Origin: a virus
Length of the DNA stretch: 35,082 nucleotides
Virus record (IMG/VR): IMGVR_UViG_3300049826_000008
Span: 1 to 35,082 of that record
Reading direction: 5' to 3' (one strand)
Under the pieces are notes generated by a model, which saw only the letters and a program-made list of their open reading frames with translations, did no database searches and was not told the DNA's origin. Numbering within the stretch: position 1 is the first letter of the stretch; every line of letters starts with the position of its first letter. A program made the position numbers and the translations under genes. Shown here one piece after another: positions 1-35,082 of this stretch.

Positions 1-237
1 AGGTGTAATGCACCAATAGCAACCTACCCCTAACCCCCTCTATACCCCTTGAGCATCACCTTGAGAATTATTGTCAAATTTATCTGGTATGCTTCTTGCT
101 TTGTAGAGAATAGTTCTAATATTGGTTGTATTGTCACACTCAGGTATTATTCATGCAATGCAAAGGAATACTTGAGTATTATCCTTGAGTATTAAATGCC
201 TACAAACCCGCATGGATACTAGGTTTTAGTTCTATAC

Positions 238-275
238 GCCTTCGGCATTTGAATACTTTTATATGTGCCGAAGGC
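238..275. repeat. Inverted repeat GCCTTCGGC / GCCGAAGGC
   Basis: GCCTTCGGC at 238-246 is the exact reverse complement of GCCGAAGGC at 267-275, giving a possible nine-pair stem with a 20-base loop. The right arm lies in a smaller dyad, GTGCC-GAA-GGCAC at 265-277. No T-run follows directly, so it is not a typical terminator. A protein-binding site or a cruciform near the origin is possible. Confidence 0.45.
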
Positions 276-288
276 ACGTTCTAATATA

Positions 289-305
289 TAAGTATTATAT
301 ACTTA
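289..305. repeat. AT-rich perfect dyad TAAGTAT-TAT-ATACTTA
   Basis: Seven-base arms, perfectly complementary around a three-base centre, lie in the AT-rich part of the leader. The arms contain the AGTATT/AATACT word that recurs through 1-1882. This may be an operator or part of a DNA-unwinding region; the sequence does not say which. Confidence 0.4.
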
Positions 306-336
306 GAATATATGCGATACATAGTATTAACTTAGG

Positions 337-371
337 TGTCAAAATTCCGACACACTGTCAAAATTCCGACA
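337..371. promoter_or_regulatory. Two tandem TGTCAAAATTCCGACA elements
   Basis: The 16-base element TGTCAAAATTCCGACA occurs exactly twice, at 337-352 and 356-371, with a 19-base period. Each has TGTC...GACA dyad ends. A degenerate inverted relative, TGTCGGTTTTACGTCA, lies at 400-415. The pair sits about 250-350 bases upstream of two sigma-54 promoter matches, a common position for enhancer-binding-protein sites. That role is inference; they could also be operators of an unrelated regulator. Confidence 0.5.
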
Positions 372-525
372 TACCACTGTAAGTATTCAGTAAGTTTTCT
401 GTCGGTTTTACGTCACTTTTATACATATTATAAGTATACATCCATGCACCAAAGAAGGGATTTTAATTTCACGATGTAAAACTATGCACCATTGTGATGC
501 ACCAATGCACTGTTATTGTGCATCC

Positions 526-534
526 TGTGGATAA
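526..534 (-). promoter_or_regulatory. DnaA box 1 (TGTGGATAA)
   Basis: TGTGGATAA is the complement of TTATCCACA, the strongest E. coli DnaA box. It lies in an imperfect repeat, with ATTGTGCAT at 515-523 just before it. The second copy of the box and repeat follows 28 bases later. Confidence 0.6.
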
Positions 535-553
535 CTCGCCATTGTGCATACAT

Positions 554-562
554 TGTGGATAA
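554..562 (-). promoter_or_regulatory. DnaA box 2 (TGTGGATAA)
   Basis: This is the second perfect TTATCCACA box in the same orientation, again preceded by ATTGTGCAT (541-549) and followed by ACT-GCC. The unit 515-540 is repeated with small changes at 541-568. Two perfect nine-base boxes within 40 bases are unlikely by chance. DnaA binding is an inference from the consensus. Confidence 0.6.
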
Positions 563-621
563 CTAGCCTAAGTGATTGATTCATAAGGCTTTTTATACCC
601 TTTGCGATACAGTCTCAAAAG

Positions 622-638
622 TTGGCACGGTATCTGCT
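622..638 (+). promoter_or_regulatory. Sigma-54 (-24/-12) promoter match P1
   Basis: TTGGCACG followed by four bases and CTGCT matches the RpoN consensus TGGCACG-N4-TTGCW at all but one position. The invariant GG (624-625) and GC (636-637) have the correct spacing. Transcription would start about 12 bases after the GC and run rightward. Activity would require host RpoN and an enhancer-binding activator. Confidence 0.55.
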
Positions 639-680
639 ACATATAAAACATGGCCCGAATCAATCGGGGCATTTTGTAGG

Positions 681-697
681 TTGGCACGGCGTTTGCT
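681..697 (+). promoter_or_regulatory. Sigma-54 (-24/-12) promoter match P2
   Basis: TGGCACGGCGTTTGCT at 682-697 is a perfect match to the RpoN consensus TGGCACG-N4-TTGCT, with GG and GC twelve bases apart. It lies 59 bases downstream of P1 in the same orientation, so the two form a tandem pair. No coding frame starts for about 590 bases downstream, so the transcript would have a long leader. Confidence 0.65.
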
Positions 698-1292
698 TAG
701 TCTCTTGCATCGGGTGAGTTTTCCATCGTGTAACTCGTTTACCCTTCTTTAACAATTCATTGTGACGAATCGGAGCGCATAGGGCTAACCTAAGCCAGTC
801 ATTCCCTAGTCACGTACAAACGAAGCCATTGATTGTATGCGGTATGCCGTACATAATCGGGGGTGTTCTCTTACGTGCCTACAATGGTAAAGGGGGTTAG
901 AACTTTAGTCTTACTGTATATGTATACAGTTAGAGCGTTGCCCGATAGAACGGGGTGCAACCGTGTAACCCTTATTAATTACAGTCATAATGAATCGTTC
1001 ATTAAACCACGTATGACAAAATTAATACTAAAGCCTACAATGTGGCCTTGGTTTAATTCCTTTGTATTCCCTATGCGACAACATGGCATACCATGCCGTA
1101 TATAGCACAAAGGTTCTAATCAACAAAGCATGATAGCGCGTTAGTATTAATTCTGGTTTACTAAAGTCCCGATGTAGTACGTCAGTATTACACCAAAGCG
1201 GATATGTAAGCCCTTTGCATTGTGACAGAGTGCAAAGTGAATACATCCGTATTCATATTCAATCGAAAACTTTTAACTTTTGGAGTAATACC
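698..1292 (+). other. Long leader without a convincing gene
   Basis: This lies between the second RpoN match and the first supported start codon at 1293. The only longer open frame (863-1105, GTG start) lacks a ribosome site and reads like chance coding, so it is not called. The SOS box lies inside. The stretch also has AGTATTA words at 1142 and 1183 and one copy of the ATGATAGC word near 1130. It may be an untranslated leader or an unrecognised small RNA. Confidence 0.4.
912..931. promoter_or_regulatory. LexA/SOS box
   Basis: CTGTATATGTATACAG at 914-929 fits CTGT-N8-ACAG with an alternating TA core, and it is a perfect dyad with eight-base arms (ACTGTATA/TATACAGT). The preceding TA also fits the wider E. 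coli consensus. Beta- and Gammaproteobacterial LexA use this motif. Its position suggests SOS control of the leader transcript or of the gene at 1293. No clear -35/-10 pair overlaps it, so the promoter it would govern is uncertain. Confidence 0.6.
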
Positions 1293-1868
1293 ATGTTTGA
1301 CAAAAACACCTTTGAACGCAATTTCAATTCTAGCCTTGAGAAAATTCAAGCATCCGAAGCCGTAACAAAACGAGAACTCTTGATTGTATCCCGTACAGTC
1401 TTAGAAGCGTGGCACGCCACGGGCAACGTGGTTTATATCAACCGCTTAGTGAAAAGTGTTACCCCAGTGAATAAGAAGGCTTTGGTATTATATGCCAAGC
1501 ATTTTGGGGGCTTTTCGTATGACGAAGTGTTGGGGGAATTCACACATAAGTCTAAAAAGCGTTATGAAACTGCCCACAAATTAGCCCTTGAATTCCTCGC
1601 TGACCCCCACAATAATTTGTGGAGCTGGGCTGAACGTCATATTGAATTGACTAAAAAGCCATTCAGTGTGGAGAACGTGGAAAAGTTCATTAAGTCAGCC
1701 ATGCACAAAGGCGCTGGCGTGGGTTTGTCTCAGGTTGATATCCTTAAGGCAGTATTCAAGGCGGGAATTGAACCCGATTGTATCATTCAGGTGATGGATG
1801 AATTGGGCATGGAATTTGCCGAAATGGATAGTACAAAAGATTTCACAATTCCCGAAGCCCCCATGTAA
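1293..1868 (+). CDS. Unknown early phage protein (191 aa)
   Basis: I do not recognise this protein. The start is ATG 1293, chosen because GGAG lies about nine bases upstream (1282-1285). The longer open frame that reaches back to 1215 has no such site. The product is soluble-looking, mixed alpha-helical and rich in Lys and Glu, with no signal peptide or membrane segment. It is the first gene after the control region and is followed by its own terminator at 1906-1939. It therefore forms a single-gene unit under the leader signals, possibly the sigma-54 pair and the SOS box. First-expressed phage genes often encode host-takeover factors, but nothing in the sequence proves that here. Confidence 0.75.
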   Translation: MFDKNTFERNFNSSLEKIQASEAVTKRELLIVSRTVLEAWHATGNVVYINRLVKSVTPVNKKALVLYAKHFGGFSYDEVLGEFTHKSKKRYETAHKLALEFLADPHNNLWSWAERHIELTKKPFSVENVEKFIKSAMHKGAGVGLSQVDILKAVFKAGIEPDCIIQVMDELGMEFAEMDSTKDFTIPEAPM

Positions 1869-1882
1869 TACTCTAGTATTAC
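1865..1882. repeat. Perfect dyad at the stop codon of the first gene
   Basis: GTAATACT-CT-AGTATTAC overlaps the TAA stop of the gene at 1293. The arms are eight bases and perfectly complementary. It repeats the AGTATTA word that is frequent in the leader (171, 186, 323, 1142, 1183). It could be a protein site or a short RNA hairpin ahead of the true terminator. Confidence 0.4.
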
Positions 1883-1905
1883 TTTCACAGTCTCAAAATA
1901 AAATC

Positions 1906-1939
1906 AGCCACTAGGGGTTTGCTCCTCTAGTGGCTTTTT
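1906..1939 (+). terminator. Rho-independent terminator
   Basis: AGCCACTAG (1906-1914) pairs with CTAGTGGCT (1927-1935), with further G-C pairs inside. A run of five T follows (1935-1939). It lies 38 bases after the first gene and separates it from the next transcription unit. Confidence 0.85.
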
Positions 1940-2138
1940 GTCGTCTGGATTTTTTATGCCTACCAAATTCTCACACGGTCTTATCTGCGCCTTTGATTCT
2001 TTCATGCGCTCCGCATGGCATGGGCAACACCGCTTCGCTCTATCTGAGGCATTACACGCTTCAGCTAGAATGAAGAAGCATGATAGCTCTCGGGATGGGG
2101 CTGGCCAGCAACTGCGTTTGGTTTAACTTGGAGCCGAT
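1940..2138 (+). other. Intergenic stretch without a convincing gene
   Basis: An open frame could run from ATG 1956 to 2126 (56 residues), but it lacks a ribosome site and its composition is unlike the neighbours, so it is not called. The stretch contains one AAGCATGATAGC repeat (about 2073) and ends with TTGGAG, the ribosome site of the next gene. Confidence 0.35.
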
Positions 2139-2387
2139 ATGAAACTATTACAAATAGCTGAGTATTTGTGTAATACGAATCAGCCATTGTATGATGTGAA
2201 CACGGGTAACTGTACCCTGCGAAAGATAAGTAATGACACTTACTATGAATCAATGAATGTGATTGATAAAGTGCATGACTATAAACATTACAACGATGTT
2301 CTCTCTGAAGTGTCAGTTGAACATAATGTTATGTTCATTTTGTTTGTGAATGAAGCTGTGAAGTACGCTAATATTACTAGAATATAG
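2139..2387 (+). CDS. Unknown small protein (82 aa)
   Basis: I do not recognise this protein. ATG 2139 has GGAG eight bases upstream. The product is rich in Asn, Tyr and Val, with a hydrophobic stretch (HNVMFILFVNEAV, about residues 62-74) that is too polar at its edges to call a membrane segment. It lies between the first terminator and the promoter candidate before the amidoligase cassette. Base use fits the phage. It is probably an early host-interaction gene, by position only. Confidence 0.6.
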   Translation: MKLLQIAEYLCNTNQPLYDVNTGNCTLRKISNDTYYESMNVIDKVHDYKHYNDVLSEVSVEHNVMFILFVNEAVKYANITRI

Positions 2388-2440
2388 AATCCTACACTCA
2401 TTCACTACGTTCATTCGCTCCGCCGATTCATATACTTACG

Positions 2441-2446
2441 TATAAT
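2441..2446 (+). promoter_or_regulatory. Candidate promoter (-10 TATAAT)
   Basis: A perfect TATAAT lies 49 bases before the start at 2495, in a 107-base gap. No good -35 hexamer sits 16-18 bases upstream. It may be a weak host sigma-70 promoter or may depend on another factor. It is the only obvious place for a promoter of the cassette that follows. Confidence 0.3.
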
Positions 2447-2494
2447 CGTATACCCCAAAATCAACCCATTTTCGACATAAAAGGTGAAATAAAA

Positions 2495-3532
2495 ATGTTA
2501 GCAGGTCAATTCGTGCGTTGTGTAACGCGTAAATACACTCAACTGCATTTTGGTCAAGACTACCAAATCGAGCGTGTAACTCGTATTGGTTCATTGAAAT
2601 TTGTAGGATACGGGCATTTATACAATCGTAACAACTTCGTTAAGATTGTTGCGCCTATGCCTCAACCTATTAAGGTTCCTGTTGCTCCTCCTCCACCTGT
2701 TGTTAAGAAGACAATGGTTGAACAGCTAATGGCTAAGGCAGGGGAACGAGCTGGTACGTGTAGCTATGCAATTGAATTTGAGGATGGGCGTATTCGTTTA
2801 CAAGCGCATGATGCTTGCCATGCTCGTATGCGTTATGGCTCTCGTATGTCAGCAGGGGATTCAGATAAGAACAAGCCTGTTGCTGTTGCTTGTTATATCA
2901 AGGGACATAACAATGCGTTGCACGTAGAATATCGTGAAGCATATAAGGCTCATGTCAAATATATGCTTAATGATAGCCCTTGGGCAGATGCTTGGCTTAC
3001 CAAGGATGTTGACGAAGCGTTGAAGGGCTGTGCAATGATGGATGTGACCAAGCCTTTCTCATATGTTTGTAGTGCTGCTATTGCTATGCGTAGCGGTTCT
3101 GAATACTACAAGTTCCTACCTTTGTTCAAGCGTTTGTTGGATATGAAGTATTCACCACACGTTGCCTATCTCATGGCTCACATGACGCAGGTTAATACGG
3201 GTAAGCATACAGTTATCCATCAATCAGGTAGCCACCATGTATTGCATAGTGGTATGTCGTTGGATAAGGTTGTGGACTTCTTTGATAATAAGAAGATTTA
3301 CACGGTTGATAAGGCATACAACGATTCACACAATGCGTACTACCAAATCTTCAAGGTTATGGCAGAGCATGACGCTGTGAAAGAAGGTAGCTTGATTGAC
3401 ACATTGCGTAAGGCCAACCCTGAGTTTGTCAAGGAGGATAAGACTGGATGGGTTCCAATCAAAACCACTGTCGCCGAGAACTTTGACGACTATCTGAAAA
3501 TTGTTAACACATTCGCAAGGAATTTCAAATGA
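2495..3532 (+). CDS. Unknown protein, first gene of the amidoligase cassette (345 aa)
   Basis: I do not recognise the family. ATG 2495 follows AAAGGTG about eight bases upstream. The first 50 residues look like a small beta-rich domain. A Pro/Val linker follows (about 54-70, with PPPP), then a larger alpha/beta region rich in His and Tyr. No signal peptide or membrane helix is visible. The stop codon overlaps the start of the C26-type gene (ATGA at 3529-3532), so the two are translationally coupled. That linkage suggests a role in the amide-bond chemistry of the cassette or in handling its product. No catalytic motif can be named. Confidence 0.75.
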   Translation: MLAGQFVRCVTRKYTQLHFGQDYQIERVTRIGSLKFVGYGHLYNRNNFVKIVAPMPQPIKVPVAPPPPVVKKTMVEQLMAKAGERAGTCSYAIEFEDGRIRLQAHDACHARMRYGSRMSAGDSDKNKPVAVACYIKGHNNALHVEYREAYKAHVKYMLNDSPWADAWLTKDVDEALKGCAMMDVTKPFSYVCSAAIAMRSGSEYYKFLPLFKRLLDMKYSPHVAYLMAHMTQVNTGKHTVIHQSGSHHVLHSGMSLDKVVDFFDNKKIYTVDKAYNDSHNAYYQIFKVMAEHDAVKEGSLIDTLRKANPEFVKEDKTGWVPIKTTVAENFDDYLKIVNTFARNFK

Positions 3533-4173
3533 AAAAAGTATTCATCGTAAACGGTAGCGAAGGTTATTCCTCCCTCTTTCGCCGTATGGGTTATGACATT
3601 GTTAGCGACCTGACTGAAGTTACATTAGTGTGCTTCACTGGTGGTAGTGATGTGTCTCCTGAATTGTACGGTCATACCAAGCATTACAGTACATACAATG
3701 ACCCTTCTCGTGACCAATACGAGGCTGACATTTTCCAATTGTGTGTGGAACGTAGCATCCCTATGGTTGGTATCTGTCGTGGTGGTCAGTTCCTTAACGT
3801 AATGTCAGGTGGTACGATGTACCAGGATGTGTCCTACCACACTCGTGACCATTTGATTACAGACCTTGAGACAGGCGAAAGCATCTGGGTGTCATCTACC
3901 CATCACCAGATGATGAAGCCAGCTCCTAACGCCCTTCTCGTGGCTACAGGAAGCCTTAAGGGTGAGCGTACTTGGTGGGACAGCGGTGTATTCAACAAAG
4001 ATACGTCTAATGAGGACATTGAGGTGGTGTATTACGCTGATACACAGGCATTGTGCTTCCAACCACACCCTGAGTTCAATGGTCAAATCTTTAAGAATAT
4101 GCACCACTACTTTGCTGGATTGGTGGAGCGCTTCTTGGTTAAGAAGCAGCATCCTGCTGGCTGTTCATGTTAA
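3529..4173 (+). CDS. C26-type class I glutamine amidotransferase-like hydrolase
   Basis: This is a 214-residue protein with the class I glutaminase fold signature. FTGGSDVSPELYG (residues 36-48) forms the oxyanion strand, GICRGGQ carries the nucleophile Cys83, and HPE supplies His180 and Glu182, completing the triad. Length and motifs match the gamma-glutamyl hydrolase/PuuD (peptidase C26) branch, which cleaves gamma-glutamyl amides, rather than GuaA or CarA. An AAGGA ribosome site lies nine bases before ATG. In this cassette it may trim or recycle a gamma-glutamyl product made by the ligases, or supply ammonia. Which of these cannot be told from the sequence. The gene overlaps its upstream neighbour and the tiny membrane gene after it. 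Confidence 0.85.
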   Translation: MKKVFIVNGSEGYSSLFRRMGYDIVSDLTEVTLVCFTGGSDVSPELYGHTKHYSTYNDPSRDQYEADIFQLCVERSIPMVGICRGGQFLNVMSGGTMYQDVSYHTRDHLITDLETGESIWVSSTHHQMMKPAPNALLVATGSLKGERTWWDSGVFNKDTSNEDIEVVYYADTQALCFQPHPEFNGQIFKNMHHYFAGLVERFLVKKQHPAGCSC

Positions 4174-4289
4174 GTCGCATCATTGAAGGTATTATAGATG
4201 TGTGCATGGCTATTATGATGCTGTGTTGTGCATTTGTAATGATTGTGTTGGTCTACTCTTATCTTGTAAAAGAAATTGGGAGCTTGTAA
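4167..4289 (+). CDS. Tiny membrane protein (40 aa)
   Basis: This short open frame begins at ATG 4167, inside the end of the C26-type gene, and stops at TAA 4287-4289, which overlaps the next start. After a short polar N-terminus (MLSRIIEG), residues about 9-34 form one strongly hydrophobic helix rich in Met, Cys, Val and Ile, followed by a KEIGSL tail. It looks like a single-pass inner-membrane peptide. Tight coupling to both neighbours supports it as a real gene. Function is unknown; a membrane anchor for the cassette or a small lysis or exclusion peptide are possibilities. Confidence 0.6.
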   Translation: MLSRIIEGIIDVCMAIMMLCCAFVMIVLVYSYLVKEIGSL

Positions 4290-4462
4290 TGGTATTCATT
4301 CTTGGCTTGTTGTTGATGTGGTGTGAGTACATCCATCGTGTTACTGATGACGATAACCGTTTTGTAGGGTTTCCCTTGGATGGTTATTGGGTGATTGGTT
4401 TATTGGGACGCATCATGTGCTCAGTATCCCTGATTCATTTCGCTTGGTTTGTTCTGTTGTAA
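4289..4462 (+). CDS. Small two-helix membrane protein (57 aa)
   Basis: It starts at ATG 4289, overlapping the previous stop as TAATG. One hydrophobic helix spans residues about 2-13 (VFILGLLLMWC). A charged loop with a DDD run follows (about 14-30), then a second hydrophobic segment (about 33-57) rich in Trp, Ile and Leu that reaches the C-terminus. The topology is hairpin-like. It is translationally coupled to the single-pass peptide before it, and a good AAGGAG site for the next gene follows the stop. No family is recognised. The tandem pair lies within an otherwise soluble enzyme cassette. Confidence 0.6.
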   Translation: MVFILGLLLMWCEYIHRVTDDDNRFVGFPLDGYWVIGLLGRIMCSVSLIHFAWFVLL

Positions 4463-4470
4463 GGAGATAG

Positions 4471-4755
4471 ATGATGTTACAAAAGCATGATAGCACTGGC
4501 GTTACTTGGCCTTTCCCTAGTGCAAAGGCTCCAAGCCTAGCCCCTAAGCCCGTTGTATTCTTCAAAGGTAAAGCTCGCTTTATTGATTGGGCAGGTAAGA
4601 AGGATGTTCAAGTGGCTAGTGTGTATGCTCTTAATCACCCTAAGTTGGGTGAGTGTCAAGTGCGTACATCACAAGTGATGGAGATTTTTGATGATGGTTC
4701 ATTCGAGACGATGAACACAATGTATATCCCTAAGAAAGCAACTCACAATGCCTAA
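4471..4755 (+). CDS. Unknown small protein (94 aa)
   Basis: I do not recognise this protein. ATG 4471 has AAGGAGATAG directly upstream, one of the best ribosome sites in the cassette. The N-terminal third is Pro/Ala/Lys-rich and probably flexible. The rest looks like a small beta-rich domain (KARFIDWAGKKDVQVASVYAL). There is no signal peptide or membrane segment. It overlaps the next gene by eight bases. A function within the cassette is possible but unproven. Confidence 0.65.
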   Translation: MMLQKHDSTGVTWPFPSAKAPSLAPKPVVFFKGKARFIDWAGKKDVQVASVYALNHPKLGECQVRTSQVMEIFDDGSFETMNTMYIPKKATHNA

Positions 4756-4960
4756 AAAGAAAACCTCATTTAAATACATGGTGTCTGTTGATGGTACTCA
4801 GGCACCTAAGTTTGAACACGACACATTGTTGGAAGCAACAAAAGAAGCTGAACGTCTAGCTGAGGTGTTTGGTAATACTGAGCGTACTATTCGTGTGCTA
4901 CGAGTAGAAGCAGTCCTTAAAGTTAAACGTGAAATTGTTACCACCAAAACTTGGGTTTAA
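4748..4960 (+). CDS. Unknown small basic protein (70 aa)
   Basis: I do not recognise this protein. The start overlaps the previous gene by eight bases. The product is Lys-rich, begins MPKKKTSFKYMVSVDG and reads as one beta-alpha-beta unit with an amphipathic helix (about 27-41). This would fit a small compact domain with no catalytic motif. It ends six bases before the tRNA gene. Confidence 0.6.
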   Translation: MPKKKTSFKYMVSVDGTQAPKFEHDTLLEATKEAERLAEVFGNTERTIRVLRVEAVLKVKREIVTTKTWV

Positions 4961-4966
4961 TATAAC

Positions 4967-5043
4967 ACGACAGTAGCTCAACTGGATAGAGCAACAACCT
5001 TCTAAGTTGTCGGTTATGGGTTCGATTCCCGTCTGTCGTACCA
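4967..5043 (+). tRNA. tRNA-Arg(UCU) with encoded CCA
   Basis: The cloverleaf can be folded by eye. The acceptor arms ACGACAG/CTGTCGT pair at all seven positions. The D stem is GCTC/GAGC, the anticodon stem ACAAC/GTTGT with loop CTTCTAA (anticodon TCT), and the T stem ATGGG/CCCGT with loop TTCGATT. The A discriminator is followed by an encoded CCA. It would read AGA (and AGG by wobble). AGA is scarce in the amidoligase genes around it but common in the polymerase, exonuclease and reductase genes, so it probably supports those. Confidence 0.97.
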
Positions 5044-5060
5044 TTCATTCAATCGAGATT

Positions 5061-5756
5061 ATGAACATCATTGTCATTTCCCCAAAAGCATCAGATGAAA
5101 GTGCTAAGCGTCTAGCTAAGGAGCTAGGTGCTGTGTATGAAAATCCATATCAAGCTAAGCATAACAATTATGGAGGGTTTGATGTAATCATTAACTATGG
5201 TTATTCTCAACCGTTCAAGATGAATCGTAATGTCTTCTTAATTAATAGTTTTGAAACAGTACGGGCTTGTATTGATAAACGTGCTACACTTCATCACCTT
5301 GCGATTGCTGGTGTACCTGTGCCAGAATTTGCTACTAAAATCAAAGATGAATGGCACACTGTAATTTGCCATACTAAACCTGATGGACGCAAGAACGAAG
5401 GTATTGAACACTGGTATCGCAATGAACAAATGGCTATTCCTCCTGCTTATCTCTACACCAACTACTATCCTCATCGTGGTGAGTATCGTGTTGTTGTCTT
5501 GAAAGGTAAGATTGTTGGTCGTTACCGCAAGGTGCTGGACGCTGAAGGTATGTGGAGTTTAGAGTTGCGTGATAAGCGTGGCTTTGAAGAGATGGATGCA
5601 GCTTGCGTAAAGGCAGCTCGTGCATTACGTGTTGATTACGTTGGCTTCGATGTGCTTGCACAGAAGAAAGATAACTTCGTAATCATCGAGGCCAACTCTG
5701 GCCCTATCCTGACAGATGAATCTGTTGAAGCTTTTAAAGAACTGATTGGAGTGTAA
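5061..5756 (+). CDS. ATP-grasp ligase 1 (231 aa)
   Basis: This is an ATP-grasp fold amide-forming ligase of the RimK-like type. A Gly/basic loop (CHTKPDGRKNEG, about 103-114) would hold phosphates. EYRVVVLKGKIVGRYRKV (141-158) is the typical central strand pair. VGFDVLA (Asp197) and IIEANSGP (Glu210, Asn212) bind magnesium. Such enzymes activate a carboxylate as an acyl-phosphate and join it to an amine. The frame extends back into the tRNA, so the first reasonable start, ATG 5061, is used; its ribosome site is weak. It abuts the class II amidotransferase gene by one base. Substrates are unknown. Confidence 0.85.
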   Translation: MNIIVISPKASDESAKRLAKELGAVYENPYQAKHNNYGGFDVIINYGYSQPFKMNRNVFLINSFETVRACIDKRATLHHLAIAGVPVPEFATKIKDEWHTVICHTKPDGRKNEGIEHWYRNEQMAIPPAYLYTNYYPHRGEYRVVVLKGKIVGRYRKVLDAEGMWSLELRDKRGFEEMDAACVKAARALRVDYVGFDVLAQKKDNFVIIEANSGPILTDESVEAFKELIGV

Positions 5757-5757
5757 T

Positions 5758-7140
5758 ATGTGTGGACTCGTAGGCATGGCTGGTAATCTTACCAGCAAAG
5801 AAGAAAAGGCTTTCCATCAACTGCTGATTATGGATTCAGTTCGTGGTGTGGATAGTACAGGTGTAGCTGTTGTCCCTCGTATTGGTGAGGTTAAGATCGC
5901 CAAAGAACTAGGTGACACATATCGTTTGATGGACAAGAAATCGTATGACAAATTATTCCACGGAACTAATCGTTGCATCATTGGACATAACCGTTGGGCT
6001 ACTGTTGGTGGTGTTTCTCGTGACACTGCACATCCTTTTGACTTCACTACTCTTGTGGGCGCTCACAATGGTACGCTCCAATCCAAGTATCGTCTTGATG
6101 ACCACACACATTTCAAGACAGATAGTGAAGCTCTGTACAACCATATTGATTCTAAGGGTTTGAAGAGTGCTCTCGAACATCTGAATGGTGCATGGGCATT
6201 GACATGGTGGGACAAAGAGAAGGAAACGATTAACTTCTTGCGTAACAAAGAGCGTCCACTCTACGTTACGTTCAATGAGGCACAGAGTGTAGTGTTCTGG
6301 GCTTCAGAATCGTGGATGCTCAAGGCTGCCCTTGGTCGCAATGACATTAAGCATCCTGAACCTGTGTTGATTGGTGAAGACAATCACTACTCTATTGCTG
6401 TTAGCTCTGCTGCTGTAATGGAGAAGACTAAGATTGTGCAAGCCCCTTCACGCTATGTTGCTCCTCCTGTGGTGGTCTACCAAGGCTACCAAAATAATCG
6501 TATGGCTAACGGTTATTGGCAAGAGGAAGCAGACAAGGCTAAGCCTGCCGCTACGGTTACTCAAATCGGCAGTGTTCAATCAAAAAAGGAGGGGGTGGCT
6601 CCCACAACAGCCTCCTCAAGCTTACGGACAGGCTACTCGGGAAAAAAGGGCGCATCGCTCGAGCTTCTTGAGTTGGCATCTGACCGTAAGGGTGGCTGTT
6701 ATTACATATGCTTCGATGCACAAAGCCCTTCGTCTAAGGTACGCTTCTACTACAACAAACGTGAGACAGCTCCTCACAAGAATGTTGGTAAGAGTATTAC
6801 CGCAGACATTGGTGACTTGATCATTGATGCGTATGAAGGAGGTTACTACAAGGTTATTGCATCGTCTGTTGAGTACGAGAGTGAAGCTCCCGTCATTGAT
6901 GCAGATGAAGACTTTGACCCAGTAGTTGATCGTCAGTACGTTACTCATACCAATGCAATGATTAGTTTCAACGATTGGATGAATGAGTACGGTGAGTGTG
7001 TGTGGTGTGGTTCGTCCGTACAACCTACTCAACAACACGCATTGACAACAGAGGGTCAGTGCTTGTGTGCAAATTGTCTTGATGATTCAGAAATCAATGG
7101 TTTTGTCAAAATTGCTAAGCAAGTAGCTGCTTCAGCATAA
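5758..7140 (+). CDS. Class II (Ntn) glutamine amidotransferase with C-terminal zinc ribbon
   Basis: The start is set at ATG 5758 because Cys2 must become the N-terminal nucleophile. Ntn amidotransferase motifs follow: RGVDSTG (29-35), GHNRWAT (76-82), AHNGT (102-106) and TDSEAL (121-126). The first 240 or so residues resemble the glutaminase domain of PurF, GlmS or AsnB, but no PRPP, sugar or ATP-PP domain follows. The rest is a linker, an unknown domain (about 300-390) and a zinc ribbon (Cys414, Cys417, Cys437, Cys440). Ammonia would have to be passed to a separate partner, most plausibly a neighbouring ligase. Residues about 275-297 appear locally frame-shifted between two A6 tracts. Confidence 0.88.
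   Translation: MCGLVGMAGNLTSKEEKAFHQLLIMDSVRGVDSTGVAVVPRIGEVKIAKELGDTYRLMDKKSYDKLFHGTNRCIIGHNRWATVGGVSRDTAHPFDFTTLVGAHNGTLQSKYRLDDHTHFKTDSEALYNHIDSKGLKSALEHLNGAWALTWWDKEKETINFLRNKERPLYVTFNEAQSVVFWASESWMLKAALGRNDIKHPEPVLIGEDNHYSIAVSSAAVMEKTKIVQAPSRYVAPPVVVYQGYQNNRMANGYWQEEADKAKPAATVTQIGSVQSKKEGVAPTTASSSLRTGYSGKKGASLELLELASDRKGGCYYICFDAQSPSSKVRFYYNKRETAPHKNVGKSITADIGDLIIDAYEGGYYKVIASSVEYESEAPVIDADEDFDPVVDRQYVTHTNAMISFNDWMNEYGECVWCGSSVQPTQQHALTTEGQCLCANCLDDSEINGFVKIAKQVAASA
6582..6647 (+). other. Probable compensated double frameshift inside the amidotransferase
   Basis: Between A6 at 6582-6587 (followed by GGAGGGGG) and A6 at 6642-6647, the annotated frame uses codons rare in this gene (GGG, CCC, CGG, AGC). 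The +1 frame there reads LPQQPPQAYGQATR with ordinary codons (CCT, GCT, ACT, CAA). One base lost at the first tract and one gained at the second would restore it. This may be an assembly error in homopolymers, a real pair of mutations, or recoding. Confidence 0.5.
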
Positions 7141-7166
7141 TCTTTTTATTTCAACGAGGTGTTAAC

Positions 7167-7958
7167 ATGGAAATTTTAGTTGGTTGCGACCCAGAAGTGT
7201 TTGTGAAACAAGGTGGTGTGTTCAAGTCTGCGTTCGGCTTGATTCAGGGGGATAAAGCTAACCCTCAGAAGGTCAATCGTGGCGCTGTACAAGTGGACGG
7301 TATGGCATTGGAGTTCAACATTGACCCTGCCCATAGTGAAGATGAGTTCTGCCTTAATGTGCAGGATGTATTCAATACGATGAAGCTGATGGTTCCAGAC
7401 TATGAGGTTGTTGCTGTACCTGTGGCTCACTTTGACCCAGACTACATTAAGAACCAGCCAGCTGCTGCTCTTGAATTGGGCTGTGATCCAGACTTCAATG
7501 CTTGGATTAATGCCGTTAACAACAAGCCTAATGGCAATCGTCCTATGCGTACTGCATCTGGTCACGTTCATATCGGATGGACTAAGGGCGCTGATACGTC
7601 TGACTTCAATCACATCGAGATGTGTAACGCTGTGATTCGTCAGATGGACTTCTTCCTTGGCTTGCCTAGTCTTTCCTATGATGATGACCAAGAACGCCGT
7701 GAGATGTATGGTAAGGCAGGTTGCTGTCGCTATAAGCCTTATGGTACGGAGTATCGTACCTTATCTAATGCTTGGCTCAAGAGTGAAGCACTGATGCGTT
7801 GGGTCTATCGTAATACTTTGGCAGGTATGAACGAACTCATCAAGGGTAATGTCTTGGCTGACAAGTATGGCGACATTCAAGAATTGATTAACACAGGGAA
7901 TAAAAAGGAAGCTATGAAGATTATCAAGAACGAGAAGATCGAGGTGTGTTATGCCTGA
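7167..7958 (+). CDS. phiEco32-like COOH-NH2 ligase (GS-fold amidoligase)
   Basis: At 263 residues, this matches the glutamine-synthetase-fold family named after phage phiEco32. Visible motifs are GCDPEVF (Asp8, Glu10), VQVDGMALEF (Asp44, Glu49), SGHVHIGW (His133, His135) and CCRYKPYGTEYRTLSNAWL (Tyr192, Glu195, Arg197). In glutamine-synthetase folds, such acidic and His residues bind metals and ATP, and the Arg binds acyl-phosphate. The expected reaction is ATP-driven joining of a carboxylate to an amine. A GAGGTG site precedes ATG 7167. The last eight bases overlap the next gene. In phages this family is known beside ATP-grasp and amidotransferase genes, as here. The substrate is unknown. 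Confidence 0.9.
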   Translation: MEILVGCDPEVFVKQGGVFKSAFGLIQGDKANPQKVNRGAVQVDGMALEFNIDPAHSEDEFCLNVQDVFNTMKLMVPDYEVVAVPVAHFDPDYIKNQPAAALELGCDPDFNAWINAVNNKPNGNRPMRTASGHVHIGWTKGADTSDFNHIEMCNAVIRQMDFFLGLPSLSYDDDQERREMYGKAGCCRYKPYGTEYRTLSNAWLKSEALMRWVYRNTLAGMNELIKGNVLADKYGDIQELINTGNKKEAMKIIKNEKIEVCYA

Positions 7959-8577
7959 ACTTAATCATGCAGACGTACATCAACTGTATTCAGATACGGT
8001 GTGTCGTTATAAGGGTGCCCCTGTACGTGTTGTAGAGATCAATCGTGACCTTATGGTTTCTATTATTCTTCTGCGTCATGGTAAGATGGCTCAGGTTAAG
8101 TTTGAGCAAGCCCTGTTTGGCCCTCCATTGGGACGTATTGGCTTTGTGAATGAAGGTGTTCATGCTTTCTATGTCACTCGTCAGCCTGTTCGTCGTTACC
8201 AAGTAGGCCTTAATCGTGGTAATGTTAAGTTCCATTGCCTTCCTATGGCTGATCGTAAGAAAGCTGAACGTGATTATAACATCGCATTCAAGATGAATAC
8301 GAAGGCATGGGCCAAGTCATTGGACAATGAATATCCTAGCCTTGCTGAGGCTATACGCATTGCTACGGAGCATAACGGCACTGTTGCTTTCGATAAGCAA
8401 TTCGCTGTTGATGGTGAACGTAACATCTACCACAAGACTAACAAGGTGGGTACTATCCCTCCACGTATGTCTACCGTCAAACGTGTTGTATTCAATCCTG
8501 GATACGAACATCTCGATACTCTCTTGATTTATAACTATGACAAAACTACACGAACTATTGCAGCAAAAGCCAACTAA
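7951..8577 (+). CDS. Unknown protein between the two amidoligases (208 aa)
   Basis: I do not recognise the family. It overlaps both neighbours (8 bases upstream, 41 bases downstream), so it is firmly embedded in the cassette. The N-terminal 80 or so residues look like a beta-rich barrel (YKGAPVRVVEINRDLMVSIIL). The middle is basic (MADRKKAERDYN, about 102-113). There is no signal peptide or membrane segment. It may be a scaffold, a peptide-recognition subunit or the acceptor of the modification, but this rests on position alone. Confidence 0.75.
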   Translation: MPELNHADVHQLYSDTVCRYKGAPVRVVEINRDLMVSIILLRHGKMAQVKFEQALFGPPLGRIGFVNEGVHAFYVTRQPVRRYQVGLNRGNVKFHCLPMADRKKAERDYNIAFKMNTKAWAKSLDNEYPSLAEAIRIATEHNGTVAFDKQFAVDGERNIYHKTNKVGTIPPRMSTVKRVVFNPGYEHLDTLLIYNYDKTTRTIAAKAN

Positions 8578-9751
8578 TGGACTATTCGGTATTGAGATTG
8601 AAACTGAGGGTCGTAACCTTACAATGGTTGCCCCACCTCAGTGGAAGATTGAAGACGATGGTTCCCTACGTGGGCAATTCCCTACTGAACGTGCCGAGTA
8701 TGTTCTGAAGAAGCCTCTTGACTTGCCTAAAGCTATTGACGCAGTTGTTAAGTTGCGTGAGCTTCAGGATGCTAACAAGGCTGTACTTAACTTCTCGTTT
8801 CGTACTAGCGTTCACGTTCACGTCAACGTTCAGCAACTGACATTCCCTCAGTATCTGAATATGATTTATACATACCTGTTGCTTGAGGAACCATTGGTTC
8901 GTTATTGCGGCAAGGAACGTGTAGGTAATCGCTTCTGTCTGCGTTTACAAGATGCAGAGGGTTTGCTTGATTACTTGTTCATGTTGTTCCGTCAAGGATA
9001 TGGTGCACTGCGTCATATTCATGGTGACAATGTACGTTATGCAGCTATTAACGTAGCAGCTACAGGTAAGTACGGTAGTCTTGAGTTCCGTTCACTCAAG
9101 GGTAATATGGATGTGCCCTACATCACAACATGGTTGCAGGCTCTCGATCACTTGCGTTCATTCGCAATGGAAATGAAAGACCCGCAAGATGTACACAACT
9201 TGTTTGTGAACAATACTCCTGAGCAATTTGCTGAGATTGTATTGGGTGATGTATACGAATCATTCGTGTATCCTGAGATGGAAAATGATATGCGTAGTAG
9301 CTTCTCTCTAGCATTGGAGCTTCCATACAACTACGTTGACCAGACAGTTAACGATGCTAAGATTCTGGCTGATCTCCTAGCTAAGAAGGAACGTCAGAAG
9401 GCTGAAGTACAGGCAATGATTGATCACGAGGCATTGATGGCACGCCAACGTGCTGAGCGTGAACTAGCTCGTCGAGCTGAGAGAGATGCTCTTGTACCTC
9501 CTCCAGTGCGTAATGATGTACTTCGCCCAGACAATATCTTTGAAGCACCTCCTGTTCGTCGTCGTCCAGCCCTCAATCCAATCGACTGGAATGCTGCTAT
9601 GGAAGCTCGTTTACAAGCGGGACAAGCTATGGCTGAACGTGCAGGAGTGCGTAGAGGTGCTCGTGGTAATGTGAACATGATTATCGTAGACGATATCTTG
9701 AATGAAGAAGGCCCTGTGTTGGCAGCTCCACAACGTGAAGGACACTGGTAA
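8537..9751 (+). CDS. Second GS-fold amidoligase (Amidoligase_2-like) with charged tail
   Basis: This is a 404-residue protein. FGIEIETEG (17-25) is the hallmark first strand of the amidoligase_2 family. It is followed by WKIEDDGSLRG (36-46), SVHVHVNV (91-98), RVGNRF (128-133) and YGSLEFRSLKG (179-189), which supply the acidic, His and Arg active-site residues. It would make amide bonds using ATP. Residues about 275-350 form a Lys/Arg/Glu-rich helix, possibly a coiled coil, and a Pro-rich segment before a more ordered C-terminus. Family members usually lack such an arm, so it may bind a partner or nucleic acid. The start overlaps the previous gene, and the stop overlaps the next start as TAATG. 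Confidence 0.88.
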   Translation: MTKLHELLQQKPTNGLFGIEIETEGRNLTMVAPPQWKIEDDGSLRGQFPTERAEYVLKKPLDLPKAIDAVVKLRELQDANKAVLNFSFRTSVHVHVNVQQLTFPQYLNMIYTYLLLEEPLVRYCGKERVGNRFCLRLQDAEGLLDYLFMLFRQGYGALRHIHGDNVRYAAINVAATGKYGSLEFRSLKGNMDVPYITTWLQALDHLRSFAMEMKDPQDVHNLFVNNTPEQFAEIVLGDVYESFVYPEMENDMRSSFSLALELPYNYVDQTVNDAKILADLLAKKERQKAEVQAMIDHEALMARQRAERELARRAERDALVPPPVRNDVLRPDNIFEAPPVRRRPALNPIDWNAAMEARLQAGQAMAERAGVRRGARGNVNMIIVDDILNEEGPVLAAPQREGHW

Positions 9752-10491
9752 TGAATATCTATCCATATAAAATGGCTAGTGAGTCAGCGAAAGCATTGGC
9801 TCAAGCGTTAGGTGTTAAGCGACTCAAGCATGAAGGAAGGATGATAGCACTCCCGTTCATCAACTGGGGCGCATCAAAGATTAAACGTGAGATTAAACCT
9901 CTCACTGGTATCTACAACCATCCTAATGCTGTGGCTATTGCTGGCAATAAGCTCAAGACATTCTTGTGTCTTGATCAAATTGTTAACATTCCCGACTACA
10001 CAACTGATATTGCAGAGGCTAAAGAGTGGCTTAATGCAGGTATTACGATTGTTGAACGTCATACTCTCACTGGTCACAGTGGTCAGGGTGTGCGTATTGT
10101 GTCCTTTGATGAGGAGCTTGACCCTAAAGCTAAGCTCTATGTCAAGTACATCAAGAAAGAGCAAGAGTATCGACTTCATGTATTTGATTTCGATGTGTTC
10201 TTTATCCAACGTAAGGCTCGTGCACTAGATGTGCCTAATGACCAAGTGAATTGGCAAGTACGTAATCATGCAAATGGTTTCATCTATGCCAATCAAGATA
10301 TTGAGTTACCTGATGAAGCTAAGCAAATGGCTACTGAAGCAATTCGTACTCTTGGTTTAGACTTTGGTGCTGTTGATTTGATTTACAATGCACGTCAGAA
10401 CAAGTTCTATGTGCTTGAAGTTAACACTGCGCCAGGTTTATTTGGTACTACTCTTGAAAAATATGTCGAGAAGTTTAGTGAATTGGAGTAA
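9751..10491 (+). CDS. ATP-grasp ligase 2 (246 aa)
   Basis: This is the second ATP-grasp ligase of the cassette. The Gly-rich loop HTLTGHSGQGVRI (104-116), the strand EYRLHVF (139-145) and LDFGAVDLIYN (Asp209) lead to the metal-binding FYVLEVNTAPG (Glu223, Asn225), a classic RimK/D-Ala-D-Ala-ligase ending. It starts one codon-overlap after the second amidoligase (TAATG), so the two are co-translated. ATP-grasp 1 differs enough that a recent duplication is unlikely. The two may act on different substrates or on successive steps. The reaction is predicted from fold only. Confidence 0.87.
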   Translation: MNIYPYKMASESAKALAQALGVKRLKHEGRMIALPFINWGASKIKREIKPLTGIYNHPNAVAIAGNKLKTFLCLDQIVNIPDYTTDIAEAKEWLNAGITIVERHTLTGHSGQGVRIVSFDEELDPKAKLYVKYIKKEQEYRLHVFDFDVFFIQRKARALDVPNDQVNWQVRNHANGFIYANQDIELPDEAKQMATEAIRTLGLDFGAVDLIYNARQNKFYVLEVNTAPGLFGTTLEKYVEKFSELE

Positions 10492-10518
10492 TAGCTTGTT
10501 CCCACTGGAGAAAATCAC

Positions 10519-10710
10519 ATGACAACTGAACAATATTCCATAGGATATGATGATGGATATCAAGACGGTGTCAATAAGGAAACTCCATGGAAATATTTGA
10601 CAGAAGCTGATATACAGAAATGTATACCTAGTGCAATGTTCAATGGGGACTTGCACGCTACAACATTTGCTCTTGAAATTGAAGCCATTCTTAAGGAGAA
10701 GAACACATGA
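10519..10710 (+). CDS. Unknown small acidic protein (63 aa)
   Basis: I do not recognise this protein. ATG 10519 follows GGAGAAAATCAC. The N-terminus is Asp/Tyr/Gly-rich (IGYDDGYQDGVNKETPW), a pattern common in small phage proteins. The C-terminal half is helical and ends in a charged tail. It overlaps the next gene by four bases (ATGA). It is probably an accessory early gene. Confidence 0.6.
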   Translation: MTTEQYSIGYDDGYQDGVNKETPWKYLTEADIQKCIPSAMFNGDLHATTFALEIEAILKEKNT

Positions 10711-10892
10711 GCGCACTATCTGAAGTTGACCTGCGAGACTTTGAGAAAGTTGATGTAGATCTGTTAGAATCTCAATTATCTAAGGATGATATGAATACAG
10801 TTCTATTGTTCGATTTTAAAGAGTATTGTGAGACTATTCGTCGCATCCAAAAGAAACTCATTGTTCAAACCCCTGCGTTATTTAAGCCATGA
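10707..10892 (+). CDS. Unknown small helical protein (61 aa)
   Basis: I do not recognise this protein. A strong AAGGAG lies ten bases before ATG 10707. The sequence is mostly helical with many Asp, Glu and Leu (VDLRDFEKVDVDLLESQL). There is no membrane segment. Its stop overlaps the start of the lipoprotein gene (ATGA), so the two are co-translated. Confidence 0.65.
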   Translation: MSALSEVDLRDFEKVDVDLLESQLSKDDMNTVLLFDFKEYCETIRRIQKKLIVQTPALFKP

Positions 10893-11317
10893 AAAAGTTG
10901 ATTCCCTTTATCCCCTTCATCTTCCTAGCCGCTTGCGGTGAATCACCTGCGCCACAACAAGCACAGGCACAACCTCAACAAGTTGTTCAACAGCAACAAC
11001 AGCCTCAAGTTGTTCAGCAACAGCCCCCTCAACAGGTTATTGTTCAACAAGCCCCTCCTCAACACAGTAGTGGTAACGATATGTTGGTTGGTGCTATGGC
11101 AGGCATGGCACTAGGTCATGTAATGAGTAACTCAGGCGGTGGTGGCTCTAGCACCAATGTCACTCGCAATACAACAGTAATTAATAAAACTGTTGTGGTA
11201 CAGCAAGCTCCTAAAGCTGCTCCTCCAACGCCAGCTCCTGCTGCACGTCCAGCACCAGTTGTACAACGTACAGTGGTGTCTTCTCCTTCTCGTTCATTCT
11301 CTTCTGGAAAGCGTTAA
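10889..11317 (+). CDS. Gln/Pro-rich lipoprotein with glycine-zipper segment (142 aa)
   Basis: The N-terminus is a lipoprotein signal: MKK, a hydrophobic core, then the lipobox LAAC with Cys16. Residue +2 is Gly, which favours the outer membrane. A low-complexity Gln/Pro/Val region follows (about 20-60), then GAMAGMALGHVM (about 68-79), a glycine-zipper-like segment that could insert into a membrane, a Gly/Ser linker and an Ala/Pro-rich tail ending RSFSSGKR. The layout recalls the DUF1190/YgiB type of bacterial lipoprotein, but this is a resemblance in pattern only. Phage lipoproteins often block superinfection by masking receptors. It could also be the surface acceptor for the upstream amidoligase cassette. 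Both roles are inference. Confidence 0.8.
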   Translation: MKKLIPFIPFIFLAACGESPAPQQAQAQPQQVVQQQQQPQVVQQQPPQQVIVQQAPPQHSSGNDMLVGAMAGMALGHVMSNSGGGGSSTNVTRNTTVINKTVVVQQAPKAAPPTPAPAARPAPVVQRTVVSSPSRSFSSGKR

Positions 11318-11318
11318 T

Positions 11319-11561
11319 ATGTCTAAATCTGGTGTATCTGGTACTCTCTCTGAATCGTTGATGTTGCAGCATCGTTTTGAAATGGTGTATGACACTCTCG
11401 ATAAGTTGCCAGCCGATGACCACAAGGGTCGTGCTGTTGTAGCTGGTGAGCTTGCAAGTATTCGTAAACGTATGGAGAAGTTGCCCAACTACAATATGCG
11501 TGGCTTGCAAAAGATTATGAACTTCTTTAAACCATACGCAGCAAAGGAGGCTAATGTCTAA
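11319..11561 (+). CDS. Unknown helical protein (80 aa)
   Basis: I do not recognise this protein. ATG 11319 follows GGAAAG and lies one base after the lipoprotein stop. The product is helical and basic toward the C-terminus (IRKRMEKLPNYNMRGLQKIMNFFKPYAAKEANV). It contains the ribosome site AAGGAGG of the primase-helicase gene, which it overlaps by eight bases. That coupling suggests a small replication accessory, by position. Confidence 0.65.
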   Translation: MSKSGVSGTLSESLMLQHRFEMVYDTLDKLPADDHKGRAVVAGELASIRKRMEKLPNYNMRGLQKIMNFFKPYAAKEANV

Positions 11562-13212
11562 GTGTGTAGAAAAACTTCCACACCGAACTGATAAGTGTAA
11601 CAGTGCCAACGGATTACAAGTATTCTTAAAAGAAGACGGGTCATACGATGGTTTCTGTTTCGCTTGTGGTACTCATGTACCTGACCCCTACCATGATAAA
11701 CCGAAGGACTATAAGCCACAATCTATCGTCAAGTCTAAGGAACAGATTGAAGCTGAAATCAAGGAAGTAGCAGACTACCAAACTGTTACTCTACCTGACC
11801 GTAAGCTTAAGAAAGAATCCTTAGAATACTTCGGAATCAAGATTGGTGTGTCAGAACAGGATGGAACGACCCCTGTAACGCATTATTATCCTTACTATGA
11901 GGGTGATGCACTGATTGGTTATAAAGTTCGTCTAATCGAGAATAAACGTATGTGGGCCATTGGTTCCACTAAAAACGCAGACTTCTTTGGTTGGCAACAA
12001 GCTATTCAAACAGGGGGTAAGAAACTCTTCGTAACTGAGGGTGAGTGTGATGCAGTAGCTCTGTATCAAATCTTCAAAGACCATAATAAGGGTACTCAAT
12101 ATGCTGATTACAATCCTGCTGTCGTGTCTCTCAGTAATGGCTCTGGCGGTGCTTCTAAGCAATTCGCCAAGATGCTTCCTGAAATAAGAAAAGTCTTTAA
12201 AGAGATTATTCTTGTATTCGATAATGATGCCGCAGGTAAGAAAGCAGTAGATGACGTACTACGTATTGCCCCTGATGCGATGGTTGCCAGTCTTCCATCC
12301 AAAGATGCCAATCAGTGCCTTATGGATGGGCGTTCTAAAGCTGCATATAATGCGTGCCAGTTCAACGCCCAAAAGCCGAAGAACACTCGCTTGGTGTCTG
12401 GGAACGATCTTCATGAAGCAGGTAAAGAACCGCCAACATTCGGGGTATCGTGGCCTTGGGAACACATTACTAAGGCAACAAGGGGGATTCGCCTCGGAGA
12501 GACTATCTATATTGGCGCAGGCCAGAAACAGGGTAAGTCGGAGGTCGTTAACACCCTTGCAGCTCATTTTATCAAGGAACACGGATGGAAAGTATTTCTT
12601 GTCAAGCCTGAAGAGAGCAACAAGAAAACCTACAAGCTTGTCGCAGGAAAGCTGGTAGGTAAGTTCTTTCACGATCCTACTAAACCCTTCGACGATGTAG
12701 CGTATGACAAAGCAGGTGAGGTGTTGCAAGACCAACTGTATATGCTTAACTTGTATCAGCACGTAGGCTTTGACACTCTCAAAGCTGACATTCGTGCTGC
12801 TGCTAGTGAAGGATGCAAGGTCATCATCATCGACCCTATTACTAACTTAACTAATGGAATGGATGCAGCTAGTGCAAACGTTAAACTTCAAGAAATTGCT
12901 CAAGAGCTTTCTGCTATGGCCCTTGACCTTAATGTGGTTATCTTCATTTTTTGCCATTTGCGTAATCCTGATTCTGGCCCACCTCACGAAAGAGGTGGTG
13001 AGGTCTTGTCTAGTCAGTTTGCTGGTTCCCGCGCGATGGCTCGCTCTTGCAACCTCATGCTCGGACTCGAAGGAAATCGAGACCCAAATCTTGGACCTGA
13101 AGAGCGTAATTTACGAACTCTAGTATTGTTAGAGGACAGGGAGTTTGGTGAGACAGGCCGATACAAACTCTACTGGGATCAATCCACAGGCCTATTTAAC
13201 GAGATCAATTAA
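11554..13212 (+). CDS. T7 gp4-like primase-helicase (552 aa)
   Basis: The protein unwinds DNA at the fork and makes primers. An N-terminal zinc-binding element (Cys4, His9, Cys14, FCFACG at about 35-40) is followed by a TOPRIM primase core: FVTEGECDAVA with the catalytic Glu and LVFDNDAAG with DxD. The RecA-like helicase has Walker A GAGQKQGKS (321-329) and Walker B VIIIDPITNL. Length is close to T7 gp4 (566). ATG 11554 follows a perfect AAGGAGG site. The gene is followed without a gap by the sigma-like gene (TAATG at 13210-13214). It is the first replication enzyme of the block. Confidence 0.95.
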   Translation: MSKCVEKLPHRTDKCNSANGLQVFLKEDGSYDGFCFACGTHVPDPYHDKPKDYKPQSIVKSKEQIEAEIKEVADYQTVTLPDRKLKKESLEYFGIKIGVSEQDGTTPVTHYYPYYEGDALIGYKVRLIENKRMWAIGSTKNADFFGWQQAIQTGGKKLFVTEGECDAVALYQIFKDHNKGTQYADYNPAVVSLSNGSGGASKQFAKMLPEIRKVFKEIILVFDNDAAGKKAVDDVLRIAPDAMVASLPSKDANQCLMDGRSKAAYNACQFNAQKPKNTRLVSGNDLHEAGKEPPTFGVSWPWEHITKATRGIRLGETIYIGAGQKQGKSEVVNTLAAHFIKEHGWKVFLVKPEESNKKTYKLVAGKLVGKFFHDPTKPFDDVAYDKAGEVLQDQLYMLNLYQHVGFDTLKADIRAAASEGCKVIIIDPITNLTNGMDAASANVKLQEIAQELSAMALDLNVVIFIFCHLRNPDSGPPHERGGEVLSSQFAGSRAMARSCNLMLGLEGNRDPNLGPEERNLRTLVLLEDREFGETGRYKLYWDQSTGLFNEIN

Positions 13213-13688
13213 TGCAAGTAGAAGCTATTGAGAAACACTATATCGCTAATCGTCAAAAGCTTCATAAGCGTATGTCATTCCGAGCTGGCTCTCCCGAAGC
13301 TGGTGAGGATGTAGTACAGACTGCTTATGAGCGAGCTATTCGTTATCGTCGCAGCTGTGACCCACAACGGTTTGACCAGTGGTTCTCAATGCTTCTTAAT
13401 AACGCATTGCGTGACTATAAGCGTGAAGAGATGGGACATTCCTCGTGGGAAGCAGAGGATGAGGAAGCAACAGATACTAACTGTCCTCATTACTCAGAGC
13501 GTATCCTCAAGGAAATCCTTGACCTAGTGGAGACTAAGAGTGTTGACCAAGTAGAAGTGCTTACACTCCATTTTAAGAATGGGTATAACGCAATTGATAT
13601 TTGTCACATCACTGATTACTCATACGCTAAGACGCATCAAATCATCCAACGATTCCGTAACGAGTTAAAGGATTTGTACAGTGAGTAA
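13212..13688 (+). CDS. Sigma-70/ECF-like transcription factor (158 aa)
   Basis: The protein has the size and pattern of an ECF sigma factor. SPEAGEDVVQTAYERAIRYR (about 28-47) corresponds to the region 2 helix that binds the beta' clamp, and FDQWFSMLLNNALRDYKRE (about 55-73) to the -10-reading helix. The C-terminal part (VEVLTLHFKNGYNAIDICHITDYSYAKTHQ) resembles the region 4 helix-turn-helix. phiEco32 also encodes an ECF-type sigma factor that directs host RNA polymerase to its later genes. With no phage RNA polymerase in this window, the same role is likely here. The regions are divergent, so the assignment is by pattern. It overlaps both neighbours. Confidence 0.7.
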   Translation: MQVEAIEKHYIANRQKLHKRMSFRAGSPEAGEDVVQTAYERAIRYRRSCDPQRFDQWFSMLLNNALRDYKREEMGHSSWEAEDEEATDTNCPHYSERILKEILDLVETKSVDQVEVLTLHFKNGYNAIDICHITDYSYAKTHQIIQRFRNELKDLYSE

Positions 13689-14214
13689 CGTATGGTTCGG
13701 TTCAGACTGGCACTTTGGACATAAGAACATTGCCAAGTTTCGTAAAGAAGTAGAGAGCGAAGAAGCTAATAGACAACACATCATTGAAGATTGTAAGATC
13801 ATCAAGAAGAACGATGTGTTGTTTCTGTTGGGTGACATTGCTTTCTATGAGCCATACATTGAAGACATTGGACGAATCAACTGTCAGAAGTATCTAGTGC
13901 GTGGTAATCACGACCAGCTTCCTACATGGCGTTACCTTGAATACTTTAAAGAAGTATATGGGGTGATTAAGTATAAGGAATTCTGGTTGAGCCATGCACC
14001 TATTCATCCTGATGAACTTCGTGGTAAACGTAACCTACATGGTCATGTGCATTACGAGAACATTAAGATTGAGATGGAAGGATACCCTAAGTTACAAGAT
14101 GACCCAAGGTATTTTAATTGTTGTCCAGAAAATCTCTGGCCTACTGTTAATCGTTCAATCATCTCATTAGAAGAGCTTAGGAAAGATTATGAAGATAGGT
14201 TTGTTCGACACTGA
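13681..14214 (+). CDS. Calcineurin-like metallophosphoesterase 1 (177 aa)
   Basis: Metallophosphoesterase motifs are all present: SDWHFGH (Asp9, His11), LLGDIAF, VRGNHD, SHAPIH and LHGHVH. These residues bind two metal ions. The length and the DWHFGH start match small phage and bacterial phosphoesterases of unknown substrate. The start is GTG 13681, with AAAGG about ten bases upstream; it overlaps the sigma-like gene by eight bases. Its position between the sigma-like factor and the DNA polymerase suggests a nucleotide or nucleic-acid 3'-phosphate or cyclic-phosphate substrate. A second family member lies at 19874. Confidence 0.9.
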   Translation: MSNVWFGSDWHFGHKNIAKFRKEVESEEANRQHIIEDCKIIKKNDVLFLLGDIAFYEPYIEDIGRINCQKYLVRGNHDQLPTWRYLEYFKEVYGVIKYKEFWLSHAPIHPDELRGKRNLHGHVHYENIKIEMEGYPKLQDDPRYFNCCPENLWPTVNRSIISLEELRKDYEDRFVRH

Positions 14215-16069
14215 AGCTAATGGTTTCGTACAACAAGCAACTCGTGTTCATTGTGGCGTAGTTAAGATATTAGATGGGCCGGTACGTAAGTTCCAACCTA
14301 CCGAAATCTATTCACTACTTTCGTACTTGGAAACATTTGATGTTCTAATTGCACACAATGGAATTGGTTACGACTTTCCTCTATTGAAGAAGTTGTTTAA
14401 CTGGACGTTCGGTGGTAAGGTTGTTGATACACTCATCATGTCTCGACTACTTAACCCTAAGCGTTTAGTCCCATTCAACTGTGCTAACAAGAAAGCTGGC
14501 CCTCATTCACTTGAGGCATGGGGTTATCGTGTTGGTAGAGGTAAGCCTGAGCATGACGATTGGGAGAACTATTCTCCTGAGATGCTACATCGCTGTACTG
14601 AAGACGTAGAGATTCTAGAGCTTGTCTACAAGGCATTGCTCGAAGAAGCTAAGGGTGGTAAGTGGCGCAATGCTTTCCTTATGTCCTTTGAGTTGTTCAC
14701 TCGTTTGCAACAGCAAGAAGAATATGGTTGGCTTGTTGACCAAGACCATATGCACAAGTGTGTGCACCAGCTCACTCGTTGGGTTGATATGATTGACAAG
14801 GTAATCACACCACGATTACCTCAAGTCTTAGAAGTAGAAGAAACAAAAGTTAAAGGTGAATACAATTACATCAAAAAACCATTCCTCAAATCAGGGGCTT
14901 ATTCCCAGAGCATTAGCGATTGGGGTGCTCGCTGTGGTATTGATCTCAGTACTAAGCCCGTTGTTGGTCCCTTTAGTCGCATTTCTTTTAGGGTAACAGA
15001 CCTTAATTCAAATGCAGAAACTAAAGACTTTTTATTAAAACTTGGATGGGAACCATTAGAATGGAACATAAATGACGAAGGTGAACGAACAAGCCCTAAG
15101 CTTAGCAAAGACGACCCATTTGAGGGTATTGAGTCAAAGCTTGGTACTCTTGTCGCACGACGTGTCCAATGCAGACAGAGGCGTTCAGTTATTGAAGGAC
15201 TATTTGGTCTTATTCGAGAAGATGGACGAATTAGTTCAGTTGTCAACACGCTTGCCGTCACTGGACGAGCTACGCATCGAAACATTGTCAACATACCGAA
15301 AGCTTCTTCCTTCTACGGAAAGCAAATGCGAGCAATCTTTTCTTCCAAAGAAGGTTTTACTCTCGTTGGCACCGACTCAGCAGGCAACCAGTTAAGACAA
15401 CTAGCAGCACGGATGGGCAGCGATGCTTACATCTATGCTATGGTGTCAGGTAATAAAGAAGATGGAACTGATCCTCACACGCTCACCCAGAAAGCTGGAG
15501 ACCTTGAGTCCCGAGATATTGCAAAGAACGTTATGTATTGTCTGCTCTTCGGAGGAGGAGATACAAAACTTGCAAAGACTGCTAAGAAGCCTGCGGGCAC
15601 TGGAGCAGACCTCAGGGATAAATTATACCGAGGTCTTGACGGACTTGGTGAACTCATGGAGAGATTGACAAAAGAATGGAGAAGCACAGCACGACAGAGA
15701 TATAACGCAGCATTTCGTCGAATGGAATATTTCGATGGTAAGATTACAGGACTTGACGGTAGACCTATTACAGTTCCTTCCGAACATCAAATCTTAGTGT
15801 ATCTCCTACAATCAGACGAGGCCATTCACATGGCTAAAGCCTACTGCATCTTGTGTGCAGAACTTGAAAAGAAGTACGTCTGGGGAGTTGACTACGGTGT
15901 TGTTTGTTGGTACCACGATGAGTATACAATCGAGTGTAGAGAAGAGATTGCTCAAGATGTTAAACGTATATCGGAAGATGCAATTCGTTTAGCAGGTGAG
16001 TATTACGGTATTAAATGTCCTCATGCAGGTGAGGGCGCAATTGGAAAGAATTGGTATGCGATTCACTAA
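14189..16069 (+). CDS. T7-like family A DNA polymerase with 3'-5' exonuclease (626 aa)
   Basis: The replicative polymerase begins with an exonuclease domain: FDTEANGF (Asp7, Glu9), AHNGIGYDF and CTEDVEIL. The polymerase motifs are A, GTDSAGNQLRQLA (Asp396); B, RDIAKNVMYCLLFGGG (442-457); and C, YHDEY (His576, Asp577, Glu578). Motif A has Gln401 where T7 and E. coli Pol I have a steric-gate Glu. Motif B has Tyr450 at the T7 Tyr526 position, Cys451 for Gly and Phe454 for Tyr. It is about 80 residues shorter than T7 gp5. ATG 14189 lies inside the end of the phosphoesterase gene. The last two-thirds of the gene uses Arg codons CGA and AGA much more than the first third. Confidence 0.95.
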   Translation: MKIGLFDTEANGFVQQATRVHCGVVKILDGPVRKFQPTEIYSLLSYLETFDVLIAHNGIGYDFPLLKKLFNWTFGGKVVDTLIMSRLLNPKRLVPFNCANKKAGPHSLEAWGYRVGRGKPEHDDWENYSPEMLHRCTEDVEILELVYKALLEEAKGGKWRNAFLMSFELFTRLQQQEEYGWLVDQDHMHKCVHQLTRWVDMIDKVITPRLPQVLEVEETKVKGEYNYIKKPFLKSGAYSQSISDWGARCGIDLSTKPVVGPFSRISFRVTDLNSNAETKDFLLKLGWEPLEWNINDEGERTSPKLSKDDPFEGIESKLGTLVARRVQCRQRRSVIEGLFGLIREDGRISSVVNTLAVTGRATHRNIVNIPKASSFYGKQMRAIFSSKEGFTLVGTDSAGNQLRQLAARMGSDAYIYAMVSGNKEDGTDPHTLTQKAGDLESRDIAKNVMYCLLFGGGDTKLAKTAKKPAGTGADLRDKLYRGLDGLGELMERLTKEWRSTARQRYNAAFRRMEYFDGKITGLDGRPITVPSEHQILVYLLQSDEAIHMAKAYCILCAELEKKYVWGVDYGVVCWYHDEYTIECREEIAQDVKRISEDAIRLAGEYYGIKCPHAGEGAIGKNWYAIH

Positions 16070-16268
16070 ACCCACAGTGGACAGTATCCTGTCTTCATTC
16101 AAGAAGACGGTAGCCCAGCTTCGTGAGCTGGAGTCAGCTAGTTATGCTGAACAAGAGAAACGACAACAGGAAGCCTTTACTGCCACAGCATTGGCAAAAC
16201 AGGCAGCAGAGGAAGCTCGTAAGGCCAACTCAGTAGCATTGAAAATTGAATCACTCATTAAGGAATAA
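16056..16268 (+). CDS. Small coiled-coil protein (70 aa)
   Basis: ATG 16056 lies in the last codons of the polymerase gene, with GGAAAG eleven bases upstream. After about 15 residues the protein is one long Ala/Glu/Gln-rich helix with heptad-like spacing (about 18-68), very probably a coiled coil. There is no signal peptide. Small coiled-coil genes directly after a phage polymerase are common, but I cannot name a function. It may act as a replication accessory. A ribosome site for the next gene (AAGGA) overlaps its end. Confidence 0.7.
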   Translation: MRFTKPTVDSILSSFKKTVAQLRELESASYAEQEKRQQEAFTATALAKQAAEEARKANSVALKIESLIKE

Positions 16269-16269
16269 T

Positions 16270-16512
16270 ATGACAGACGCAGCACAACAAATTGACAACG
16301 AAGAAAAACCACCGTATAACATTGATCTGACATACCATAGTGTGTATAACACTGATACAGATGAATATGCTGATCGTATCGTAACATACGAAGACATTAT
16401 TGGTTATCAAGTGAGTGGTACAGTGGTTGCCGTGATGACTAAAGAAGGCGAGACATTCGTTATTCCGATTGAACAACTAAAGTTGATTCGTCACTATCCA
16501 CAAGCAGTTTAA
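16270..16512 (+). CDS. Unknown small acidic protein (80 aa)
   Basis: I do not recognise this protein. ATG 16270 follows AAGGAATAAT. The N-terminal half is acidic and Asn/Asp/Tyr-rich. The C-terminal half (YQVSGTVVAVMTKEGETFVIPIEQLKLI) is a compact beta unit like a small SH3-like barrel. It lies between the polymerase and the probable ssDNA-binding protein, suggesting a replication role by position. Confidence 0.7.
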   Translation: MTDAAQQIDNEEKPPYNIDLTYHSVYNTDTDEYADRIVTYEDIIGYQVSGTVVAVMTKEGETFVIPIEQLKLIRHYPQAV

Positions 16513-16539
16513 TTAGTAAATAAATCGAAAGGAAATAAT

Positions 16540-17241
16540 ATGGGTTTGAATGCAAAGAAAGTCGGTGGCGGTGGTGGTAATCGTACACCTCAAGCTAATA
16601 TTGAGCCAGGTACATATCCAGCTCGTCTAGTGCAGATTATTGACTTGGGCTTGCAAGCTCAACGTCCATATCAAGGCAAGGACAAAGCTCCAGCACAAGA
16701 GATTATGTTGACCTATGAATTGGTTGACACATTCATGTTGGATGAGAACGGTGAGGAGTTGACAGATAAGCCACGTTGGATTTCTGAGACATTGCCTTTC
16801 TATGGCTTGTATGCAGATAAGGCTAAGAGCACACAGCGTTACAACGCTATTGATCCTTCAGGCGAATTCGATGGTGACTTCACCAAGGCTATTGGTCAGC
16901 CTATTAACGTAACTATTGTGAACAACGCAGTGGGTGATAAGGTATATGACAACATTGCAACTATTTCCGCTATGCGTCCTCGCGACGCTGACAAGTGCCC
17001 AGAACTGGTCAATCCTTCAAAGCTCTTTGACTTGGATGCACCTGACTTGGAAGTGTTCAATGCGTTGCCAGAATGGTTGCGAGACAAAATCAAAACCAAC
17101 CTGAACTACAAAGGTTCTCCTTTGGAGCAACTGTTGACAGGTGGTGGTGATCGTCCTCGTAGTGCTAAGGCAGAGAAACCTGCTAAAGCAGCTGCCCCAG
17201 CCCCTGCTGATGAAGCAGATGGTGAAGATAATCCCTTCTAA
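16540..17241 (+). CDS. Probable single-stranded DNA-binding protein (233 aa)
   Basis: The N-terminus is Gly-rich (VGGGGGN), followed by a beta-rich core that would fit an OB fold (about 20-135). A long Lys/Ala/Pro linker ends in the acidic, aromatic-ended tail DEADGEDNPF. That tail is the hallmark of bacterial SSB (ending in IPF) and of T7 gp2.5, where it recruits the polymerase and helicase. The gene sits between the polymerase and the exonuclease, as gp2.5-type genes often do near replication genes. ATG 16540 follows AAAGGAAATAAT. Family assignment rests on the tail, length and position, as the core is not clearly matched. Confidence 0.7.
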   Translation: MGLNAKKVGGGGGNRTPQANIEPGTYPARLVQIIDLGLQAQRPYQGKDKAPAQEIMLTYELVDTFMLDENGEELTDKPRWISETLPFYGLYADKAKSTQRYNAIDPSGEFDGDFTKAIGQPINVTIVNNAVGDKVYDNIATISAMRPRDADKCPELVNPSKLFDLDAPDLEVFNALPEWLRDKIKTNLNYKGSPLEQLLTGGGDRPRSAKAEKPAKAAAPAPADEADGEDNPF

Positions 17242-18032
17242 TGCAATGTCTCATTGACGCAGATGTTCTGTGTTATGAGATTGGGTTTGCAGCGGAAGCT
17301 GGCTGGCAACAAGCTGGCTTCCCTCCTTGGGATTATGTAGAACAACTACTGACCAACAGGATTAACAATATCGTAGCCATTGCAGGACAGGATGATAGCT
17401 CTCCACCTATTCTGTTCTTCACTGGTTCTACAAACTTTAGATTCGATATTGCTAAGCGCACTCCATATAAAGCAAGGCCTGGCAACAAGCCTTGGCATTA
17501 CAAGAACATCAAAGCATATCTGAAAGCTGTATATGACTACAGACAACAAGAGGGACTGGAAGCAGATGACCTTATGGCCATTGAGCAAACCAGAAGACCA
17601 AACGAAACCATCATATGCACCCGAGATAAAGACCTACGACACGTCCCAGGTTGGCACTATGGATGGGAGCTCGCTAACCAACCTCAATTTGGCCCACTGT
17701 TGGTTGACACATTTGGACAGATCGCTCTATCTGAAGACAGGAAAACAATTAAGGGATATGGTCTCAAGTTCTTCTACTCACAATGCCTCACAGGAGACAG
17801 AGTAGATAGTATTCCTGGGATTGATAATTGCGGGGCTGTAAAGGCCTTTGCAATCCTCGAACATATGCGGACAGAGGAGGAATGTTTTAAGGCCGTTAGG
17901 GAGGCTTACAAGGCCGCCTTTGGCGATTCTTGGGACGTAGAACTGTTAGAACAAGGAAGATTATTGTGGATGACCAGAGAGTTGACGGAGACGGGACAGC
18001 CAGTCCTGTGGAACCTCCCAGACATAAAGTAG
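17241..18032 (+). CDS. 5'-3' exonuclease (T7 gp6-like, FEN/PIN fold; 263 aa)
   Basis: Acidic metal-binding motifs of the flap-nuclease family appear in order: CLIDADVLCY (Asp6, Asp8), LEADDLMA (about 105-112), CTRDKDLRHVPGW (about 122-134) and LTGDRVDSIPGIDNCG (about 181-196). These bind two metal ions and cut 5' flaps or degrade duplex DNA. T7 gp6 does this to remove primers and degrade host DNA. The start overlaps the stop of the ssDNA-binding gene (TAATG). Arg codons are mostly AGA/CGA/CGC, unlike the amidoligase genes. Confidence 0.92.
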   Translation: MQCLIDADVLCYEIGFAAEAGWQQAGFPPWDYVEQLLTNRINNIVAIAGQDDSSPPILFFTGSTNFRFDIAKRTPYKARPGNKPWHYKNIKAYLKAVYDYRQQEGLEADDLMAIEQTRRPNETIICTRDKDLRHVPGWHYGWELANQPQFGPLLVDTFGQIALSEDRKTIKGYGLKFFYSQCLTGDRVDSIPGIDNCGAVKAFAILEHMRTEEECFKAVREAYKAAFGDSWDVELLEQGRLLWMTRELTETGQPVLWNLPDIK

Positions 18033-18292
18033 AGATTGAGTGGGTATATGACGAATACGACTGTGATACTTGTGGCCCTTCGTATGCTGAAGGCGCTATT
18101 GTCAGAGTAGATAATAAAGTTGTTCTGGAGATGATGCCTAATGCGCATTGTTATTCTTCAGAATCCTATGAACCAGAGGAGGTGTATAATGCGTTATTGA
18201 ATAGGTTTGGCTTTGATGTAGAGATCAAAGAGAACATCGTATATCCTCCTCCTATTGATGAAGATGACGATGACGAAGAAGACAACATATAA
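17966..18292 (+). CDS. Unknown acidic protein (about 108 aa)
   Basis: I do not recognise this protein. The frame is open from TTG 17930, but GTG 17966 is preferred because AAGGA lies eight bases upstream. It overlaps the end of the exonuclease gene. The sequence has CDTCGP, a Cys pair that might bind a metal, and a C-terminal run of Asp and Glu (about 97-106). The acidic tail overlaps the start of the HNH gene in another frame. It could be a DNA-mimic or a binding partner for a basic protein, by charge only. Confidence 0.6.
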   Translation: MDDQRVDGDGTASPVEPPRHKVEIEWVYDEYDCDTCGPSYAEGAIVRVDNKVVLEMMPNAHCYSSESYEPEEVYNALLNRFGFDVEIKENIVYPPPIDEDDDDEEDNI

Positions 18293-18662
18293 TAACGGTA
18301 CATGGACAGTAGCACGTTTCAATTCATTCGTTAAGAGTGCATTGCGTAGTGCTTCTCAACGTTGGCCTCCCAAGTACACTGTACTCTCCAAAGCTTGTGT
18401 AGGACAGAAAGTTAATCCTGCATCTAACAGGCTTGCTAAGTTCTACACTTGCAATAAGTGTAAGGAAGACTTTCCAGCTAAGAATGTGGAAGTCAACCAT
18501 ATTGTTCCTGTCGTTCCAGTATCTGGATTCGATTCATGGGACAATGTAATCTCCCGACTATTCTGTGAAGAAGACGGCCTAGAGGTTGTGTGCAAGCCCT
18601 GCCACAAGCTCATTACAAAAGAAGAAAATCAAGAAAGAAAATCTAATGTCAAATCAAAGTGA
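18258..18662 (+). CDS. HNH endonuclease (about 134 aa)
   Basis: A zinc-bound HNH core is clear. YTCNKC gives the first Cys pair, VNHIVPV the catalytic His and metal ligands, and VVCKPCHKLIT the second Cys pair with a His. The basic N-terminus would contact DNA. Length fits phage HNH nucleases that resolve or nick DNA; T7 uses endonuclease I at a similar place in its gene order. The start is ambiguous. ATG codons at 18258, 18264 and 18270 and TTG at 18255 are all in frame and none has a good ribosome site. The gene overlaps both neighbours, so it is not a free-standing homing insert. Confidence 0.85.
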   Translation: MKMTMTKKTTYNNGTWTVARFNSFVKSALRSASQRWPPKYTVLSKACVGQKVNPASNRLAKFYTCNKCKEDFPAKNVEVNHIVPVVPVSGFDSWDNVISRLFCEEDGLEVVCKPCHKLITKEENQERKSNVKSK

Positions 18663-18900
18663 ATTTAAAGGCTTCTCATTGTTTAACGATGTAGAAGATG
18701 ACAACCTTCGTCCTTTCAATCGTGCTCGTGTTATGGCGAACATGGCTGAAGATCACACAAACAAAGAGAAGCGTATTACCCCTAAAGGCGCAGCTCTAAT
18801 CCTAGGTTATTTTAACCTGATTCCGAAAGAGGAACGCAATGTTGCGAAGGACTTGTTTGAGATCGAGATGAATAATCGTGGATTCGCACTTACAGCTTGA
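18646..18900 (+). CDS. Unknown protein (84 aa)
   Basis: I do not recognise this protein. ATG 18646 is used because it is the first Met with a purine-rich AAGAAAG upstream; the frame is open further back without support. The product is soluble and mixed in charge, with a helical middle (NRARVMANMAEDHTNKEKR) and a C-terminal helix. It lies between the HNH nuclease and the dNTP-metabolism genes and overlaps the HNH gene by 17 bases. Confidence 0.7.
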   Translation: MSNQSEFKGFSLFNDVEDDNLRPFNRARVMANMAEDHTNKEKRITPKGAALILGYFNLIPKEERNVAKDLFEIEMNNRGFALTA

Positions 18901-18919
18901 AGCTCGATTTAAGGAGCTA

Positions 18920-19264
18920 ATGGAAAGAGTTATGTCTAAAGAACTAACAGGAACTAAACACGATCAAGACAAGCCAATGCTAAATCTAATTGACCCACAA
19001 GCAATTGAGGGTTTAGCAGCGGTCTTGACATTCGGAGCTAAGAAGTATGCAGCTGACAACTGGCGAGGCGGTATTAGTAATTCACGACTTATTGCTTCTC
19101 TACTCCGTCATCTGTTTGCTATTATGCGGGGTGAGTACACGGACCCTGAATCAGGTCTTCCTCACATTGACCATGTGGGTTGTAATTGGATGTTCCTATC
19201 TAATAATCTCAAGAATCGTCCCGATCTAAACGACAGTTGGTTTATCAAACATGAGCAAAGTTAA
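18920..19264 (+). CDS. dATP/dGTP diphosphohydrolase-like protein
   Basis: The family pattern is clear: KHDQDKPML, LAAVLTFGAKKYAADNWRGG, RLIASLLRHLFAIMRGEYTDPESG and HIDHVGCNWMFL. This matches the N-terminal dATP/dGTP diphosphohydrolase domain (PF18909-like) that is common in phages. It belongs to the MazG-related helical NTP pyrophosphohydrolases that convert dNTP to dNMP. ATG 18920 is chosen because AAGGAG lies just upstream, although the gap is short (3 bases). GTG 18878 and ATG 18932 are alternatives. It sits directly before ThyX. Relatives (MazZ) help make 2-aminoadenine genomes, but no PurZ is seen in this window. Confidence 0.8.
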   Translation: MERVMSKELTGTKHDQDKPMLNLIDPQAIEGLAAVLTFGAKKYAADNWRGGISNSRLIASLLRHLFAIMRGEYTDPESGLPHIDHVGCNWMFLSNNLKNRPDLNDSWFIKHEQS

Positions 19265-19877
19265 ATTAATCTGGGCTACGCCAGACGGTGAAAACCTCGT
19301 AGCATACATGGCCCGAGTTAGCAATCCAGCTAACCAAGACAATAAGGAATCAGCCCCTAAGTTGTTGCAATATCTGGTACGCAATAAGCATTGGTCTCCA
19401 TTCGAGATGGTTAGTGCTTGCGTAGAGATCGAGACAACTCGAGACATTGCTCGACAGATTCTTCGTCATCGTAGTTTCGCCTTTCAAGAATTCAGCCAGC
19501 GATATGCAGTTGCCACTGGATTTGAGACAGGTGAAACACGATTACAAGATAATAAGAATCGTCAGAATAGTTTGCTGAATGAAGATCGTGAGCTTGATGA
19601 TATGTGGCAACGCACTCAGAAAGAACTGATCGAGCACAGTACGAAAGCTTATCAATGGGCTCTAGATAACAACATTGCCAAAGAAGTAGCACGTAAGGTG
19701 TTGCCCGAAGGCTTAACTACCTCTCGTATGTATATGACAGGTACACTCCGCAGTTGGATTCACTACTTGCAAGTGAGACTTGATCCAGCAACACAGAAAG
19801 AGCATCGTGAAGTAGCACAGCAAATCCTTGTTGCGTTGCAAAAAGATTATCCTAACATTTTGGAAGTATTGAAATGA
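19251..19877 (+). CDS. thyX: Flavin-dependent thymidylate synthase ThyX
   Basis: The signature RHRSFAFQEFSQRY (residues 72-85) is the ThyX motif RHRxxSxxExSxR with a slight shift. KHWSPFEM (46-53) is the conserved folate/FAD strand. The C-terminal part (GLTTSRMYMTGTLRSWIHYLQVRLDPATQKEHREVA) holds the dUMP-binding Arg and the helix typical of the family. ThyX makes dTMP from dUMP using FAD and methylene-tetrahydrofolate, feeding phage DNA synthesis. The length of 208 is normal. ATG 19251 overlaps the previous gene by 14 bases; the stop overlaps the next gene by four. Confidence 0.95.
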   Translation: MSKVKLIWATPDGENLVAYMARVSNPANQDNKESAPKLLQYLVRNKHWSPFEMVSACVEIETTRDIARQILRHRSFAFQEFSQRYAVATGFETGETRLQDNKNRQNSLLNEDRELDDMWQRTQKELIEHSTKAYQWALDNNIAKEVARKVLPEGLTTSRMYMTGTLRSWIHYLQVRLDPATQKEHREVAQQILVALQKDYPNILEVLK

Positions 19878-20629
19878 AGATTGCAGTTATCCCTGACACA
19901 CAAGTTAAACCTGGCGTTGATCTCGCTTATCTCTCACGTATTGGTGAGTACCTCGTAGAGAAGCAGCCAGACGTTATCGTTCATCTAGGCGACCATTGGG
20001 ATATGCCTAGCCTGAGTAGCTACGATATTGGTAAGAAGAGTTTTGAAGGTCGTCGTTATAAGAATGACATTCAAGCTGGTAACGCAGGTATGGACGAGTT
20101 GTTGTATCCAATCAAGAGCTACAACAAACGTGCTGCAGCTAACCATAAGCCACGTTATCGCCCTGAAATGCACTTCTTGATGGGCAACCATGAGAACCGT
20201 ATTAATCGAGCTGTAAACAACGATGCTAAGCTTGAGGGTACTATCGGTGTTGAAGACTGTTATTTAGATGATTGGAATGTACATGATTTTCTGGAAGTGG
20301 CTATTATTGGTGGCATCGCTTTTAGTCATTACTTCGTTACAGGTATTGCAGGCCGTCCAGCTGCCACTGCCAATGCTCAGCTGAACAAGAAGCATATGAG
20401 CTGTATCGCAGGTCATCAACAAGGCTTGCAGATTGCTACAGCCCATCGGGGTGATGGTCAACGATTGACAAGTATTATTGCTGGCTCATGTTATGAGCAT
20501 GACGAAGATTACTTGGGTGCACAAGGTAATAAACACTGGCGCGGTATGCTGATGCTGCATGAAGTAAATGACGGTCAGTTTGACTTGATGCCAGTATCTC
20601 TCGATTACATTAACAAGAAATATAACTAA
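19874..20629 (+). CDS. Calcineurin-like metallophosphoesterase 2 (251 aa)
   Basis: Motifs of the two-metal phosphoesterase fold are PDTQVKPG (Asp8), HLGDHWD (Asp and His), MGNHENR, AFSHYF and AGHQQG. The length of 251 and the GDHWD spacing match a phage family often annotated only as metallophosphoesterase. The substrate is unknown. It is not a recent copy of the smaller protein at 13681, since lengths and motif surroundings differ. It overlaps ThyX by four bases and precedes the MazG-like gene, so a role in nucleotide turnover or DNA repair is plausible. Confidence 0.9.
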   Translation: MKIAVIPDTQVKPGVDLAYLSRIGEYLVEKQPDVIVHLGDHWDMPSLSSYDIGKKSFEGRRYKNDIQAGNAGMDELLYPIKSYNKRAAANHKPRYRPEMHFLMGNHENRINRAVNNDAKLEGTIGVEDCYLDDWNVHDFLEVAIIGGIAFSHYFVTGIAGRPAATANAQLNKKHMSCIAGHQQGLQIATAHRGDGQRLTSIIAGSCYEHDEDYLGAQGNKHWRGMLMLHEVNDGQFDLMPVSLDYINKKYN

Positions 20630-20636
20630 GGAAAAT

Positions 20637-21020
20637 ATGCAAACAGCACTACGTGAACACATTGACGACTTGATGTACGAATGTCACAAACAATCTAAAG
20701 ATGCAGGTTGGTGGCATGACATTAATACAGGTAAGTCTATTACCGAGAATCCTTTTGCATTTAGTAATAAATTGATGTTGACAGTCTCTGAATTGTCAGA
20801 GGCTATGGAAGCTGATCGTAAGGGATTGATGGATGATAAACTACCTCATATGGACGGCCGTGTTGTTGAACTCGCTGACGCTCTTATTCGTATTTTCGAT
20901 CTGGCTGGAGCGTACAATATGCCCCTTGGTAAAGCGTTTGAAGAAAAGATGGCATACAACGCCAATCGACACGACCACAAAATTGAAAACCGTCAAGCAT
21001 CTGGCGGCAAAGCATACTAA
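20637..21020 (+). CDS. MazG-like NTP pyrophosphohydrolase (127 aa)
   Basis: The helical MazG pattern is visible. LMLTVSELSEAMEADRKG (about 43-60) has the ExxE pair and GRVVELADALIRIFDLAG (about 73-90) has ExxD; these four acidic residues bind magnesium. Such proteins split NTP or dNTP to monophosphate. In phages they may also lower ppGpp or clean the dNTP pool. AAGGA precedes ATG 20637. It is co-directional with ThyX, the diphosphohydrolase-like gene and the reductase. Confidence 0.88.
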   Translation: MQTALREHIDDLMYECHKQSKDAGWWHDINTGKSITENPFAFSNKLMLTVSELSEAMEADRKGLMDDKLPHMDGRVVELADALIRIFDLAGAYNMPLGKAFEEKMAYNANRHDHKIENRQASGGKAY

Positions 21021-21037
21021 TAACAACAAGGAACTAA

Positions 21038-23014
21038 ATGACAGAAAACATTCAATCTCTCCGTTCGCAACTCTTGATGCGACGTACTTACAATCGACCA
21101 TTAGATGACAAAGGCACAGTATTTGAAACATTCGGACAAACCGTTAACCGAGTTATCGGACACCAACAGTGGCTCTGGGAACGTGCCCAGCAACGAGAGC
21201 TTGACACCCAGCAACTCATGGAGCTCGAAGAACTCCGATATCTCATGCTGGAGCGCAAAGTGCTCATGTCAGGAAGAACTCTTTGGTTGGGTGGTACGGA
21301 CGTGGCGAAGCGACGGGAAGCCTCTCAGTTCAACTGTTCGTTCACTCATGTTGAAACGGTATATGACGTCGTTGATGTTCTGTGGTTGCTCATGCAAGGC
21401 TGCGGAGTTGGATTTAGACCAATTGTGGGACAGCTTACCGGTTTCCAAGAACCAATCCGAGAACTCGAAGTAATCCGTAGCACACGTACAGATAAAGATG
21501 GCGATCAAGAAAATACAGAAACCTTTGAAAACGGAGTCTGGACAATCCGAGTTGGTGATTCAGCCGAAGCCTGGAGCAAGTCCATCGGTAAGCTGGTCGC
21601 TCATAAGTTTCCCGCCCGTAAACTTGTACTCGATTTCTCGCAGATTCGCCCTGCTGGTGAAAGACTGAAGGGTTATGGTTGGATTAGTAGTGGAGACGCA
21701 TCAATTGCAAAAGCTTATGAAGCAATTTTTCAAATTCTTAATCGTCGTGCAGGTAGCTTGCTTAGCCGTATTGACATTCTTGACGTGGTTAATTGGCTTG
21801 GGACTGTCCTATCTTCTCGACGCTCAGCTGAGATTGCTCTCTTCGAGTATGGAGAAGATGAGTGGGAAGAGTTTGCGGTAGCAAAGACAGACTGGTGGGC
21901 TAAGAATGTACAGCGAGGACAGAGTAACAATAGCTTGCTCTTTAATCACAAGCCGAGCAAAGAGAATATTGCAGAAATCTTTAAGCTTATGGTCGCAGCC
22001 GGTGGAAGTGAACCTGGTTTCATCAACGGCGTCAGTGCAAGAAAACGTGCACCTTGGTTCAAAGGAGCTAACCCTTGTGTTGAAATTCTCCTTGGCAATA
22101 AATCATTCTGCAACTTAACGGAGACAGACGTTGGCAAATTCAAGGGTGACTCTGCGGGACTTCGTAGAGCAATTTATATCGCCAGTCGCGCTAACTACCG
22201 ACAAACCTGTGTTAATCTCATGGATGGAATTCTCCAAGAGGCCTGGCACCTTAACAATGAATTCCTCCGACTTTGTGGAGTGGGCCTTACAGGTATCGTT
22301 CGACGACCAGACCTTGGAGGTTACGAATACGAAGAACTCAAGCGTACCGCTACTTCAGGCGCTTATTCCATGGCTGATGAGCTTGGGCTTCCAAGACCTA
22401 AGAATGTCACAACAGTTAAGCCCAGTGGGACACTTAGTAAGATCATGGACACTACAGAAGGTGTCCACAAGCCACTAGGTAAGTATATCTTCAATAACGT
22501 TAACTTCGGTAAACATGACCCATTGGTTCCCTTGTGTCGTGCTGCTGGATACAAAGTTATTGACAATCCTACTGACCCCTCAGCTGTGTTGATTACGTTC
22601 CCAGTAGCATGGGATGAAGTTCCTTTCGATAAGTTCGAGAAGGATGGTAAGGTTCTGGAGGTTAATCTGGAATCTGCAATTACGCAGCTTGAGCGTTATA
22701 AGATGTTGATGCAGAACTGGTGTCAACAGAACGTCTCAGCTACAATTAGTTACTCAGTGGAGGAAGTAGATGGGATTGTGGAATGGTTATATGATAATTG
22801 GGATGTTTATGTTGGAGTATCTTTCCTCTTTAGGGCTGATCCCACAAAGACAGCCAAAGACCTCGGATACCTCTACCTTCCCCAAGAAGTCGTAACCAAG
22901 GAAGCGTATGAAGAATACGCAGCAGTGTTGCAGCCAATTGAGCTTGATAAGTCAAACGATATTGATGCTGTGTTAGAAGATGATTGTACAACTGGAGCTT
23001 GCCCAATTCGATGA
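21038..23014 (+). CDS. nrdJ: Class II (adenosylcobalamin-dependent) ribonucleotide reductase (658 aa)
   Basis: The protein reduces ribonucleotides using a B12-derived radical. Key residues match the monomeric Lactobacillus-type enzyme. Cys100 is in FNCSF. The cluster Asn345, Cys347, Glu349 and Cys358 (ANPCVEILLGNKSFC) has the family's 11-residue spacing between Cys347, the radical cysteine, and Cys358. The C-terminal redox pair Cys650 and Cys655 (CTTGACPIR) is reloaded by thioredoxin or glutaredoxin. A VKPSGTLS loop is present. No separate radical-generating subunit is needed. AAGGA precedes ATG 21038. The host must supply cobalamin. The gene overlaps the glutaredoxin gene (ATGA). Arg and Leu codon use (CGA, AGA, CTC) differs from the cassette genes until about 22480. 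Confidence 0.94.
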   Translation: MTENIQSLRSQLLMRRTYNRPLDDKGTVFETFGQTVNRVIGHQQWLWERAQQRELDTQQLMELEELRYLMLERKVLMSGRTLWLGGTDVAKRREASQFNCSFTHVETVYDVVDVLWLLMQGCGVGFRPIVGQLTGFQEPIRELEVIRSTRTDKDGDQENTETFENGVWTIRVGDSAEAWSKSIGKLVAHKFPARKLVLDFSQIRPAGERLKGYGWISSGDASIAKAYEAIFQILNRRAGSLLSRIDILDVVNWLGTVLSSRRSAEIALFEYGEDEWEEFAVAKTDWWAKNVQRGQSNNSLLFNHKPSKENIAEIFKLMVAAGGSEPGFINGVSARKRAPWFKGANPCVEILLGNKSFCNLTETDVGKFKGDSAGLRRAIYIASRANYRQTCVNLMDGILQEAWHLNNEFLRLCGVGLTGIVRRPDLGGYEYEELKRTATSGAYSMADELGLPRPKNVTTVKPSGTLSKIMDTTEGVHKPLGKYIFNNVNFGKHDPLVPLCRAAGYKVIDNPTDPSAVLITFPVAWDEVPFDKFEKDGKVLEVNLESAITQLERYKMLMQNWCQQNVSATISYSVEEVDGIVEWLYDNWDVYVGVSFLFRADPTKTAKDLGYLYLPQEVVTKEAYEEYAAVLQPIELDKSNDIDAVLEDDCTTGACPIR

Positions 23015-23187
23015 ATGTAACTATTTATTCTCAACCAACTTGTCCTGCCTGTGATCAATTAAAGAAGGAATACAAAGAAAAAGGTATTCCTTTTACAGAG
23101 ATTGTAATTGGTAAGGATATTTCAGTAGCTGAATTTAAAGAGATCTATCCTAGTGTTCGACGTGTACCATTCGTGGTTCCAGAATAA
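23011..23187 (+). CDS. Glutaredoxin-like redox protein (58 aa)
   Basis: This short thioredoxin-fold protein begins MNVTIYSQPTCPACDQL, with the redox motif CPAC (residues 11-14). The second half has VRRVPFVVPE with the cis-proline before a beta strand. It is shorter than most glutaredoxins (about 80) and lacks part of the last helix. ATG 23011 overlaps the reductase stop, so the two are co-translated, and it most likely reduces the C-terminal Cys pair of the reductase. It is the last gene of the plus-strand block. Confidence 0.88.
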   Translation: MNVTIYSQPTCPACDQLKKEYKEKGIPFTEIVIGKDISVAEFKEIYPSVRRVPFVVPE

Positions 23188-23200
23188 ATAGTCAATAAAA

Positions 23201-23235
23201 AACCCCCAAGGAGCAATCCAAGGGGGTTATTTTTT
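23201..23235. terminator. Bidirectional terminator between convergent blocks
   Basis: AACCCCC-AA-GG (23201-23211) pairs with CC-AA-GGGGGTT (23218-23228) around a six-base loop. An A-run precedes it and a T-run (23230-23235) follows. Because the hairpin is symmetric and both flanks suit a U-tract, it can stop the plus-strand transcript after the glutaredoxin and the minus-strand transcript after phoH. Confidence 0.9.
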
Positions 23236-23920
23236 ATCTCTCGTATTCCAGAATGATTTGCTTACACAAAGCACTACGGACAATATCAGAGGGATGGAAC
23301 TCAATTGTTTCAATCTCAGGAATATACTTCAAACGATCAATCGTATCAAGCAGTCCTGAATCCTGAATATCAACCTGTCTACTGTCACCAGAGAAGATTA
23401 CTTTTGTATTATCTCCGATACGTGTCAGTAGCAGTTTGAATTCTTTATGTGTCATGTTCTGACATTCATCAACCAGAACAACAGCGTTATCGAATGTAGC
23501 GCCTCGCATAAATCCTAAAGGACGTGGATCAATCTGTCCACGCTTCCTAAAAAGATCGTATAGAGACTTACCAAACGATCTGATGAATACACTCTCAAAA
23601 GGCTCTAGATAAGGAGCATACTTCTCGTCCAAGTCTCCTGGCAAGAAGCCGAATCCTCGACTAGCTTCCACGTTAGGACGGGTTACAATGATCTTATCAA
23701 TCTCTCGGTAGAACAGCTTCTCCGCTGCGTATGAAGCTGCAACATAGGTTTTCCCTGTGCCTGCACTACCAATCCCAAATACCACATCGCTTCTTTCAAT
23801 TGCCTCAAGATACACTTGCTGAGCTAGGTTCTTAGGAACCATCCCGTTAAAGGATGCTACAGGCTCTCTGTGTTCTTGCACAACTTTACTTCGTTTACGT
23901 GCTGATTTTGTACTTGCCAT
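23234..23920 (-). CDS. phoH: PhoH-like ATPase (228 aa)
   Basis: This is a P-loop NTPase of the PhoH family. Walker A is GSAGTGKT (51-58), followed by VTRPNVEASRGFGFLPGD, Walker B VVLVDECQN and SGDSRQVD. These match the family core over its whole length. PhoH is widespread in phages and was first linked to phosphate starvation; a role as an RNA/DNA helicase or ribonuclease partner has been proposed, so its job in infection is unclear. It is the last gene of the minus-strand block, running into the shared terminator. Confidence 0.93.
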   Translation of the reverse strand: MASTKSARKRSKVVQEHREPVASFNGMVPKNLAQQVYLEAIERSDVVFGIGSAGTGKTYVAASYAAEKLFYREIDKIIVTRPNVEASRGFGFLPGDLDEKYAPYLEPFESVFIRSFGKSLYDLFRKRGQIDPRPLGFMRGATFDNAVVLVDECQNMTHKEFKLLLTRIGDNTKVIFSGDSRQVDIQDSGLLDTIDRLKYIPEIETIEFHPSDIVRSALCKQIILEYER

Positions 23921-23933
23921 GAGTTTTAGTTAG

Positions 23934-24191
23934 TTAAACGTAATAGGTATTGGCTGCAATAGCCTTATCGAACATCTCGTCAATAGTTCCAGTATATCCT
24001 AGAGACTTCAGGTATTTAACCTTTAAGTCATTAAGGCTACCTTGTTGACCAGTCTTCAGTTTCAGGTATTCATATTCATTAGGAACACTCTTAGTGGCGA
24101 AGAACTTCTTGGCTAAACCATTCATTGCATCATCACCACTTACCTTAGCCTTCAGAACATTGCGTTGTTCATCTTGCTTAGACTTTCCCAT
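23934..24191 (-). CDS. Unknown small protein (85 aa)
   Basis: I do not recognise this protein. It starts at ATG 24191, directly after the stop of the 47-residue gene upstream. The product is Lys-rich and helical at the N-terminus (MGKSKQDEQRNVLKAKVSGDD), with a C-terminal YLKSLGYTGTIDEMFDKAI segment. There is no signal peptide or membrane helix. It lies between the virion genes and phoH and is probably a late accessory gene. Confidence 0.65.
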   Translation of the reverse strand: MGKSKQDEQRNVLKAKVSGDDAMNGLAKKFFATKSVPNEYEYLKLKTGQQGSLNDLKVKYLKSLGYTGTIDEMFDKAIAANTYYV

Positions 24192-24335
24192 TTACTTCTT
24201 TGCCTTTGGCTTAGCTTTTGACTTGCCCTTGGCAGCAGCTTTCTGTTTTGCTTCAACTGCATAGTAAACGGATTTACCCTTCTTAGCGCCATATTCTTTC
24301 TTCATGGACGCCATCATTGCTTTATTGACTGGCAT
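24192..24335 (-). CDS. Small highly basic protein (47 aa)
   Basis: This short frame begins at ATG 24335, overlapping the upstream HNH stop (TAATG), and ends at TAA 24192, directly before the next start. The product opens MPVNKAMMASMKKEYG. It ends in an Ala/Lys repeat region (KQKAAAKGKSKAKPKAKK), so it is strongly positively charged and likely to bind nucleic acid. The tight fit between two genes supports it as real. Function is unknown; it might be a DNA-condensing virion or late protein. Confidence 0.65.
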   Translation of the reverse strand: MPVNKAMMASMKKEYGAKKGKSVYYAVEAKQKAAAKGKSKAKPKAKK

Positions 24336-24607
24336 TATTTCTTCTTTCGTTTATCGTATTGATTCATTGCACGGTTCTTCGATTTCGGAATAGCTTGTAA
24401 GTTACGAGCAGATGTATCCTTAGTATTGTGGTTCTTGTGATCCACATCCTTACCATCGCCCTTACGTACCGCACCCCTCTTCTCCATTACCGCTCGTGAT
24501 TGATTACGCTCAGCACGACGCTTCTTCTGCTCAGGACTAGAGTTGTATGCTCTTTGTCTGATGCTGTCTGCCTTAGCACCTTTTTTAAATTCACCTTTTT
24601 TAGCCAT
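24335..24607 (-). CDS. HNH-like basic protein (90 aa)
   Basis: The segment VDHKNHNTKDTSARNLQAIPKSKNRAMNQ (within about 55-83) follows the phage HNH pattern of DH followed by N and then NL, with a DNA-binding tail rich in Lys and Arg. The first 50 residues are also basic and lack a zinc-binding Cys set. Similar small HNH-like proteins often sit among phage structural genes. Whether it cuts DNA is uncertain because the core is short. It starts one base after the stop of the transglycosylase gene. Confidence 0.7.
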   Translation of the reverse strand: MAKKGEFKKGAKADSIRQRAYNSSPEQKKRRAERNQSRAVMEKRGAVRKGDGKDVDHKNHNTKDTSARNLQAIPKSKNRAMNQYDKRKKK

Positions 24608-25306
24608 TTACTTTCCTGCAATCTTCTGTAGATAGTCTCTTGTTTCTTTAGGAAGTCTAGATTCCCAATGGGTTCCAGCCTTCTTAGATTCACGAATGAG
24701 TTTATCAACTTTGCCTGGACCGTAGTTATACGCAGCTAATGCTTTACGCATATCTCCGTGGTACTTACTTTCCATAGCAACCATGTAATCAAAACCAGTA
24801 CGCAAGGATTCTTCAGGAGACTTATCCTGAGCTGGCTTAACACCAAATCCAGGATCTGCTTGCGTCTTAGGCATGATCTGAGCAGCACCTTCTGCACCCT
24901 TAGGTGAAGTAAGAATGCCCCCCTGTTCGTTATAATGCTTACCGCCGCTTTCAGTTTGAATCTGCTTATTGAAAAGCTTCCTAACTTTAGCAGCTCCAGC
25001 TGTATCCTTTTCAGGACTGAAGTAAGCACCTTTATAAGCCTCTACAGCAGCTTTGTAAGGCTCAGGAGCAGGCTGAACTTGCTCTTGGGTATCCTTGCCC
25101 TTAATTAGCTTTTGAAGCTCGTTAAAAGGCATTTCCCAAGGCTTGTAATTCTTGACAGATTCAACAGCAGGAGCAACAGTTTCTTTGACAGCTTCCACTG
25201 CCTTTCCTGTTGCTGCCATTAGTTTGTCAAAGCCCATATTCCATGGGCCGTTTTCATCACTGGGCTGCGTTGATGGCTCGCCAGTTGGCTTTGTTTCGGA
25301 AGTCAA
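24608..25306 (-). CDS. Lytic transglycosylase, virion-associated (232 aa)
   Basis: The C-terminal half (about 108-225) has the SLT transglycosylase fold: QIQTESGG with the catalytic Glu119, GAEGAAQIMP (about 137-146) and LAAYNYGPGKV. Such enzymes cut peptidoglycan so the ejected genome can pass. T7 carries this domain within gp16, whereas here it is a separate protein. The N-terminal half is a low-complexity linker with two related motifs (PWNMGFDKL and PWEMPFNEL). The start is TTG 25306, chosen for AAGGGGA six bases upstream; ATG 25237 is an alternative. It overlaps the preceding gene by 50 bases. Confidence 0.9.
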   Translation of the reverse strand: MTSETKPTGEPSTQPSDENGPWNMGFDKLMAATGKAVEAVKETVAPAVESVKNYKPWEMPFNELQKLIKGKDTQEQVQPAPEPYKAAVEAYKGAYFSPEKDTAGAAKVRKLFNKQIQTESGGKHYNEQGGILTSPKGAEGAAQIMPKTQADPGFGVKPAQDKSPEESLRTGFDYMVAMESKYHGDMRKALAAYNYGPGKVDKLIRESKKAGTHWESRLPKETRDYLQKIAGK

Positions 25307-27095
25307 ATGCGTCCCCTTTACCTACATATTCATATTGACCATCAGTGGTCTTCGTACCTGGAGTCATAAACACGTTAGGCATATAACGGGCTTTGTTCTG
25401 TTCCCAATGCTTAGCGTAATCGACACTGCCTTCCAAGTGGGCTCCTAGACGAATCAATTCGTTAGCAGCATTCTGTGCTTTGTTCAACGAATCAATTGTT
25501 GCTTTAGCATTACGAGCTTCAACAGGGTCAGTTGGCATCTTCTTCATATCGAAGACAATACCAGCGCCGTTAAACTTAACATCCAATGCTTCAGGCTTAA
25601 TTGACTCAACAGTTACAGATTGCCCGCCTAACGATTTACCCATCACACCAACAGCAGGAAGGGCAGCTGGCTGTGACAAAGCATTCTCAATCTCTTGACG
25701 AATACCTTTAACCATTGTACCTTCATACACTTGTTGGAACGCACGAGAAGCATTAGTTTCTGTTTGAGCGTCAACAGGGTTGTTCTTACGCCACTGACCA
25801 TATTCAGGAGAAGAAAAGAACTTAGCAGCAGTCTGCAATGACTTAGCATCACCACGACCAATCATATCACCAACTTGCGTTTGGATATTAGTCACTGCGG
25901 CAGTGTGTTCTTCTTTCAACTTAACGTTCGTAGGATCACGATTAGCATCGTTTAAGCTTTTCTTAACCACATCTAATGTACCTGCTTCCACTTCTGGATT
26001 ACCCACAACAGGGTATTGCACAGGAGCGTTAGGAGTAATCAGACGAGTTACAGAAGAAGTAACAGCACTATTCATTCCCAGAGAAGCTTGCAAAGCCATA
26101 GGACTTGCACGGAACAACTCAGCAGAAGCAACAGCACGTTGCAATGTTACGTCTTTCTGCAAAGCACCTAAGCCTTGAATCTTAACCAACGTATCAATCT
26201 GACCTTGCAATCTAGCAGCATCAGCTTTAGGATCAAGCAACGATTCACTAGCTTTCTGTAAGTCACCGAACAGCTTGATGTATGAACCAGCCATGTCAGG
26301 ATTCTTACCAGCAGCAGCAGTGAGTCCTGCATTGATACGAGTAAAGTGACTAGCCAAATCCAATTGAGCTTGTTCATATGTTTTCTTGCCAGAAGCAACT
26401 TGTGCTTTCAAGTCAAGAGCAATAGAACGAGAAGCGTCAAGGTTTGTACCAGCCAAGTCATTCAAGAGACTAACGCTTTGCTCTTTAAACTGAGCGTCAC
26501 GAAGTTCTCTATCGTAAGTTCCTTGTGCACGATTCTCAGCATTGATCTTAAATTGCTGTTCCATCTGCTTCTGCATACGTACACCAGAAGCATGGGCTTT
26601 CAACAAAGCATCTTCTGCTTGTTTACTCATTCCAGAATAGAATTCGATACCATCAGCTTGAGCAGCAATCTTAGCACTCTTACGAATATCCATTTCAGAT
26701 TTAACAGCTTCTTCAGCCAGACCAAGTTCAGAACCACCACTAAGAGCAGTACGAGCTTGGTTTAAAGCCTTCATATGTCCTGCATAGTTAGCAGCATACT
26801 TGGTAAACAAAGCCTTAGAACGACCAGCAGCTTCTGCGGCTGAAAGCTCACCAGAAGTCATAGCTTCGTTAATCTTAGCTTGATCGTTCGTATATCCTGA
26901 AACAATGGTGGTTTCGTTATCCTGAGCTTGCTTGTGCAAGAATCCAGTAATGGCTTCACCAATAGCTCCAGCAGACGCAGCCAACATAGGCACCATGCTG
27001 GTATTAACAGCCTGTTGTTGAACAGGAGCAACAGGAGCTGTTCCTGCCCCTTGCGGGGCGGAGAGTTGTGTTGCATTAACGCCGTAGTCGGCCAT
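25257..27095 (-). CDS. Internal virion (ejection) protein, gp15-like (612 aa)
   Basis: No catalytic motif is seen. The protein is long, Ala/Gln/Lys-rich and almost entirely helical, with many predicted coiled segments, as expected of T7 gp15-type core proteins that form the periplasmic ejection channel. The N-terminus is a flexible Ala/Pro/Gln stretch. Position between the very long internal protein upstream and the transglycosylase gene fits the T7 order gp14-gp15-gp16. T7 gp15 is about 750 residues, so this one is somewhat shorter. The assignment rests on order and composition. Confidence 0.75.
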   Translation of the reverse strand: MADYGVNATQLSAPQGAGTAPVAPVQQQAVNTSMVPMLAASAGAIGEAITGFLHKQAQDNETTIVSGYTNDQAKINEAMTSGELSAAEAAGRSKALFTKYAANYAGHMKALNQARTALSGGSELGLAEEAVKSEMDIRKSAKIAAQADGIEFYSGMSKQAEDALLKAHASGVRMQKQMEQQFKINAENRAQGTYDRELRDAQFKEQSVSLLNDLAGTNLDASRSIALDLKAQVASGKKTYEQAQLDLASHFTRINAGLTAAAGKNPDMAGSYIKLFGDLQKASESLLDPKADAARLQGQIDTLVKIQGLGALQKDVTLQRAVASAELFRASPMALQASLGMNSAVTSSVTRLITPNAPVQYPVVGNPEVEAGTLDVVKKSLNDANRDPTNVKLKEEHTAAVTNIQTQVGDMIGRGDAKSLQTAAKFFSSPEYGQWRKNNPVDAQTETNASRAFQQVYEGTMVKGIRQEIENALSQPAALPAVGVMGKSLGGQSVTVESIKPEALDVKFNGAGIVFDMKKMPTDPVEARNAKATIDSLNKAQNAANELIRLGAHLEGSVDYAKHWEQNKARYMPNVFMTPGTKTTDGQYEYVGKGDAFDFRNKANWRAINAAQ

Positions 27096-27097
27096 AT

Positions 27098-30000
27098 TTA
27101 TTTACCTTTATTTCTAAGAGCTTCAACGTCATCAATACGTTGCATCATCATTTGTTTCTGATCATCAGACACTGGCATGAGCTTGACTTGATCACGCAGC
27201 TTACCACCTTCAGGCAAGCCTACAGCTTTCATCATCATATATACAAGCTGTGACTCTTTATCTTGGAACAGATGAGAAGTCATCCACGCAGCAGCAATCT
27301 CTTGTGCTTGAGGGTTATTCTCATATTTCTTCAATACGAATCCAGACACCTTGGTCATATACTCAATGTCAGTATTACCACGAGACAATTCACGTTGGTA
27401 GTATTTAGCTACATCATCCATCACTTGCGTTACTTCATCTTTAAACTCTTTAGAAGTTTGAGAAGCAGCTTGTGATGCTGTAAACATATCTCGCTGAGTA
27501 GCTGAGCCAAATCCCAAACCAAGCATATAAGCTTCGATTGGATGTGCATGGGCATCAATCACATTACCGTACTTGTCGTAGATCTTTCCGGTCTCAAGAG
27601 CCAAGTGAGCTTTAACAGCATTGGACCAACCAGAAGAAATACTCATCACGTCGTTAAGAACTGAGATGGCTTCTTGTGGGTCTTTGTAATCATCTTTAAC
27701 GATACCAAAGAAACGACCAAGAGAACCAATTGCTGTTTGAACACGTCCACCATCTTTCAAGAACAATGAACCAGCTGGGCTGTTAACAACAGCGTCCAGA
27801 GGACTTGTCTTCAATGTATGGAACAACTGTGCCCAACCGTGATAATCAACAGGAGACAAACTAGAGAAGTCAATATTGATATTGTCATCTCCAAACATAT
27901 ATTTGAAGCCTTCGTTAAGGAGTAGACTTTCCAAACCATTAATAAAGAATTCTCTGAGCTGAGGGTTATCTGGAAGAATGTCTCCTCCGAGAAGATCACT
28001 AACTAATGCAGTAGGTCCACCCCATATAACAGCATCTGCCAAGATCATCCGCGAACGAATAATTGGATCAATACGTCTGTTAGTTGCTTGCAGAGCCATC
28101 TTATGTGGCACTTGCATAAACTGCAATACGATTGAAGCAGCCGTTTGGTTATAAGGCATATCACCAGCGAAGTTCATTTCACCAGTAATTGCTCGTACTT
28201 CAGAATGAGCTTCAGCCAATGTAGTGGCATCATTCATATCCTTACCGAGACGCTTATAACGATCAAACACAGCAGCACCATGGCCTAATGTATTACCCAT
28301 TTCACCGATATCAAAACCGATACGACGAGCAGCGTTAGGAATAGCGCCAGCAGCTTTCAACAACTTATTGCTATTATCAGCAGCAGCTAACAAAGTACCA
28401 CGTACCAAGTTCTGCTTATCAACAGCTTCCATCAATCCAGTACCATCCAAGAACTTAATAAACTCTTGGCCTTCTTTACTGAACTGAGTTCCTGGCATCA
28501 CTTTGGAGCCAGTGTATTCACCCATCAGCTTAGGAATGTTTCCACTCAACCAGCCTTGTGGGTTGTAAGAGAATGTACGAACAACTTGATGTGTCTGAAC
28601 AATCCATTGGCGAATTGGGTTAGCAGCAATCGTAGAGGCAAACACAGCACCTTTAGCAGCACCTGACAAGGAAATGTCAGCAGCACCAAGAGCAGCACGT
28701 TCAGCCTTACTTAAACCAGCTTTGCCTGCCATATCAGCCAATACATGGAAACCCATCTTAAATGTGTCATCCAATGAGTTGATATAGCCATTCTCCAAGT
28801 AACGAATGTACTCGTATTCAGTACGAGCATCTGCTACAGCAGAAGTTACAGCTCCACCTTTAATACCAATTTCTTCGTATCGTGTAGGGAATCGTACTCC
28901 ACCCATTCCATCAGAAGGAAGGAATGCTTTACGATTATCCAAGAAGCGAGCCTTCATTGCCTCAAGTGCAGGACGCATCATTGTACGACCAGCCACACTC
29001 TTAGCCGAGTGAATCGCAGATTCTACTGGGTTAACGACATAACTACCATCACCCAACAAATTCAATCCGCTTGCATCTTCAAGAAGCTTACCACGATGAC
29101 GTTGAGCAATACGTCCAGAAGCTGAATGAATGTCAAACCAATCATCGCTTGATGTACGCATAGCACGGTCATCAGCACGAACGTTGTAAACCATATCAGG
29201 ATTCTGAGCCTTCATACGATCTGCAAAGTGTTGGGCTTCTGATGTATCACCAGCAACAGCAACAGCACGACGCATACCATCAGGGCTAACTTCGTCTACA
29301 AAGCGAGGAGCCTTGTAAGAAACTTGGTAATATCCGTCAATGTAGTTCAGAGCTTGATCTGTATCACGCAAAGCACGGAGATATTCATTAGGATCATTAC
29401 GTACAACAACATACTCAGCAGTGTCAACACCGAATTGAGTAGGTCTACGCAACTTACCAAAGTATCCGCCATTAGCGTACAGGTCTTTAACAGCTTGATC
29501 AGACAATGTAAGAACAATATCGTGAGTAGGATCATAGACCTTACCTACGTTAGCTTGATTCTTCAAAGGCTTAGCGAACAAGTCTGCATTAGGAGCAACC
29601 AGCTTCTGATAACCTTGAGCGTTCAATGTGCGAACCAAATCAAGATTCTCAAGATAGAAGTGACCGTCCCAGAACTTACGCCAAGCACCAACTGTAGCCA
29701 TCTCATCAGCAGACATACCACGAGCCATCAGATCACCTGTGGATAATGGAATACGCTTACTGTTAGCTTCACGAATGTAACTATCTACACGAGCTTGTTC
29801 AGCCTTAGGAAGCTTAACATACTTATCAGAGAACTGAGAAGCAAGCTCCAGCATAGTCTTTTCAAACTTAGCAGCCAAATCCTTACTCACTGTAGCAGCA
29901 CCAGAATAAACTGGGTGCAACATAGAAGCAGCGTCCATTACGTTACGAGCTGCACTGCCTTTGTTGTTCGTAATCAGCGTACTGAAACGATCAAGGAAGT

Positions 30001-32146
30001 TACGCATAACGTCAACAGTTTCCCACTTGTCAATGTCTTTAGGGCTGAGTTCCTGACGCATATCAACACGCACCAAGTAGTTACCTTCAACACCTTTAAC
30101 ATCTTCCAGCTTAACTGGAACGTGGTCCAAACCTTCTTTGCTCAGAATAGTAATTTCTTCTGGCAACACACCTTGTCCACGCAAAGCATGAATAGCTTGA
30201 TCGTAGGCTTGTTGTGCGTTAAGGAATGCACCTTCAGGTGTTCCGTACACAGCAGAGATGTGATGTTGATTCCCTTCCAAACGGAAAGAACTCATTGGTG
30301 TATTAATCTCCAAACCTTCAGCGGCAGAGAAGTCATTCACCTTGTTAGCACGAGCAGCAGCTTTCTCAGCCTTAGTATATTCCAATGCACCAGAGGAGAA
30401 TGCTGCGTTGAGCACTTCTTCAGGGACATTCATATCTGTGCGGAGATTGCGTTGCAAGTCGATTGGCTTAGATGTAACCTTGCCAGTCTCAGTAACCATC
30501 TGAGGAACAATGTCAGCTGTAATAGCTTCCAACTTATTAGTTCCATACAAAGCTTGAGCTACAGAGTCTTCACCATTGAATGCGGCTTGGAATACTGTAC
30601 GAGCTTTCTCTGGATTGGTCTGCTGGATGATAGCTGCCGTACTTGCAGGATTAACAGTACTAGAGATACCACGCATCTCAATACGTCTTGTCAAATCAGC
30701 AATAGGTGTTAAAGCGCCAGGGGCATCTACACGATTAGATTTAAGCTGTTCAATCTCTTTTTCAATAGCAGCAATACGCTGTGTTGCAGTAGAGGCTTGA
30801 CGGTTAGCTTCGATCTGTTGTTCAATACGCATAGACGAAGCTTTAAGCTCGTCATTGTATTCTTGAATCTGTTTAGCTGCAATGCTCTGAGCTTCTTTGT
30901 ATCCTACTTGTTGAGATGCTTGAATCTCTTTAGCAGTAGACTTAACGCTAGCCTTATCGTCAGGAAGCAGCTTAGCTTTAACAGCAGCCAGTTCATCTGA
31001 CAAAGCTTTAACTTGTCCGCGATCTAGCTTGTTACCAGCTGTACCCAACAAGTCAGTCTTCTCGCTCTCAAGCTTAGAAATCATTCGATCTTGTTGACCA
31101 GCAACAAAGCCTTTGAACTCTTCAGCGTTACGAGGACGTACACCAGCTTCAAAACCGGCTACAGGAGCTTTAGCAGAAGTAGCAGCATCTTGGGTAGCCT
31201 GAACTACTTTTTCAGCAGCTGCAGCCCGTTTAGGCATCTTAACTAACGAACCCATACCAACAACATCAAGCAAGCCAGAGAAGTTATCCAACCACTTATC
31301 GAAAGTGTTGTACTCTCCGTTCACAATGTCATTAGCCATTTGGATTTGATTAATCTGGTTTTCACTAGATGCAATCAATCCACTGTTCTCTGAGATGTTA
31401 TCCAACAACGATTTAGTCATTGCAATACGCTCAGGAGCAGGGGTGTTCTTCAGTCGTTCCTTCAGATCAGTGATCGACGAGCCAGGTAATGCAAAGGCTT
31501 TAATATAGTCCCATGCAGAAGAACCTTCTGGTAATTGTTTAGAAGTAACTTTACCAGCGGTAATGTTAGTTCCGAATGGAGCAAACCAAGTAGCAGCTGT
31601 ATCAGCTACAGAAGTGATGTTCTTACCACTACGAGCAGAGATGTAGCTGTTAACCAAACCTTGTTCGATACTGCGAGCGTCTTCCACTTGCTGAATCAAG
31701 TCAGCCACTTTCAATCGTGACTGTTCAGCTTCGTGTGTTTCGCCAGCACTAGCTTGGCTCAAGTTGTTAGTCATCAACACAGTCGATGGTTCAACTTTAG
31801 TTTGGTTATACGTATTAACCAGAGACTTCTTTTGTTCAAACGAAATGCTAGGGTCAGACAACAAGTTCATCATTGTCTTCATATCACCAGCTTTAGCTTG
31901 TGACACACCTCGTTGCTGTAAGCTCTTAGTATATGCGTCTTGCCCTTGCTCACCTTCAGCCACCATCATCTGGTAGTTATCAACAGCTTGATCAGGCTGG
32001 CCAGCAATGAACGATGTTACCGAAGCTCTATTACGAATAGTAGCTGATGGGAGTTTAAGTCCCACACTGGGAGCATCCTGAAACGCTGCCAGTTCGGAAG
32101 GGTTTTGTTCAGTTCCCATCAAACTGTCAAGTGTTGATTCTGGCAT
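27098..32146 (-). CDS. Very large internal virion (ejection) protein (1682 aa)
   Basis: This single open frame of 1682 residues is helical and Ala/Gln-rich, without membrane segments that can be called with confidence. It resembles the giant gp16-type core proteins of T7-like phages, which enter the cell with the DNA. It lacks the transglycosylase domain that T7 gp16 has at its N-terminus; that activity is encoded separately at 24608. Regions about 360-470 look like long coiled coils. A strand/helix domain follows (about 1000-1250). It overlaps the gp14-like gene by one base (TAATG) and is the largest gene here. Confidence 0.78.
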   Translation of the reverse strand: MPESTLDSLMGTEQNPSELAAFQDAPSVGLKLPSATIRNRASVTSFIAGQPDQAVDNYQMMVAEGEQGQDAYTKSLQQRGVSQAKAGDMKTMMNLLSDPSISFEQKKSLVNTYNQTKVEPSTVLMTNNLSQASAGETHEAEQSRLKVADLIQQVEDARSIEQGLVNSYISARSGKNITSVADTAATWFAPFGTNITAGKVTSKQLPEGSSAWDYIKAFALPGSSITDLKERLKNTPAPERIAMTKSLLDNISENSGLIASSENQINQIQMANDIVNGEYNTFDKWLDNFSGLLDVVGMGSLVKMPKRAAAAEKVVQATQDAATSAKAPVAGFEAGVRPRNAEEFKGFVAGQQDRMISKLESEKTDLLGTAGNKLDRGQVKALSDELAAVKAKLLPDDKASVKSTAKEIQASQQVGYKEAQSIAAKQIQEYNDELKASSMRIEQQIEANRQASTATQRIAAIEKEIEQLKSNRVDAPGALTPIADLTRRIEMRGISSTVNPASTAAIIQQTNPEKARTVFQAAFNGEDSVAQALYGTNKLEAITADIVPQMVTETGKVTSKPIDLQRNLRTDMNVPEEVLNAAFSSGALEYTKAEKAAARANKVNDFSAAEGLEINTPMSSFRLEGNQHHISAVYGTPEGAFLNAQQAYDQAIHALRGQGVLPEEITILSKEGLDHVPVKLEDVKGVEGNYLVRVDMRQELSPKDIDKWETVDVMRNFLDRFSTLITNNKGSAARNVMDAASMLHPVYSGAATVSKDLAAKFEKTMLELASQFSDKYVKLPKAEQARVDSYIREANSKRIPLSTGDLMARGMSADEMATVGAWRKFWDGHFYLENLDLVRTLNAQGYQKLVAPNADLFAKPLKNQANVGKVYDPTHDIVLTLSDQAVKDLYANGGYFGKLRRPTQFGVDTAEYVVVRNDPNEYLRALRDTDQALNYIDGYYQVSYKAPRFVDEVSPDGMRRAVAVAGDTSEAQHFADRMKAQNPDMVYNVRADDRAMRTSSDDWFDIHSASGRIAQRHRGKLLEDASGLNLLGDGSYVVNPVESAIHSAKSVAGRTMMRPALEAMKARFLDNRKAFLPSDGMGGVRFPTRYEEIGIKGGAVTSAVADARTEYEYIRYLENGYINSLDDTFKMGFHVLADMAGKAGLSKAERAALGAADISLSGAAKGAVFASTIAANPIRQWIVQTHQVVRTFSYNPQGWLSGNIPKLMGEYTGSKVMPGTQFSKEGQEFIKFLDGTGLMEAVDKQNLVRGTLLAAADNSNKLLKAAGAIPNAARRIGFDIGEMGNTLGHGAAVFDRYKRLGKDMNDATTLAEAHSEVRAITGEMNFAGDMPYNQTAASIVLQFMQVPHKMALQATNRRIDPIIRSRMILADAVIWGGPTALVSDLLGGDILPDNPQLREFFINGLESLLLNEGFKYMFGDDNINIDFSSLSPVDYHGWAQLFHTLKTSPLDAVVNSPAGSLFLKDGGRVQTAIGSLGRFFGIVKDDYKDPQEAISVLNDVMSISSGWSNAVKAHLALETGKIYDKYGNVIDAHAHPIEAYMLGLGFGSATQRDMFTASQAASQTSKEFKDEVTQVMDDVAKYYQRELSRGNTDIEYMTKVSGFVLKKYENNPQAQEIAAAWMTSHLFQDKESQLVYMMMKAVGLPEGGKLRDQVKLMPVSDDQKQMMMQRIDDVEALRNKGK

Positions 32147-32715
32147 TATGGTACAGTAGGTGTTGTTGCTTTAGGTTTGTAATTAGCTGCAAAGATACTT
32201 GTGCTGAGTTGGAACATAGACTGAGCGTTCTGTGCATCAAAGCTAGCAAATTGTGCTCCAAGATTAAGATCAGCTGCGTTCTGCGACAAGTTAGAAATTG
32301 CTGCCCCGCTCTGGGCTGCCCCAAGGTTAGCACCAATGTTAGTTGCCAATCCTGTACTCAATCCTCCAACTGCACCAGATTCCAACGAACTACCATATCC
32401 CCCAGTATTGAAACTAGAAGCAAGTAATCGTGAACGTCTTACACGCTCTTCTCTGATTTGTTGTCTACGTTCATTAGCTTGGGCTTGTGCCGCATTAGCT
32501 ACTTGAATCTCTCGAATCTTTTCCTGCTCTTTAGCAGATTGTTGCATCAAGCCTTCTTGTTCTGCCTTGGCTTTCTCTGCATCCATCATTGCTGAAGTAC
32601 CGGCAGCGCCAGCAGCAATAGCTCCAGCGTTAGCGGCATACACACCTCCAGCTGCACCAGCTGTAAAATAAGCAGCAGTTGCAATAGCAATGGTCTTTAG
32701 TGTACTACTTCCCAT
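32146..32715 (-). CDS. Internal virion protein, gp14-like (189 aa)
   Basis: The N-terminus is hydrophobic and Ala/Gly-rich (IAIATAAYFTAGAAGGVYAANAGAIAAG as a whole spans about 9-36) and could insert into a membrane. A long Gln/Glu/Arg helix follows (about 45-95), then a Gly/Asn/Ala-rich tail. This is the arrangement of T7 gp14-type proteins, which form a pore in the outer membrane during ejection. Size matches (T7 gp14 has 196 residues). The gene lies between the small gp13-position gene and the giant internal protein and overlaps both. Confidence 0.82.
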   Translation of the reverse strand: MGSSTLKTIAIATAAYFTAGAAGGVYAANAGAIAAGAAGTSAMMDAEKAKAEQEGLMQQSAKEQEKIREIQVANAAQAQANERRQQIREERVRRSRLLASSFNTGGYGSSLESGAVGGLSTGLATNIGANLGAAQSGAAISNLSQNAADLNLGAQFASFDAQNAQSMFQLSTSIFAANYKPKATTPTVP

Positions 32716-32999
32716 ACGATAACCTCGTGTCTAATATTGTCAAAATATAATTCTTTTTCAAATCTACCACCGAATAGTTTGGCAAACTTTGGGTTGGGTG
32801 TCACAGTCATTATCCGTTCTACCCCTTGTTGTTTTAGTTCTTCCAGTAGCTTACCAAACACTCGATAGTATCTTTTTAACGAAGAAGGTTTCCAATCCGT
32901 CACATCACAGTGCAGGAAGATCCCTTCGTCGTTAAATTCAACAACGAATTTTACTGACTCATCTTGGTAGTACGTAATCTTATGTTGTTGAGTTTCCAT
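32697..32999 (-). CDS. Small protein at the T7 gp13 position (100 aa)
   Basis: This is a compact alpha/beta protein. DEGIFLHCDVTDWKPSSLKRYYRVFGKLLEELKQQGVERIMTV suggests a strand-helix-strand unit like part of an acetyltransferase fold, a pattern I associate with short phage proteins at this location. It ends FDNIRHEVIVWEVVH. It overlaps the tail gene by 20 bases and the gp14-like gene by 19. T7 gp13, at the same position, is needed for virion assembly. Equivalence is by position; enzymatic activity is not implied. Confidence 0.65.
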   Translation of the reverse strand: METQQHKITYYQDESVKFVVEFNDEGIFLHCDVTDWKPSSLKRYYRVFGKLLEELKQQGVERIMTVTPNPKFAKLFGGRFEKELYFDNIRHEVIVWEVVH

Positions 33000-35082
33000 T
33001 AAGGGCTAAGCTCCAGCCAATAAGTCGGCAATCGTGTAATGGTTCAGTCTCAAAATATAATGAGAATGCTTTACCACGTCCACGTAATTTATTCTTCGAG
33101 GAAACAACCTCAAATCCTGTATCGAAAGTATCTTCTGAATTAACAGGAGTATACTCTTTACGATAACGATATGCTTGTCTCAATGGACTCCATTTGTTTG
33201 AATTGTATCCGTTAGACCAATCCCACATAGAACGGATGAAACAACTAGATGCACCAATAGGTGTCAAATCTGGGTTAGTACCATTCTCAGTTCTACGGAA
33301 ATGAGTTGTTAGATATGGAATCTGTTTATGAATAGAAGAGTCATCAGCTGTATAAGCACCTGTTTGCAGGAATGCTTTAGCATCAACACCTACGCCATCT
33401 AAACGTTCCCAATCCAAGAATGAAGGATTGTTATAGTAACTAAATGTGTAATAAGGAACCCCACCAACCAATACGATACACAAGTAACGACTTGATTGTA
33501 CTCCAGCTTCACGACCAGTGTTAGGAATAACAACTGAATCTGTAGAACTAAATACTTGGTCTGTTCCAGCAAAGATAAGCGTATTACCTGTTCCAGATTG
33601 GAAAGGGGTAGACTTAAATGCACTAATAACTTCAGCAGTGTTATTAGCTTTATTACTGATTCTAAATACATAGAATGCACTTAGCACAACATCAAGAATC
33701 AATTCTTTAGTAACTGAACTGGAAGAGAATCGAACACCTTCATGGAAGATCCATCGAATTTTTTTACCAGTAGAATCGTATACGCCAATAACGTTCTCTT
33801 TAGCTGTATTAGAAATTCCTTCATAAAATTTCTGAATAGTAGTTTGTGTAATGTTTACTGCACTATATTCACCAACTTGGTCACGACCGAGTGTGTAAAT
33901 ACCATCAATAGACCAATAAAACAAACGTCCAGAGTCTTTAACGATAGAACGAGCACCCATTGCACCAAAGTCAGATACACGGTCAACTTTAAAGTTAGTA
34001 GCTACGAATCCGAAGTCACCACCACCAGTTACCATCCATACGCCATTATTAGCCAAGATAACCAAGGATGTACCTAAGTTAACCAAGCTGATAATTTTAT
34101 CCACACCTGACACACGAATGAAGCCACCATCGGTATCTACAATATCATTCGATTCACGAGATGTAGGATCACCTTCTTGGTAACACTTAGTAATGTCTGG
34201 AGCACTCTTCACCAATTGGGAGAAAAATACATAGTTGGATAAGTCAGGACTACGTTTATCACCTGATGTAACAACACCATTAAATCCCCCGTAGAACACA
34301 CGTCCAGCAAATTCAGCAACAACAGTAGCACCACCAGAAGTATAATCGGCTTTAGCATTCGTAAACGAAGTCATAGCCATTTGAGAATACTTAGCGTAGT
34401 TAGCAGCTACAGCAGCAGTTCGAGAAGCACCACGACGCAATACGTCGATGATGAAATATCCTTTAGCAGCTACCGTATTAGCACCAAGAATCTCTTGGTA
34501 CAAGTTAGGATAGATACGTTCAAAAGGAGTTTGTGTAGAAGATACTTGTTGGAACTGAAGACCAGGCCAAACTGTTTCCGAGTTACTTGGATACTTACTT
34601 AGAGAAGCAGTATAAATAGTGGTAGGATCGTTAACTGCACCTGTATTATCTTTACGAGGAATACCCCACGATTGATTATACAAGTTATATCGTTCAAAGT
34701 TAGATACTGTAGTAGGACGATATGTAGGGTCTGCTTCAACAGAAGCATCAGCTGATTCAACACCCCAGATATCCCTAACTTTAATTGATTGATACGAAAC
34801 AGTAAATGCACTACCTGTGTATTCAACAACACCAATAGTGTCTGCACCAGCAGCTACAATCAATCGACCATCTACGCTAGTAAACGAATAATCTACTCCA
34901 GTAGGGAATGAGGATAATGTAATTGTACCTTTATATCCACCACCTGAAATAGAGCTAGACTGAATATCGAAGAATGTTAATACTTGTTCAGTCTGCAATA
35001 CCAAGAACAATGTTCCTGAATCACTCTTAACGTTCTTCCATTCAAACGTAACTGGGTCATTAGCGAGAAGAGTAGCTAGGCT
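32980..35082 (-). CDS. Tail nozzle / tubular protein B-like, 5' end outside the window
   Basis: The frame is open to the window edge. The part before the first in-frame TTG (35010) reads as normal protein (LANDPVTFEWKNVKSDSG), so the true start lies outside. About 700 residues are visible. T7 gp12, the tail nozzle protein, has 794. The sequence is beta-rich with Gly, Ser, Thr and repeated blade-like segments; VWMVTGGGDFGF and DGIYTLGRDQ are typical of gp12-like proteins. It forms the distal tail tube and binds fibres. The gene order tail nozzle, gp13-like, gp14-like is T7-like. Confidence 0.85.
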   Translation of the reverse strand, partial: SLATLLANDPVTFEWKNVKSDSGTLFLVLQTEQVLTFFDIQSSSISGGGYKGTITLSSFPTGVDYSFTSVDGRLIVAAGADTIGVVEYTGSAFTVSYQSIKVRDIWGVESADASVEADPTYRPTTVSNFERYNLYNQSWGIPRKDNTGAVNDPTTIYTASLSKYPSNSETVWPGLQFQQVSSTQTPFERIYPNLYQEILGANTVAAKGYFIIDVLRRGASRTAAVAANYAKYSQMAMTSFTNAKADYTSGGATVVAEFAGRVFYGGFNGVVTSGDKRSPDLSNYVFFSQLVKSAPDITKCYQEGDPTSRESNDIVDTDGGFIRVSGVDKIISLVNLGTSLVILANNGVWMVTGGGDFGFVATNFKVDRVSDFGAMGARSIVKDSGRLFYWSIDGIYTLGRDQVGEYSAVNITQTTIQKFYEGISNTAKENVIGVYDSTGKKIRWIFHEGVRFSSSSVTKELILDVVLSAFYVFRISNKANNTAEVISAFKSTPFQSGTGNTLIFAGTDQVFSSTDSVVIPNTGREAGVQSSRYLCIVLVGGVPYYTFSYYNNPSFLDWERLDGVGVDAKAFLQTGAYTADDSSIHKQIPYLTTHFRRTENGTNPDLTPIGASSCFIRSMWDWSNGYNSNKWSPLRQAYRYRKEYTPVNSEDTFDTGFEVVSSKNKLRGRGKAFSLYFETEPLHDCRLIGWSLALNGNSTT

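Follow-up and report, generated by a model that had tools for sequence, protein, structure and literature searches.

The window, by which we mean the whole stretch of DNA analyzed (35,082 nucleotides), is a linear 35-kb fragment of the virus record IMGVR_UViG_3300049826_000008. Its early genes follow the order glutamine amidotransferase, aminotransferase, COOH-NH2 ligase, amidoligase, S6 glutaminyl transferase, primase/helicase, sigma factor, PolA and, later, RNR, while tail genes and a PhoH-like gene occupy the opposite strand. Because this early order is that of the Zobellviridae phages PA11 and CVT22, save for an extra phosphoesterase gene between the sigma factor and PolA, the virus appears, on gene content, to be a Zobellviridae-like podophage, an uncultured virus of bacteria. 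Direct DNA similarity searches of the control region against cultured phages returned nothing, and a search for the host among genome contigs returned just one MAG contig. Zobellviridae are described as having no RNA polymerase and as having their transcription "regulated differently", with nothing more said (PMC9960094). No phage RNA polymerase was found among the larger ORFs scanned in the window, although the contig is partial.

The early module opens with gene 1, for which only the N-terminal part of the predicted fold is confident. No solved structure matched it (best E 0.18), its only matches being other uncharacterized phage proteins. Relatives were also sought for the gene at 2495, and none were returned. 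Near the primase lies a gene for a sigma-70 region 2 protein (13212–13688, PHROG_1740), kept in relatives such as PA11 and CVT22, which probably serves later genes. The glutamine amidotransferase, aminotransferase, amidoligase and S6-type glutaminyl transferase genes form a nitrogen-centered cluster (3529–10491) that is also found in relatives without NtrC sites, and a tie between it and the promoter, which looks nitrogen-controlled, is no more than a possibility. The features of the control region and its surroundings are collected in Table 1.

Table 1. Predicted control elements, leader RNA features and gene 1, in window coordinates.
Feature	Position	Strand	Description
TGTC-N8-GACA palindrome, two tandem copies	337–371 (337–352, 356–371)		19-bp period; binder unknown
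NtrC-type enhancer site 1 (predicted)	485–501		TGCACCATTGTGATGCA; 1 mismatch to TGCAC-N7-GTGCA
NtrC-type enhancer site 2 (predicted)	506–522		TGCACTGTTATTGTGCA; perfect; 21 bp from site 1
DnaA box, first	526–534	-	TTATCCACA
DnaA box, second	554–562	-	TTATCCACA; 28 bp from first
IHF consensus site	569–581	-	AATCAATCACTTA; between enhancer and promoters
Sigma-54 promoter P1 (predicted)	623–638	+	-24/-12, TGGCACGGTATCTGCT; 1 mismatch, in the -12 part; predicted start 649
Sigma-54 promoter P2 (predicted)	682–697	+	-24/-12, TGGCACGGCGTTTGCT; 0 mismatches; predicted start 708
Untranslated leader RNA, 585 nt	708–1292	+	MFE z = -4.1; 0/100 shuffles as stable; covarying helices
boxA 1	744–754	+	CTTCTTTAACA; 10/11 to GYTCTTTAANA
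Long-range helix, 5' strand	756–766	+	pairs with 984–994
Long-range helix, 3' strand	984–994	+	pairs with 756–766; closes the domain between both boxA sites
boxA 2	997–1007	+	GTTCATTAAAC; 9/11 to GYTCTTTAANA
Conserved RNA hairpin	1213–1237	+	invariant 7-nt loop GUGACAG (1222–1228)
Gene 1	1293–1868	+	191 aa; conserved first gene of the Zobellviridae-type early module; function unknown
Intrinsic-terminator-like hairpin, strong	1906–1935	+	after gene 1

In the noncoding stretch ahead of gene 1, we located two -24/-12 elements on the same strand, 59 bp apart and with exact GG/GC spacing. The original prediction had reported two RpoN-type elements in the same direction, one perfect and one with a single mismatch, and its coordinates and spacing were confirmed; the transcript starts that it expected, at 650 and 709, are close to ours but off by one base when GG is placed at -25/-24. 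Both elements satisfied the test TGGCAY-N5-TTGCW with GG and GC exactly spaced, for which spacing decoys came out near zero. A lone element would be little proof, because single matches occur at chance level (four with at most two mismatches in 35 kb, versus 4.9 expected). Among 20,000 dinucleotide shuffles of window positions 1–1292, 51 contained any perfect element, and none contained two plus-strand elements with at most one mismatch within 80 bp. The tandem pair is not due to chance.

Relatives of gene 1 led us to the homologous region in four contigs. Both elements are kept 59–60 bp apart in L002 (92% identity) and L004 (65%), and 57 bp apart in L012. Together with L342 and with L361 and L373, which were added by the final scan, tandem elements were observed at a similar distance from gene 1 in seven leaders, including that of the window. 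Across 95 related loci (1.62 Mb), some of which are overlapping copies of one contig, we counted 13 tandem pairs versus none with a -24 to -12 spacing one base longer; upstream of gene 1 in 32 loci, there were 20 elements on the coding strand, three on the reverse strand and three decoy matches in all. The elements of PSA11, O4 and GP100 are weak or single and were excluded from the counts, and no -24/-12 elements were found at this region in several relatives, including CW02, CVT22, Pecta and Asterion. Conservation of both elements in sister phages had been proposed as the check on the original prediction, and it was passed in L002, L004, L012 and other relatives, which, with the excess of the pair over chance, supports sigma-54 promoters in a phage control region. 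The same conservation bears on the possibility that the sites are relics or neutral and that an undetected sigma-70 promoter, farther upstream or off the contig, reads the early genes. The fragment begins only ~620 bp upstream of P1, leaving room for such a promoter; however, the sequence and spacing of the elements are retained while flanking bases diverge, and relatives in other branches keep them as well, making this explanation very improbable.

Two phages near the window clade on the gene 1 tree, L003 and L005, have no -24/-12 elements at the equivalent place. Instead, two or three sigma-70-type promoters precede boxA 1 (9186–9400 in L003 and 9209–9410 in L005, e.g., TTCACA-16-TATAAT in L005), and no good sigma-70-type promoter was found at the equivalent place in the window. 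It thus looks as if one leader is served by different promoter and enhancer modules across relatives; the promoter-class labels on the tree are too few for a firm count of switches. We also considered whether the phage's own sigma factor, conserved in PA11 and CVT22, might read a TGGCAC-N6-TGC repeat whose likeness to -24/-12 elements is coincidental. Sigma-70-family factors, however, recognize -35/-10 elements, and the early genes need to be read before any phage factor exists. Moreover, CW02 and CVT22 lack such elements in the stretch examined, yet CVT22 has the sigma gene, and the NtrC and IHF sites described below would be left unexplained. We give this possibility next to no credence.

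Upstream of the sigma-54 promoters lie two NtrC-type sites, which we compared with the 17-bp NtrC consensus of E. coli, TGCACCAnnnTGGTGCA (PMC8743547). The outer 5+5 bases match at 9/10 positions in site 1 and 10/10 in site 2, the inner CA/TG is only partly matched, and the paired arrangement is the usual one for NtrC. No other NtrC-type site with at most one mismatch occurs in the 35-kb window, and such a pair did not arise in any of 20,000 shuffles. The pair sits ~130–215 bp upstream of the predicted start sites, meeting the enhancer criterion of roughly 80–250 bp for an AAA+ activator, and the 21-bp spacing was observed in the three closest leaders, being retained in L002 and L004 despite differing bases between the sites. 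The intervening IHF site matches its consensus exactly in both the window and L004 and with one mismatch in L002, although alone it is weak evidence, as ~11% of shuffles contain one. With paired NtrC-type sites and an IHF consensus lying between them and the promoters, nitrogen is the most likely signal, which gives substance to the earlier suggestion of an activator-dependent link to host physiology. No phage-encoded sigma-54 activator domain was found in the window (G000) or in the related phage records searched, and the hits in MAG G006 belong to other contigs of that assembly. On these records a phage-encoded activator was rejected, and a host protein should fill this role.

Even within this group NtrC control is not universal, because L012, L342, L361 and L373 have no NtrC sites, though their tandem elements are present. 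In L342, L361, L373 and L358, a TGACA-N4-TGTCA-type palindrome is repeated about three times ~80–260 bp upstream of the -24/-12 elements and is a candidate target for a different sigma-54 activator, and L012 carries TTTCAYCATTTGATKAAA repeats upstream of its elements. These differing palindromes lend some support to the idea that the sigma-54 promoters are real while their activator is not NtrC, the window palindromes binding another protein, for example in replication control, next to the DnaA boxes. In the same direction, the two DnaA boxes and the tandem TGTC-N8-GACA repeats look origin-like. The box pair has the same spacing in L004, with one exact and one altered copy in L002, related copies of the TGTC-N8-GACA palindrome occur in both contigs, and the promoter region may overlap a replication origin. 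Nevertheless, the 17-bp sites fit the NtrC consensus of E. coli, are paired at enhancer distance and are of a kind seen together with -24/-12 elements in numerous further viral contigs. We consider an activator other than NtrC unlikely, without dismissing it, and retain NtrC as the preferred reading.

The recurrence of this arrangement was evident in a scan of 2.9 million viral contigs, in which an NtrC site, 97–125 bp and a -24/-12 element were found in succession in 43 stretches; with one extra base between -24 and -12, there were none. The element was not covered by any ORF of at least 80 aa in 31 of the 43, and the NtrC-type sites often include the full TGGTGCA arm. Independent origins are fewer than 43, because many of these stretches fall in one large protein-sharing contig cluster. 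In one of them, L234, the promoter heads the replication side, which holds methyltransferase, primase/helicase and DNA polymerase genes, and the opposite side holds portal and terminase genes. Tandem elements regardless of NtrC were found in at least 120 stretches versus 85 with altered spacing, counts that alone are ambiguous; among the matches listed, 97 of 120 were intergenic versus 5 of 85 altered-spacing controls, which are mostly coding repeats with a spacing that is a multiple of 3.

As a separate observation, intergenic stretches of many viral contigs contain -24/-12 elements that face each other and overlap within a single palindrome (TGGCAC..TTGCA..TGCAA..GTGCCA), commonly as multi-copy arrays (L101, L111, L116, L125, L141, L150, L194 and L253 255–346). 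They might be convergent promoters, or they might serve to soak up sigma-54 polymerase as a sponge.

Sigma-54 polymerase forms stable closed complexes without an activator, and true sigma-54 sites could thus act mainly as a sponge or roadblock, their arrays titrating host polymerase or silencing the leader. The long arrays and face-to-face copies in some viral contigs are compatible with such a role, as are the four forward and two reverse copies of phage VpV262. The window, however, has no more than two copies, both on the same strand and at the position that sigma-70-type promoters take in sister phages, shortly ahead of boxA 1 and with NtrC and IHF sites upstream, whereas a sponge has no need of enhancers or of a constant distance to the leader. 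A sponge or roadblock is, in our judgment, a poor explanation of this region and very unlikely to be its main function; we continue with sigma-54 promoters that drive the leader.

The predicted transcripts begin with a long, stable untranslated leader. Its two boxA sites are near matches to the rrn boxA consensus, GYTCTTTAANA (PMC5725501), with better matches in relatives. The long-range helix that follows boxA 1 and precedes boxA 2 showed compensatory changes in nine aligned leaders, over the domain between the first two boxA sites. More widely, Zobellviridae leaders (L252, L347, L248 and others) have boxA-like sites every ~240 nt, two or three in each, whatever the promoter class. The GUGACAG hairpin was found in the window and 10 relatives (11 phages), with an 8-bp stem that contains compensatory pairs and in which 97.7% of cells are paired, a level reached in 0/500 shuffles. 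It is present in L361, L373 and L358 too, has no match in Rfam at the gathering threshold, and is possibly a protein-binding signal of the leader. Antitermination, which we infer, would be useful to this operon because a strong terminator-like hairpin follows gene 1.

Taken together, we are highly confident, as far as sequence evidence allows, that ~480–1290 is a control region at which NtrC, IHF and sigma-54 start the early (replication) module, as in the bacterial response to nitrogen starvation. The sequence elements, their spacing and conservation, and the covariation of the leader helices were observed directly; the binding of these three proteins is inferred, in the absence of RNA or protein data. 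Host RNA polymerase with sigma-54 would bind both -24/-12 elements, and phosphorylated host NtrC would bind the paired sites at 485–522, with the intervening DNA bent by IHF. ATP hydrolysis by NtrC would then open the promoters, as at the bacterial glnA promoter, giving transcripts from ~649 and ~708 that start with the structured two-boxA leader, whose boxA sites could bring in NusB/NusE and so allow rrn-type antitermination along the lengthy early operon. The "early" expression of the original prediction agrees with a location at the start of the replication module; timing during infection is nonetheless an inference, with no timing data behind it. The main biological difficulty lies in the inferred nitrogen dependence, since a dependence on nitrogen limitation is a hazardous license for a lytic phage. 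It would be tolerable if nitrogen limitation is the usual condition of the hosts, or if the virus has a further promoter beyond the ends of this fragment.

A wider reading is that in many uncultured podophages, Zobellviridae-like and others, host sigma-54 starts the replication module through exchangeable enhancers, yielding nutrient-licensed lysis, after which an rrn-like multi-boxA leader acts across the early operon. One lineage would use NtrC, others would use different palindrome arrays, and sisters would have sigma-70 promoters. We regard the chances of this generalization as about even.

The usual view is that lytic phages rely on strong housekeeping promoters. If our reading is true, the beginning of infection would instead follow how well nourished the host cell is, because the promoter requires a nitrogen regulator in its activated state, and nutrient limitation would influence the outcome of infection. 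This is relevant to the ecology of phages in nutrient-poor waters and to the possible failure of some phages to grow in rich laboratory media. How Zobellviridae initiate transcription with no RNA polymerase of their own has not been settled (PMC9960094), and the arrangement described here offers a specific answer for part of the group.

Use of host sigma-54 by a tailed phage for its own transcription is already known from Pseudomonas phage YuA, for which a strict dependence on this factor is reported (PMC5053324). With this precedent and the abundance of such elements in viral contigs, the earlier view that a phage leader built around RpoN is unusual must be tempered; what we judge to be new is the proposed NtrC-licensed early promoter region with tandem elements. 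We found no report of NtrC-controlled phage promoters and only indirect mentions of sigma-54 phage promoters, in a literature covered only in part, so that an earlier report is not excluded. YuA (NC_010116) belongs to the Mesyanzhinovviridae, and the three -24/-12 promoters annotated in its record are found within the structural module, show no tandem arrangement and fit the consensus poorly; its genome has no NtrC-type site with at most one mismatch. The window therefore differs in family and promoter place and does not meet a YuA-type criterion.

Closer to the window, PA11 and CVT22 share its early gene order, and many Zobellviridae share a boxA leader before gene 1, whereas CW02 and the enterobacterial Zobellviridae have no -24/-12 elements in this region. 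The Vibrio parahaemolyticus phage VpV262 has four forward -24/-12-like elements, at 173, 214, 255 and 310, just inside its 138-bp terminal repeat, but, unlike the window, no NtrC site in its control region. The leader resembles those of rrn operons in its boxA-like sequences and in having a boxA site on either side of a domain that a long-range helix closes, much like a miniature rrn operon; in contrast to rrn, the enclosed domain is not rRNA, the units repeat every ~240 nt, up to three times, and antitermination is only inferred. The upstream arrangement resembles that of E. coli glnA (glnAp2), which we used as a yardstick (reversed L344): two 17-bp NtrC sites, at 246 and 278, precede a -24/-12 element at 368, with one mismatch each, and the sites of the window score similarly under the same pattern. 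The window differs from glnA in having two tandem -24/-12 elements rather than one, NtrC sites 21 rather than 32 bp apart, and an IHF consensus and DnaA boxes in between, and it drives a phage leader.

Follow-up and report, generated by a model that had tools for sequence, protein, structure and literature searches.

A one-strand phage cassette of amide-bond enzymes that may build its product through a gamma-glutamyl-capped intermediate

What could a phage make with two RimK-like ATP-grasps, two GS-fold ligases, an Ntn glutaminase and a putative gamma-glutamyl hydrolase that are encoded side by side? This question is raised by a gene set within the window, the 35,082-nucleotide viral stretch (IMG/VR record IMGVR_UViG_3300049826_000008) that we analysed as a whole and for which a nearest-DNA search returned no close isolate. 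The genes named in the earlier note all lie where it had placed them, from 2495 to 10491 on one strand and mostly overlapping (Table 1), with two small ORFs and a tRNA-Arg separating the C26 gene from that of ATP-grasp 1, and they are probably expressed from one transcript. We propose, with a probability of about 0.5, that these genes form one protect-build-deprotect pathway making a glutamate-rich amide or a short peptide.

Table 1. Features of the cassette and the ORF downstream of it (positions in the window).
Feature	Position	Strand	Remarks
345-aa protein, cassette-specific family, possible enzyme	2495..3532	+	invariant C108, R199, E203, H247
C26 peptidase, PuuD/SpuA-like gamma-glutamyl hydrolase (predicted)	3529..4173	+	C83, H180, E182; HHQ 125-127
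Small accessory ORF, 94 aa	4471..4755	+	close relatives only
Small accessory ORF, 70 aa	4748..4960	+	close relatives only
tRNA-Arg (tct), within cassette	4967..5043	+	
ATP-grasp 1, RimK-like	5061..5756	+	separate 5' clade
GAT-II Ntn amidotransferase/glutaminase	5758..7140	+	Cys2; C-terminal Cx2C...Cx2C zinc-ribbon-like module
COOH-NH2 ligase, PF14395	7167..7958	+	GS fold by family
208-aa protein, PHROG 11055	7951..8577	+	between the two GS-fold ligases
Amidoligase_2, PF12224	8537..9751	+	GS fold by family
ATP-grasp 2, RimK-like	9751..10491	+	common cassette ATP-grasp
Lipoprotein-like ORF	10889..11317	+	no conserved cassette partner

Pfam and PHROG profiles upheld the family placement of the phiEco32-type COOH-NH2 ligase (COOH-NH2_lig, 8.7e-9; PHROG 3815, 5.8e-89), of the Amidoligase_2 protein (6.2e-9; PHROG 7469, 4.2e-63; conserved residues E20, E22, E54, H93, H95, N172, E183 and R185) and of both ATP-grasps. 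PDB sequence searches with the PF14395 and PF12224 profiles returned no relatives, and the substrate choice of such GS-fold enzymes is unreadable from sequence. The amidotransferase matches GATase_6 (7.9e-19), and its start at ATG 5758 places a cysteine at position 2, as expected of the Ntn enzyme that had been recognized there. Both ATP-grasps score above the Pfam RimK/ATP-grasp cut-offs (for ATP-grasp 1, RimK at 21.5 bits against 21), ATP-grasp 2 matches PHROG 2599 (6.9e-75), and the metal- and ATP-binding residues are intact in each (E141, D197, E210 and N212 in ATP-grasp 1; E139, D209, E223 and N225 in ATP-grasp 2). Most plausibly, ATP-grasp 1 starts at ATG 5061 (231 aa), because the TTG at 5007 falls inside the tRNA-Arg. 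It belongs to a distinct clade that recurs among relatives of the window; E141, R143, E210 and N212 are invariant, as is D197 within the clade. At least three near-complete genomes have it in place of ATP-grasp 2, and such genomes narrow the ATP-grasp step. The closest relatives of both ATP-grasps are RimK/MptN-type glutamate ligases, at scores below the NCBIfam cut-offs. This kinship would suit a pathway in which glutamate-rich tags are attached to a protein of the host or phage by the RimK-like ATP-grasps and the GS-fold ligases and are trimmed by the C26, gamma-glutamylcyclotransferase (GGCT) and GAT-II enzymes. For related families, Iyer 2009 put forward peptide modification of proteins, as relayed in PMC10580990. 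However, we found no conserved acceptor protein carrying a flexible carboxylate tail, and known C26 and GGCT cases act on small gamma-glutamyl compounds, so that protein tagging seems to us quite improbable.

The cassette recurs in about 90 viral loci (91), crAss-like phages included, and 616 of 617 family members in these loci lie on one strand, arranged in one of a small number of fixed orders; this arrangement is not due to chance. The set remains linked even in very distant phages, and the joint multi-step pathway foreseen in the earlier note is therefore well supported. The PF14395 ligase alone accounts for 316 records in the phage collection, and the cassette is present in hundreds of phages, among them crAss-like gut phages as well as Pseudomonas and E. 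coli phages relevant to therapy. In bacterial genomes we found 16 loci, approximately 10 of them with a phage-like cassette; as all are from metagenome-assembled genomes, they provide no host pathway from which to borrow a function. Primase and polymerase genes adjoin the cassette in most genomes, a position that could fit the attachment of amide-linked groups to bases of the phage DNA. We regard this as highly improbable, since the position is accounted for by a shared early/middle gene block, and the window proteins that were scanned included no enzyme for hydroxymethylating or activating bases.

The C26 protein, which the earlier note had counted with the Ntn enzyme as a second glutaminase, fits this description less well: the Ntn enzyme is retained as such, but the C26 protein resembles gamma-glutamyl hydrolases of the PuuD/SpuA/Lin1909 type rather than a glutaminase that supplies ammonia. 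Its Pfam C26 match (6e-22) is above cut-off, its nearest solved relatives are of the Lin1909, SpuA and PuuD types, and the proposed Cys83/His180/Glu182 triad is invariant or nearly so across 78 C26 relatives. The top NCBIfam relative is the gamma-glutamyl-CDP-amidate hydrolase NF045546, with scores below the equivalog cut-offs of both NF045546 and PRK11366; the enzyme could act on another amide. A PuuD-like hydrolase together with GS-fold ligases might also point to a Puu-like catabolic salvage route that would free nitrogen or polyamines for making nucleotides, and RNR, Thy1 and a dATP/dGTP diphosphohydrolase are encoded in the window. Nonetheless, an oxidase or dehydrogenase is absent and three or four ATP-consuming ligases fit synthesis rather than breakdown, making salvage very unlikely.

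Each of the 69 records whose cassette was usable encodes C26, GGCT or both. Of 55 whole records, 31 have C26 only, 12 GGCT only, 11 both and a single one neither, the last also lacking the GAT-II and 208-aa genes in its locus. In a second sample, chosen via the DNA polymerase and not via the cassette, 11 have C26 only, four GGCT only, none both and two neither; in the latter two contigs, the two GS-fold ligases are missing as well. On the ligase tree, C26 changes at least six times and GGCT at least seven times, and no full cassette is without both. A plain Fisher test that ignores kinship gives p = 2e-5, and the pattern is non-significant once kinship is removed, as only one pair on well-supported branches could be used in the phylogenetically independent test. 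A cassette-free sister group was sought as a control and none was available, the two cassette-less polymerase relatives being contigs that end near the polymerase. C26 and GGCT are unrelated folds with a common reaction, the removal of a terminal gamma-glutamyl group; from this and their constant presence, the best inference is that the cassette pathway runs through a gamma-glutamyl-capped intermediate. The presence of a cleaving enzyme from one of two unrelated folds in every full cassette examined predicts the intermediate and gives a first assay target.

On this basis we infer a single shared pathway with the following order of steps. A GS-fold ligase, most likely the PF14395 protein, would use ATP to cap an amine or amino acid with gamma-L-glutamate; further amide bonds would be formed by the other GS-fold ligase and by a RimK-like ATP-grasp; and the Ntn glutaminase, tethered to its partners by its zinc-ribbon-like tail and perhaps also by the 208-aa protein, would supply ammonia or trim an amide. 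The cap would then be removed by C26 here and by GGCT in other phages, freeing the product, and the 345-aa Cys/Arg/Glu/His protein may be a further enzyme or an acceptor-handling part. The cassette contains no PuuB/PuuC-like oxidase or other middle-step enzyme. Alternatively, the set might introduce unusual linkages into the stem peptides of host peptidoglycan, to exclude superinfecting phages or prepare lysis, and stem peptides do contain gamma-glutamyl bonds. GGCT, however, requires a terminal gamma-L-glutamyl group whose alpha-amine is free, and the internal gamma-D-Glu of the stem peptide does not provide this. The peptidoglycan reading has been put forward for the same gene set (PMC5498523, PMC11945000, citing Hardies 2013 and Iyer), yet we found no supporting experiment in the literature and no export, lipid-carrier or envelope gene conserved with the set, and we consider it unlikely. 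In the literature, with Iyer 2009, Hardies 2013 and the CW02 work represented by papers citing them, no measured activity of any cassette protein was found.

Two conserved parts of the cassette are the 345-aa and 208-aa proteins. Neither matches Pfam, their predicted models are confident (pLDDT 89.9 for the 345-aa protein), and fold searches against the PDB gave nothing significant for either (best E 0.19 for the 345-aa protein); the position of the 208-aa protein between the ligases is conserved. Named viral matches of the 345-aa protein at E<=1e-3 are in CVT22, CW02, GAP52 (two), Aeromonas 4_4572, RIO-1 and Proteus 3H10_20, and profile comparison relates its family to the tandem upstream genes of GAP52 and 7-11. 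A comparison of the PaP3 and tf upstream genes with the GAP52/7-11 set gave no such support, and a reading as defence genes was dropped, PADLOC giving a single weak match, to the 345-aa protein (E 0.0025). The downstream lipoprotein, once suggested as acceptor or export partner, did not hold up: the profile finds it in the window only, and lipobox ORFs are no commoner near cassettes (38 of 91 loci) than on the reverse strand (43 of 91). More tentatively, the cassette may be a self-contained biosynthesis that uses a gamma-glutamyl protecting group to make a new small amide or peptide metabolite or adduct other than peptidoglycan, in which the 345-aa and 208-aa proteins would be enzymes whose folds are unseen in the PDB. 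A product of the cassette, if confirmed, might prove to be a metabolite new among those made by phages, or a novel type of host modification.

The cassette itself is not new, and the window holds a variant of what has been described as the 'peptidoglycan modification cassette' of podoviruses, carried by RIO-1, PSA-HP1, phiEco32, 7-11, PA11, tf, LUZ24, PaP3 and CW02 (PMC5498523, PMC11945000). Both have co-oriented early/middle genes adjoining the primase, for a PF14395 ligase, a 208-aa-type protein, Amidoligase_2, GAT-II, a RimK-like ATP-grasp and a gamma-glutamyl-cleaving enzyme. GGCT is named as a member (PMC5498523) and is not strictly defining, the described members PA11 and CVT22 lacking it; in the window record, a 35-kb fragment, there is no GGCT (PF06094) and C26 is found instead. 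The window further differs by its second ATP-grasp, of the ATP-grasp 1 clade, and by one 345-aa-type gene where 7-11 and GAP52 have two in tandem. Contrary to the notion that phiEco32-like phages carry smaller sets, ES17, 7-11 and GAP52 hold nearly the whole set, to which the window adds one ATP-grasp. The cassettes of Zobellviridae (CW02, CVT22, PA11/TC6 and oyster phage contigs) have the order of the window (345-aa type, C26, GAT-II, PF14395, 208-aa type, amidoligase, ATP-grasp, primase) except for the window's extra ATP-grasp 1 and tRNA-Arg between C26 and GAT-II. An affinity of this 35-kb fragment to Zobellviridae is possible, as considered from the nearest relatives of its cassette, sigma factor, primase-helicase and polymerase. 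Among cellular pathways, the GS-type ligase PuuA makes gamma-glutamylputrescine and the C26 enzyme PuuD removes the glutamyl group (PMC9397018). This E. coli pathway (SpuA/PauA in P. aeruginosa) resembles the cassette in pairing a GS-type ligase with C26 around a gamma-glutamyl intermediate, whereas the cassette lacks the PuuB/PuuC oxidases, has different GS families and adds an ATP-grasp, a second ligase, GAT-II and unknown proteins. Assembly of the butirosin side chain, unlike the cassette, is carrier-protein bound and uses no GS-fold ligases; like it, an ATP-grasp (BtrJ) adds and a GGCT-fold enzyme (BtrG) removes a gamma-glutamyl protecting group.

Pfam, PHROG and NCBIfam bore out the families that an earlier note had assigned to the cassette proteins, and the cassette is widely conserved across phages. 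The COOH-NH2 ligase (PF14395) of the window matched proteins in 316 phage records, none with more than 60% identity, a viral-contig scan returned 77 loci, and 91 loci were mapped by profiles grown from the window proteins. Among the 62 loci whose flanks were long enough, 60-62 carried each of the Ntn amidotransferase (GAT-II), PF14395, the Amidoligase_2 protein (PF12224) and an ATP-grasp, and the 208-residue family was detected in 48, a weaker-threshold search of five phages finding it also in LUZ24-like and phiEco32-like phages. Cassette order varies by group (Zobellviridae-like; LUZ24-like, amidoligase then GAT-II; crAss-like, ATP-grasp first), yet 616 of 617 family members lie on the same strand; since the genes are linked and one-stranded though their orders differ, the set has been kept together while reshuffled. 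In the window, a virus record of 35,082 bases, neighbouring cassette genes overlap at four junctions (by 4, 8, 41 and 1 bases), and a single base separates ATP-grasp 1 from GAT-II. The hairpin just upstream is the sole strong terminator-like one found on the plus strand, the remaining matches there being weak and within coding sequence. A primase-helicase, a sigma-70-type factor and a family A DNA polymerase follow downstream, and among named relatives the cassette proteins are closest to those of Zobellviridae (CW02, CVT22, PA11/TC6, oyster phage contigs). The window also holds a nucleotide-metabolism block and, in one late block, an SLT transglycosylase-domain protein and a 1682-residue protein with 0 Pfam matches. 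Phages GAP52, 7-11 and Slicky01 (loci L108, L109 and L007) carry ribose-phosphate pyrophosphokinase and nicotinate/nicotinamide phosphoribosyltransferase upstream.

Features of the window and of two related cassette loci (L025, L044)
Feature	Position	Strand	Remark
Strong terminator-like hairpin with T tract	1906-1935	plus	just upstream of cassette
Cassette genes	2495-10491	plus throughout	
tRNA-Arg (tct)	4967-5043		within the cassette; a small ORF precedes it and ATP-grasp 1 follows
Nucleotide-metabolism block	18878-23014		dATP/dGTP diphosphohydrolase N-domain, Thy1 (ThyX), calcineurin-like phosphoesterase, class II ribonucleotide reductase
SLT transglycosylase-domain protein	24608-25306		late block
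1682-residue late protein	27098-32146	minus	late block
128-residue lipoprotein-like ORF	L025:4884-5267		between ATP-grasp 1 and GAT-II
128-residue lipoprotein-like ORF	L044:6248-6631		between ATP-grasp 1 and GAT-II

ATP-grasp 1, located 5' of GAT-II, belongs to a clade of 19 sequences (support 100/99) apart from the common 3' ATP-grasp, and in the window it is 23% identical to ATP-grasp 2. The residues for metal and ATP are intact in both, but ATP-grasp 1 is without the SGxG loop that ATP-grasp 2 has. Two ATP-grasps occur in 14 loci, one of these loci (L070) being of another lineage. Three near-complete genomes of 49-50 kb (L021, L035, L041) and two shorter contigs (L036, L037) have the ATP-grasp 1 type only, and because such genomes exist, ATP-grasp 1 can take the place of ATP-grasp 2; the window retains both. 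A whole-record search of L021 with the ATP-grasp 2 sequence gave no match and missed even its own ATP-grasp 1, showing the limited reach of this query for the distant clade, whereas genomes that carry ATP-grasp 2 were readily matched (E 1e-63 and 1e-74). The lipoprotein-like ORFs of L025 and L044 are related to each other and by profile unrelated to the window lipoprotein.

Two enzymes, the peptidase C26-type hydrolase (C26) and gamma-glutamylcyclotransferase (GGCT), alternate in the cassette. The 62 loci comprised 43 with C26 only, 8 with GGCT only, 11 with both and 0 with neither. Searching 55 whole records, which removes the flank limitation of these counts and recovered the GGCT of 7-11 and GAP52 beyond the first stretch read, gave 31, 12, 11 and 1, respectively, the last (L088) also having neither GAT-II nor the 208-residue gene at its locus. 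A second sample of 17 records chosen by DNA polymerase gave 11, 4, 0 and 2; both contigs with neither also lacked PF14395 and PF12224, and in three of the four GGCT-only records PF14395 fell below threshold while PF12224 matched, the cassette being recognised by the amidoligase alone. The cassette thus accompanies at least one of the two enzymes in 69 records (54 + 15). The ligase tree requires at least six changes for C26 and at least seven for GGCT; as many branches are weak and an independent-pair test found one usable pair only, the alternation is strong in the counts, but phylogeny does not prove it. Separately, the PF14395 gene of G040 (the record of L119) has two in-frame TGA codons and the C26 gene of G045 (the record of L159) one in-frame TAA, possibly decay, error or recoding.

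The nearest structures to the window C26 are PuuD/SpuA/Lin1909, and an HHQ motif is invariant in C26. C26 and GGCT have unrelated folds and a common reaction, removal of a terminal gamma-L-glutamyl group. We infer that their pattern reflects non-homologous replacement around a gamma-glutamyl intermediate, and our main added claim, that the pathway runs through a gamma-glutamyl-capped intermediate, has a probability of about 0.5. The published proposal that the cassette modifies host peptidoglycan, with cell-wall and superinfection ideas restated in PMC11945000 and PMC10580990 (citing Hardies 2013 and Iyer 2009), appears unlikely: the literature searched yielded neither an experiment behind it nor any experimental test of the cassette, there is no conserved envelope partner gene, and the internal gamma-D-glutamyl bond is not usable by GGCT. 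With the gamma-glutamyl-capped intermediate as the main reading, a direct first assay now exists for the long-standing open function of the cassette.

Cys108, Arg199, Glu203 and His247 are invariant in the 345-residue family (39 aligned sequences). Its confident model (pLDDT 89.9) had a best PDB match of E 0.19, and named matches at E<=1e-3 in a viral structure library were CVT22, CW02, GAP52 (two proteins), Aeromonas 4_4572, RIO-1 and Proteus 3H10_20; GAP52 and 7-11 have two tandem members ahead of the PF14395 gene. The 208-residue model, also confident (92.6), had no significant match in the PDB. GAT-II ends in a conserved C-terminal Cx2C...Cx2C module, of which we found no mention in the cassette literature searched.

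The cassette itself was already known, having been described as a module: Duhaime 2017 (PMC5498523) reported a peptidoglycan modification cassette of seven genes that is conserved across RIO-1, phiEco32, 7-11, PA11, tf, MR299-2, LUZ24, PaP3 and CW02, naming a gamma-glutamyl amidoligase, a second amidoligase, an ATP-grasp, GGCT and a glutamine amidotransferase. Compared to this podovirus module, the window carries a variant with two ATP-grasps and with C26 in place of GGCT.
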